Part shown: positions 1-64,000 of the stretch, piece after piece
How the letters are laid out: the number at the start of each line of letters is the position of its first letter
Position numbering within the stretch: position 1 is the stretch's first letter
NCBI RefSeq assembly: GCF_020520425.1
Contig: NC_079489.1
Span: forward strand, 14,966,001 to 15,030,000
DNA length: 64,000 bases
Origin: Spinacia oleracea
Taxonomy: Eukaryota > Streptophyta > Magnoliopsida > Caryophyllales > Amaranthaceae
Reading direction: 5' to 3'
The notes under the pieces: generated by a model
Seen by the model: the letters and a program-made list of their open reading frames with translations, nothing else
Databases searched by the model: none
Told to the model about the DNA's origin: nothing
Translations under genes and position numbers: made by a program

Positions 1-245
1 CGTGTATGACAAATCCTCAATTTGCAAAGCTTGTTTTACATCACGAGTTTGATACCATGTCTGATCCCCAAATGTTCAATTGTGTATGGGCCCAATGTAT
101 TTATTTTTACTTTCTCTTTTTTAACTCTATTGGACTAAATGTTGCAGTATGAGCCCAATTTGTATAGTAGTACTAAAACTTCAATCGCTAACTGCTATCC
201 GGGTACAACCAGCTCTGGCTGTACCTCCAAAAACGACGCGCTCAT

Positions 246-960
246 ATTGTTTGTTCATTCTTGTCGACTGTTTGTTCTTTTTTATTGTACTGTTTGTTCA
301 TTCTTATTGTACTGTTTGTTCTTTCTTATTGTACTGTTTGTTCTTTCTTGTTGTACTGTTTGTTCTTTCTTGTTGTACTGTCTGTTCTTTCATGTTGTTT
401 TTAAAATTCATCATCAAATTTTCATAATTGTTGTATTTTATGTTCTTTCTTCTGGAATTTTATGTTCTTTTTTATATTGTTTGTTCTTTCTTGTTTATTT
501 GTTTGTTTATAATAATCATATGGTTAATGTTCATAATTAAACTCTTCATTAATCTTTTATTCTTTCTTTTTGTATTGTTTGTTCTGTCTTGTTGTACCGT
601 TTGTTCTTTCATGTTGGCTTTAAAATTCATCATAAAATTGTTCATAATTGTTGTATTGTTTGTTCTTTTTTCTGGAATTTTATGTTCTTTTTTATATTGT
701 TTGTTCTTTTTTGTTGAATTATTTGTTCTTTCTTGTTTATTTGTTTGTTCATAATAATTATCTGCTTTATTGTTTGTTCTTTCTTGTTGTATTGTTTGTT
801 CTTTCATGTTGGCTTTAAAATTCATCATAAAATTGTTCATAATTGTTGTATTGTATGTTCTTTTTTCTGGAATTTTATGTTCTTTTTTATATTGTTTGTT
901 CTTTTTTGTTGAATTATTTGTTCTTTCTTGTTTATTTGTTTGTTCACAATAAATATATGG
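246..960. repeat. Imperfect tandem repeat, TTGTTC-rich
   Basis: Short TGTTTGTTCTTTCTTGT units lead into a longer block that occurs about three times (anchor TTCTTTCATGTTG near 387, 606 and 799), spacing about 190-220 bases. It fills the left half of the surrounding inverted-repeat element. Long open frames here on both strands come from this low-complexity composition and are not genes. Confidence 0.7.
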
Positions 961-1027
961 TTAATGTTCATAATGAAATTGTTCACTTCATTAGTCTTTT
1001 ATGTTTTTACAAGCGCCTATATTGTTT

Positions 1028-1230
1028 ATTTCCAAATAAATAAATAAATGTTCATTTCCAAAATAGTAAATGTTCATTCCAAATAAATAAATAAATGTTC
1101 ATTTTTGTAGTTTATTTCCAAATAAATAAATAAATGTTCATTTCCAAAATAGTAAATGTCCATTCCAAATAAATAAATAAATGTTCATTTCCGAAATAGT
1201 AAATGTTCATTTTTGTATCAGTATATTAAT
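1028..1230. repeat. Tandem repeat AAATAAATAAATGTTCATT
   Basis: About four imperfect copies of a unit of 45-55 bases built from AAATAAATAAATGTTCATT plus CCAAAATAGTAAATG. It lies in the right half of the inverted-repeat element. Confidence 0.65.
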
Positions 1231-1566
1231 GTTCATTTTAAACAACACAAAACGACATCGTTTTGGATGGGGGTACAGCCAGCTTTGACTGTACCCGGGT
1301 ATAGCAAAAAATTTGCGCTAAAACTTGGGGGGCCAATTAAAAAGTTAATGGGCCAATTTTTAAGTTAGGGGGGCCTGGCCCTGGCAGGCCAGTGCAATAC
1401 TCCGCCACTGTTACCAAACACTTTATTAAATCCGCTAATACAATCATCTAGTCAAACCAGCTTATAAAAATAGCTAGTCAAATTAATTAAGACAAACCGC
1501 TACAGCTAACCGCTAATTACTAAACAGGGCCTATACGATAAGTTTGGTTTTATACGTGAAGTAAGT

Positions 1567-1689
1567 TTTTTTAGATAATTAGTAGAAGTCTGGTTCAGAG
1601 GCGGTTTCCCCCCAGTTTACACTTTGCACGGTTTGAACTCTTTCACCTGGACTTTCATTTTACCTCAAATACCCGTGTCGGATCTTACT
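1567..1689 (+). repeat. First copy of a ~120-base direct repeat
   Basis: This segment (core AGTAGAAGTCTGGTTCAGAG) recurs at 2766-2888 in the same direction with scattered substitutions and small gaps. The second copy sits inside the XPD pseudogene. The pair could be a short dispersed repeat or the trace of a 1.2-kb tandem duplication. Confidence 0.75.
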
Positions 1690-2402
1690 CCGTAACTCGG
1701 TAAATGTTTATTAATTAATATCAATGAACATGAGTTACGGAGTACATGACTCAGATATACTGTTTCCTCTTACTCCAGTCCGGCAATATTAACCGTCTCC
1801 GAAATCAGAAGTAGAAATGGAAAAGATAAACAAAAGAATTGGGTCTCTCCCTTCAAACTCCAAAATCCAAATCGCATTGTTGCAGTTGCAGCTTCATCTC
1901 CTTCAAACAAAAGCAGCATCTTGTCACCTCTCTTTCTCTACTGCTGGTCTGCTTCTATTCTCGGTAATTTGTAATTTTTTATCAGTATTTTTTTTATCGA
2001 TTTCTTTTGATTTTATTTGTATTTGTATTGATTTAAAAATATAATTTTCTGAATTGTTAAATATATTGTGTTAGGTTTTTTGTTAGATTTATTTTGGTGT
2101 TGTGAAATTCGTATTATTCTTTTTGATATGATTCAATTTTTCTGATATGACGGGTTTCAAATTGCTAAATGTGTTATGTTGGGTTTGTTTTGGTGTTGTT
2201 CTGTGTCTAATTAGTATGTACCCAGTTCATAATTCTACCTGGAATTCGTATAATCCTCTTTGATATGATTCGATTTTTCTGACAATCACCGTTCATCTCT
2301 ACTCGGGCTCAGGGCAGGCGCCCCTCCTGCCCTGCCTCAGGGATGGGCCTATCGAGGAACCCGGTAAAATTCCTACATGATCATATACAGTCATAGCAGC
2401 AT
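1690..2402. other. No confident gene; possible 5' leader region
   Basis: A 75-codon open frame at 1817-2044 has a plausible donor (TCTCGGTAATTTG) near 1960. It might be a leftover leader exon of the XPD pseudogene downstream. It shows no recognisable domain, so it is not called as a gene. Confidence 0.3.
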
Positions 2403-5400
2403 TCCTACATGTTTGAACTCAAACGAGCACTCGATGTCCACTGGCACTGGGAAGACAATTGAAATTCTATCTCTCATTACCAGTTATGCTCTTTCCAAAC
2501 CCTCAATCCTATCAAGCTACTGCACTGGTACGGTTCATGAAATGGAAAAAGACCCTAACTGAGCTCAAAGTACTCCATGACTATCAGGTTCACAACTTGG
2601 GTCCTTTAGCTGGGCTTCTTTCTGTTGGGGTTTCTTCCCGTAAGAACCTCTGTATCAACCCTGCTGTTGTGTCTGCTGAAATAGAGACTGTTGATGCTGG
2701 CTCTCGGAAGCTCACAGTGTGCTGGGTTAGGGCTCTAGCAGTGGAAATCATAATAATGCTACTTTCTTGTTTTAGATAGTTAGTAGAAGTCTGGTTCAGA
2801 GGCGGTTTTCCCCCCAGGTGTTTACACTTTGCACGATTTGAGCTCTTTTAACCGGACTCTTCATTTTACCTCAAATATCTGTGTCGGATCCTCGACACTC
2901 TGACATGGGTATGGACACTTGGACACTTCATTTTGGACCAAAATCATGCAATTTTTTCCACAAAATAACTGTGTCAAACACTTGGACACGTACCAGTGTC
3001 GGATATGGGTATCCGAGTCAGGGTAACATAGGATTTGAGAGAATTTGGCAAGCAGAAAGGATGGTGCCCATATTTTTTGGCACGACATGTGGTGCAATTT
3101 GCAAATGTTGTGATTTACAATTACAGCTACTAGTATCTACTTGATCCAAAAGTTGCAGGGATAATTTCAAAAGAGATGCAGCGGGACTGTGTGGTTGTTT
3201 TGATGTGTGCATTGTCCTCTTACTGTTAGTGTGTGAAGGAAAACACTTGAAAGGGCCACCAGAAATATTTCTAGGATGTCTCAAGAGATTGAAAAGTAAT
3301 TGGAAATTTGTTTTTAAGTCTCTGTGAAATTTGTTTCGGGCCAGTTAGTGAATTGTGCAATTCAGCAGTGTATGTAGCTTATATGAATATCTGTTCTCTA
3401 ACTCTCTTTGTTGGGGTAAGTAGCCACCATGATACTTGTTAATATTGTGATGTTTCTTACTGTGTAAAAACATGCTACTTTGATTGAAGGCTATTAGTAT
3501 TCCTGTTCTGTGATATTTATGGTAGAAACTCCCTAATTGTCTCAAAAAGGGGTCACATTGTAGTTAGTGGAGTAATATTTTAGAAGATGTAAGGTTTTTC
3601 CTTCCATACAGCCTAACCAGTCAACCAGTTAGGGATATTGTTGCATTCATCTCAACAATTCTATCTCCCTAGGCCTTATCAATTAGAGATATGATTTGCA
3701 CAAGGCTGTTTTGAAGATAACTGTTTTTCCCATAGCAACAGAAACTTTATGTACCTGCCTTGTTGGAAATGGCATACTTACATTCGATGGTGTCCATGTT
3801 TTACTGTATTTTCATTTAGCTTTATAGTTCATAATTAGTAAAATTTTAGACTTTGAAATTATTTGATGTAATGTAAGGAAGGATTGTTTGAGTTAATATT
3901 AACTCATTTGATGTGGTAGGAAGGTTCAAGGCCACAGATGCTTGAAATCTATGCCCATAATACAATCGCGTTTTTGAAGGGTTGGCCCATAGGGGAAATT
4001 TACCTAGTACGTCATTGCTATATAGGCGATTTTCTTAGATTTCTGCTATGTTTTCTGGCGATGGCAGTTTCTTTCAGTTTCATTGATTCTTTTCTTATGC
4101 TTTTTCTATTAAAATTTTCTTTTTCAGTTGGCGATACTTAGCTTTCCCACTCAGCTCTGCCTGAGATATTCTGGAAGTGGCAGTACCGGGGAATATTCGC
4201 CGAGCAGAGCATTTTCTATTAGTTTTGCGTAGATTGGTGCAATATATCAAAGGCTGCAAAGTTAGAATTTTGAAAAGGAGTAGCCTATTTCTAATCCCTA
4301 AACGCACAAGTTGGACTTACCAAAAAAACCTTGAAAATTTGTTATGACCGCCTCCAATTTCTTATGATGACCCTTGAAATAACCGATACAGATGAGTTCT
4401 TAAGTATTCAGACAATTTGTGATTTTGCAACACTGGTGGCCTGGTGGGCACATATGCCTATACTGCAGGTTGGTTTAGAATAACATATTTTGTTATGAAG
4501 TAACTGTTCAATATCCCAGATTTCAGTCAGGCGTTCCATTTAGAGTTTATTGCTTACTTTTTGTATCTGCCTTTATATGTTGTTACTTTGATTTCTCATA
4601 ATAATACATGTTTGTGCTTCAAAATTGGATTTTCAGCTGAGTTGTCATGATGCTTCGCTTGCTACGAGGCCGTTATTTGAACGGTTCCAATCAGCTGTAA
4701 TCACCTCAGGAACTCTGAGCCCTATCGATCTTTACCCACGCCTTCTGATTTCAATCCTGTAGTCAGTCAAAGTTTTATTATGTCCTTGACAAGGGAGTGC
4801 ATATATCCAATGGTCCTAACTTGTGGAAGGTAAAAGTTTTATCTTGGATCTTCATCTTGTCTTTTTATTTGAATTTCTGATTGAATGTTTTGTGAAGTCT
4901 AAAGACCTTATTTCTGTAATTATATTTGAGTGACATTACAGTAGTTTTTGGTTGACATGTGTAGTTTTACTTTTTCTGTTTACTTATATGACTTGTATGT
5001 TTGTTTTAGTGAACCAGTTAGCACGAAATATGATATGAGAAGTGTTCCGGGTGGTGCAAGGAACTATTGAAGGTTATTACTAGAAATGGTTTCTGTTGTT
5101 CCTGAATGGAGTAGTGTGTATTTTTATCAGCTATTTATACATGGATGCCATTGTTAATACTTGGAATGAAGCAGGAATTCAAAAGGTATAGATGATGTAT
5201 GAGCATCAAATTTTGTTAATATTTTGCATGACCGGACTTTTTCCTCAATCTACTTACTCTGCTTATTGCTTTGTGAATTGATTTGTTAATACTGGATGGC
5301 CTATTACTGAAATCTCTCAGTGGTAAATCATGTTTGAGTGGACTTATGTTTTCAAATCTTTGTTTACTATTAAAGAAAAGCTTCTCAAACTGTTGTTTAT

Positions 5401-5533
5401 TGCAGGAAATAATGCAACATATTGTATTAATTGAAACTCAAGACGTCGTAGAAACTATATTGGCCCTAGACAACTACCGCAAGGCTTGTGATTGTGGGAG
5501 AGGTGCTGTCTTTTCTCTGTTGCAAGGTACTTA
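2403..5533 (+). pseudogene. XPD/UVH6-like TFIIH DNA helicase pseudogene
   Basis: Pieces of the XPD helicase (5'-3' helicase of TFIIH, nucleotide-excision repair and transcription) appear in order on the plus strand, separated by intron-like DNA. 2407-2437 encodes the ELKRALD region and 2434-2760 the Walker A segment STGTGKT through CTGTVHEMEK and SSRKNLC. 3135-3206 matches VAGIISKEMQRDCVVV. 4373-4450 gives ITDTDEFLSIQT. 4637-4800 gives SCHDASLA and [13 protein letters not shown]. 5012-5170 matches the PVSTKYDMRS segment. 5404-5531 gives EIMQHIVLIETQDVVET and CDCGRGAVF. About eight codons are missing before Walker A, several frames are broken, stops are present, and one T is missing in GAVFF. 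Retained introns argue for a decayed gene copy and against a retrocopy. The first exon and the C-terminal third are not visible. The family call rests on recalled conserved XPD motifs. Confidence 0.9.
2766..2888 (+). repeat. Second copy of the ~120-base direct repeat
   Basis: Direct repeat partner of 1567-1689. It follows directly after the second XPD exon remnant. Confidence 0.75.
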
Positions 5534-5615
5534 AGATGTGTTTGATGGTTTTTTTTAAACGTTAATGGCATTAGATGTTTAGGCCCGGTTCTTTAGAGAT
5601 GAACTGAACTGAAAT

Positions 5616-5627
5616 TAACTGAACTTA
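5616..5627. repeat. Target-site duplication of the LINE, copy 1
   Basis: TAACTGAACTTA next to the poly-T (poly-A of the minus strand). The same 12 bases occur at 8408-8419. Confidence 0.8.
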
Positions 5628-8407
5628 TTTTTTTTTTTTTTTTTTTTTTGGCAAATAAAGATATTTTATTACCAAAAGAGGGAATTACACCTAGTCAAAA
5701 CTAGGAAGCAGTTAAGCCAGACCACCAGTACAACATTATCAACAGCAAAGCAACAACCAACAACTAATCAACTACAACAAAGGCTAACTAAGCAGAAACA
5801 TATGTTGGCTAGCGGTTGCCCTACAAGCCACTCTAAACATGATGTCTGGAACAATATCAGCAGGCCTTCTACATTTGTGGTTAAACACCATTTCATTCCT
5901 TTGCAGCCAGATGCTGTAAAGGCACTCAGCAAAATACATAACAAGCAGCTTGTATCTATCCCCAGTTCTCTTGGTAGCTTTCAGAATCCATGCTAACTCT
6001 TGATCAAAAGAAGAAGCTTTCCTGCTAAATTTTAGGCTATGCAGAATATATGAATATATTCCAGACTGCAGCAGAATAATCTTACTCAAAGAACAAATGT
6101 GCTGCAGATTCTTTCTTTGTGGTACACAAGGGGCAATCCTCCACAGTAGTGATCTTCCAAGCCACCAACCTGTCCCTAGTAGGGATTCTATTCCAAAGAG
6201 CAAGCCAAGTAATAAACAAGCTCTTAGGGGATTCTTTGTTATTGCACACAATCCTTCTCCATGGAACTTTCACATGATCACCAAGAAGACACTGATACAC
6301 CTTTTTGATAGAAAATTTGCCATTCCTGCAAACTGTAACCCAACCTCCCACATCTTCAATCATACGAACAGAAGATAGAATATTCTTAAGTGGCCAAGAC
6401 ATAGCAGCATGCCATGCACTTAGTATCAAGAGATCTTCCCTTAATATAGTAGGTGTGCACCCACCTACACCACAACTTATCTTTTTTGTGTGTCAAGGCC
6501 CATAATAGCTTAGCTACTGCAGCTTTGTTCCAAAGACTCATTTCTTTAATATTCCATCCCCCTGCAGTTTTAGGGAGGCACAAATTGAACCAAGCAACTA
6601 AAGACTTCCTTGATGGACCAGTGTGACCAGTCCACAAGAAAATTCTACAGAAGTTTTGGATCTCCTTAATTACCTTCTTAGGCAAGATGAAAAATAGTTT
6701 GCACCAGTTGCAGCCTACTAGCATAAGTGAGATTCCTAGCTGTCCAAGTTTTGGCTCTAGCAACTACTTTCTCAATCAAAGGCCTGCATTGATTATAAGC
6801 TAGCTTTTTTGTAGCAAGGGGCACACCAAGATACCTAAATGGGAAGGACCCTTCAGGGATGTGAATAGCAGATAAGATTGCAGCTTTCTCAGTGGAAGAG
6901 ATCCCACCAAGATAGATGTTACTTTTATCAAGATTAGCCTCAAGGCCAGAAGCAACAGAGAACTGATGGAAAGCAGAAAGCAGCATCTGCACAGATTGAA
7001 TGTCTGCTCTGGAGAACATAAGCAGATCATCAGCAAACATGAGATGAGTAATAGCAAGTTTTTTACACTTGGGGTGAAAGTTGAAAGGAGTTTGAGTTTG
7101 GAGCTGCTGAAGATGCCTAGTAAGATATTCCATGCCAATTGTTTGGAGCTGCTGAAGATGCCTAATAAGATATTCCATGCCAATTGCAAAAAGGAAAGGG
7201 GACATAGGATCCCCCTGCCTTAGCCCTTTCTTTGCACTGAAAGGCTTAGTGGGTTTGCCATTAATAAGAATGCTATAGGAAACAGTTGTGATGCAGCTAA
7301 ACACTCGAGTCACAAATCTGTCAGGGAAGCCTAGTTCAATCATCACCTCTTTGAGAAAACTCCACTCAATAGAGTCATAGGCCTTTTTTAGATCCACTTT
7401 AAGAAGGCATCTAGGAGAGATATGGGCCCTGGTGTAGCCTTTAATCAATTCAGTAGCAAGCAAGATGTTGTCAGAAATCTGTCTCTCAGGAATGAAGCTA
7501 GATTGAGCATCACTAACAACATCACCAATTATATGCTGCATTCTTGTAGTGAGAATTTTAGAGACAAGCTTGTATACTACATTGCAACAGGCAGTAGGCC
7601 TAAAGTCTTTGACTTTAGTAGGATTAGCCACCTTTGGAACAAGAGTAACAGAGGTACAATTATACTGGGACAGCATAGTGTTGGTAGTAAACACCTCCAA
7701 AACTGCTTTGTAGACATCCATCTTGATAATGTGCCAAGTCTTTTTGAAGAAAACAACATTAAGTCCATCTAGACCAGGTGCTTTATCATCACCAATACCC
7801 TTAAGAGCTTGATCAATTTCAAGAGTAGTAACTTCTCTAGTTAGCCAATTCTTGGCAGAGTTACTAAGTTTAGTGCCATTTCTTACAGTAGGGATGTGGA
7901 TAGCAGGAAGAGAGCTAGCAGCTGATCCCAACAATGTTTTGTAGAAACCTACAATCTCACCCTGAAATGCATCTGGTTCCACCAGTTCTCATCAATATTA
8001 TTGTTCTCATCATAAAGCACTGAAATCTTGTTCTGCCTGTTTCTCTCCTTCATAGCAGAAAAGAAAAATTGGTGGTTAGAATCACCCACTTGCTGTATCC
8101 TAGATTTCTGTCTCAAAGCAATCTCATCCACTCTGAGCCATTTCTTCAGATTTGCAATGCAAACTTTTTCATGCTCAAAAAAACAGCAGTTGGGGCAGTT
8201 TGTAAAGCATTTTGCACATTATCAAGATGAACTCTGGCCTTGTCAACTCTCTCTTTCACACCAGCAAATTCCTCTCTATGCAAACATTTCAGTTTTGACT
8301 TGACTATCTTCAATTTGTACCATAGCTTGTACATGTAGGAACCCCTAACTTCAGTAGAGCTCCAAACATCCTCCACCAGAGGTAAGAATTGACTATGCTC
8401 ACTAAGG
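5628..8407 (-). mobile_element. 5'-truncated L1-type plant LINE
   Basis: A run of T from 5628 is the poly-A tail of a minus-strand element. The body encodes reverse transcriptase and the C-terminal zinc-binding region. A perfect 12-base target duplication flanks it (5616-5627 and 8408-8419). The endonuclease domain and ORF1 are missing at the 5' end, the usual outcome of abortive target-primed reverse transcription. It sits inside the Tourist-like element. Confidence 0.9.
5784..8376 (-). pseudogene. LINE ORF2 remnant (reverse transcriptase)
   Basis: Read from high to low coordinates, 8376-7983 covers the linker between endonuclease and RT in shifted frames. 7982-6678 is a 434-codon frame with RT motifs: KAPGLDGLN, KVDLKKAYDSIEW (motif A), RQGDPMSPFLFAI (motif B) and FADDLLMFSR (motif C catalytic Asp pair). 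6763-6386 continues the RT connection, and 6429-6082 is a zf-RVT-like segment (CPLCTTKKESAAHLFFE). 6251-5784 is the C-terminal end with WLQRNEMVFNHK. Frameshifts separate these pieces, so the protein is not made intact. A 45-base in-frame tandem duplication at 7109-7198 doubles 15 codons around GMEYL. Confidence 0.9.
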
Positions 8408-8419
8408 TAACTGAACTTA
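8408..8419. repeat. Target-site duplication of the LINE, copy 2
   Basis: Second TAACTGAACTTA, at the truncated 5' end of the LINE. Confidence 0.8.
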
Positions 8420-8606
8420 ACTTAAGTGAACTTAATTTAACAGAATATTACTGAAATAAATAATAAATAATAAAATAACAAATAATAAAATAATAAATGA
8501 TTTATAATTAATAATAAATAATTAATAATTAGTAATAAATAATTAATTATTAATAATAATAAACTCTAGTTAATTACAAAATAATAATAAAAACTGTTAA
8601 TTAATA

Positions 8607-8877
8607 CTACCTCCGTTCCTAAATGATCTTTACGGTTACTATTTACACGGTAATTAAGGAATTTTGGTGAACATGTGATGATGGGGTAACAAATGAAAAA
8701 TGAGTGGCTATAAATTGTCCAACAATGTGAGTGGGTGGAAACTAATATTAAAGTATTGTGAGTGGGTAATTTATGGTGGGCCAAATAGGAGTAAAAATGG
8801 AATAAAGTAGGAGTGTAAAGAACTTTCAGGAACGGACTAAAACGGAAAGCGTAAAGAACTTTTAGGAACGGAGGTAG
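8607..8877. mobile_element. Stowaway-type MITE, 271 bases
   Basis: The ends are CTACCTCCGTTCCTAAA and its inverted partner, flanked by TA on both sides (8605-8606 and 8878-8879). Non-coding. It is nested in the AT-rich body of the Tourist-like element. Confidence 0.85.
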
Positions 8878-9257
8878 TAACTAAAGAATAATTAATAATT
8901 AGTAACTAAATAAATAAATAAAAATAATCTGTAATTAATTACTAAATATTTATAATAAATGATAAATAATAATAATAATAATAGTTCATAATTAATAATT
9001 AATAACTAATTAACTACATAAAAATAATAATAAATGAAATTATATTAATTAATAATAAATAATTAGTTATATATAATAATAATAATAATATAAAAAATAA
9101 TAATACTGATAATAATAATAAAAAAAAAAATATTAATAATAATATTATTATTATTATTAAGTTGAATTGAATTAAATTAAACTGAACTTAACTTAACTGA
9201 ACTGAACTGCGAACTAAGTCATGAAACTGAAATTAAGCCAAAAAGAACAGATCCTTA

Positions 9258-10295
9258 CTACGGCGAGGTATGTATTGCGGTCCTCTGTCCCTGTTTGGAA
9301 TTGCTATTTGTTTTAATTTTGTACTTCATAATATCATAAATTTGGTGCAAGACCTATATTTTGTTGCGTCTTATGCCAATGCTATGAAAATTTTGCTCAT
9401 GGCTCCGAAAATTTTGTATCAAGTGGTTACTACACTTTCCACCGATAGTATTTTTTATCAAAAAGCCTTATCTCTAACTGCATATATGATCTAGGTTGTA
9501 TTGCAAGTTTATATGCCATATAGGCTAATGAGTTCATACGGGTTAACTAATAGTCCTTAGATTTTACTTCAAACCCATTCTTCAATTTGGCAGTTTATAG
9601 GAAATCCGTACAAGCTCACTGTGTATCCTTAAATTATTCATCTTTAAACCATGTTTATTTTGTTTACGTGTTGAATAGTTTGACGGAAAAACCTGTTAAC
9701 AAATTCAAACATTTTCAATAGTCACCTTTTAAGTAGAACTTGTGGAAATCAATTATAGAGTTCCTTTTATGGTGTTCTATTTTTTGGTCTAATGATAGTA
9801 TTTAGGGTTATGCTAAAAATTGGCAACTCCAATCACCATACGGCTTCAAATTATGGGTTTGGCCGGTTTTTGGACGAGTTCAGGCTAGGAACCCAGGAGG
9901 TGTTATTGGGACTTGGGAGCAGGTTGGAGTAAAAGCATTTTCCGTTGGGGACGACAAATAGGATAGTTGGAGATGGTGGAGAGGTGGGGCAGGGGTGCGT
10001 GGTGGCGGTCGGATATATATTCTTGATAAAGGAGGGGGTGGGGTCGATGGGTTATTTTTTCAAACAATGGTGTTTCCTCTTTCAAAATTATTTTTGGATT
10101 GTTTCATCATTTTTTTAACAAAATAAAGCTCATAAATACGGAGTATTGTTTAGGGAAAACAGAGGGCCAATTTGGAAAGTCAAAAATAAGTTGCTGCCAA
10201 CTTGTCAAGTAGAAAACCCTGAAACACGAGGTCACCATGTAGAATTTCTCTTAATTAAAGGTCTAATGAGGTTATTCCTTAAATACAAACTTTTT
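9258..10295. other. No gene recognised
   Basis: The first bases after the MITE (TACGGCGAGGTATG) could be a trace of the XPD 'HYGR' exon with its donor, but this is too short to rely on. The rest shows short open frames without recognisable motifs. Confidence 0.3.
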
Positions 10296-10541
10296 TATAA
10301 GGCGGTCTTACACAAAAGACCACCTTGGTATCATATAAGTTAAGCAATGGAACCAATTAGTTAAGCACTTGAACTAATAAGTTAAGTATTGAAACCAATT
10401 AGTTAAGCAAATGAATTAATTAGTTAAGCAATTGAATCAATTAATTAAGTAATGTAACCAATTAGTTAAGAAATTGAACCAATTAGTTAAGCAATCAAAG
10501 TGGTCTTTCCGGTAAGGCGGTCTTACACAAATGTTACCGTT
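10296..10541. mobile_element. Small MITE with 21-base internal repeats, copy A
   Basis: The outer arms carry AAGGCGGTCTTACACAA and AGACCACC. The inside is about eight imperfect copies of a 20-21-base unit around AATTAGTTAAGCAA. An inverted copy of the whole element lies at 29819-30076, which defines it as a mobile family. Confidence 0.7.
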
Positions 10542-10668
10542 CCTTAAAGGGTTATTATAGTTAAGAAACCTTTAAAATATTATTTTTAAAAGTTTTACGG
10601 AGCCGTTCCTTAAAGGGTTATTATAGTTAAGAAACCTTTAAAATATTATTTTTAAAAGTTTTACGGAA
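10537..10668. repeat. 66-base tandem duplication
   Basis: Two adjacent, nearly identical 66-base units beginning CCGTTCCTTAAAGGG (10537 and 10603), directly abutting MITE copy A. Confidence 0.85.
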
Positions 10669-10843
10669 GGTATTAACTCAGCAATTTGAATACTTGTTTA
10701 AGGTATGTCATGTTGCCGAATGAAAGATAATAGAAGTTTACAAGTGACTGCTATGAATAGCAAAACATTTGAAGTACAAAGCACAAACACAACACACTGC
10801 GTGCTTGTAGCCTTGATGTATCTATTTTATATACCATATTATA

Positions 10844-11088
10844 TTCCCTCCGTTTCATAATAATTGCAACACTTGTCCAGGCGTTTCAGAATAAGTGCAA
10901 CACTTTCCATTTTTGACAACTTTTAACTAATATTTATTCTTTCTGTCTTGTTTACCCCACGTCTTATTCTTTTATTATTTCTCTTTCCTCCCACTTACTC
11001 CACTACATTTAGATTTCATTTCTCTACTCTGTGTGTGAAAAAGCTTCATGAAAAAAAAATTATTGCACTTATTGTGAAACGGAAGGAG
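10844..11088. mobile_element. Stowaway-like MITE
   Basis: The ends TTCCCTCCGTTTCATAAT and the inverse of ATTGTGAAACGGAAGGAG are flanked by TA at 10842-10843 and 11089-11090. No coding capacity. A further CTTCCTCCGATCCG fragment follows at about 11096. Confidence 0.75.
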
Positions 11089-11090
11089 TA

Positions 11091-12403
11091 TCATACTTCC
11101 TCCGATCCGATCTAATCTGTCCAAAAAAAAATCTGTACTTTTCGAGATGTCAACAATAGTCTTTAAAACAACCAACTTCTTATCCTAGTAACTAAAACTG
11201 ATGAAGCATCTATCCAAACAACTCTAATGGTGATGATAATGTATACTCCGTATTTTGGAAACTCCCTAGATTAATGAAGTAACTCTGTTTAACCAAAAAA
11301 AAAAAGAACAAAAAAGTGAGGGGTGTGTGTGAAATGGAACCGTAAAAATAGATTAGTTTCCCCGATTAATCAAATTACAAATTGACCCAGATTCGACACA
11401 ACCCAAATGAACTGAGCTTTACCCGACCTGAATGACCCGTTTACGAACTTTGCTATGACACTAATTTATCAATCCTGTTATGTAACAATTGGTTGTCATC
11501 GCGCTCTTTCTTCTCTCTCATAGTCTCGTTTTTCTTAACATCATATGGCGAGAATTCTACAAGACCAATTTAAATTGGCTCAGTTATTTTTTCTTTATTT
11601 AATGGTTGAAATCTTGAGTTTGTTTTCCTGTAAAACTTCAATTTCGTTTTCTCTTAAATTGCTTGATTATCATCTTTGCAATTAACTTACATTGTAGTAT
11701 GATTATATTTAAACCAGAACATTAAGTAAAAGATACTAATTTGGTGTTTCTGGCATATACGGATTACGGAGTATTGTTCAATTTTAGCGTTGCTCATTGA
11801 GAATTTTGGTCTTACCAGAAGCGAATTGGGGTTTTCAGTTTTTGAGAAATTCGAAAAATAGAAATTGTTCAGATTGTTGTTTTTAGTTAGCCTATATAAC
11901 CCTTGACCAGTTCTTTGATTGCTTGTTTACTCAAAAGATCAATCTCACGAGCTTGTCATTTGTGAATCATCAATGTTGTTATCTGGTAGTTGTAATTAGG
12001 GTTAATGACTAAGTCAAGTTGAGTATGATACCAGCCCACAAGGCTTGGGCTGAGCGTCTAAGCTCGTACTAAATACGGATTCTAGTGAAGGGAAAGTGAT
12101 TTTTCCTGTTATGTATGGTGTACCTGCTGGACACTTGCGGAGTTGTGAGTGGTGATACTCTCTTTGTTTCTTAGAGAACATATTTAATAGGAGTAATATT
12201 ATTAGGATAGACACGAGGCGAAGTGCATTATAAATAAAAACTAGCCTAGGACTCTAAAATATGGGATGGACTGAGTAAGATGAAGAAGTTATATAATCAT
12301 ACATTGAAATCGAGGCTACGTTTAGCTATAATAGAAAGAGAAGATCAGACCAGTGCACCTGCTACGTATTATATCGCAGTGAAATACCCTGCGTAATGAA
12401 CTT
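11091..12403. other. No gene recognised
   Basis: AT-rich DNA with scattered short open frames and no recognisable protein motif. 11500-12000 has a pyrimidine-rich, leader-like texture but no coding exon that I could support. Confidence 0.3.
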
Positions 12404-12703
12404 TTAAGAAAAATGCTGTATCAGCAGTTCAGCATACTTATTCAACATGTAGTCAGCCTTAGGATGCAACCTTGTGAAGAAGTTGATTACTGCTTGATGA
12501 AACTTGATAATGTAGAGCCATGGGTGTCTGAGCAGGTAAAAGCCGAGCACAACTGCAATGACCCTGAATTCTATGAAATACTGTAGTATAGAAGTATAAA
12601 TACAGAAGGTACCAACACTGCAGTTGCTCTAGGATCTGTCCAGCTAACCAGGGACTGAAACCTTTCATCTGGCGCAGTCCACTTATCTACCTCAGCTTGG
12701 ATA
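12404..12703 (-). pseudogene. MCTP/FTIP-like C-terminal gene fragment
   Basis: Multiple-C2-domain-and-transmembrane-region proteins (MCTPs, such as FTIP1 and QUIRKY) are ER/plasmodesma tethers ending in a PRT_C hairpin. The minus strand first reads DERFQSLVSWTDPRATAV. After a frame slip near 12580 it reads FRVIAVVLGFYLLRHPW, VINFFTRLHPKADYML and a stop at 12404-12406. These match the family's SWRDPRAT, PFQV.AV..G.Y.LRHP and NFF.RLP..D segments in order. Upstream C2 domains are not visible. The frame slip and isolation indicate a truncated pseudogene. The family call rests on recalled consensus. Confidence 0.7.
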
Positions 12704-14110
12704 CTACTCCCTTGATAATGCAGAGACATGGTTCAATAGCTTTGCCTTGATATGGCTAGACCATCAAGAGGGAAGGATGCCAGTCAAGAAAATCTTTAAG
12801 GCCATCTCATTGATTAATACCCGATCTTTGGTTAGCAAACAGTTAAGTCTAATATATTATTGGTTTTCTGATATAGCAATTAGAACAAATATATTTGTAG
12901 TTTACTTGTGAGTAGTCTTAATAAGCAGAGTACTTCATTTGACAGTATTGCTTACCTAACTTAGCATATACAGGTGAAAATAACAAAATATGATCTATGA
13001 ATAAGTCAGCTGCAACAGTTTCTGAACAAAGGCCAGATGCAAAAACCCTGTTAGCTAGGACTTCTTGTCAAAGTAGAAGTTTCAATTTATCAAATGGGTT
13101 AACTCTATATGATTATTATGCCAAAGAATTTTACTCGTGAGTAGATTGAGCTCTTCTGATTATTGATTAATACTCTCAGAATTATGTGTTGACAAACGTT
13201 CTCATGTATTGAAGATATAGCACTAGAAGATACATGATACCAGTAGGGATGGCAGATGCAAAGTCCCCTGGTTGGGTGCCCAAAGTCCCAAACGACTTTT
13301 GTGAGAATTTACATTTTAGCATTGCAGGAAATCATACAAGATTCCGGTATTGGTAAGGTTTGGTCCTAGATTCAGATATCTTCTTTCTATTGTATTTATC
13401 TGTCTACGTCTTTAATTTTAGTGAAATTCTCCTGCTTCAGACTGTGTAACCCAGTAAGGAGTCTAAGGACAGAATCGATGAAGTACAATATCAAGGTAGA
13501 AGATTTGTTGGGGTGTGACCAGGTATGCCCAGTAGGTGTTGTCGTGTTGTACCTAAAATGTGAAATTCATACTGTAAGATTAATTTTATAGGATTAATTT
13601 TAGAATCCCACTCCCGGAACTGTAAGATTTTTTCCCAAAGATAAAAAGAAGAAAAAGGATCCTACGTTGTATAGTTCCTCTCATGTTTGTCCGTTCTTTT
13701 CAGGTCATTATCTGCAGTCAGCAGAACATTTTACACTTTTATTTTTCTGCAACTGTATTTCATACTTGTTTATAAGGTTGTCTTTAGAGGCCAACTTCCC
13801 CTCCACCACTAGTTTGCATTTTGGTAAACTAATGACATGTTGTAATCAACATTGATGTTTATTTATTATAATGAAGACTACTTTTACCTTTTGATTGAGC
13901 TCCGATGCTGTCTTTGGAACTCGAAATAGAACTGTAGAAGATGATCTGCAACTTGTTTATTATTTGAAAAAATAAAAGAGGAAAAAACGTCTGGTACATT
14001 TTAAAGTTCTTCTCAGTTGGCATGTTTGTAACATGTCATTTATTTTTTGTTAATCTTGTAACAGGTCATTAGTTACAAAAAGTTCATGACTTGCTGATTG
14101 CTGAATGGAA
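12704..14110. other. No gene recognised
   Basis: Some stretches (12730-12830, 13280-13540) have exon-like composition but no continuous frame or motif that I can name. Confidence 0.3.
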
Positions 14111-14296
14111 TTAGTCAAATAGCTCACATAATGCATGTGTGCATAGACCTGAGCAAGAAACTCCAATCTTCATTACAGGCAACATACACTCTACTTGTTG
14201 CTGAACTGTGGATTCGGTAAGTACACTATCATCTACCTCTTCACTGTCATGTACTACGAGTGTCTTGTCAACAATCTGCAACACTTGATCAGGCAA
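14111..14296 (-). pseudogene. Extra copy of the LRR-kinase last exon (fragment)
   Basis: The minus strand encodes PDQVLQIVDKTLVV through MKIGVSCS. This parallels PDQVLQIVDSTLME and VKIGVACS in the last exon of the neighbouring receptor-kinase pseudogene (14786-27540). Only the kinase C-lobe tail is present. It ends in unrelated codons and a stop. The likely origin is a partial tandem duplication of the 3' end of the gene. Divergence between the copies shows it is not very recent. Confidence 0.8.
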
Positions 14297-16685
14297 CTAT
14301 ATTCAATACTTTCTCATATTCATTCATTTACGTAGAATTTGATTTGAGCATGCAACTCCTATATTCACCGGATAATCTGATACACAAGTGACTTGCATGC
14401 GTGATTTGCACCATGAGTTTTAAAATCAAACGTCCCATTTCAAGTGCAACATTTGGCTTTTCAAAGTCAAATTTGTAAAATTTCACCTTATTTTTCAATT
14501 ACAACAATTACTTTCGAAATACATACTGTAATGTTAAAATACATGAAATTATAGAGCTACATGAAATCGAAATTAGCAAAACCTATATGTAATCTTGTCG
14601 AAATCTATAATGATACTTTAGATAGAGTCTAGAGTGCAAATATGTGTCCTCAGCACCCTTTGCTATCTTGTGTAATGCTCAATTCTATCATACTCCTGCA
14701 GATCATATATGAAAATTACGAAGTGAGAAGAATGACAATAATTGTTATTTGCAAAACTAATAAGAATTAATAGAGATTTTTAAATTTATTTACCCCTTGG
14801 AAAGGTACGCCTATGTCTGGGATTGCAAAGCATGTTTCTAGCTTTGAGTAGCTCACTCAAAGCTTCAGTTATCTTCATTCGGTCGTGTGGCAAATTAAAT
14901 GACTTGAGCAAGCAACTCCAATCTTTACCATTAACATCATGCACTCTTCTCTTTTTCGAAGCATTGCTTGGGTCCTTGGTTCCGTTTCACCAGCTTCGTC
15001 GTCACTTTCATCCTCCATAAGTGTCGAGTCAACAATCTGCAACACTTGGTCTGGTAATGCAGCCTTTGCATACATATGGAGGTTGAAGCCTTCCTTGAAC
15101 ATATCGTCGGTGGGTCTCTTTCTTGTGATGAGCTCAAGCAGTAGAATTCCGTAACTGTAGATATCAGCCTCAGGAGATGCTCCATTTCCCACGCCGTACT
15201 CTTGACCACAAAGAATGTCCAACAAAAAAAGTTAAACTCAACATAATATTATGTGTCCTACCTATATGCTTAATTTACATGCTTATCTAATACTTCATGT
15301 ATATTACTTCGTTTGATTTGTAGTTAAGTTTCATTTTATATCCAGGAATTAATTATGTACACAAAAATCTTATACAGATATCAATGCTCATTTTCTTGCT
15401 AGATAATAAAGTGATTATTAGTTTTTATCTAACACACTATTTAATTTCTTTTAAAAAGAGATATTGTTAGTGACAACGTAAAGTTGTTACCTGGAGCAAC
15501 ATAGCCAATAGTACGTTCCTCTAACACCAATCGAACTGCTTTGATTTGGGTGTAGCGGCTGAGGAAGAATCTTTGATAACCCAAAGTCAGCTACACGGGC
15601 AACCATGTCATTATCCAATAATATGTTGCTTGGTTTAAGGTCGCAGTGCACAATCAGGTTACCACACTCATGATGGAGATAGTTGAGTGCATGAGCCACA
15701 TCAATGGCTAAATCCACCCTTTGGAGAAGGCTCAACACTTCCATTGGGCATGAACTCATAAACAAGAGCTTTGAACTCGCCTCTTTTGAAATCCATACTT
15801 GAGCAAGCAGTTAGTATCCCAACCAAATTTCGATGACGAATATTCTTCAATGTCTCACACTCTGCCATAAAACTCTTAGACCCACCTCGTTGTTGCAAGT
15901 TGAGTACTTTTACGGCAACCATCTTTCCATCCAAGACCGCTCTATATACAGAACCAAAAGAACCCGAACCGAGTAGATTTCTCGAAGAAAACCCGTCAGT
16001 TGCTTTTAGTAGCATGCCATAGGACACTTTAAAAAATGACTCGTTCACCAGTGCGATTGATGGAGTAGATTTCCTTTTCTTGCTATGACCTTTCATGTAC
16101 AACCATATGCATGTCGCCATGGCGAGTACCCCAACAAATGCACAGAACATTATAATTGTCAACTTAACAACATGAGGCATTCTTTTTTCTTTCTACACAT
16201 CTTGGCAATTGGCAATTGCAGCTCACGGATTCCTCCACAAAGCCTCTTATTTCCAATAAGGAATATTGCACTCGCATTTGCAAAAACTCCTTCTGTTGAA
16301 ATTCTTCCCTCAAAATCATTGTAAGATAAGTTAAGATATATCAAGTGGAGGGTAGAAAAACATCCTGGAACAAGGCCGAAAAGATTGTTCTTGGAAAAAT
16401 CAACTTTTAAAAGGCTTTTCAAAGAGGCGAAAGACGAAGGATTTGGACCATTGAAATAATTATCACTCATGTACACTTCTTCAAGAGAGGTTAAGCTGCT
16501 AAAGATATTTGGAATATTTCCAGAAAATTTATTCTTGGACACGCGTTAAAATATACCAAATGTATTTGTTTGCTAATCTCCATAGGTACCGGGCCTTCTA
16601 AATGATTTTGAGCCAAATGAATTTCAAGAAAATTAGTTTTTCCAAAGAGCTCGTTGGACAAGGTTCCATTGAATTTATTAGATGA

Positions 16686-17111
16686 TGTTTGGGCTCCCAA
16701 TTGATTCTCAATTGGGCCACTAAGTCCAAAGCCCAATGGCTCTAAACAAACAGCATCAAACCTACCAATGGCTAGTCAGCCATCTATCAAGGCGCAAGGC
16801 CCAAAAGCAATAAATGACCTATGGGCATTTACTATGCAAACACTATAAATAGGCCGCCAAGGCTCACACCTCAAGGGACGTCCAATTTATCGCCTTAAGA
16901 CTACTCTTCTAGAGAACTTCTCTCTAGAATCCGAGCATCGTTCTTACTTAGGCATCGGAGGGGCTTTCCTCGGAAACACCCCCGAGGCCAGTGACTTTGC
17001 TCTTGTGCAGGTGAATTCGGACTCTACTCATTCAAACAAGCAAGATCTTCAACACATACAAAAGGACCTTCATTCGAAGCCCATTGTTTCCATCTTTACA
17101 ACACCGGAACA
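16686..17111 (+). repeat. LTR of the gag-bearing gypsy element
   Basis: It starts TGTTTGGGCTCC and ends CCGGAACA, followed by a primer-binding-like GGCGCCGTCTGTGGGG at 17116. Near the 3' end is the hairpin GCATCGGAGGGG / CCCCCGAGG. The same motif occurs in the LTRs at 22271 and 25959 and in a fragment at 34390, which links these elements. No partner copy was found in the window. Confidence 0.6.
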
Positions 17112-17181
17112 ATTTGGCGCCGTCTGTGGGGAAGAACACTTCAAAGCCTTTGAAAGACATCAATCACCTCTTTCCGCGAAA

Positions 17182-18924
17182 ATGGTTAATGATGTTGTTA
17201 ACAACAATGACGACGATATGATGGTGCGGTCAGATTCAGAATCTGACCAAGAGGAGCACCCTCAATCGATGGCGAGGTCACAGCCAAGCAGAGCAACGAC
17301 CGCCACAAACGCAGGACCTCCGATTCCGACTAGGGAAGAGCTCACTGCGGCCATGACCATCATGCAAAACTTCCTCTTCAATGAGAAGCAGCAAGGATTG
17401 GCAAAGGACCGCAGAGAAGAGAGGAGGACCAGGCGAAGGCTGAACGAGCCACCCAGTGTAGAAGTGTCCAGACCCGAACGAGAACTCCTTCCCTTGACAG
17501 GTACACACTTGACGTCGAGATGGATGGAAAGCACGTGGGACACCCAAAAAAGGGCACAACAGCAACCAGATTGGTTTGCGAGACCATCGCCTACTCCAAC
17601 AGCTCTCCAAAGCGAATCGACTACTCGTAACACTCGGATCCGAAGCTCGGTGCTCAGCAGGTTGAGGCCCTCGGTCCACTCAAGGTTAAGACCTTCGATC
17701 CATACGAGACTCGGGGTAGGTGAGTCGAGCAGATCTGGCGAACGACCCGAGGTCAGTAGCCGAGAAAGAAGAAGAGACAGGAGGCATGATCGAACCCCTA
17801 GCCCCCATCGTACGCCCGAACGTTCTAATCACAGAACCTCGGCAAACGAAGGCATCAGGGCTAGACTCGGGAAAAGAATCATGACTCCCACGTCATCCCC
17901 TTTCTCGGACGAGCTGATCATGGAAGAAATACCGAAGGTAAGACTGCCAGCGCACCTAACCTACAACGGAATCACAGATCCGAGGGATCATGTCATCTCC
18001 TACGAGCAGCAAATGTTCTTGAGTCCCTACTCCGAAGCATGTTGGTGTAAATATTTCCCAACCACGCTAACCGGAGTGGCGGGAGAGTGGTTCAGATCGC
18101 TGCCGAAGGGATCAATCAAGAGCTGGAAAAAGCTGAAAAAGAGATTCTGCACACAGTTCGTGAGCAACAATCGCCCCGAGCGAACCACAGCAGAACTGAC
18201 CTCAATCCAACAAGAAAGAGACGAAAGTCTAAGAGAATTCATGGCCAGATTCATGAAGGAATCAACAAACATACCAAACTTGCAGCCAGACGTGGCCATC
18301 TTCGCTTTGAAGCACGCGCTCCAGGAAGGGAAGTTCCGTGACGAACTCTCAATGAAGAACCCCTCCAGAATAGCTGACGTGCTCCAAATGGCCGATGCGT
18401 TCATCAGAACCGAAGAGTTCAACAAGGCCGCTGCAAGATTGAAAGGATCGTCGGATCCGAGAGACACAAAGAATACCCAGAGCAAGCCCGAGGGCAGCTC
18501 AAGGAAGGGGAAGGAGAAAGTAGGAGCTAGAGAGATGAGCCCGAAGAAAGACGGGAGAAGGGGTGAACTTCAACCCAAATACACTAACTACACTCCACTA
18601 GCTCTGCCCCGAAAAGAGATCTTTAGCCTCAACAGAAATGACGAAAAGTGGAAACTACCGGGGAAGCTCAAGTCCAACCCAGCTCGGAGAAACAAGAACA
18701 AGTGGTGCGAGTTTCATGATGACTTCGGTCACCACACCGAGGAATGCAACTCGCTGAAAGACAACATTGAGGATCTCGTTCGTCGAGGCTACCTGAAACA
18801 GTACTTGTTAGACCGAAGGGAGGAAAAAGAAAAAGCCGCCAGTGGCAAACAACATGAGCAACCCCAGAAGAGGGTCTACGAAGCAACGGGACACAAGAAA
18901 AAGACAGTCTTCTCAAGGAGATGA
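17182..18924 (+). CDS. Ty3/gypsy gag polyprotein (Tat-like), probably truncated
   Basis: Gag packages retroelement RNA in cytoplasmic particles. The frame is open upstream to 17005, but the first ATG is 17182 (MVNDVV), giving 580 residues. The N-terminal third is Arg/Ser-rich and low in complexity. The Retrotrans_gag core lies at about residues 255-420 (THLTYNG-like start, GVAGEWFRSLP, SIKSWKKLKKRFCTQF, RDESLREFMARF). A zinc-knuckle-like C.FH...GH.TEEC follows at about 507-520, typical of Tat/Athila gag. The frame ends in KKKTVFSRR just where protease should follow, at a junction with the next ORF (ATGA overlap at 18921-18924). The reading frame is uninterrupted, so it may still be translatable. 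Confidence 0.85.
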   Translation: MVNDVVNNNDDDMMVRSDSESDQEEHPQSMARSQPSRATTATNAGPPIPTREELTAAMTIMQNFLFNEKQQGLAKDRREERRTRRRLNEPPSVEVSRPERELLPLTGTHLTSRWMESTWDTQKRAQQQPDWFARPSPTPTALQSESTTRNTRIRSSVLSRLRPSVHSRLRPSIHTRLGVGESSRSGERPEVSSRERRRDRRHDRTPSPHRTPERSNHRTSANEGIRARLGKRIMTPTSSPFSDELIMEEIPKVRLPAHLTYNGITDPRDHVISYEQQMFLSPYSEACWCKYFPTTLTGVAGEWFRSLPKGSIKSWKKLKKRFCTQFVSNNRPERTTAELTSIQQERDESLREFMARFMKESTNIPNLQPDVAIFALKHALQEGKFRDELSMKNPSRIADVLQMADAFIRTEEFNKAAARLKGSSDPRDTKNTQSKPEGSSRKGKEKVGAREMSPKKDGRRGELQPKYTNYTPLALPRKEIFSLNRNDEKWKLPGKLKSNPARRNKNKWCEFHDDFGHHTEECNSLKDNIEDLVRRGYLKQYLLDRREEKEKAASGKQHEQPQKRVYEATGHKKKTVFSRR

Positions 18925-19391
18925 CGTCTAAATTTGAGGCGGTCATTAAGCAGAGCCAGGAAGCGGAGGCGAGGCTTCAGCAGTTTATCAAGCATCGGGA
19001 GATTGTTCAGAATCAAGCTGACAAGGTGCCCGTTCTCCAGCTGAAGATCCGAGAGAAGGACGCGGCCATCCGGAAGTTGGAGCAAGAGAGAGTTGACCTC
19101 TACACTGCTGATCAGTGTAGAGAGCAATATTGGAATGGCATCCTGGGCGCTCGGCGCATGTTTGCGAAGCACATGCCTCATTTCCCTTGGAATGAGAAGG
19201 TTCCGCTCTGGATGAGGGCCCAGGATCACTTGGTGGAGTGCCAGGCCGATCGAGACGAAGCTGAAGCTGAACGTCAAGCTGCTCTTGCAGAGGCTCGGGC
19301 CCAGAAGGCGTCTTCCGAAGGTGACACTACTGCTGGGGGTTCTTCGAAGGACGCTCCCCTAGGGGCTGCTCCCGAGACCCCCAAGAGTTAG
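18921..19391 (+). CDS. Coiled-coil ORF, Tat-type antisense ORF remnant
   Basis: This 156-residue protein is strongly helical and charged. It has KFEAVIKQSQEAEARLQQF and KIREKDAAIRKLEQERVDL, a conserved-looking WNGILGARRMFAKHMPHFPW, an Ala/Glu coil and a Ser/Gly tail. It is followed by a 3' UTR-like stretch with AATAAAAAATG at 19623. Relative to the minus-strand pol fragment at 20263-20617 it lies downstream and antisense. That is where Retand/Tat elements carry an extra antisense ORF, so I read it as the C-terminal part of that ORF. Its start is cut at the junction with gag; the ATG at 18921 may be accidental. Confidence 0.6.
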   Translation: MTSKFEAVIKQSQEAEARLQQFIKHREIVQNQADKVPVLQLKIREKDAAIRKLEQERVDLYTADQCREQYWNGILGARRMFAKHMPHFPWNEKVPLWMRAQDHLVECQADRDEAEAERQAALAEARAQKASSEGDTTAGGSSKDAPLGAAPETPKS

Positions 19392-19679
19392 GGATTCGGG
19401 CAGTCGTCTTCTTCAGAGTCGGTCGGTTCCAGTTGAGGACTTCCGAACATGTGCTTGCCTTTCCCCCCTTTTGCCTCGGCGCTGCGTTGTACTCATTTCT
19501 TTTTGTTTTCTTTAGTACTTCGGTAGGCCGGTATTGTCTGTTGATGGCTGCCGATTTTAACTGTTTCATTTTGTTTTCAATTTTTGAGGTTTTCAATGTA
19601 TTTGTACTCCCCCCAAATATTGAATAAAAAATGAATGTTTGTTACTTGGCTGCTTCTTTTCAACTTGTACTTTCGCAAT

Positions 19680-19875
19680 TTTAGGTCCTTAAATCCGTAG
19701 ATTTCTCGAGCTCCTCTTTCTGTAGACTTGCTAAAAACCTTTTGATCTTGCGAGCTCTTTAAATCCGTAGATCTGTTAAGAGACTTTTTAATTTTGCGAG
19801 TTCTTCAAATCCGTAGATCTGCTAAGAGACTCTTTAGTTTCCAGACTCTTCAAATCCGTCGATCTGCTCAGAGGT
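19680..19875. repeat. ~60-base subrepeats between pol and the antisense ORF
   Basis: Four imperfect copies of a unit built on AAATCCGTAGATCTGCTAAG with GCGAGCTCTT. Variable tandem subrepeats between pol and the 3' LTR are well known in Tat/Ogre elements. Confidence 0.7.
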
Positions 19876-20262
19876 TTGGATTGTTCTTCCGATCCCTTGT
19901 GGTTCGGAAACCTGGGCAAGGAGATCGCTAGTCTGCCTCTTAGTTATGCCTTCGGCGATCCGTGGATCTGAGCCGGAGTTTTATAACTTGATTCGAGCGA
20001 CTGTTTGTTGCGAACAAATTTTATTAGGGTACCGCGAATCCGAGGATTCTGGACGATTCTCTGAAGTGTATGATTTGGTCATTTCTTGCATTTTATCAAG
20101 GAATGGGCAAAGTCAATCCTGTTTTTAGTCTCGGATTGATCAGATCCGAGGCTGCATGTATATATAAAGGGACAATAAATATAGAGATAAGTTTAATGAA
20201 ACTCATGGTGCCAATGGCTTTCCTCTTCTCATTAAACAACTTACTTGGTTTACAGACAGAGA

Positions 20263-20617
20263 TCATACAAAATATTTCTTGAGAACATCGGTATTCCAAT
20301 GGTTCTTCAAAATTGTTCCATCTAACTGTTTCAGCATAAACGTGCATGGCCTTTTTTCGGAATGGATGATGTATGGTCCCTCCCAAGTGGCTGAGAGTTT
20401 GCCATGGATCCGTCCTTTCTGAACCGAGGCGGCGTTTCTGAGTACTAGATCACCGACTTTTAGGGGTCTGGCGTTGACTCTTCGGTTGTAATGCTTGTTG
20501 ACCCTCTGCAAATAGGCTGCGTTGAGTGTCCTTGCATCGTTCCGAGCTTCGTCCAGTAGATCGAGAGCTTCGGATAGAAGTTGGTTGTTGCTTTCTCCTT
20601 GGAGCCCATCATACCTG
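20263..20617 (-). pseudogene. Gypsy pol 3' end (integrase C-terminal region)
   Basis: The minus strand reads ALDLLDEARNDARTLNAAY, then KVGDLVLRNA, GKLSATWEGPYII, FMLKQLDG and HWNTDVLKKYF before the stop. This is the conserved C-terminal end of Ty3/gypsy integrase. Upstream pol is absent: the frame runs directly into the LRR codons of the host gene, giving one 239-codon chimeric frame (20982-20263). Confidence 0.85.
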
Positions 20618-20978
20618 TTGTATAACAAGTTTACACAATTGCCAAGGTTCGGAGGTATTCTTCCATGCAACTGATTATCATATAGATAAAGATAGGTCAA
20701 ACGGGATAAATTTCCGAATGAATCAGGAATTTCTCCCGTTAGTCTACTGGAGACGAGGGATAGCAATCCTAGATTTTGAAGCTTCCCAAGATCTCGAGGG
20801 ATGGATCCCGAAAATCCACATCCACCCATGTATATATACTCCAGGTTGACGAGATTACTAATACCCACAGGAATTCCTCCGCTTAATCGATTTCCGAAAA
20901 TAGAAAGACGTTTTAAATTGGTGGAAAGATTGACAACAACTTTGGGGAATATTCCTGTAAAGTAATTCCCTCCCAAGC

Positions 20979-22178
20979 TCAAGTTTTCCAGTAGTATATT
21001 ATAGCGTTGATGTCACCCACTAGATTATTTTGCTCAAGTCCAAGGTATTGTAGGTTATGGAGTTGTCCAAAATGAGTTGGGATGTTGCCTGTGAAGTTGT
21101 TATTCTCCAACTCAATATTTTGAAGGTTTGTGAGATTTAGTAAGGATATTGGTACTAGTCCGGACAAATGATTATTATAAAGGATTAGAGCTTGTAATTG
21201 AGGAAGTGTGAAGGCTATATCTGATGGAATACTTCCTTGTAATTGGTTGTAAGACAACTGCAATGTTTGAAGGGAGGAGAGGTTGAAGATGGATGGGGGA
21301 ATTGTACCACTTAAACTATTAGAGGAAACTTGAAGCCACTCGAGGCTACGTAATGCCCCTAATTCCACTGGAAGTTCTCCATGTAGTTGGTTTTCCATCA
21401 AGATCAAAGATTGAATAGAGGAGAGGTTAGAGATGGATGGAGGAATCGTACCCGAGAGTACATTTGAGGGAACCCAAAGGAATTGAAGGTTGGACAATGT
21501 TCCTAAGCTCCTTGGAAGTTCCCCTTGTAGTTGGTTACTAGCCAAGTTCACACTTTGAAGAGAAGAGATGTTAGAGATGGATGAGGGAATCGTACCCGAG
21601 AGTAAATTTACGGAAACCCAAAGGTATTGAAGGTTGTATAATGCTCCTAATCTCCTTGGAAGTTCCCCTTGTAGTTGATTATTAGACAACACCAATTTTT
21701 GAAGTGAGGAAAGGTTAGAGATGGATGGGGGAATCGTACCCGAGAGTACATTAATGTGAACCCAAAGGAGATGAAGGTTGGACAATGCTCCTAGTGTCCT
21801 TGGAAGTTCACCATGTAGTTGATTATTAAACAAGTCCAGATATTCAAGAGAGGAACAGTTAGAGATGGATGGGGGAATTATACCTGAAAGCTTATTTGAT
21901 GAGATTTCCACTTCAGTTAGGTGTTGCAACCTAGAAATGCTGTCAGGAATAGTTCCAGTAAAAGCATTGGAGAACCCATTAATGTATTTCAAGGATGTAA
22001 GATTTTGTATAACTTGGAAAAGAGGTCCAGAGAATTTATTGGAGGAAAACCAAAACCCTTCGAGCTTGGACAATGCTCCTAACCCCTTCGGAAGTTCCCC
22101 CACTAGATTGTTGAAATCGAGGAAAAGATCTCGGAGGTTGATGCAACCTGATATATATATTGGCCGGAATTTCCCCAA
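20979..22178 (-). repeat. Amplified double-LRR units in the receptor gene
   Basis: A 399-codon open LRR frame in which a 48-residue (144-base) unit of two LRRs recurs about five times. Each unit has LSGTIPPSISNLSSLQ followed by NQLQGELPR.LGAL.NLQ.LWV. The DNA copies are very alike (GAGGGGAATCGTACCCGAGAG-like blocks near 21440, 21590 and 21730). The block lies within the LRR pseudogene and indicates recent unequal crossing-over before the gene died. Confidence 0.8.
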
Positions 22179-22270
22179 TTAGAAAATTGTTGTACATATT
22201 CAGTGATTGTAGCCTTGACAGATGACCAATTTCAGGGGGAATAGTACCTGATAGTTTATTAAATTAGAGG

Positions 22271-22795
22271 TGTACGGGATCGTATAAGTGAGTCCAGACC
22301 AAACCTACCAGGGAACACCGAAGACCATGAGGCAGAGCAAACCTACCATGGCTGGCCAAATCTCCAGGCAGACCAAACCTATAAGGGCAGACCAATCTCC
22401 GGGAAGGCCAAACCTACCAGGGCAGACAAAGACCATGAGGCAGAGCAAACCTACCATGGATGCCCATATCTCCAGGCAGACCAAACCTATAAGGGCAGAC
22501 CAATCTCACAGGCAGACCAAATCTGTACATCATCGTCATACACGTGGCGACATCTAAATAAGCCAAAGTACTGAATAGGACGCCTATAAATACCCCCACC
22601 TCATTTATGAGAGGGGACATTATTCTCGGTACTTGCTCCACCTTCTCTCTACTTTCTCTCTCTAAATAATACATGATACTGACTTAAGCATCGGAGGGGG
22701 TTTCCTCGGTAAAACCCCCGAGGTTAGCTTACGTTTGCTCTGCTTGACAGGGCAAGGTACATTTAGACCATTCCCCCAGTTCCGTACCCGGAACA
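22271..22795 (+). repeat. 5' LTR
   Basis: 525 bases. It contains tandem ACCAAACCTA / AGGGCAGACCAATCTC motifs, a TATA-like CCTATAAATACC near 22582, and the GCATCGGAGGGGG / CCCCCGAGG hairpin near the R/U5 end. An 89-codon frame inside is identical in both LTRs and is not a gene. Confidence 0.92.
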
Positions 22796-24149
22796 AGTGG
22801 CGCTAGAAGGAGGGGGAATCTCTAAAACCTTGCTCTGGAAGGCAGTGCTCGAAGATAGCAGTTCAAGCAGAACAATTTACTTCAAATAACGTACCATTGT
22901 CCCCGAACCTCTGGGTGAAATGTGAGTGAAACCCCCTAAACCATGGTGAACGACCACCATGAATATGATTAATTCAACAGGCTACCGAAATGGATTTCTA
23001 GATGAAAGAATTCAAGAAAATAGGAAAAGACAAATAACTTGGCATTTATACAAGGAGGCAATTCCAAGGGACTTATTCACACCAAGCTAAGCTTTCTCTC
23101 TCTTTTTCTTATTAATAATACAGTCTGAAATTTCTTTCAAGTGTCAAAACATAGACTACAATTGGTGGATGATGTCGTGAATTTATAGATTTTGCAAACG
23201 GCTGAAATCATCTGTGCACACCAACTGTTTGTAAAAATGCATCAATGAAATCAATCAGTATTTACATATTTGACTAAGCATGTTGCGATAACTACCAAAT
23301 GCATGCTTCACCAACGATTTATAAGTAAACAAAAATGACGGAGTTAAATCAATTATTTAGTCTTTGTATATGAATATGGTTTTTCATATTCTATTGAGCT
23401 CTAAAAGGTGCACTGTACTCTGTGACTCTTATCATGAGTAATGACTCAGAGCATGCCATGTGCTCGATCAAATTCCCAAGTGGAATCACATCGTTCCTAG
23501 CGTATCTAATTTCATGGTCATACTCTGACCAGACCTTAGGTGGCAGAGCAAAGGCCATGAATCCAGAGCAAAGATAATGCGACAAGAGGAGTCAAAGCAT
23601 TGAGGCTAGGCAAAGTTGGCCTAGTAGACAGAAGACCATGAGGCAGATCAAGACTACAGAGGTAGACCACGTACATTACGTCAGCTCAAGGCTCATAGCG
23701 ATAAAATGAGAAATTGAATTGAGGCCAGAATAAGGTGGTGCGAAGAGGAATACACACACACGTATCAAAGTTAGGACTCGAGACAAGAACACATGAAAAG
23801 GAGTATGGAAGCATGATAGAGCAAGAGTAATCCAATAGGAAGATTTTACTGGTAAGCATGCATGTTAAATGCTAAAATTAGCAGAACAAAGAAAAAATGT
23901 TGAAATGCATATTAATGTTATTGTTTTACAGAGTTATACATATCTATATGTACATTACCTAGCAATATGATTGGTCATTACTTATTATTATGAATATAAA
24001 AGGCCTAGCTAGCCTATATTCAGATATGATCTTGACAAAGTATCAAAATTTTATTTTATTTTATTTTTTTTTTTTAAAAAAAAGGAAAAAAAAGAAAAGA
24101 AAAGAAGAAGTTGGAACTGAAGAAATAATCATGAGTTTCTCTGGTTATG

Positions 24150-25395
24150 AAAACCCAGAGCAAATTAAAATCTAAGCGGCCAAAAAGGTCGGAGTTGAAG
24201 ATAAATTTCTAAATTTGCTCCCAGAGCAAATTAAAATCTAAGCGGCCAAAAAGGTCGGAGTGGAAGATAGACTTCAAAATTTGCTTCCAAAGCAAATTAA
24301 AATCTAAGCGGCCAAAAAGGTCGGAGTTGAAGATAGATTTGCTCCCAGAGCAAATTAAAATATAAGCGACCAAAAAGGTCGGAGTTGAACATAGATTTCC
24401 ATATTTGCTCCCAGGGCAAATTAAAATCTAAGCGGCCAAAAAGGTCGGAGCTGGAGATAGATTTCTAAATTTGCTCCTAGAGCAAATTAAAATCTAAGCG
24501 GCCAAAAAGGTCGGAGTTGAAGATAGATTTCTAAAGTTGCTCCCAGAGCAAATTAAAATCTAAGCGGCTAAAAAGGTCGGAGTTGAAGATAGATTTGCTC
24601 ACAAAGCAAATTAAAATCTAAGCGGCCAAAAAGGTCGGAGTTGAACATAGATTTCCAAATTTGCTCCCGGAGCAAATTAAAATCTAAGCGGCCAAAAAGG
24701 TCGGAATTGAAGATAGATTTTCTCCCGGAGCAAATTAAAATCTAAGCTGCCAAAAAGGTCGGAATTGAAGATAGATTTGCTCCCGGAGCAAATTAAAATC
24801 TAAGCGGCCAAAAAGGTCGGAGCGGAAGATAGATTTCTAAATTTGCTCCCAGAGCAAATTAAAATCTAAGCGGCCAAAAAGGTCGGAGTTGAAGATAGAT
24901 TTCTAAATTTTCTCCCAAAGCAAATTAAAATCTAAGCGGCCAAAAAGGTCGGAGTTGAAGATAGATTTCAAATTTGCTCCCAGAGCAAATTAAAATCTAA
25001 GCGACCAAAAAGGTCGGAGTTGAAGATAGATTTCTAAACAAGTTAAAATCTAAGCGGCAAAAAAGGTCGAAGTTGAAGATAGATTTGCTCCCAAAGAAAA
25101 TTAAAATATAAGTGATCAAAAAGGTCGGAGTTGTACATAGATTTCCATATTTTCTCCCAGAGCAAATTAAAATCTAAGCGACCAAAAAGGTCGGAGTTGA
25201 AGATATATTTTCTTCCAGAGCAAATTAAAATCTAAGCGGTCAAAAAAAAAAAAAAAGTCGTAGTTGAAGATAAATTTCCATGTTGCTCCCAGAGCAAACA
25301 AAAAGGTAAGCGACCAAAAAGTTCAGAGACAAATAAATATCTAAATTTGCTCCGAGAGCAAAATTGAAACCTAAGCGGCAAATGAGTCAAAAAAT
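24150..25395. repeat. ~64-base hairpin tandem array in the LTR element
   Basis: About 19-20 copies of AGAGCAAATTAAAATCTAAG plus CGGCCAAAAAGGTCGG and a GTTGAAGATAGATTT spacer. Each unit can form two hairpins: AATTTGCTC..GAGCAAATT with a 3-base loop, and GACC-AAAAA-GGTC. The unit length varies, with some copies lacking the CTAAATTTGC stretch. It is not a CRISPR: it lies in a plant LTR element and has no unique spacers. Confidence 0.88.
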
Positions 25396-25545
25396 GAGCA
25401 CTATGGAAAGACCAAAAGGGCAATATAGTAGTACCAAAAAGAGCCCCCAGGACACACCTTTTATGGAAAAACTTACCCCCACAAGTCTAGAAGACCACCA
25501 AAAAAAAATAAAATAGAGAAGACATGCCATCTCCTACGAGTACAC

Positions 25546-25960
25546 GGGCACTGGGAAGAAAGGGAAGAGTGGGCTTAACCTCAAGTCAAGCCAACTCTTG
25601 AGGGACTAGTTGTACATAGTCTAATATGCATCACCATCCAAAGTAGGCATGAACGACATGGCAAAGATGAAGAGCATCAAAGAGCAGGCTTAACCCTAAG
25701 GTGAAGCCAACTGTTGAAGGACTAGTTGTATGCGGTCTAATATGCATCACCATCAAGAGTAGGCATGAAGGACAGGACACAGATGAAGAGCATCAAAGAG
25801 CAGGCTTAACCCTAAGGTCAAGCCAACTCTTGAGGGACTAGTTGTACGTGGTCTAATATGCATCACCATCAAGAGTAGGCATGAACAGCAGGAAAAAGAT
25901 GAAGAGCACCAAAGAGCAGGCTTAACCCTAAGGTCAAGCCAACTCTTGAGGAACTAGTTG
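25546..25960. repeat. ~116-base tandem array abutting the 3' LTR
   Basis: About 3.6 copies anchored on GGCTTAAC at 25572, 25687, 25803 and 25919. Each unit contains GAGGGACTAGTTGTACG, which resembles the junction of internal DNA with the 3' LTR (ACTAGT|TGTACGGG). Confidence 0.85.
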
Positions 25961-26483
25961 TACGGGATCGTATAAGTGAGTCCAGACCAAACCTACCAGG
26001 GAACACCGAAGACCATGAGGCAGAGCAAACCTACCATGGCTGGCCAAATCTCCAGGCAGACCAAACCTATAAGGGCAGACCAATCTCCGGGAAGGCCAAA
26101 CCTACCAGGGCAGACAAAGACCATGAGGCAGAGCAAACCTACCATGGATGCCCATATCTCCAGGCAGACCAAACCTATAAGGGCAGACCAATCTCACAGG
26201 CAGACCAAATCTGTACATCATCGTCATACACGTGGCGACATCTAAATAAGCCAAAGTACTGAATAGGACGCCTATAAATACCCCCACCTCATTTATGAGA
26301 GGGGACATTATTCTCGGTACTTGCTCCACCTTTTCTCTACTTTCTCTCTCTAAATAATACATGATACTGACTTAAGCATCGGAGGGGGTTTCCTCGGTAA
26401 AACCCCCGAGGTTAGCTTACGTTTGCTCTGCTTGACAGGGCAAGGTACATTTAGACCATTCCCCCAGTTCCGTACCCGGAACA
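25959..26483 (+). repeat. 3' LTR
   Basis: 525-base partner of 22271-22795, followed by the AGAGG target duplication and the resumed LRR coding DNA. Confidence 0.92.
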
Positions 26484-27152
26484 AGAGGAAATCCATAAAA
26501 TAATGAGGTTGGACATCCTAGAAATGCTATCTGGAATACTTCCCGTAAAAGAATTAAAGTTGGCATTTATGTCTTTCAAGGAAGTAAGATTTTGTATGAC
26601 TTGGAAGAGAGGTCCAGAAAGTTTATTGGAGTTCAGCCATAGCCATTCAAGGTTGGACAATGCTCCTAACCCCATTGGAAGTTCTCCCTCTAAATTGTTT
26701 AAACTAAGAGAAAGATTTCCGAGGTTGATGCAACCTGATATATTGGCCGGAATTTCCCCAATTAGAGAGTTGTTGTGGAGATAGCTAGAGTGTTTTTAGC
26801 CTTGACAAACGACCAATTTCAGGTGGTATTTGGCCATACACACCATTATTATTGGCAAGCCAAATTGTTCTCAAGAAGCTCAGGTTTCCAATGAAGGGAG
26901 ATATGGTTCCTGCCAAACCTCTCGAATACAAATTTAAAACAATCACTCGGTTATGTTTGGGCCCACAAATGACACCCTCCCAAGAACAATGGTGAAGGGA
27001 GTGATTCCATGAGCTCAAAACACCATCAGGATGATTATCGATAAGTTTACTCTTGATGGCCAACAATGCAACATAGTCGGTTTCGTTCCCTCGATAATGA
27101 ATGCTAGCGAGGGAATCAACAGTTCTTAATGGTTGCATTGCTAATACAAAAG

Positions 27153-27466
27153 GTCTTGCGCGCACAAGGTGTACAATAAATTTATTGTACACCAAAATAA
27201 CTTTAACTATTTTTTTTGTAACTTTAACTTAGTTTTGCTTAACTTTTATATTATTAAAAAAAATTGATAGATTAATATTTTAAAAGGTTAAATTATTAAT
27301 TTTATACATTATTAGTGATTTTGAAGAAATAAGTTTTACTAAAATGAAAAATTTTATCACTTAAAAATAGATAACTTTTACATATATATGCTTAACTTTT
27401 AAGCATTTTGGGTTAACTTTTACTCCAATTATAATATTTATTGTACACCCATTGTAAATAAGAATC
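27153..27466. mobile_element. MULE-like MITE inside the signal-peptide region of the LRR gene
   Basis: The inverted ends share GGTGTACAATAAAT and a matching TCTT block further out (about 39 bases, imperfect). A TTGCTAATA duplication flanks it (near 27138 and 27470). It separates the leader (27540-27470) from the LRR N-cap (27150 downward). The middle is AT-rich and non-coding. The 9-base target duplication points to a Mutator-type element. Confidence 0.65.
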
Positions 27467-27540
27467 TGTGTTGCTAATAATACAAAAATCAACAAGGAAA
27501 GTGATGAGGCTACGAAAAGCAGAGGGCTGTTTGGCTTCAT

Positions 27541-27984
27541 TTTGTATGCTTTTGTGTTTTTTGTTTTCCGTCTTGGTAATAATTGCAGGTTTTTTTTTTT
27601 TTTTGTGAGGTGATAATTATCATCAATGCACATTTCTTTATATAGGAGTAGATTTTAAAAACCTTGACCATAAACTACACGAATAGTAAACTAGTGTCTA
27701 TGTCAAAAAAACTGGAGTACTAAGAAATGGGTTCTTGTAAAAGTATTAAGAAATTATCTGGCGAATAATTTATGTCATACTTAGTAATATTACTAATTTA
27801 ATTAAGTTAATTAACAGTTGTTTAGGTAAGATTTTAACAATTTTGACCATAAATTCTCATTAACCTAAGATAAAATGCTATTATTGTCGAATTGCGATCG
27901 ACTTACAATACTCTGTAACTCTTTTTTTTATATATGTAGTGACTTTTACTCCGTAATATTTAATATTGAGGAAATGAAGGATAT
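27541..27984. other. 5' flank of the LRR pseudogene; no gene
   Basis: A T-rich tract (27590-27604) lies just upstream of the start codon, followed by AT-rich spacer. No promoter element can be singled out. Confidence 0.3.
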
Positions 27985-28256
27985 TAGTGTGTGGAAAAAT
28001 CTAGATAAAATAATATCTAGAATTTACCTAAGAAATATCTAGATAAGTTTTTAGAAAAATCTAGAGTTAGAAAATTCTAGAGAATTATGTACAACTATAA
28101 ATATGTTATATGTGTATGAGTGAGGGGTGAGCCAATTAAGAGAGCTCCCACAAAATACGAGGGGTAGAAACAAGTGTTCTACCAAAGCAAATAGTGTTGT
28201 ACAATTCTTATTAATGTAATCAATTTTATCAATACAATTTTGTTATACAATTGAGG
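27985..28256 (+). mobile_element. Possible solo LTR (copia-like)
   Basis: It begins TGTGTGGAAAAATCTAGA with several ATCTAGA repeats, a TATAAATATG box at 28097, a poly-A-like region, and ends near TTGTTATACA. This is the texture of a small copia LTR. No clear target duplication and no coding region follow. Confidence 0.4.
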
Positions 28257-28427
28257 TCCATCAAAACTTCCGCGTGCGCCTTCAAATTTCTATCAGTTTT
28301 TATATGTTTTAAATATTTACTATTTGCACAAATATTAAGACAATGTTGATCTATGTTGTGATTCTGGTGAGTGAGGGTAAGAGAAAATATGGAATAAGTA
28401 AGATTTACGGTTAAAAGCTATAGACTT

Positions 28428-28772
28428 AGGGCATATTCTTTTGGAATTAATTTCAGTTCAGTTCCGTTTAATTAATTAAATCCAGTCCAGTTCAATTCAG
28501 CTTCATTCAGTTCAGTTTAAAAGAACGACGTCGACGTTGTTTTCCTTTTCGTCCTTAATAATCTTATTTTGCTTATTATTATAATGTTAAAAATTACTAT
28601 TATTATATTATAATGTTCATAATTAATTTATTATTATTGTTATTATTATATATTACTCGTATTTTATTTATTATCTACGAAGTATTATTTACTATTCATT
28701 CAATTTCGTTCAGTTCAGTACAATTCCATTCAATTCAATTCAATTCAATACGGTTCATCCAAATAAAACTTA
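28428..28772. mobile_element. Degenerate Tourist-like MITE
   Basis: The arms carry GGGCATATTCTTTTGG and a degenerate inverse near 28770, CAGTTCAGTTC-type subterminal repeats, and an ATTATTATT-rich middle. This is the same family style as 5582-9254 and 35179-35988. Confidence 0.55.
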
Positions 28773-29032
28773 GAAGTACATGGCCTTGAAGTACATGTTT
28801 TGGGGGTAAGAGTGATACTGAGTAATATAGTAAAGATAGCATGCCAAAAATAAAGTAAAACAAATTTAATTGTTAAGAATTTTCAAAGTAGGTTAAGACG
28901 GAAGTTGTATACCCCCGCAAGAACTTTCAAACACCTACCAGTTATAAGTTTACATCATACGAGACTATATTACTACTACCCAAATTCTTATACGAACCTG
29001 TCCTCACCATTAAATGATGGTGAGACCAGTTC

Positions 29033-29655
29033 ACACTTGCGAATTTAGGTATGTTATTTCTATAGTTTAGACATGTTCCTTTTTTTTTATAATTTTAGAG
29101 GAGGTACTTTTTTTAGTTTAGGTATGTTACTTCTATAGTTTATACATGTTACTTTTTTTTTTTTTTATACGGAGTAGTTTTAGGGGAGATACCTTCTTAG
29201 TTTAGGTATGTTACTTCTATAGTTTAGACATTTTTTACTTTTTTTTTTTATAATTTTAGAGGAAGTACTTTTTTTTAGTTTAGGTATGTTACTTCTATAG
29301 TTTATATATACATGTTACTTTTTTTATACGGAGTAGTTTTACTTCTTAGTTTAGGTATGTTACTTCTATAGTTTAGACATGTTACTTTTTTTTAAAAATA
29401 ATTTTAGAGGTATTTTTTTTAGTTTAGGTATGTTACTTCTATAGTTTAGACATGTTACTTTTTTTTTATACGGAATAGTTTTAGGGGAGTTACATTTTTA
29501 GTTTAGGTATGTTACTTCTATGGTTTAGACATGTTACTTTTTTTTTTATATAACTTTAGGTATTTTTTTTAGTTTAGGTATGTTACTTCTATAGTTTAGA
29601 TAAGTTACTTTTTTTTATTTTTTATTTTTATATATATATATAGTTTTAGGGTAGG
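29033..29655. repeat. Minisatellite AGTTTAGGTATGTTACTTCT
   Basis: About nine imperfect copies of a 55-65-base unit, alternating with poly-T and TATACGGAGTAG or ATAATTTTAGAGG blocks. The array is bracketed by two similar hairpins (CACCATTAAATGATGGTG near 29006 and CACCATCAAGTTGATGGTG near 29680), each followed by a TGAGACCAG-like or CTGGTCTCAC stretch. It may be an element with internal repeats. Confidence 0.7.
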
Positions 29656-29818
29656 TACGCTATTGGTTTCGCGCTCGTCACACCATCAAGTTGATGGTGT
29701 GACTGGTCTCACAGAAGACGCGCTGTTACTACTATATTGTACCATTTTGTAACATGGCAAACCTTTTTTTTCCCTATGTACCACGTCTAACACGCAAGTT
29801 TTTTTTTCCGGTAACTTT

Positions 29819-30076
29819 TGTGTAAGACCGTGTTACCGAAAAGACCACTTTGATTGCTTAACTAATTGGTTTCATTGCTTAACTAATTGGTTTCATTGCT
29901 TAACTAATTGGTTTCATTGTTTACTAATTGGTTACAGTGCTTAACTAATTGATTCCAGTGCTTAACTAATTGATTCCAGTGCTTAACTAATTGATTCAAT
30001 TGCTTAACTAATTGGTTCCATTGATTAACTTATATGACACGAAAGTGGTCTTTTATGTAAGACGACCTTATATAAA
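29819..30076. mobile_element. Small MITE with 21-base internal repeats, copy B
   Basis: Inverted relative to copy A at 10296-10541. It shares the arms TTTGTGTAAGACCG and AAAGACCACTTTGATTGC and the far arm AGTGGTCTTTTATGTAAGAC. The middle is about nine copies of GCTTAACTAATTGGTTTCATT. Confidence 0.75.
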
Positions 30077-31387
30077 TAAATTCAATGTGAATCTTTACTT
30101 GCCAAAAATAAAGTAAAAATAATTGTGAATCTTTAAAGACCGAGTCCTTAAACACTGAGAGAGTGAGAGAGACGTTCTTTAACTATTTCTGCTTGACTCG
30201 ACTTATACAAACGATTCAAGTCAATGTCTTTACCTCCAGCTAGCCTCCAGGTCACTTAAGTCTAAGTCTTTGTCTCTTCTTTGCCTTGGAAATTAAATAA
30301 TGAGGTCTACATTCATTTTTACAGATGTGCTTAAACAATAACCATATCTTACTCTTTGAATCTTCCTCTTTGAATGAAGTTCAACAAAAAGACATCTTTA
30401 ACTTTATGTGTTGGTTGTGTGGAAAGTTAGAATTTTCAAGTCACTGTATTTCATCAATTCCACATATATCGTCCAAAGTGTAGAGGGCTTTAGAGGTAAA
30501 GGAAATGATTGAAATGCAATTACAAATAAAATTAAAGGAAACTAATTGTTGTCATTCTTTTTCCCTTTCCCAATTATCCAATACCAAATGCCCCTTATGT
30601 TTTTACGATGAACAACAGAACAACCGAAGATAATTACTATACAAGGCACTCGAAATTACAATACAGAATCAGTAATTACCCCAAATCACACAAGATTAGT
30701 AAACGCGGCGTAAAAGTACATCTCTTAAACCCCTTTTACAATAAAAATATTAAAAATTTACGATTGAAGAAGATAACCTTGCCTATTTCTCGTCCGTAAT
30801 TAATTAACTGTCGTATTTGATTTTTTCAAAGTGATATACAATAAAAAAAACATTGTCAATTGTGATATTGTCTATGTAGTATTTTGGAAACGTTAACTTT
30901 TTTTTTTTTTTAAATTTTTTTTAGCAATACATAATAAATTATTTGTTCCGTTTTTTTTTAGTTGACACATATACGAAGTATACATTTATCACGTATGTCA
31001 ATGTATATTTCATTAATTAACATCTTTAGTTATTAATGAGTAAAAGTATAAAAAGTTGATATTATGAATATATACAATGAGATGGTTTTAAAAAATCCGA
31101 CATGACTATATTTTTTCTTAAGTATAAATATATCACAATTAATAATTAAAGTAAATTAAATAAATAGTGCCAAAAGTCAAATTGTGTCGAGGAAGTATTA
31201 TGATCCAAATTTTGCTTCAAGCACAATAAAAAGTCAAAAATGATATGGAGTAATTAAATTTGGACAATGGGAGTAAATAAAAACAACCTTGTATAAAAGA
31301 TTGATTGCGCTGAGAGAAGCCATTGTCCTTGGTTTGGATAAGAGATATGGAATGGGGGTGGTGTAATATCATACGCCGTTCAACTCA
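30077..31387. other. No gene recognised
   Basis: Very AT-rich DNA with only short open frames that carry no recognisable motif. Confidence 0.3.
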
Positions 31388-31556
31388 GGGGACGTTCTGT
31401 TTACCTTAAAAAAAAAAGTTTTTGGTCTAATAAGTTTTAATAAGTTCCAATAAATTCAGATAAATTTTAATAAGTTTTAATTAGTTCATATAAATTTAAA
31501 TAAATTCAGATCAGATAAGTTAAGATAAGTTCAGATTAAATAAGTTGAATAGAAGA
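31388..31556. mobile_element. Short Tourist-like MITE remnant
   Basis: It starts GGGGACGTTCTGTTTACCTT, close to the end GGGTGCGTTCTGTTCACCTT of the element at 35179, and is filled with AATAAGTTTTAATAAGTTC repeats. The right arm is degraded. Confidence 0.55.
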
Positions 31557-31934
31557 CAGCTTCAATCTCATTGTAAATGTATTGTCTCCTTGCACGGAAT
31601 TGCGGAAATTGGAAATGTACTGTCTCCTTGCGCGGAATTGCGGAAATTGGAAAAGCATTTACATGCATAGATATGGTGAAATTCCTATTCTTTTCCCTAC
31701 CATCATGTACAATACGACGAGTCTTCTTGTCTAGGCTGGTACAAAACTGTTGACTAGTATTGGGTAATCAAATTGGATAATCCTTAGATAAAGATCGGAA
31801 AAGGTTAGGGATACACTTGGTGTGCAAAGGTATCTTGCACACCACCAACTACAAAATGCCATTTCACAAATCCCACTAAAAAAATAGAGGAAAAAGCTTG
31901 CTGAAATATATTTTTTGGGCGGCAAATATTTTCA

Positions 31935-32012
31935 GCTATTTGCGCCATGCATACCATTTGAGCGGGATTTAATTGCGCCAAATTTCCCAATTTCATCTTT
32001 GCGCCAAAACAT
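31935..32012. promoter_or_regulatory. Cluster of E2F-like sites
   Basis: Three TTTGCGCCA/ATTGCGCCAAA sites fall within 80 bases (about 31941, 31971 and 31998), matching the plant E2F consensus TTTSGCGC. A pyrimidine-rich, leader-like region with CTAATAATAAGAG follows. No coding exon downstream is clear, so this may be a promoter of a lost or captured gene, or chance. Confidence 0.35.
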
Positions 32013-34381
32013 TCCTTCACCTCAAATTTTCATCTTTCACCTCCACTAATAATAAGAGAAACTACGAAGAGCCATTTTTTCTGGTTTATATTGCTAAAGC
32101 AACTGCAAAAGTATGTGATTCATTTTTCCCACCCTCTGAATTTCTATTTCTCATTCTATTTTCCGCCATTTTCGAATGTCATAACTATATAAATGAGTTA
32201 TAATTTTTTTTTCCGAAGCATTTAAAAGTCTTCCATTAAAAGAGCTTCCATGATTTTAGTGATGCATATAACCTGTTTGATGAAATTACTAAGAGAGTTT
32301 CAAACATATTTATTATAGTGTTTCAGTTGCGACATACTGGAAATGATGAATTGGAAGTAACAAAAGTTGGACCTAATGCAATGGCTGGAAAAGATAGTTA
32401 ATATTGTAATGGATGTAACTATTATTTGTCTTTCTACGAAACTGGAGATGATGAATTGGAAGTGACAATGTTGAAGCTTTTGTATAGCAATAAACCTGTT
32501 TGATTAAGTTATGTTTTTTGATTCTAGAAATTGTATAGACGATACTCCTAAATGTGTTTTGGTTGTAGAAATTGTATAAAAAATACTCATTAAATATTTT
32601 TTTTAAAAAAATTGAATAGGGCAAAAATATATTCTTTTTCAACAACCACGTAGGTTCGAACACGGGTTTAGCTAGTGTAAGGGTAATCAAGTAACCAATT
32701 TAACGGGGGTATCAGCACATCATAATGCGTTACCTAAAATTTTATATAAGACACGATAGCTAATGAAGTTAACAAACACTATGTATTCCGATTTCAATAT
32801 ACATGTAATGATTCCAAAAATTAAACACAATCTTCTCAAATGCAAAATTTACTAATAACAAGATATATCACAACTAAAACACTCCGTCAAAAACTAAACT
32901 CGTGTTTGTTGAACTTATCCGCCAAAAAATAAAAATAAAACAAATTTATCCGAATTATCCTTTGTGCATCAGGAATCAACTTGAGTTCATAATTCGATGT
33001 GGTGAAGACTCTCGTGATGAAGTTAATTCATTTTTTAAGTGAAAGCTTTCACGACTTAATTCATTCGTGATGAAGTTATTTTCTTATTTTATTGTATTAT
33101 ACGAAAGGGTGGTTTGTTAATTGATACCATCAAAATTAAAAAATATATATGATTAAAAGAAATAGATAAAAAAAAATTATGTTGCAATTATAGACATGCT
33201 GATACCCCCTTGTCATGATGGTCATTGCAACACTATTTGAGCTTTATCTGTATGCGCGCAACATATGTTCGAATCCTGACATTAACATAAGAAAAATGGT
33301 TTTTAAAAATCCGTACATAGTTTATGGGATCATTTATTTTTAAAAGAATAAATATTTGAAGTAAAAGACATATAAATTTGTATTGCGATTTTGACGTGTA
33401 CCCTTTGTCACATTGGTTACTTGAATGCTGTCTAATTATAATCTTCATTAATCACCCGTTTTCGAATCCTAACAAGACCTTAGGATCTTGTTTTTTTAAT
33501 ATCAAACTAGCTTTTGGGCCCGTTCTTTGCACAGGTTTTTACTCACTTGATACTTGAAACTATTTTTTTTAGGGAGAAACTACAATTTTTCAAACAAATG
33601 ATAAGTTAAATTATGAACAATTGCACAAGCTGCTATTATAATGTTTCAATGAAATAATAACGGCAATCTACTTACGAATGTATATATTTACCAAGAGAAT
33701 GCCAATTTAAGCCCGCAAAAGAATAGTTTCACCAAAGATGAATCAAAATTTTGCTGTCTAAAATTGTAGAAAATAGTATCTCATAACTGAAACCATTTTC
33801 CAAAAATTTAAAATAGTCTCTCATCACCCCCTTGTTTAACATAGTTGTCAGTTATGATAATAAATCTATATGCTTAGTCCAAAAGTTAAATATCTATTGT
33901 GGAACGGAGGAAGTATTAAATATCTTAAGAACTTGAAAGACGAGTTAGAAGCACAAACTAAGAATACTAAGCTCATACGTACTACAAACAAATTAATTAG
34001 AACTTGATTGGCACACTGAATAGTTTAGCAACACAACTTAGTATATCAATAATTAGAGTATAAGCATCCTGTTCAATATAAGTTACACATGAAGTGATGA
34101 ACATCCTACTGGGTGTATACAAGTTAGCATAAATACCATAAGATATCTTTCTTAGGAAGGGCCTCAACAAATCCCTATATTAAAAGATATTAAGACATGT
34201 ACTTCAATTCCTTGCGATATAAACACGAAAGCCTAAGTAACTAATTTACCTAAACAATAAAAGTAACATGAAATGAAATTAATAAACAACCAACAGTTGT
34301 ATAAAAGCCAGAATATCCCATGAATAATCCACAAAGTAAAAGATCTAAAGCATATTAGCAAAAGGGTAACCCTCAATATAT
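32013..34381. other. No gene recognised
   Basis: AT-rich spacer. At 32337 and 32443 a 27-base block (TGATGAATTGGAAGT core) is repeated 106 bases apart and reads GNDELEVT, perhaps a trace of a gene. No longer frame supports it. Confidence 0.3.
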
Positions 34382-34513
34382 CAGTACTAATGTTAAGCGT
34401 CGGAGGCCCCGATCCGGGGAACCTCCCCGGATTCGAGTTTCATCTTGCAGGAACGCCTCCACACTCAAGATCTGAAGGTCCTACCACGTCACCCGATTCC
34501 AATACCGGAACAA
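34382..34513 (+). repeat. LTR 3'-end fragment
   Basis: It contains TTAAGCGTCGGAGG, a CCCCGG hairpin and an end CCAATACCGGAACA. This parallels the 3' ends of the gypsy LTRs at 16686 and 22271. The 5' part of the LTR and the element body are absent. Confidence 0.5.
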
Positions 34514-34594
34514 CAACTTATACTGAAAGTCAATATTTGAAATAAACACACATACAACGGAAGAAACAAGCTATAGAGAAGGAAAAACAATGGC

Positions 34595-36408
34595 TCAATT
34601 CATAGTGGCCATGGGCTTGAGGGAATCAACAGGAACCCAATCCAGCAACTCTGCTTCTTTATCATTGGAATTTGTTGCAACAACGGCATAGAACCTCCTC
34701 TTAACTTTACCCTCCAACACTTCCAACATCATATGGTGCAAAACTCTTTCTTCCGCAACCAATTCAATCCAGGCTCCCACGACCTCCAGATATTTAACAC
34801 GTGGCCTCTTTTTTTCAAAATTAAAAGAAAAAAAGTTGAACAGTCAGTTCCCAAATGGGCAAATACCTCAAGTTCTCAAAGAAAAACCAGTAATGTTAGA
34901 ATTGAAATTTTTTACGCCTACCATAAGAATGAAACACCCTTCTCAACCATAGCGTTTAATGAGGAGAAGACACAAAGGGGAGACAAACACACAACATAAT
35001 TTTGTAATAACATTACAAGAATTTATATCTTTTATGAAAACCTAATGAAGACGGGTTAAAAATCCCGTTTAGTCTTTTGCGACGGGGATAACAACCAAAC
35101 AAAGATGGGAACAATAGTCGCAAATGTCTTTTATGACAGATTAATAACGGAATTTTCCATTAACGATTGACAATTTTAGGGTGCGTTCTGTTCACCTTAA
35201 AAAAAAAGTTTGAGGTCCAATAAGGTCAGATATTTCAATAAGTTTCAATAAGTTCAGATAAGTTCAGATAAGTTACAATAAGTTCCAATAAGTTGCAATA
35301 TTAATAATAATAATAATAATATTATTTATTATTATTAATATTATTATTTATTATTAATTATTAATTATTAATTATTATTTATTTATTATTTATTTTTATT
35401 ATTTATTATTTATTATTTATTATTTGTTATTTGTTATTTGTTATTTTTTATTTATTATTTATTACGGAGTATTTATTATTTATATTTATTATTTATTACT
35501 CCCTCCGTTCCTAAATACGTGTCCAGTTTCCATTTATGCCATTTCCTTTTATGTGTCCACTTTCCGTTTTTGGACATATATACACTTTTCCCACTTTTCC
35601 ATACACTTTTCTATACATCATTATTACATTTTCTTACACATTCTACACTTTTCCCAATTTTCAATCACCACCTCCACTTTTATTTATACTTTAACAATAA
35701 ACAATTATCTACTTTTTCCTTTCCTCCAAAAAAAACATTCCCAATCATTACCTCTTACACACCATTCAATTTTATTAATTACCGTGTACATGTCCAAAGT
35801 GGACACGTATTTAAGAACGGAGGGAGTATTTATTATTTTTTTATTTATTATATGTAATAAGTTTCAAGAAGTTCCAATAAGTTCAGATAAGTTCCAATAA
35901 GTTCCAATAAGTTCATATAAGTTCAGATAAGTTCAGATAAGATAAGTTCAGATAAATTCAGGTCAAATAAGTTAAACAGAACGCACCCTTAATCTTAGGA
36001 AAAATAGTTTTACACTCCTTTGCAAACCAAAGACACCTTGCATCTTCAACCATTGTTCCAAAAAAAATTCTGATAACTCCAGAAAATCATATGCCTAGTT
36101 CTCAACGTATATAGAAGCCAAAGAGATAGTTACATACGAATCTACACAACTAAAGCACAAAACAACAAGATCAGATATAAGAAAAGAGCAAACAAATATA
36201 ACCTGGTCCTCATCTTGTTGATCGAGTACAAACATTGCATGTGACCAAAGTGCATCATCATCTAATGACACATTGATGACACGTGGACGAGAATTCTTAA
36301 AACGGAATCTATTTAGCTTCTTGAGACCTAGACGTTTAGCTATGATAGGACAGCTACGAATATTGGAAAAGAGGAGGGTCTCCGATGAGGGTTTCTGAGA
36401 CTCTACCA
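34595..36408 (-). CDS. Divergent cystatin-like gene (two exons visible, no start found)
   Basis: Cystatin-fold proteins inhibit papain-like cysteine proteases, though many plant relatives have unknown roles. The upstream exon (36408-36203, open, no ATG) reads KRLGLKKLNRFRFKNS and DDDALWSHAMFVLDQQDED, with donor GTTATA. The downstream exon (34807-34595, phase 0, acceptor AAAG) reads RPRVKYLEVVGAWIELVAEE, HHMMLEVLEGKVKRRFYAVV and LLDWVPVDSLKP. The order helix, Asn-rich loop, YLEVV-A, then a VLHHMMLEV strand and a GKVKRRFYAVV strand mirrors phytocystatin FAV..N..LEFV.VV.A..QVV.G. The QVVAG loop itself is replaced, so inhibitor function is doubtful. The intron holds two nested MITEs (35179-35988). 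It could be a pseudogene. Confidence 0.45.
35179..35988. mobile_element. Tourist/Harbinger-like MITE
   Basis: The ends GGGTGCGTTCTGTTCACC and the inverse of AACAGAACGCACCC are flanked by TTA on both sides (35176-35178, 35989-35991). The arms carry many AAGTTCAGATAAGTTCCAAT repeats and an ATTATTT-rich centre. A Stowaway MITE is nested inside. Confidence 0.85.
35499..35826. mobile_element. Stowaway-type MITE nested in a Tourist-like MITE
   Basis: The ends CTCCCTCCGTTCCTAAATAC and the inverse of TTAAGAACGGAGGGAG are flanked by TA at 35497-35498 and 35827-35828. 328 bases, non-coding. Confidence 0.9.
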
Positions 36409-37609
36409 GCTAGAGTCTTTGAAGACTATACCAAGGGTAAAGGTAAATGCAAGGGGATGAAGTTGTTTGGCCCACTTTTAATTTCTTTCTCCTTTTATTT
36501 CTCATTCTCTCTCTAAAAATCTGGTCCAAAATTCAAAAAATATAATTTGTTTTCCTTTTAATTATTTTGGGGAAATATTGTTGGCAACTGTAAATTGTAA
36601 TAACTGATGTAATAAAATTTAACACCCAACTTTTCACTCTCTCTCCTAAAACTTACCTTGGAAGCTTCAGTTCTTGCAGTTCGTCTCCCGCTCGTTTCGT
36701 TTCTTCTCCCTCCAAATTCGGAATCATCAATCGATTAACCGCCTCCCATTCTACAACTTCGTAACTGCCGTAAAACCGCCGCACTTCTTAACTGCCGTCC
36801 CGTACTATATAATTGATAGGAGGTTGAAGTTTTTTCTTGCGAGAGGAAGTTGGTGAATTGCGAAATCTCAGGTAAAGAGTTAATCTTTATTGAAGAATAT
36901 TGTATAGGTATTCTGCTGTTATAATCTAGGGTTCATTTCGATTTTGGGTAAAAATCTGATTTTTATTAACAATAATATAATTAGGGTTTATAATTATGGA
37001 TTTGGTATGATTTTTATGCAATTCTGATATAAGTTGGTGATTATTATGCAAGTTGTATGATTTCTGGAATATAGAAAGTGTTGATTTTTTACATAGTTTG
37101 GAAATTTGCATGCTATTGTAGTTGGAAATGACTTTGTACTCTGTAATAAATAATCTTTATCTGATTCAAGTTAGTAATGAATTTGTAGTCATAAATCTTT
37201 ATCTGAATTATAGTTATAATACGTATTAATTAGATGGTTTGGAGTGGGTTCTGTTATAATAAATTTGATTAATAATCCCGAGGTACAAAAATTGTTCTTT
37301 AATTGTTATTTTGATTTCTGCTTATGTTGGTCAAAATGTTCTTAAAATATGTTAATGTTTGTGTATTTTGTCATGAATATCCCAAAACATGGTTACTCGT
37401 TTATTGAATTGTTATATAAATTGACCAAACGTAGGGTTTAATATTGCTTATATTTGTTATGTTTTGGTTATGTGTTCATCTGTTGCTTCTTATTCAGTGT
37501 CGTATTTGTTTGGTAATGCCTAGCTGTTCTGAAAGTTCAAAATCCTGAAGTAATTGTTAGTTCGTTATTCAGTTTCTTATTCACTTTATTGGCCCCTTGT
37601 AATTTCAGG
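36409..37609 (+). promoter_or_regulatory. 5' region and leader intron of the Ulp1-like gene
   Basis: 36660-36871 is pyrimidine-rich and ends in CTCAG|GTAAAGAG, a good donor. AATTTCAG at 37601-37608 is a good acceptor directly before the start codon at 37610. This gives a 737-base intron in the 5' UTR (36872-37608). A TATA-like or other core promoter cannot be assigned with confidence upstream. Confidence 0.5.
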
Positions 37610-40600
37610 ATGGTCTTCAAAAAGGGTCACACCGGATCAAATAAGCAATGGGTGAGTGTTGTTAAGTGTTGTTTATATAATTTTATGATAGCCATATAAT
37701 ATTTTGGTTGGTATTACTTAATATTGTATATGTCTTTTCATTAAATAATCATGAATATGTTTGTGCATTACGTAATCATGGAATTTGTTTTCGTATATTA
37801 GCAGAAATTTGCAATGAATGAAGTTTTTAAGGATAAACCTCCCCAGGTACCCGGCACTAGTAACCGTAAGAAGTATGTGGAACCGGAAATTGATGAAGAT
37901 GATGAAGAGTACGAGGAAGATCTCGTTGGATCAGGGGATGATAGTGAAGATACACCATATGAAGAGGAGGGTGAGGAGTTAGAGGACGAAGAAGAAGACG
38001 ACGACGAAGAGTATGTAGATGAGGATGAGGATGAGGGGGAAAATGATGTTGGTGTAAAGTGTAAGTTGAAAAATCAGGGCAGGAAAACGGGTAATGCTAA
38101 AGGAAGGCGTCCTGTTGTTGTAGAGGAGGATGATGAGTTTTATGATGATCTTGAAGTTGATGCTCGTGCTAAGTTGAAGATGAAAGAGCGCAGTAGGAAG
38201 TATGCTAAGAGCAGGCGTTTAGCTAATGATGTAGAGGATGAAGGAAATGATGATGAAGAGGATGACGAGGAAGATGGAGAAGCTGATGTCCGTAGAGTGG
38301 GGAAGAAGCATCCGAAGCATGTAGGCCAAAATGTTAGGCGGTATCCAGAAGATGAACAACATGGGTTGAGGAAGAAACATTTGAAGGTGATTAGGAAGAG
38401 GCGTCGTGGGGATACTGATGACGAGGAAGAACAGGGGAAGCCTGTGAAGAAGAAGTTGTTGCTGAAGAAAAAGGTTGGTAAGATTGTTGATAAAGAGCGT
38501 AGAAAAGGAAAGTCTCCTCTTAAAGATAAGGGAATGACTAAGAGAGGCAAGAATAGGAGAGTGTTTCTGCGGGTATGAATGACATCTATACCGTTATTTT
38601 AATATGTATTCATTAAATTAGTATCAACTAGTTGTTTAATAATATGTTGTTGTACCCTCTGATCAGGTTCCAATCCCCCAACATCCAATATCTAGGGGTG
38701 AATATGCCAAGTGTCATGATGTTGTAGTTGCTACCCAAAGGGCTAATTGCGATCGCAAGGTATATGGTAATTTAATTCTTGAGATTATGATTATGTGATT
38801 GTGAAGCAGATATTATGTTAGGTTCTGACTTACTTAATGGCATGTTGGTAGCAACCGAGTGTTATATGCCGCACTGATGCTTTCTCAAAGATCATTGCTG
38901 GATTTGATGACTCTAGAAGAGCCTGTGTGCAAAAAATGGGGTTTGGAGGATTGTTGGAGTTGAAAATATCCAAGCTTCCGAGGCAGCTTTGTTATTGGCT
39001 GATGACCAGATTGGACGGAGTCAACAGTTATCTGGTAGGTGGTGACGGGCATGTGTTGCCGATCACACCTGGCCATTGGGAAGATGTGTTTGGTTTGAGG
39101 AACAGCGGGCTTCCCGTCCCTGAAAAGGATTCTGATTTGCCGGCTGGAAAAGCTCTAGCGTATGCAGTGAAGTATGGTGAGAAAAACCCTGCAAACAACA
39201 AGACCACAGTACTGATATCCAACGCAACTCGCGTGTTGTTAGGTCCCTTGGACAAGCTCGGCAACTTAGTGCCGCTCGCAAATCAACGTCAAAGGACTGA
39301 GTTCATGGAGAACTTCATGATTGTGGTAATGGGACAGATTCTTTGTCCTTCTACTGATGGTGCAAACATGTCGACGAAACTGCTAGGTGCTGTATGTGTT
39401 GCAAAGGACGCAGATCAGTATAACTGGTGTGAGTTTTGTCACAAATGGCTGCTAGACTACGCGATCACATGCCAGCGGAAGCTAGAAGTTCAGGGTTATG
39501 CGGCTGGGACTGGTGGTTGTGTTTTGTTTTTGTTGGTGAGTGCTCTCCTGAAATTGACATTTAATAAGTATGTTCATTATAAGTGTTATATGTTGTAGTC
39601 CTTTTCTGGCATGTTTTAATTAGTTATCCATTTCTGGCAGGTTTTTTATCTAGATCGTTTATGTCGGCTTCCTGTCCGTTGGGACGAGTTCCCCAGACTA
39701 AAAGTCTGGACTGAGGAGGAAGTGGAGAAGGTGAAACTTCATGATAGGAAGCCTACTGAAGACTATGGGAGGTTATCGGTGTGTATTCTCCTGTGATCAA
39801 TATATGGTGTTTGTTGCTTTAAATATGACATTGTTATTAGTACTTCTTAAATATATTCTTGGTTTTATTTCATTTCAACAGACGTTTGATGTTGTTTACC
39901 GGGAGCCCCATCCTCTATTTGGAGAAAGAAGGCCATTGGCAGAAGAGGTTGCTGATATGGTATGAGTAGCAGTAGTTTGATATCAATTTTTCTTGTATTG
40001 GTATTAAACACATTCTATATGCTGTTGTTTGAAGGACGATATACAAGTGTACAAGTGTAGCTTCAGAAAGCTTATAATAATACCTTGGGAGGATTCTGTA
40101 GTCCAATGACAATGAAAGAATGGTGATTCTTTCATTTAAGGACTGCTTAATCCCCCAAAGTATTATTGTGAAGTCTTTTAAAGCAGATGAAAGACTTATG
40201 AGTGTCATGGTGGTTAAGAAATTTGGTACACCGGACTGTGTACCAAATAATAGAAACTGGAATATATTTGTAAATACTGAACGTGTACCAAACGGTATTA
40301 TTTGCATTTTTATAGACTGTTCATTATTAATAATATTGTGTCAATGTATTAGACTAAAGCGTCCTATTTGTTTGACCTTGGTATTAGGTTATGCAAAGGA
40401 TGGCCCCCTTACTGCAAGACCTCCGTGTCGTGATACGAGAACAAGTAATCATACGCAGGCTGGGGGCAAAGGAAAGTGTTGCTGAAAAAGATCCCTCCCC
40501 TGGTGTTGCTGAAAAAGATCCCTCCCCTGCTAGCAGTTCCCATCGCCAAATCAGCGATAATGCTTATATTAACGTGGATGGTGAGCCAATGGCGGTGGAT

Positions 40601-43229
40601 AAGTCGGTCAACAAGGTCCTGAGTGAGTTAGATGTCATTGTACTGGAGGAGGATGAAACAGACAATGTGCAACACACAGTGGAACAACCATTGGGAGGTG
40701 AAGAAAATGTGTTTGTGAATTACCAGTCCTTGCCTGTGGAGCAGCCCGTGTTTGAGTTTCTGCATGTTCCAGCAGTGGTGGCCGTGCAGAATGAGCCTAT
40801 GGAGGAGGCAGAGCAAGTGCAGCAGGCCCCCCCACAACAAGTGGTTGAGCTAGTGCAGCACTAGGAGGCCATGCAGAATGAGCCTATGGAGGCACTGCCG
40901 CAACACGAGCCACAACAAGAGCCACGTCATGAGCCTGTCCAGCAAGGTCATACCGAGGGAGACCAAGGCGGACCACAAGAAGAAGGGCCAGTGGTGCCTG
41001 TTGTGCAGCAAGAGGCAGACCCCCAGGGCCCAGTAGAAGAGCCACCACAACATGATTTTGTGGAGCCACAAAATGATGTTTTGGAGGACCCCGAAAACGA
41101 AGATGAAGAAGATGAAGAGGAAGGTGATGAAGAAGATGGCGAGGAAGGTGATGAAGAAGATGGCGAGGAAGATAATGAAGAAGATGGCGAGGAAGGTGAT
41201 GAAGAAGATGGCGAGGAAGGTGATGAAGAAGATGGCGAGGAAGATAATGAAGAAGATGGCGAGGAAGGTGACGAAGATGAAGAAGATGTTGGTAATACCG
41301 CGGATCAAGATAAACCTGGTGATGATGATGATGATGAGAACCAAGGAGCAAATGGTGGTACAACGGGTCCGGTTGCTGGTGAAGCTGAAGGTGCAGATAA
41401 TGCAGAGGGTCCGGGTGCCGATGGGACCGAGAATACAAGGGGTGGGGGTGAAGGTTTGGACCATGGTGCTGTTCATGGTTCCAATCCTGAAGATTTTGAT
41501 GGTGCTGAACCAGGTGGTGATGGTCAGGTGAGAACAAGAATAAAGGCAGCGAGGCCTAAACCTAGTCCCAAACCCCGCACTGCGACAAAGAGATCCCGTA
41601 AGCCTAGTGAGAAGGCAATAGCAATGAGAACAGCTCGTCAACGACTAGGTATTAGAATGACGAAGGCAGACAGTTCTATTTTGAAGTACGTAGAGGCTTA
41701 CGACACCAAAAAGAAAGCAGGGTATGTTCGATTCTCTAAAAGATGATAATTACCCCACTGTTTGTTGAAATCTACTAAATCGTTGTTGTTTTGCAGAGGG
41801 GCTATGTTGATTGAATGTGATGGGAACGACGCAAACCAGCAGATGTGTTACTCGGTTGTTCACCCCAGGTCCTATGTGAATTCCCAGTATGTTCGTACAA
41901 TTGCATATCTCTACAACCGGGAGTGGGCTAGTGAATTTCCAAAGAGTTGTCGCAGACTTATGCTTGACTCTATGTTTGCAGTGAGTACTAAAACTAGGTC
42001 TTTAATATACGTTATGTTTGATCCAGTTTATTGAATGCTAAATCCTATGTTGGCAGCATCAAAAGCTAAAGACGAAAGAAACATATGCTGGGTTGTTCAA
42101 GAAGTGGTCGCAACCACTTAGGAAGGTGGTCTCCTCGGATATTTCTGTGGTATTACCATCTTATACTATTCATCCCTCATTATTAGATATTTTGTATGTT
42201 CGCAATAGTTGACTCATGTTGACTTAACACATGATCGCTAACCAAAACATCATCATGCATGTGACTATTATCCATATTCATTGGTACCAAACGTTCACAT
42301 GGCATGTGATTGGGACCCATTGTCTTTAGGTTTGATACAAACAGTTGATGGTGTTGTTCCGTATTGGTACCAAAAGTCGTTAGGAATTGGTATATTGAAT
42401 ACCAAACATTAAATTGTGTACCTGTTTTGTTAGTCCATATCTCATCACCTATGTGTCATTGTTATTACTGAATGAAGACAGGTTTAAGAGATATTAGACT
42501 TTGTAAATTACAGGTTTTTGTTCCAGTTGTCGAAAACGAACACTGGTGGTGTGTTGCTTTTGCACTCAAAGACCAGAAGATATGGTTCATTGACAGCATG
42601 TATAAAAATCCCGCTGCAGAGCATTCTGCGGAATTAAAGAAATTGGTATACGGACTAGAGATTTGTAGTCCTTACTAATTTTTGCGGTGGTAAACATTAT
42701 TGAATAATGTTTTTAGCTTCATTTAACCAGTTTTTTAAATTCCAGATACCTGCCGTTGACTACGTCTTACTGGAGACTGACAAGGAGTTTAACGCATCCC
42801 CGGCATGGCAGACTAAGCAAATGGGGAAATGGCCCCTGGATGTTGTTGGTTTTCCTGATTATAATGACAAGTATATGGCCGTTGATATTCCCTTAGTTTA
42901 TTTTCCCTCAGTTGTGTACATTTAATATATAATTAACTATGCTATTCCTCCTACACAGTCATGCATGCGGGGTTGTGATGCTTATGGCGATCCGGGAGAC
43001 TGCTAATGCTTTCAAAAAGTCAATGCATGTGGTAAGTGTTATGTTAATCAAATTTGTTGATTGGAACATAACGTTATGTTAAAATACACTTAGCATGCTG
43101 GTTATTTACTTTCCATGGCAGGGGGAGATAGGCGCTGCCCGGAAGGCTCTGTTCTTGTCCCATTTGAATTCAGACTACAACTCTTGCCGTCCATTGATAC
43201 CGGAGATAATTGCTACCCATTGCCGTTGA
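37610..43229 (+). CDS. Ulp1/C48-type cysteine protease gene, TE-associated, 13 exons
   Basis: Ulp1 (C48) proteases cleave SUMO-type tags; plant MULEs often carry relatives of unknown substrate. By eye the exons are 37610-37651, 37805-38572, 38667-38759, 38852-39535, 39641-39778, 39882-39959, 40388-41721, 41797-41980, 42057-42149, 42514-42645, 42746-42870, 42959-43031 and 43122-43229. All phases agree, giving about 1283 codons. Residues 15-270 are acidic with KKRRR-type patches. 302-601 is a globular region (LPITPGHWEDVFGL) like the domain preceding Ulp1 in such genes. 602-1060 is Gln/Pro- then Glu/Asp-rich. 1139-1283 is the protease: His in NEHWWCVAF (1148), Asp in IWFIDS (1165), Cys in HACGVVML (1227). 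The usual Gln of the oxyanion hole is not obvious. A TAG at 40862-40864 interrupts exon 7 (codon 760), so a full protein needs readthrough, splicing around it, or an assembly error. Confidence 0.8.
41112..41285 (+). repeat. Coding minisatellite (24-base unit, 72-base higher order)
   Basis: Seven 24-base units encode GDEEDGEE or DNEEDGEE in the order GD, GD, DN, GD, GD, DN, GD, so every third unit is the variant. It lies in exon 7 of the Ulp1-like gene. The complementary strand also stays open here, which makes spurious long ORFs. Confidence 0.9.
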
Positions 43230-45013
43230 TTTATAATAGTCTAGTGTCATGAACTTATGTTTATTTTAGTTCGAGTGTTTAATCATCAACTTTGTTTATC
43301 GGTTGCGTATGAACTATACCGTGCTTTTGTTGTTTGGTGACCAATACTTCCCTTACACTATGCATTTTGGTTAAAGGGGATGGAATACTTTGTAGTTTTG
43401 GCACCAATATATGTGTGTAATATTTTAACGACATTGTTCTATATTGCAATGTCGTCAAGTTCTACAAGTTGATCCCTTTAAATGTTGGTTTAGTCAAATT
43501 TCTTATGATTTGTTACCCCCAACACTCGCTGGTGTTGATCCCTTTTACATTTGTGTTTTTAGTTCGTGTACTACAAGTTGTGTTCATTTCAAAATTCTTA
43601 TGATTTGGTGTGAAAATGTGTTATTAGCCTGGTACCCAATGTCATATAGGTTTGGTACAATATTAACTTTTATAGCTGTGGTACCCAAAGTCATATATGT
43701 ATAGTTGGTACCCAATGCGTGCACTTGAAATAAAACGACATAAAAAACACATATAACGCGCGTGTTTAACAAAAGAACGTTTATCTTGAACAAAAGAACA
43801 ATACCCTAGAACAAAAGAATATTAAACGCTCTAGTCTTCTCATCTCTGTTTTTTGCGTTATTTATTCGATTTGCTTTCTTCTTGCGATATATATTTTTCA
43901 ACATCAAATTAAATCGATTATCTTCTTCTGCAAATAATGTTTTGATGAATTTGATTTTGTAATAATCGTGTGTTTGATGATTTAGTTTTTGTAATAATCG
44001 AGTTTTGGTGTTTTTGATGATTTTAATGAATCAAATTATGTAACAACACGTTGATTTCATTGAAATCGCTGATTGATTTTGAAGAATTTGATTATGTAAA
44101 TACGATTTTTTTCATAAAAGGACTGTTTTACCTCTATATGCTCGTATTACAAGAAAAGTTTCTTTATGGTAGAAAAATAGACCATTTTCGTTTCATAATT
44201 TGTTCTTTCATTATATTGTTTTCTTATTTTTTATTATTTTCAATTTCATTTGTGTTTCATAACTTGTTGTTTTTATGTTATTGTGTTATTTTTCTTCTTA
44301 CTTTTTATTTATCCTTTGTTCTCTTGGTTGCGTTCTTTTTATTATTATCAATTTCATTTGTGTTTCTTAACTTGTTGTTTTTATGTTATTGTGTTATTTT
44401 TCTTCTTACTTTTTATTTATCCTTTGTTCTCTTGGTTGCGTTCTTTTTATTATTATCAATGTTATTGTTGAATAAGGTACTTGTCTTGTTCTTTTAGTCT
44501 CTCCATTTGTTCTTTTAGTCTTTTGGCATCCTTGATTTGAGTTAATCTTTAGTTATACGTTGGATGCATTGTAACGTTGGATCCAAAATAACTGTAATTA
44601 TATGTAAACTCCTTTAAGTGTATAATAACTGTAATGATATCCAAATAACTGTAAGTTAATCCAAATAACTGTATGTATTTACAAAAATATTTAACTGAAA
44701 TATGTAACTGTATTTACAAAAATATTTAACTGAAATATGTAACTGTATTTTTTTAATTTCCGATTTTTTAATTAGTCGTTCATGTAATAGGGTTATCGTA
44801 TGACGTTCATTCAATCACCATAATATATTAAAATATTTAAAATTTAAACTTTAAACAACATAATTCACATCTAAACAACAGATAAACTTTAAACTTAAAC
44901 TTAAACTTTAAATCACATAAATCACATAACATAAAAAAACAGATAAACTCCTTAAACAACAGATAACAACGTATTGTTGAATAAGCATCTTCCCTCCTTA
45001 AACAACATATTCA
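43230..45013. other. Intergenic, with tandem duplications
   Basis: 44241-44456 is a near-exact tandem duplication of 108 bases (CAATTTCATTTGTGTTT anchor). 44660-44750 holds two to three copies of GTAACTGTATTTACAAAAAT. Open frames in this T-rich DNA are compositional. No gene was recognised. Confidence 0.6.
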
Positions 45014-45533
45014 GGTTCTTCCTTGCGGGTGTGGTGGTGGGGAAGGTGTCTCATCTCCTCTCCTTCGTTTTTTTTCATTCACTTGAGGAGGAGTTCTCGG
45101 TCTTATGTTCACATCAGCTTCAAGTTCAGCCACAACCTCATCGATCTCCTCAGCATCAGGTTCAACATCAGCTTCAAGTACGTCCTCGATCTCCTGAGCG
45201 ACGTTCACTACAGCAACATCCTCGATCGCCTCTTCGACGTTCACTGCACCAACTTCCGGAACAACACCTAGGGGAACATCTGGAATTGGTAAATTGGCAT
45301 CCAATTCCTGATCACCAGCAACACCTAGGGGAACATCTAGAATTGCTAAATCGGCATCCAATTCAGCGTGTAGGTGGAGCAACGGGTCGGGGTGTTCCTC
45401 ATGAATGCCCTCAGCTTCAAACACTTGCCAATAATGCTCGAGAAGTTCTTCGAAAGTAAGGACGTCCTCTAGTGGAGTGTGTGGAGGAGTGGGAATTGGG
45501 GTACCTCCCGAGCTTGAAGACGAAGAAGCCATG
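45014..45533 (-). CDS. Small acidic orphan protein
   Basis: It starts at the ATG at 45533 (MASSSSSSGG), giving about 172 residues. A Ser-rich N-terminus and TPIPTPPHTPLEDVLTFEEL lead to a tandemly repeated DVPLGV segment (ELDADLAILDVPLGV and ELDANLPIPDVPLGV). A Val/Glu/Ala/Asp-rich acidic stretch follows, with a basic cluster KKRRR near the C-terminus that could be a nuclear signal. I do not recognise the family. It is the first of three minus-strand genes lying between the Ulp1-like gene and the endonuclease-like genes. Confidence 0.45.
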
Positions 45534-46294
45534 GTGGTTGAAGAGGAGAAAATGTGGTTACACAAAGGTGTTTTGGAGGGAAAAATGGGTTTTGGAAAAT
45601 GGTGGTTTAAGTATGGTATTTATAGATACCAAACTCCCTTGATTCGATGGTGTACGTCATACGATAGTAGGGGAGTTAGATGGTCGTTTTGAAAATTTAA
45701 ATTAGTTGGTATACGTTTTGGGTATACGAAATGGTATTGAAAATTGTTACTTTTTTTTAAGAATTGTGCCCTAATTAATATCCAATCACGCCTAGTTAAT
45801 AATTGTGCCCTAATTACTACCCAAACACGCCTAGACAATAATTGCACTGCACTAATGAATAAGCCTTGCATTGGTACCAGAAATTTAAAATTAATACATA
45901 TTAGAATTAGTTGTACATGTTAAAAATTAATACATATTATAATTAGTTGTACATGTTTAATATTAAAATTAATACATGTTTAATGGAAAAATTAGTGTGC
46001 AATGAAAAGATAAATTTATTATCTAATGTTAATATGATAAATTTATTATCTAATGTTATTATCATAAGACACACTTACAAACATCTCAAACCCTAATTTC
46101 ATAAACAAAGAGACACTAACATACTAGTAATGTGTGCAACATACACTGCGTCACACAATATGACAAATTTGAACATAATATTTACAACTAACACTGGCGT
46201 CACACTAACTTACTATTAATATGTACAACTTATAATGCGTCACACCTTACTTTAGCAAACATACGAAATTGCACTCCCGAAGCAATGTATTGTC

Positions 46295-46765
46295 TCACGG
46301 AGCAAGTGTAGGGGACTTGATACGCTCAATTCCTATATTAAGATCAATCACCCTTTGTTCTGCGTCATCATATTGCTCAATGATTTCTTTCATATGGTCA
46401 TATAGATCTCCATGACCACCAATACGCAGCGCTTGGTGAAGCGATGTGAAGAACTGACGTTGGATGGATTTCAATCGATGTATATGTTCTTTGCAATTTC
46501 GTATCCCATTCTCCATTACCTTGTTCATTTCATCAACGCCTTGTTCCACATCGTCATAGCTCTGTAGCAAATCCTTGAAAAGGGTCTCAGCCCGACTATT
46601 CCCTTCCCACCTCATTCTTATCATTGTTGATTTTATGTGTTCACGCTGATTTTTTTTCGCGTCCTTGATTTGTTGAACCTTTGCATTAATTTCTGCCATG
46701 GCACGTTCTTCCGCCGTGGGTCTACGCGGGACGCTAGACCATCTTGAGTTTGCGGATGATGCCAT
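46295..46765 (-). CDS. Coiled-coil orphan protein, 156 residues
   Basis: The ATG at 46765 (MASSANSR) opens an unbroken frame with no low-complexity bias. The protein is mostly helical: EERAMAEINAKVQQIKDAKK, then AETLFKDLLQSYDDVEQGVD and HMKEIIEQYDDAEQRVIDLN. Two similar helical stretches (SYDDVEQGVDEMN and QYDDAEQRVIDLN) suggest an internal repeat. No known domain is recognised. The MASS..S.R start resembles that of its neighbour at 45533. Confidence 0.55.
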   Translation of the reverse strand: MASSANSRWSSVPRRPTAEERAMAEINAKVQQIKDAKKNQREHIKSTMIRMRWEGNSRAETLFKDLLQSYDDVEQGVDEMNKVMENGIRNCKEHIHRLKSIQRQFFTSLHQALRIGGHGDLYDHMKEIIEQYDDAEQRVIDLNIGIERIKSPTLAP

Positions 46766-46869
46766 TTGATTTTCGTTTTTCTAACAAATGTGTTCTCCTA
46801 AATATGCACTCTTAAAACGTGGCGTAGTCCGACCTATTTATAGAAGACGATCACTGGGTCCGTCCTTAT

Positions 46870-47110
46870 CCAAATAATGTGGAAATAAATAACTACCCTA
46901 ATAATGAAAATAATGAAACTGCCTTTAACTACCAATAATGTGGAAATAAATAACTACCCTTTATTATTATAATAATGAAAATAATGACCCTTTATTATTT
47001 TAATAATGAAAATAATGAAACTGCCTTTAACTACCAATCGGGGGAAATAAATAACTACCCTTTATTATTATAATAATGAAAATAATGAAACTGCCTTTAA
47101 CTACCAACCG
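46870..47110. repeat. ~65-base tandem repeat
   Basis: Three to four imperfect copies built from CTGCCTTTAACTACCAA, GGAAATAAATAACTACCC and ATAATGAAAATAATGAAA. Confidence 0.8.
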
Positions 47111-47400
47111 GCTAGTACTAGACTATGTTACCCTTTCTGTTAAAAAAAATTAGTACTAGAGATTGGAGACTATAACAAAAACAACATAAGGGAAGTTATA
47201 TTTAGTACAAGGTTACCAATACGAATACATAAGGAGTTCTAAACATAAGAAGTTCTAAACATACGAATACAAATCGTCTCTTATGTAACATGAAGTATAA
47301 CATAAGGATTTCTAAGCATAAGAAGAAATAGTACTAGAGACTGGGGACTATTTAATACAACACATATCATTTACGATTCATCGAATGCCGATGATAGTCT

Positions 47401-48315
47401 TTAAATCTCCTCACTAGCGTCGCTGTTCGAACTATCTTCTTCGTCAGCTGAATCCTCCACAACATGCTTCATGTATTCTTCATCGAAGTACCATTTCCCC
47501 GTGTAGCGCATTGCATTTGCCAATGCCATCTGCCTTTCGTAAGACTCAGGATAATTATGTTCAGAGTAAAACGGATTTTCTAGTAACAAATCAAGCTCGC
47601 TCATTGTGTCTAACCCATTAATGTCTATCATTTCGTTCTTAAACTTCAAATACTTACAATCATCGTATTGTAAGTAGTAAAAAAGATCAAACATTCCAAA
47701 ATTAATCCAGTCGAACGTTATTTCCCTTTCAGTGAATCCCATATATTTGCGACCTAGCACCAAAAGTCCAAAATGACCAGACTCTTTTTCATGCACTGCT
47801 AACCTATGTACAACATCATCTAACCAATACTGGATAGGCTTAAAGAGCTCAAAGAACTTCACCAGATAGCGATAGAATAGCTTATTCTCCATGCACTTCA
47901 TTAATATTTTTTTCAGCTTGTGCAAGTTAAAGCTAAATGCCATGTTGTAGGAGTCAACTAAGTAATACAAAAAGCAGTACGCTTCTTTCCTAAAACGTCG
48001 TGCACTGATAATCTTAAGCGGAGTTAAAAAGGGCCATTTAGGGTTAAATAATATACCCCCAATTGCATCATCCCCGTGCCTAGAAACCGCAACAAGTAAG
48101 TGTGGGAAGAATTGACCTTTAGCCCTACTGCGTACCGTGAATATGCCGACAACGTCTTTCACATCCCGCTCACCTGACTCAGCTAAAGTGGCCATTATGT
48201 CGTCAGTGTCTATTGCCTTAGCCTTCCCTTTCTCCCTCGCTGTATAGCGCCTTCCTCTCGGTGTTTGCCCCTCTTCCATACCATTATCTACTTTTTCCTT
48301 TCCTTTCCAAGCCAT
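47401..48315 (-). CDS. Orphan protein, 304 residues
   Basis: The ATG at 48315 (MAWKGKEKVD) starts a long intact frame. Basic residues 1-35 (RGRRYTAREKGKAKAID) precede a region rich in aromatic residues: FLYYLVDSYNMAFSFNLHKL, NKLFYRYLVKFFELF, HFGLLVLGRKYMGF and FGMFDLFYYLQYDD. It ends in an acidic tail (DSADEEDSSNSDASEE). The mix looks like a folded nuclear protein. No family is recognised. It faces away from the endonuclease-like gene at 49395 across a 1-kb divergent spacer. Confidence 0.6.
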   Translation of the reverse strand: MAWKGKEKVDNGMEEGQTPRGRRYTAREKGKAKAIDTDDIMATLAESGERDVKDVVGIFTVRSRAKGQFFPHLLVAVSRHGDDAIGGILFNPKWPFLTPLKIISARRFRKEAYCFLYYLVDSYNMAFSFNLHKLKKILMKCMENKLFYRYLVKFFELFKPIQYWLDDVVHRLAVHEKESGHFGLLVLGRKYMGFTEREITFDWINFGMFDLFYYLQYDDCKYLKFKNEMIDINGLDTMSELDLLLENPFYSEHNYPESYERQMALANAMRYTGKWYFDEEYMKHVVEDSADEEDSSNSDASEEI

Positions 48316-49394
48316 GGCCTACAATGAGTTATATTAAAATCTTAGCTAAATAACAGCGAACGGATTTGTATTAAAATCTTAATTATATATGACAACGTAC
48401 ACTACCAGACCCCTCATAACATACTTGTACCGAACCCAAACTCTATACGTACCAGACCTCACATAACTTACATGTACCAAACTCTACATGTACCAGACCT
48501 CACATAACTTACATGTACCAAACTCTATATATACCAGACCTCACATAACTTACATGTACCAGACTCTTTGCGTAATGTATTTACTTTTAGTACCAAACGA
48601 CATATTTAAGCGGGGAAACACTTTTGGGTATAATAGTGTGTGTATGGTGTATGAGTACACAATTATACATTTGAGATTTTTGAATTATTACTTGTAAAAA
48701 AAAAAAAAAATAGTCCGAAAACAAATATGTGTAACCCAAAACAACAGACAAATTAAATTAAAATGCATAATTTGATACATGGTGATCTATCAAAAGTTGG
48801 AACCATGAACGAACAACATTAAAGTTAATGTTCACGTTTAATCTCCACCTTTGACAATAAGGTAAGCTGTGAATAGTAGATATTTAAACAATTACAGTAG
48901 ATAAACTTGGATTACCTGGACGTTGTATGTCCCCTATTGAGTGACCTCTTATGCCGTATGAAAAGGTTTGAAATGTTTGTGTTTTGCAGTTAGAAGTTTG
49001 GAGTTCTGGTTTAACTATTTAAAGGAGGATACCTCTTTTAGGGTTTTAGGGTATCCGTATTTGTTTGGTGGGTGTGGTAAATGCAAGTAAATGAAGGGAT
49101 GATAGATGTAGTTATACGAACTAAATGAACTCTCCATATTGGTATGAATGTTGACAGAATGAATGGATAACCCCTTGTACCTTTGTACTTTAAAATGTAT
49201 TTAAAATTTATAGTTCACTTAATGCTTATAAATGCAGAACACCTACTCATAATAATGAAAACCAGCTTATAGTACACTTAACTTGAATTTGATAACAACA
49301 TCACAACCACACAATCTCAGACAAACCAGAAAGTTCAGTTTTGCATAACAAACACTTAGTTTGGTTGTCTGTCTCTTTCCACGTAGAATTGAAG
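48316..49394. promoter_or_regulatory. Divergent intergenic spacer with TACCA-rich repeats
   Basis: 48385-48570 holds three to four copies of a ~42-base unit CTCACATAACTTACATGTACC plus AAACTCTA, that is, alternating TACCAGA and TACCAAA. The remainder probably contains the promoters of the genes at 48315 (minus) and 49395 (plus), but no box is decisive. Confidence 0.5.
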
Positions 49395-50764
49395 ATGAAT
49401 AAAACACCCCATAATAATAATTCTACCACTCCCCACAAGAATAATTCTCCCCACGAGAATGTTCTTAAACAAGTTGTGTCGCATGAAATGTCACCAACAC
49501 GACAAATTCACTTTCATCCCCGTGTTTCAATGTACTTCGCCCCTTCGAAAGGTACGGAACCGGAGATTGATTTAAATAATACAATGTTCTTTAAAACATA
49601 TGACGAATTACTCGAAGATGATGATTACAACCCCATTTCTAACGAATGGGTTAGAGCAGCCATATTTTCAAAAACATGGGACAGGGACGGGTTCCCTGGT
49701 ACGTTCATGTTAAGAGAAGGACCACGGATTGATCCTTACCATTTACCCACCCCAGACGATTCTACAGGGATCATTCACGGTGGTTTGTTGTCGTACATCG
49801 AGTGGGAAGCTTGGCAAGAATTTGATGCCATCCCTGCAAATTATCTTGCGCCTATCGACCCACGTCCGGTTCTTCACATAGATCAGACACCCATATATGC
49901 GGTCCCTATCCGTAAAACTCCGATCTTCATGGGTTCTTATACTGATGCCTTACATGTCATGAGAATTTCAAAGCATCTACAATCTATTGACCTAGATGTG
50001 TTCTACCACGAGGTCAAACGAAGAAGTAGGAGATATCATCAAATACAAGTAAGTGCTACAGACCAGTATTCCGGCCAGCTAACAAAGGCGTTGCTAGTAA
50101 AGGGGTTGGTGGTTGTTATATGGAATGCAAGGGGTGTGACCCGACCCTCGTTTATGATACACTTCAATGAGATATTTCAGAAACTCAACCCAGCCCTGAC
50201 TATAATTACTGAGTCCAGAATTGGTGAAGCCCCCCTGTTGTTGCTTGCCCAAAAATTACCTGGGGCATACCAGCACGATGTGTTTGGTCCAACCGGCCGT
50301 GCGGGCGGTGTTGTGATGTTCTGGAGTGTTAAAGACATTCAACCTTCCATTACCCAACGAATGTTTACCAATTCATGCTTCCCCGACGAAGTGAATCATC
50401 TAGTGGGGTTGAAGTTCCATGTAAGTTTCCTCCAGACCTGTAATACCAAACCTTGTAGGTTATATAACAAATTAGATTTTCAGGTATAATTTAGTAATAC
50501 CAAACCTTGTAGGTTATATAACAAATTAGATTTTCAGGTATAATTTAGTAATACCAAACCTTGTAGGTTATATAACAAATTAGATTTTCAGGTATAATTT
50601 AGTATACCTTGGTCTATAACAAAAAGGGTACCAAATGTAGGTTTCAGATATAGTTTAGTATACCCTTATGTACTTACATAATTATCTGTTTGTATACTTA
50701 TTTAATGTTTCAGGCAGTCATACAAGGATCCCCGTGCAAAGTAAAAAGAAGGCTGTATGAATGA
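49395..50764 (+). CDS. Endonuclease-derived paralog 1 (LINE-EN-like C-terminus)
   Basis: Two exons, 49395-50420 and 50714-50764 (GTAAGT donor, TTTCAG acceptor, phase 0), give 358 residues. The N-terminal two thirds is a domain I do not recognise, shared with the genes at 53061 and 54518: PEIDLNNTMF, IDPRPVLHIDQTPIY and DALHVMRI. From residue 238 it reads VVVIWNARGVTRPSF, LTIITESRIG and AGGVVMFW. This is the start of the endonuclease/exonuclease/phosphatase fold as in plant L1 elements: Asn of WN and Glu of TE are 29 residues apart, as N14 and E43 are in human L1 endonuclease. The second catalytic half (Asp/His motifs) is absent, so nuclease activity is unlikely; binding or a structural role is inferred. 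The last exon adds a basic tail (CKVKRRLYE). Confidence 0.7.
50441..50603 (+). repeat. 54-base triplication in an intron
   Basis: Three near-perfect copies of a 54-base unit (TAATACCAAACCTTGTAGG at 50441, 50495, 50549) lie inside the intron of paralog 1. Each copy carries a TACCAAA heptamer and a TTTTCAG|GTATAATTT sequence that looks like an acceptor/donor pair. Confidence 0.92.
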
Positions 50765-50957
50765 AATCCGGGTTAGTAAACGTTTAGTTTTTTATTTACT
50801 TGCCAATTTAGTGTTTGATGTGCTTCGAATCTCATATGGAGTTTGTATTATAAAGAAATATAAATAATTATAAAGAAATATAAATAGATTCAATTCCAAC
50901 GGAACACGATTTACATAAGTGATTACACAAAGTAATCGGGATATTAAATTCAAATTA

Positions 50958-51320
50958 CCAAAACAACTTTGCAAATACTACAAATAGGCATATTACACAA
51001 ATTCGGAACACTAAATCTAGACGTTTTTCAATTCTAGCTAGGTGATTTTTGACTACATCAAACCCTAATTGTACTAGGGATGAAGGAACCATATCGTCTT
51101 CCTTAATTAAGTTATGGTCATCCACCCACTGAAACCATCCACAGAATCGGCACTTGTAATACAGCTTCATCGGATTTGATGTACTCTGTGAAATGCGGAG
51201 TTCGGTAATACAATTGGTACACGTTGGGCACATTACGGTCTCACACCATAGAATCCGGTGGCCGGCGGTCGCACCAACATTGACGGCAGGAGACGTGTGG
51301 CCAGTCGAACATCTTGACAT
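50958..51320 (-). CDS. GRF-type zinc-finger protein with C-terminal membrane segment
   Basis: 121 residues from the ATG at 51320. C-P-T-C at about 32-35, then LRISQSTSNPMKLYYKCRF and CGWFQWVDD, matches the GRF zinc finger (Cys pair, R.S.T..NP.+.YY.C, CG.F.W.DD). Such fingers bind nucleic acid in Topo III, NEIL3 and many plant TE-linked small proteins. Residues 103-121 (LVFRICVICLFVVFAKLFW) form a hydrophobic anchor. It lies between endonuclease-like paralogs 1 and 2 on the opposite strand. Family known, job unknown. Confidence 0.7.
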
Positions 51321-53060
51321 TATGACAATTGGGTGGAAGGATGGATTTTATTTTTTTTCTTCTGCAACATACTATTCTACAAAATCAAGTTCAAATATAT
51401 AGTGCCAAACGTATGTAGAAGCGTATTCGACACACTTCACTGTAGGGGATATGTTGGGCGGGAATTTTCCTGCTCACCGAATTTGAACTACTTTGAGCTA
51501 AAAATATCAGGGGACTTTATTGTATGGTACAACGTGCCCAACCGATTGGTACCCCAACATCTGAAAACAAATTATTAATATTAGCAACCACTAAAATTGG
51601 TTAAATTCAATAAAAATAAATCCAACAGAACTTAAATGACTATTAATATTAATATTAGCCACCACTAAACCACATACCATAAAACATAATCGTGTATTTG
51701 ATCAAACATGACTACAATGGGTTCGGATTCATATTAGGTCAAATCGTGTATTCGATAACGGGTCATTCGGGAATATGTTGTTTATAAATATTTTAAATTT
51801 CGTATAATCATATTAAAACAAACACCAGGAATGACACGTATCAATTCACGTGTCAAATCCTGATGCGATTTTTTCTATGAATAGAACAAAGTTTAAGATT
51901 ATTATGTTTGGTAATATTTATCATATTAAAAAACATATAAAATATATAAAATATATTTTCCTAATACATATAAAATATATAAAACCATTTTTAATTCCTA
52001 GTATATTTTTAAAACATATAAATCTAGTAAACCATTGTAAAAACATATAAATCTAGTAAGATATATTCCTAAAACCATTGTTAATTCCTTGTATGAATGG
52101 CTAGCCCTAATTTACCATTCTCGAGAGTATATTGTACCAACATGTATACTTATACGTACCAAACACTCAAATACTTGTCCAAATATTTATTTTTACCCAT
52201 ATTATGTATGAATGGATAACCCTATTTTACCATTTGTTCGAATAAAAAGGACCTTTGAGGACCTTTTATAACACAAATTTTGCGAGAAAGGACCTTTTAT
52301 AATTTTTTTTGTGAAAACACACCTTAAGGGACCTAAAAGGAAGTTTTCGGCATTGTCTGAGCTTTCCCGGCGCCCATTGACTTGCACGTGAGCAGCACAC
52401 GTGGCTTACGTTGGCTAAGGACATTGATTTTCCCGAGTCTTGAATTTCATGTTTGATTTTCTTTTGATTTTTTTTTCAACTTTAGGTTTTACAGCTTATA
52501 AATTGTGAATGGCTTACACTACCCTAATTTACCAATCGGAATAATACATTCGCCCAAACGGTTTACTTTAAAGTACCATACACTCAAATCGTTGTCAACA
52601 ACTGAATCACTAAATTCAATTGTTAATTGACTAAATTCAATTGGGGTCGTACCACACAACTAATTAAAAGGTTTAATTAACCCACATTTATAACGAATGT
52701 AGTTGAACATTATTTATATAGGATTTGCTGTATAAGTAGTAAACACTGTTGTACCAATTATGATCAATGAATTAAAAAGGGTACCAAACTAGGGTACCAA
52801 ACTAGTCGTTCAATTGTAATAAAAATGTAAGGGCCAATTTAATACACAACTACCAAAGATGTTAGTAAAAGTAAATGCTAACAACTACCTGCTCAGAACC
52901 CTAAACTGGGACTTCGTATTTATAGGTACAAACTCCCTTTTGAGCATTCTTAACAACATTTAACTTCCAACCCTACCTCTTACAAATATTTTCAACTTCA
53001 GTGAGTAGCCGTAGTTGAGCAGCCGTAGTTATCACTTCATCATTATACCAGATTTTCAGC
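51321..53060. other. Intergenic spacer, no gene recognised
   Basis: AT-rich with several TACCAAA motifs (52157, 52782, 52795) and ATATAAAATATATAAA tracts (51930-52060). A leader of paralog 2 probably lies at about 52920-53060. Confidence 0.4.
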
Positions 53061-54137
53061 ATGAAGAAGATGAAGTCCATTTCTAGTAGAGTTGCCCAAA
53101 ACCAGGTTTCAGGGCCATCTCAAAATTTTATTTTTCACCCAACATCTGTTCTTTACTTCGACCAGCCAAAAGCATCAAACTTACCTGAGGTAGACTATAA
53201 CACCACTAGCTACTACGTCGACCTCGAAGAATTTGAAGCGGAATTCACCGTACCAGAGGCAATAAAGTCAGATTTGGAGTTGCAACTTACAGCGGTGATG
53301 ACAAACACCCCGTACGTACATGATGCTTTCCCGTGTGCAGTGATGGCTACAACCGAAGGAGGACCTGCTCCTTCACACCGTCCTCTAATTACCGACCACC
53401 CCCATTTACATCAGGGGTTTTGGGCCTTCTTAGTATGGTGTTCCAACATTTTAGCAGACGAAATGTCTTGGAAGTTGTTCCCTTCCGAGCTTATTGCAAT
53501 AATCGACCCCAAGCCAGATATTGATGTTCAAGATCTGCCCATTTATAATTTTCCCGACTTCGAAGCTCGGATATGCATTGCATCATACTCAGACGCAATC
53601 CACGTTATGAGGGTGGAACAATTCTTCTCTAGTCTGGTAGTGGGAGTCATGGACAAGAAATTTTCAAAGCCTTCACGGGCGTATGCGGAAATACGCGTAG
53701 AAGGGCAAAAGATGTTCGCCGGAGTCCCCCCAACGATGATCCCACGCGGAATGATTGTGGTTGTGTGGAATGCCAAGTCTATGACAAGGCCTTCTTTCAG
53801 GGAAACATTCTTCTCACTTTTTGCAACCTACCACCCATCCCTCATAGTTGTAACTGAAGCTAGGATCAGCCACAACGACGGTAAGGAACTTATAAATAAC
53901 CTCCCGGGAAAGTACGACAGTACCGTATTCGACAACATTGATCTGTGTGGAGGGGTGGTGCTTATGTGGCGTGTGAATGAGCTTTACGTCTCGTACAAAG
54001 AAGCAGATTTCATGATAGAAGACGCGTTGTTCAACGTCACGTTTGAGGTACTTTTCTTCCCTAACGCTTCTCTTTTCTCGAAGTTGTCAACTTACACCTG
54101 CCAAATACATGTTAGAATGGTGCCAATTTCATGTTAA
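53061..54137 (+). CDS. Endonuclease-derived paralog 2
   Basis: The ATG at 53061 (MKKMKSISSR) opens 358 codons. By comparison with its paralogs the first exon should end at 54047 (TTTGAG|GTACTT; 329 codons); the codons after that read into the intron. Shared blocks are LPEVDYNTTSYY, APSHRPLITDHPHLHQGFWA, IDPKPDIDVQDLPIYNFPDF and DAIHVMRVEQFF. The endonuclease-like end follows: IVVVWNAKSMTRPSF (Asn at about 237), IVVTEARI (Glu 29 residues later) and CGGVVLMW. I could not find the short basic terminal exon seen in the other two genes, so either a different ending or partial loss is possible. It has 28-base-scale identity only in motif blocks with paralog 3, its nearest relative. Confidence 0.65.
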   Translation: MKKMKSISSRVAQNQVSGPSQNFIFHPTSVLYFDQPKASNLPEVDYNTTSYYVDLEEFEAEFTVPEAIKSDLELQLTAVMTNTPYVHDAFPCAVMATTEGGPAPSHRPLITDHPHLHQGFWAFLVWCSNILADEMSWKLFPSELIAIIDPKPDIDVQDLPIYNFPDFEARICIASYSDAIHVMRVEQFFSSLVVGVMDKKFSKPSRAYAEIRVEGQKMFAGVPPTMIPRGMIVVVWNAKSMTRPSFRETFFSLFATYHPSLIVVTEARISHNDGKELINNLPGKYDSTVFDNIDLCGGVVLMWRVNELYVSYKEADFMIEDALFNVTFEVLFFPNASLFSKLSTYTCQIHVRMVPISC

Positions 54138-54517
54138 AAAGGTACCTAACAATTATTACCGAGTACACATTAGTATCAAAAAGTACCATTTTAAAATTGC
54201 AACTGCGTACCATAATACATCAAAATGCATTCTTCTTTAGTACCAAATAACACTAAAGTGTACCACATACTCAGATGATCTTATTTTGTTACAATAAGGT
54301 GTACCAGTTTCATGATCGTCTGTTGTTTAGTACAGTTATGGTGTACCAACGTTACGTCAAATTGAAATTCATAATTACTGGCTTGGGTGGTTGGAAATGG
54401 AAATGAAATAAATGTGCAAGTAAATATGTTCTTTTTAAGGGAGACCCAACCATTTTCAACCACCCTACCGTTCATTTCATCCAAACAAACAGTTCCCCAA
54501 CATTTAATCCTTCCACC

Positions 54518-56040
54518 ATGTTCAGCGCCGTACGAAAACATAAACACTCATCCAAAGGAAAATCTATTACTTCACAGATCGCCAACATTGAAGTGGGTAA
54601 TAATAGCAGGACCACTCTCCTATTGAATCCAAAAAATATTATCTATTTCAAACCCTTATACACTTCTAAGTTGGTTCCAGAAGTAGATTACAATAACACG
54701 TTGTTCTACGTTGACGGCGAAGACTATCATCGTAATGTGTACATACGCGACGCGATCCGATTTGACTTAAGAAACCAGTTGAGGGACAAGCTGTTGAGGA
54801 AGTCTTATGATCGTGAAAGCTTCCAATGCGATTTAATGGCGACGCCAGATGGAGTCGCTTTGCCGCCGCACCGACCCTTAATTGAAGACCAACAAGACCT
54901 ACATCTGGCATTTTGGGCATTCTTGGATTGGACATCAAGGAAGTTAAGAGCATCTGGGTCTACCCAGTTGTACCCAGACATTTTGATCCCAATAGTAGAC
55001 CCCATCCCAGGCATCGACATAGATAATCTACCAATTTATAGCTTCCCCGATTTCAACCGTCACTTGTTCATGTCGTCGGACGCGGACGCAGTACACGTTT
55101 CGAGCATTGACGCCTTTTTCCATTATGTGGAAATCAATGTGACACCAAGATCCTTTTGGAGATGGCCTCGCGAGTATGTCGATATTAGTTTGAAAGGAGA
55201 TACAATTGGCTACGGGGACTACCACCCCTTTTTCCCGAGGGGAACAGTGGTTGTTGTTTGGAACGCCAGATCCATGGCGAGGCCTTCTTTCGAAAAGGGT
55301 TTCAAAAAGCTTTATGAAGCTCATAAACCCTCGCTCCTGGTTATAACACAAGCTAGGATTACTTGGCAACATTGCAAGCAACTTGTTCATCGACTTCCAG
55401 GTAATTATAAATGCAGTGTGTTCCAGAACCTGCGTGACTGTGGTGGGGTGGTAGTTATTTGGAAACTCTGTGAAATTGTCGTTAAGTTCATCGAAGAGAA
55501 CTTAGAACCAATGACCCTGTTTAAACTCATTGCAAAGGTTAGTTCAACCTCTAAATGTCTGTAATTAATTATTAGTTTCGTTGCTTTCTGACTATATTAG
55601 GATATCCTCTTGCATATTAATCAACCAACATTATTAATACAAAATTTGTTTACGTACAACTTCTTAGTTTGACAACCAAATAGTACAGGCCCTGTGTTCA
55701 TTTGGTTCAATCGAATATATTGTTGATAGTTCGAAACGGAACTAGTATAGTCCTTGTGTAAAATTTGGTTACTTACTAGGTACCAACAACGATAGTTTGA
55801 TATCCAAAAAGTATAGTCCCCGTTTAATTATAATATGTAGTTTGAAAAGGAAATAGTATAGTCCTTGGTGTAAAATTTGGTAACCGAATATGTTGTTCCA
55901 AATTTTACAACTGTAGTTTTAATTCTTTTGTTGTTGTGTTCTCACTTTTTATATTTCACTAATAATGTTGGATGATCTATGTTGAGCAGCCAGTCTTCAA
56001 GCCCCGGAAGCAACCCCTTGCGCGTAAGTTGGACCTATAA
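54518..56040 (+). CDS. Endonuclease-derived paralog 3, catalytic Glu replaced
   Basis: Two exons, 54518-55537 and 55990-56040 (AAG|GTTAGT, GAGCAG acceptor, phase 0), give 356 residues. The last exon is again exactly 51 bases and ends basic (KPRKQPLARKLDL). Shared blocks are VPEVDYNNTLFYVD, PPHRPLIEDQQDLHLAFWAF, VDPIPGIDIDNLPIYSFPDF and DAVHVSSIDAFF. The endonuclease-like end is TVVVVWNARSMARPSF, LLVITQARI and CGGVVVIW. The metal-binding Glu position reads Gln here (TQAR against TESR and TEAR in the others), which argues against catalysis. Only 380 bases separate it from paralog 2; the tandem arrangement indicates local duplication. Confidence 0.7.
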
Positions 56041-56813
56041 GGAGGAGACGATGAAAGTCGTGTCAGCAACAACTTTGACACTACTTTAAATAGGTTATTA
56101 ACTAGACTAAGCGAAAATTATTACCAACACAACCAACCACAAATTTTTACCTGTGGGTTCGATTATCTCGGCTTGTATCTCGGCTTAATGTCTAATGTCT
56201 AATGTCCATTTGTCTAATGTCTGTTAGTCTAATGTGTAAACTTTAATATGTATTAGTCTAATGTCTAAACTTTAATATCTCTCGGCTTGTATCTCGGCAT
56301 GTACTACACCTTATGTACTAGGTGCTTTGTGTTGTATCTAAACTACGTTTTATTGTATTAAAGGACAATTATTTGTCAGTGCTAATAGACGAACTCTGAA
56401 TTTAACAAACAACTATTTATTATTGTGTACCAAGCAACTATCTCACGAACTCTAAATTTAACAAATACCTATTTATTATTGTGTGTACCAAACATCTTAT
56501 ACACGAACTCTAAATTACACCGATAGGTTGACAACCAAATAACTATTTATTATTGTGTGTACCAAACATCTTATACACGAACTCTAAATTACACCATCAT
56601 CTAAGAAACTTTTTGTACCAAACACCTTATAGGCAGACACCTTATAGACAGACACTAAATGTAGGCCGAACAACACCTATCTCACGAACTCTAAATTTAA
56701 CAACTAATAAACAATGTTATACAATGTTACATTATTACCAAGTGTTATAAATTAAATATAAATAATCAACAACTTATTACGGACTACAAGTACCCTATCA
56801 AATGAATTACGTA
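56041..56813. repeat. Convergent spacer with ~80-base repeats
   Basis: 56390-56690 has three to four imperfect copies of ACGAACTCTAAATTTAACAA with CTATTTATTATTGTGTGTAC and CAAACATCTT. 56190-56280 repeats TGTCTAATGTC. It separates paralog 3 from the end of the transposase gene. Confidence 0.7.
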
Positions 56814-59800
56814 TTAATTTTTTGACAAGTCGTGGCAACTAAGGAGGTCTTTGGTGAAAATTGGGTTGCGTGAAACATTGTCTTGGTAAACCTGAGTGCT
56901 AGTATTTCCTACAAAGCACTGATTACCTTGAAACACATTATTGCTTGTGTGTTGGTAATTTGGATTATCTATGTGTCCTTGTAACGTATGATTTCCATGG
57001 ACTTGATAATTCTGGTTTACGCCCGGCATGCACTGATTTCCAGAACCTTGGAAAGTTCCAGCAACATTACTGGTAAAATACCGTAGGGAGCCTGCGTTCT
57101 GCGATACTTGCAAGGCATTCAAGTTTTGCGGCATTTGAGGTAATGGACGCACGCATTGGATTTGTGACATTTGAACTCCGCCTTGGTTTTGAGAAATTTG
57201 GGACAGTTGCACACCACTCATGTTCTGTGACAAAACCATCTGACATGGATCTTGAGAGAGCATTACATCCTCTTGGGACATACGAATCCCCCCCACTGAC
57301 ATGCGGATTTGTTGTTGTTCCACTGGAAACAAATTTGTAGCAACGCCTCCACAAACTCTACCGGATGGCTGCTGCTACATGTCACAGAATCAGTTTACAC
57401 CAAAACAGACTACACACAAAAGAAAATTCATATTAACATTACAATTCACCTGTAAGTTTTGAAGGGGAGCACCATTCATGAAATTGTGTTGCGGATATAA
57501 AATATGCCCACCAGGTTCCCGACCGTTCTGAACTCCTACGAGTTGTTGCAATTCACCTCCATTCCCGCGAAGCTGACCATGCATACCCTGAAACCATAAA
57601 CCACAACAAACATTATACTCTGTACACACTCCACAATGTTGACAAATTTATAACAGAATTGGATGAGGATAAATCAGCTCACAATTTGGTTGGACCCCCA
57701 TCGAGGATGGTAGTTGTTCTGTATACAACCTTGATTATTTTGGCCTGGTATGTTGGTATTCGCTAGACTCGGTCCAGGAACTTCTTCCGCAACAACGTCC
57801 TTATTTTTCCGTACTTGCTTTCTAGCAGGCTTTTTGATCTCACCGGCAGCAAGGAATCGTTTCTCACGAGTCCTGTGGGCCTTCACACCACCACGTGGAA
57901 CAGGATCCTTAACAACCACAGGTGGGGATAGAGATGGTGTATCCTCCCCGTAACTGTTGGGAGGTTTGTTAACAGACCCAGGAGTTAGAGGAGCATCGCT
58001 GCTCTTTCTGTTGCCAACAGAAGCAGCACCACCGCCTTCGTTATCGCCCACTGCTGATGTAAGTACATCGCTCTCATCCAAACGTAGCACAGTTTTCTGA
58101 ATCATCTCAATAACAATGTCCATTTTTTGCTCTGCGAGGGAACCACGCAGAGCAACCGGTTCTATGGCATTCATAATTTTGTCGTATCTCTTAACTTCCT
58201 CAGTCTTCTCTGGATCATGATACGCAACCTTGACAAGGGTGTGCTTACGTTGGATATCTTTCCTCCAACGATCAACAATATAAGCGGCAGGTACTGTTTC
58301 CACATTCTCCACGTCCAGTACCTTGATTATATGTCGGCACACTATGCCATGGCACTCAAAGTGTTTGCAATCACACTTCGCAACTGACGTTTCTTTGTTG
58401 AAGAGTACAACATATGTACGCTTTCTACCAGACAAGGATATTTCCTTCTTCAGAAACTTGGACCACACCCACACTTTGTCTGATAAAAGGTGTTCCACCT
58501 CCACGTCAGAAATCAGTTTCGAACTTATGGGGGAAACATAGCATACGCGCATGCACTGTAGCTGAACTTCAACAAACTTCGCGTCCGTGTATATCTTCTG
58601 AAACTTTCTTTCCACAGCAAACTCACCCACTAACGGTCTACTGAAACGACTACAGTTCACATCCGCAGCTCTTTCATCATTCGCCCTACTTTCCATTGCC
58701 TTGCAATATCTTGGAGCAAACTGATACAACCTCGTGTTCTTCTTCAAGTAGCCGTCGAAAAAACTATTTATGCTCTCCACCCTTTGAGTAGTCTGCATAC
58801 CTGCCCAAAATATATGTTTCACATAAGCCGGTATCCACATTTCTCTCTGGTTGTACAAACCTGCCAGGGATCCAAAATGTAAGAGACAAACTCTGCATTT
58901 TCATAAATCACAATTTGAAGTACCAACTTCTTATATATATAAGGGAGTACAACAAAAATATGTACCAAACAACACAAATAACGGAGTTTGGTACATCTAC
59001 TTAGCACATGAAATTCAAAATTTTGGAAATTAACATACCTTCAAGCCACTTATAGCATTTCTTTGTCTCCTCCTTTGTGTCGAGTTTAAATGTTTTGATA
59101 GCAACCGCCCATTGCTCCTCAAACTCAACAGGAGTTAAACTATTGTATATGGCATTCTGTAACGCAACTTTTATTTGGGGAAAATCATTCAACGACCCTA
59201 GTTTCCGGCTAAACTTCTGCATTATGTGCCACATGCACCAGCGATGTCGAGTTTGTGGCATTGGCATTGCTATCCGAATCGCCTTCCTCATTGCAGCATC
59301 TTGGTCAGTCATCATTGCTGCTGGCGCTTTTCCCCCCATACAGGACAACCACGACCGAAACAACCACACAAATGTCTCTGCATCTTCGTGGGATAATAAA
59401 GCACATCCTAATAATATGGTCTGCCCATGGTGATTTACCCCAACAAAGTTCGAAAACGGCAACTCATACTTATTTGTGAGGTAGGTCGAGTCAAAGCAAA
59501 CCACATCCCCAAAATACTTATACGCTTCTCTACTACGAGCGTCAACCCACATAACGTCCCTCAACTTCCCTGATTTATCTACGCGGTGCAGATGGAAAAA
59601 ATTTTGGTTGTCCTTGGTCATTCTATCTAAATAGTTTATCATTGCCGCAGCATCTCCGTCTCTAAGCCTCAATCGCATCCTCTTATTCAAAATATTATGC
59701 ATATCTTTTTTGGTAAACCCAATATTCTCAACCCCGTTCCGTCTACCAGCTAAGTTGTTGAAAATCTGTGTAATTGGCGCCCCTGAATCATGATCATTTA

Positions 59801-61274
59801 CAATCTGATTTAAAATTGTATCAGTAATTTTCTTCACCCTATACATCGATATATGATTAGACTTTGTAGGTGTTGGATTGTGATTCACGTGTTCGTTTAC
59901 AACACTCTTCACCACCCAACTATTATCCTGCTCACGAGCACCATACAACATAGCAGGGCAATTACACTTTTTGGACTTCTTCTTCACAAGTGGATCCAAG
60001 GCCATACTCACTTTTTTCCCATTGACCATGCGCCTGTAAGTGGTTCTTCCGTAACACTCGCACCTCCACACATAAGTTTTTAGGGAATTTGATTTCCCAT
60101 TTTCTTGTTTTAATTTGGGACAACTTCTTCCCCCTACACAGACTACACCAAATCCTTGTTGTTCCCCATACAAACGGTAATAGTTATTCATACCTTCCCA
60201 ACTAGGAAATGACATTCCAACTACAGGGCTGGCTAATGCAGGGCCTTCTCTCCTCCTTGTAGGGGTTGTATACACTCCAGAAATATTTCCTTTCAATCCA
60301 CTACCTTGTCCTACATCATTACCCACACCTTCTCCTACTAATGAGTCATTTTCTTCTCCATCAACATCATTTTCAGCTTGATTTTCAGCATCAACATCAT
60401 TATCCTCTTTAAGGTCATCGTCATTACCCATGAAAACTTCCTCATTCAAATCTTCTCCCACATCCAGTTCCTCATCATAATCATCCCCACTATCATAATC
60501 ATAAGATTCATAACCACATTCATCTTCAGCGTCTTCTTCATCCACATTTCTGTATCCATTACCATTTTCATCGGCTAAATCTTCACCACTTTCATCGGCT
60601 AAATCATCACCACTTTCATCAACACCTTCACCACTTTCATCAGCTAAATCATCCCCACTTTCATCAACACCTTCATCACTAGATATATCACATTGTTCAC
60701 CCAACACTTGGAATGTCATTTCATCCAGTTCACTATCATCAGCCTTGGGGAACATGGAAGTTTAAGTTACCAACAGCACATCAAAATAATCTAATACCAA
60801 ATTCACATTGTTCACCCAATACAAACACTATACCAAATTGCAATATTCATAAAATTGATATGATTAAACAATACCAAATAAGTTAGATCATATTAATTTT
60901 CCTATACCAACTTACACTTTTTAATCAAGTTTGGTTTTACTTGGTACAAACACTGAAAATAATTTCCATCAAATTTAGAGCGTATAAATGTCATCATTAT
61001 TATATATTAGTTATCAATTCATTTACTCGTACACCAACGAAATGATTTTAATTAATGTTTCAACTATGTATGTACTAATTATCCCTAATAATACACATTT
61101 ACAGTTGCCCCAACCCTAAACCCTATTATTGATTAGTAATAACAATAATTAACAAGAAAGAACTGATGTAATATCTGTTGTGTATGGAAACATAAATATA
61201 ATTAATTTGTTCATCCATACCTGATTATCTAGCTGTAATCTTCTCCTTCCGCCGCCCACAGCGTCTTTCGCCAT
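56814..61274 (-). CDS. FAR1/FRS-like Mutator (MULE) transposase, five exons, open frame
   Basis: MULE transposases cut and join element ends in the nucleus; FHY3/FAR1 are domesticated relatives. By eye the exons are 61274-61221 (MAKDAVGGGRRRLQLDNQ), 60743-59039, 58860-57683, 57587-57450 and 57371-56814. All junctions keep frame, giving about 1210 residues without a stop. After a long Asp/Glu-rich N-terminus with DESGDDLADESGE repeats come: a FAR1-type DNA-binding domain (about 195-290, FPSWEGMNNYYRLYGEQQGF); a MULE transposase core (about 400-560, VVCFDSTYLTNKY, MMTDQDAAM, RHRWCMWHIMQKF); and a SWIM zinc finger (about 750, CDCKHFECHGIVCRH). A basic NLS-like region (KKPARKQVRKNKD) and a Gln/Asn/Met-rich tail with repeated MSQ/LSQ follow. 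D..D/E core residues are present, so activity is conceivable. It is the obvious candidate motor for a surrounding element. Confidence 0.88.
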
Positions 61275-61915
61275 TGATAACACAGAGTTCACTCACAGAA
61301 CGGTTATCGATAGATTTATTGAATTCGAGGAGACTAAATCAAGAGTTCCTCCATCGATTGTTTTGGGATTTTTTTGTGACAAACCCTCATCACGAATCTA
61401 AGGGAATTTGAGAAATTTGAGTTCCAGAAATGGTTGATTGTATCAGATTGATGAAGAAGAAGAATATGTGGATTACAATTCACCTTGTTTTTGCCGCCAA
61501 ACAATTGGACTGGAATTTTGGCGCTTTGGACGAAATTTTACTTCTCTCACTAACTTTGAGTTAGCGCCAGGTAATATCATGGTTTCCTTTTTTTTTTCTG
61601 TTGTTTTTGCCCCACTTTAAAGTTTATTATTATTATATTCTTGGTATAGTTTTTAAAGCCTCTAGTAGGTATAGTCCAAGACTTTCTCGTCTCCGATCCG
61701 TATATGATATGCTGTCTGTTTCATCTTCAGTTTCATCTTTACATAGCATGAAGGGAGCTGCAACAAGGTTCATAATTTTGGTTAGGTGACAATAATACAA
61801 TCAACTAAGATCTACCTTAATTTTTGGTTAAGGGCATCGTTAATGATCTACCTTAATTTTGGTTAAGGCCCTCGTTAATGATCTATCTTAATTTTTACTT
61901 TCCAATAATATAATA
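61275..61915. other. Upstream region of the transposase gene
   Basis: It probably contains the transposase promoter and leader. The segment near 61497-61590 has GC-containing blocks (TTTTGCCGCCAAAC, TTTTGGCGC, GTTAGCGCCAGG) that could be sub-terminal element sequence. I found no inverted partner near 32 or 36 kb. Confidence 0.35.
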
Positions 61916-62306
61916 CTACATCCGTTTCAAAAAGATCTTTACAGTTACTATTTGCACGGATTCCAATGCAATATTTAACTATTAATATATTCAATTACAT
62001 ATGTGAAAAAATTATAAAAATTTGATATTCTGAAAATATATCCCGAGACCAATCTAACAAGATCTTACATGTAACGTTTTGATGTACATAATGGTGAGAA
62101 TTTACGGTCAAAGTTTTTATACTTTGAACACATTTTCCAAAGTGTATAAAAATTTGATATTCTGAAAATATATCCCGAGACCAATCTAACAAGATCTTAC
62201 CTGTAACGTTTTGATGTACATAATGGTGAAAATTTACGGTCAAATTAAGTTTTTATACTTTAAACACATTTTTCAAAGTGTAAAGAACTTTCTAAAACGG
62301 AAGTAG
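61916..62306. mobile_element. Stowaway-type MITE with internal 132-base duplication
   Basis: The ends CTACATCCGTTTCAAAAAG and the inverse of TAAAACGGAAGTAG lie between TA dinucleotides (61914-61915, 62307-62308). Inside, a 132-base unit (anchor TTTGATATTCTGAAAATA at 62021 and 62153) is tandemly doubled. Confidence 0.8.
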
Positions 62307-62437
62307 TACTACCTTATTTTTAAGGTCCAATGACTACGGAGAAAAGAAGAATAAGATGTTATGCAAGTTATTTCAAGTACTTTTATATTTTGCAAAGTAA
62401 ATAGTATAACGACAGAAGACTACCCCTCTAATCACTA

Positions 62438-62754
62438 CTCCCTCCGTCCGTCCCATATTTATAGTTCCGTTTGAAAAAAAATATGGATTTTAAGAAAAAT
62501 TGAAGTACATGAAAAAGTGGAATAAATTACAAATGATTATTGAGTTGCATAAAAAAGTGGAATAGATTATATGGGAAAGAGAATATAGTACATAGGAAAG
62601 TGGAATATAGTAATGGGTTGAGATTTTCAATGCATTTTTAATTAATATAGTACATGAGAAATTGGAGAACCTTACTAGTCAAAATTAGAAACATGATTAT
62701 AATTTTGGAACATTCGATTTGAAAAACAGGACTATCATTTTGGAATAGAGGGAG
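62438..62754. mobile_element. Stowaway-type MITE
   Basis: The ends CTCCCTCCGTCCGTCCCATA and the inverse of TTTTGGAATAGAGGGAG are flanked by TA on both sides. 317 bases, non-coding. Confidence 0.85.
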
Positions 62755-62837
62755 TAATTAAATAGAGCTGGAAGTAAAAATATTTACCAGGCTTGAAAAG
62801 CCGAACTCGTTCCACCAGGAATTTGTTATTTCTTTGT

Positions 62838-63552
62838 TTACTGCAAACTGCTCTGAGTTTTGATGGACACACGTAAAGCAAAAGGATCACAAGCCTGAAT
62901 CAAAATATGTCTCTGCAGGGCAGTATTACCCATGTTTGCTCTTAACACATTCACAAATTCAAGTTTCAATCTCTGCACATAATAACAATTGTATGATAAG
63001 AACATTTATAATAATGACAGCATTAATAATAGTAATGATACAATATTACTACTCCGCAAAATACTACTTCCTCCATTCCGCAATAGATGCATCGTTTTTC
63101 TTTTAGACACTATTCATTAACTTCACGTCTACAAATCAAATTGAAGTAAACCAATTACTTTCTCCTTGTTATACTGCATAACGGCGAGCTGGGCCATTTG
63201 ACAAACAGTGGGATCATCAGTATCCAGTTCTGTATTACCTTGATAGCCACGCATGGGACGAAGAAAGAAATCATTTGTTTTTCGGTCCACTGAGGTATTT
63301 TTGAGTTTGCAGAGGGTGTGTCCCTTCTTTCGTTGAGGCGGAGGTGATTTTGGAATAGTTGTTGTTTTTCCTATTGTACTTCTTGGCATCCTTTAACAGA
63401 CTCTTCAAAGTGTTATAGTCATTACTTTGAATTCGATCCAAACGTTCAATTTCATTGGAATAATTGGCAATTTGATGCTCATCTATAATTTTGTCGAAGA
63501 TATATAGACGACGCGAATCCTCATATTCGAGGGATAAACGGTTACTGCTCAA
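62838..63552 (-). pseudogene. Cystatin-like gene, frame broken in exon 1
   Basis: The minus strand has an N-terminal part from the ATG at 63552 (MSSNRLSLEYEDSRRLYIFD through LKSLLKDAKK). A shifted frame from about 63389 then reads RPMRGYQGNTELD and DDPTVCQMAQLAVMQYNKEK up to a GTAATT donor at 63158. After an intron, 62972-62838 gives RLKLEFVNVLRANMG and LIQACDPFALRVSIKT before TAA. The helix LAVMQYNKE followed by LEFVNVLRAN matches the cystatin-related plant domain. The frame change between the two parts of exon 1 suggests a pseudogene or an unseen small intron. A copia LTR begins about 64 bases upstream of the ATG. Confidence 0.55.
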
Positions 63553-63615
63553 AGACGGCGAAAACCTCGTCTTTAAGCTTGAGTTAGGGACTTAGGGTTA
63601 CTGCTCAAAGATGAC

Positions 63616-63891
63616 TGACAAAATCTGGAAAGAGAAACAACAGGAAGAGAGAATTTTATGCTTTTCTTAATTGATGAAAAAACTGAATAATGATTATTAC
63701 AATGGTGCTTGCCTTTTATAGCTTAAACTAATTCTAGAAGCTACTAAAACTGTTACAACTAACTCCTAGAAATAAGGGAGCTACAATAACAGAATATGCC
63801 AGCATGGCAGCTCATGTGCATTACTTGTTTTGCACGAAATGATCTTATGCTCAAAGCTGAGTTAATGCAATGCTCGATCATAAGCTTAACA
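63616..63891 (-). repeat. 3' LTR of a copia element
   Basis: On the minus strand it starts TGTTAAGCTTATGATC right after a purine tract (GAGGGGGAC, 63900-63892). It has a TATAAAAGG box (63722-63714) and ends near TTTTGTCA. About 276 bases; the inner end is set by eye. Confidence 0.7.
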
Positions 63892-63946
63892 GTCCCCCTC
63901 AAGATGGAACATCACATGTTCCAATCTTGGATAGTAGTTGTTGAAA

Positions 63947-64000
63947 CTATGCAGAAGAAAGTGGTTTAGTAAACACATCTGCTAGCTGATTTTCAGTAGG
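63947..64000 (-). pseudogene. Copia pol 3' end (RNase H tail), partial
   Basis: The minus strand reads PTENQLADVFTKPLSSA and then TAG. This is the conserved end of Ty1/copia RNase H. In-frame codons beyond the TAG (FQQLLSKIGTCDVPS, then TGA) look like normal tail, so the TAG is probably a nonsense mutation. The element body continues beyond the window. Confidence 0.85.

Follow-up and report, generated by a model that had tools for sequence, protein, structure and literature searches.

Three tandem genes with a predicted half-EEP fold lie inside a 25.3-kb Ulp1-carrying Mutator-like element of Spinacia oleracea

Three related genes with first exons open from 49395, 53061 and 54518, on the + strand of a 64-kb window (the window being the whole stretch of DNA that was analysed), are located inside a Mutator-like element (MULE) of 25.3 kb. 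We put at about even the chance that these genes encode non-catalytic, probably DNA-associated accessory proteins of this Ulp1-carrying MULE. The analysis covers a single copy of the element within that one window. The ends of the element and its contents other than genes 1 to 3 are as follows.

36378..36386, no strand: left target-site duplication, 9 bp, GTCTCCGAT
36387..61688, no strand: Mutator-like element, 25,302 bp, the best 9-mer-flanked inverted pair of the window
36387..36435, + strand: left terminal inverted repeat, 49 bp
37610..43230, + strand: Ulp1-protease-type gene made up of many exons, which like its limits were read by eye
45011..45619, - strand: open reading frame (ORF), 202 aa, no family above cut-off
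46295..46780, - strand: ORF, 161 aa, no family above cut-off
47401..48318, - strand: ORF, 305 aa, no family found
48403..48574, no strand: upstream of gene 1, a tandem array containing TACCAAAC sites
50440..50608, no strand: 54-bp repeat, 3.1 copies, with ATACCAAAC, in the gene 1 intron
50955..51347, - strand: ORF in the gap between genes 1 and 2, GRF-like zinc ribbon
56385..56595, no strand: repeat with TGTGTACCAAAC, downstream of gene 3
56814..61274, - strand: MULE transposase gene of FAR1 type, in several exons joined by eye
61640..61688, - strand: right terminal inverted repeat, 49 bp
61689..61697, no strand: right target-site duplication, 9 bp, GTCTCCGAT

The element boundaries were located by scanning for inverted repeats flanked by exact 9-mer direct repeats. 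The terminal repeats of the best pair start with GAG and are degenerate, with 37 of 49 positions identical in inverted orientation and the pairing running from 36394-36435 to 61640-61681. The next best real 9-mer-flanked pair reached 28/49, and 20 local mononucleotide shuffles, which keep base composition only, reached 26-29/49. The flanking 9-mer GTCTCCGAT occurs twice in the window (+ strand), in identical copies at the two element ends. Target-site duplications of MULEs span 8-11 bp according to the available part of PMC6446971, and some groups lack terminal inverted repeats. Because the grapevine CACTA elements include a family of 21-25 kb (PMC2528002, available part), the 25.3-kb size alone is not new for a plant DNA transposon. 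No tRNA gene was found in the window, and a search of a plasmid collection gave no match. The original prediction, which dealt with the three genes, had overlooked their setting in a MULE.

The transposase matches PF10551 (MULE; E 8.5e-32, 110 bits against a cut-off of 27.6), PF03101 (FAR1; E 2.4e-7) and PF04434 (SWIM; E 1.2e-4), the latter two also above cut-off. An N-terminal FAR1 domain, a SWIM zinc finger and a MULE core are likewise found in Jittery and the FAR1-type MULEs (group 36 of PMC6446971), whereas the table of that paper, in the part available, gives one ORF for that group and the present element has many. The same table rows assign FAR1 to Jittery and to certain other groups but leave VANDAL without it. 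The Ulp1-type gene matches Peptidase_C48 (PF02902; E 4.6e-10, 40.1 bits against a cut-off of 20.7) over exons at about 41799-43230, as read by eye. An in-frame stop is encountered at 40862-40864 when reading continues without a break through the exon that starts at 40388; this stretch may be spliced out, or the stop may be a sign of a broken gene. The 350-aa upstream part of the Ulp1-type gene, as assembled from by-eye exons, matched no Pfam family at E up to 1, DUF1985 included. The GRF-like ORF matches PF06839 below cut-off (E 0.0023, 18.4 bits against 25.9).

In the available parts of the papers describing them (PMC5735166, PMC10398659, PMC13317346, PMC6446971), VANDAL and Hiun elements with VANC, and KIU elements with a Ulp1-carrying VANC, share with this element a 9-bp target-site duplication and short or degenerate terminal inverted repeats, as well as extra genes beside the transposase, the Ulp1-type gene being as in KIU. 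The present element differs from them: it is 25.3 kb long, its transposase has a FAR1 domain, and beyond the three genes with half of an EEP (endonuclease/exonuclease/phosphatase) fold it carries the GRF-like ORF and three ORFs more. The description that suits it best is that of a large MULE, FAR1-type and Ulp1-carrying, whose anatomy resembles that of anti-silencing elements. We stop short of calling it a VANDAL, given the lack of a DUF1985 match and of a tree that places its transposase.

The exons of the three genes are listed below.

49395..50420, + strand: gene 1, exon 1, 342 aa, comprising the N-terminal region, bridging strands and EEP half
50714..50764, + strand: gene 1, exon 2, 16 aa, basic tail; donor GTAAGT, acceptor TTTCAG
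53061..54047, + strand: gene 2, exon 1, 329 aa, taken to end at donor GTACTT
54518..55537, + strand: gene 3, exon 1, 340 aa, with Gln in place of the catalytic Glu
55990..56040, + strand: gene 3, exon 2, 16 aa, basic tail; donor GTTAGT, acceptor TTGAGCAG

By tblastn within the window, genes 2 and 3 are 41% identical, genes 1 and 2 29%, and genes 1 and 3 28% (E about 1e-79 to 2e-34), which rules out chance similarity; no fourth copy was detected in the window at E up to 0.05. The first exons span 329-342 codons, compared with longest frames of 134, 163 and 192 codons in 300 shuffles of each. The original prediction of three related genes at these positions, sharing several named sequence blocks, is borne out on both counts. 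It had also assigned all three a common intron position. This is the case for genes 1 and 3, where a phase-0 intron is followed by a 51-nt exon encoding 16 residues with a basic tail; no second exon of gene 2 was found downstream, and its intron is only presumed.

Judged from their codon positions, genes 1 to 3 are under purifying selection. Over the 318-328 codons compared per pair, positions 1/2/3 differ at 0.42/0.34/0.64 between genes 2 and 3, 0.53/0.43/0.69 between genes 2 and 1, and 0.56/0.48/0.77 between genes 3 and 1, so that third positions are the most variable throughout (0.64-0.77, against 0.34-0.48 at second positions). Neutral decay of the gene family is ruled out by this pattern (chi-square p 4e-10 to 2e-14, computed from the rounded fractions), and the earlier suggestion of selection on intact frames agrees with it. 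A dN/dS comparison among the paralogues had been proposed as a check; dS is saturated (2.43 for genes 2 and 3, undefined for the other two pairs, with dN 0.57-0.92), which makes the ratio no more than a rough guide. Among the three parts of the protein, amino-acid identity is highest in the EEP half in 3/3 pairs.

The C-terminal part of these proteins is predicted to be the first half of an EEP fold, with modest fold statistics. Structure prediction, another check proposed with the original prediction, was applied to residues 135-329 of gene 2 (AlphaFold; pLDDT 72.9, pTM 0.76). Model residues 97-195 (gene 2 residues 231-329) align to residues 1-119 of DNase I at 2.5-2.8 A over 96-97 residues, and model residues 95-195 to residues 6-103 of human LINE-1 ORF2p at 2.8 A over 90. 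EEP proteins account for 44 of the 50 structural matches listed, going by family labels that in part we presume, and the Foldseek probability reached 0.95, with APE1. Methyltransferase, dioxygenase and ribosome matches were set aside as common arrangements; among viral structures no match was found at E <= 0.001, the best row being unrelated. Sequence profiles gave matches below cut-off. The sole NCBIfam match of gene 2 was to the EEP family NF003842, in register (E 0.007-0.008; found in 2 of 11 family members), and the sole Pfam match of the C-terminal 109 aa of gene 1 was to PF03372, also in register (E 0.051). Four hhalign comparisons, against E. coli XthA (with 7 relatives), YbhP and YafD, were all weak, one of them out of register. 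The N-terminal region had been taken for a single uncharacterised domain of about 235 residues. A shared N-terminal region is indeed present; it is not one block, since residues ~160-217 (about five strands) fold together with the EEP half in the model and residue ~235 marks no domain border there.

As in EEP nucleases such as APE1, DNase I, TDP2 and the LINE endonucleases, the first half of the fold carries the WN and T-E motifs, and the spacing of 29 between the WN-Asn and the T[E/Q] motif, as claimed for Asn to Glu, is found in 3/3 genes. The WN-Asn is retained in all three; the Glu is Gln in gene 3. Unlike those nucleases, genes 1 to 3 have extra strands upstream and lack the second half with its catalytic residues: nothing of it (GDxN and SDH motifs) was found after the GGVV..W strand in the three genes or their downstream exons, just as originally stated. 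Because this half is missing, an active site of the type seen in EEP enzymes cannot be assembled, and the three proteins are probably not nucleases. Selection combined with the absent second half makes the non-catalytic role first proposed a probable one, and a half-nuclease fold may have stayed under selection after losing its catalytic half. Crc of Pseudomonas is a regulator with an EEP fold and no nuclease activity, and the structural matches include 4f1r and 8bvm, which we take to be Crc. Crc keeps the whole fold, whereas the present proteins have half of it.

The original prediction derived this half from a truncated LINE-type endonuclease. Its EEP-like character is retained here, on structure prediction and weak sequence matches; a LINE donor is not singled out, because Nocturnin, TDP2, DNase I, APE1 and LINE endonucleases all fall in the same middling range of structural matches. 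A LINE origin of the half is possible. Downstream of gene 3, where a LINE ORF2 would carry its reverse transcriptase, the window holds no + strand ORF of at least 150 aa. The one LINE ORF that came to light in the window is a reverse transcriptase at 6678-7988. Its position is outside the element, and inspection by eye of the three frames upstream of it showed no endonuclease. Antagonism of LINEs, a role suggested earlier, was set aside, as nothing was found in its favour and the LINE ORF noted here is outside the element. A DNA transposon carrying an EEP-type domain has a parallel in helentrons with an AP endonuclease domain; they belong to another transposon class and their domain is part of the RepHel protein (PMC6431247, available part). 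No report of a MULE with EEP-half genes was found among the titles and abstract openings of the open-licence literature.

Eight homologous proteins were retrieved from public records (P0004-P0011), and comparisons with them were made at the protein level. P0004, P0007 and P0008 between them supply a near-identical copy of each of the three window genes; the remaining five records are 53-70% identical to gene 2 or 3. A Val occupies the position of the window-gene donor GT in 9/9 proteins that reach the site (the three of the window and 6 of the 8 records, amounting to six distinct proteins), P0005 and P0006 ending short of it and standing outside this count. Beyond the Val, the sequences of the window genes and their homologues diverge. 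From this shared Val and the divergence that follows it, the short architecture looks older than the split of the gene family.

These homologues bear on two other explanations. The genes could be passengers, that is, captured host genes or pieces of a single EEP gene carried as in Pack-MULEs, with no role in the life cycle of the element and with selection that acted earlier or in the host. Fragments of host genes are common cargo of MULEs (PMC6446971, PMC13317346, available parts), and in genes 1 and 3 the cut coincides with an intron, which is what captured first host exons might be expected to show. We nevertheless consider a passenger origin rather unlikely: the three paralogues are all open despite saturated synonymous sites (dS 2.43 for genes 2 and 3), members at 53-70% identity in other records have the same Val in 3/3 that reach the donor (P0009-P0011), and decay is the usual fate of captured sequence as described in the available part of PMC13317346. 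Alternatively, an enzyme might have been rebuilt as a permuted EEP site, the D-x-N (45-47) and D-x-x-H-V (178-182) of gene 2 replacing the missing acidic and histidine residues. This is highly improbable, as P0010 has H and P0011 has N in place of the D of D-x-x-H, P0010 also has Asn for the Asp of D-x-N, and gene 3 has Gln for the Glu. The whole-domain structural matches that would suit such an enzyme are explicable by the internal symmetry of EEP folds, which can yield matches of this kind.

A short motif recurs in the noncoding DNA of the element. It was noticed first by eye and counted, and a k-mer scan, leaving aside low-complexity words and counts under 5, came after. GTACCAAAC tops the 9-mers of the element's noncoding DNA, with 12 copies on the + strand, 2 on the - strand and none in the 38.7 kb outside. 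The shorter GTACCAA has 31 noncoding sites and 1 coding site in the element and 3 sites in the 38.7 kb outside, while 200 dinucleotide shuffles of the noncoding part gave a mean of 2.8 and a maximum of 8. Around genes 1 to 3 (48400-56700), GTACCAA is on the + strand 16 times and on the - strand 2 times. A promoter or splice signal following the gene strand is not supported (19 sites in the same orientation, 13 in the opposite one). Eight of 21 TACCAAAC sites are in tandem arrays, three of the 8 in the gene 1 intron; for GTACCAA the figure is 6 of 31, in arrays making up 1881 of 12234 noncoding bases, so that a concentration of the motif in arrays is uncertain. ACTATACCAAG is present in both terminal repeats, which makes a transposase-binding role of the motif possible.

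MULEs of the VANDAL type come with sequence-specific anti-silencing factors of their own (PMC5735166, PMC10398659, PMC13317346, PMC6446971, available parts). VANC21 acts on a short motif that is mainly noncoding, in one orientation, often in tandem repeats and also in introns (Hosaka et al. 2017, PMC5735166, available part), and the Ulp1-carrying VANC genes (KIU) recognise motifs in the noncoding DNA of their own family (PMC13317346, available part). The present motif is likewise short and noncoding, mostly in one orientation over a block, and partly in tandem repeats and introns. It differs in sequence (GTACCAAAC here, YAGTATTAY or AGTTGTCC/AGTTGTAC there, in the parts available), and GTACCAA is not clearly concentrated in tandem arrays. 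By this analogy, precedent favours the Ulp1-type protein as the putative reader of the motif.

Anti-silencing could then be the work of the Ulp1-type gene alone, the half-EEP proteins being other helpers, for example MURB- or VANB-like ones. This alternative is possible though doubtful. It has the KIU genes as a model and an Ulp1-type gene in the element, and extra MULE genes have a precedent in mudrB and vanB, one apparently needed for integration and the other of unknown role (PMC6446971, available part). Against it stand the in-frame stop in the Ulp1-type gene if the exon is read straight on, the lack of a DUF1985 match in its upstream part (by-eye exons, E up to 1), and the one-orientation motif block that surrounds genes 1 to 3. 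A more specific role, in which the half-EEP proteins would be catalytically dead, diverging readers of the element's own GTACCAAAC sites that shield it from silencing, is in our view quite unlikely.

On the reading that we prefer, accessory proteins of a Ulp1-carrying MULE, genes 1 to 3 are tandem, diverging extra genes of a 25.3-kb element that has a FAR1-type transposase of its own and an Ulp1-type gene resembling the ones in KIU/VANDAL elements. Their proteins start with some 150 residues that match no known fold. A compact predicted domain follows, in which about five strands (residues ~160-217) join the first EEP half; in genes 1 and 3 the second exon adds a short basic tail. The proteins would most likely be nuclear and DNA-associated and may serve the element either in transposition or by holding its noncoding DNA free of silencing.

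The role of extra MULE genes such as vanB is described as unknown in the available parts of the literature (PMC5735166, PMC6446971). The spinach element offers a concrete motif and, in its Ulp1-type gene, a candidate reader suggested by precedent; genes 1 to 3, whose half-nuclease fold is recognisable, are three new candidates besides. If the half-EEP proteins did prove to be readers, they would be a second kind of transposon-encoded sequence-specific anti-silencer, with a fold unrelated to VANC.

The Ulp1-type gene (37610-43230) of the Mutator-like element (MULE) is a possible counterpart of VANC/KIU, the anti-silencing genes of VANDAL-type MULEs. The gene carries long acidic repeats, and its in-frame stop (40862-40864) falls within a repeated stretch. 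Three further ORFs, none of which matched a family above the profile-score cut-off, are additional extra genes of the MULE:

45011-45619, minus strand, element ORF
46295-46780, minus strand, element ORF
47401-48318, minus strand, element ORF

Between half-EEP genes 1 and 2, on the strand opposite to both, lies a small ORF whose C-terminal stretch is hydrophobic. It is listed with two features located outside the element:

50955-51347, minus strand, GRF-like zinc ribbon (domain match below cut-off)
6678-7988, minus strand, LINE-type reverse-transcriptase ORF (PF00078, E 2.9e-35)
24154-25246, tandem array of a 66-bp unit (~14-16 copies)

Both terminal repeats of the element (36387-36435 and 61640-61688) contain ACTATACCAAG, which closely resembles the internal motif GTACCAA; the two perhaps represent a binding site in common.
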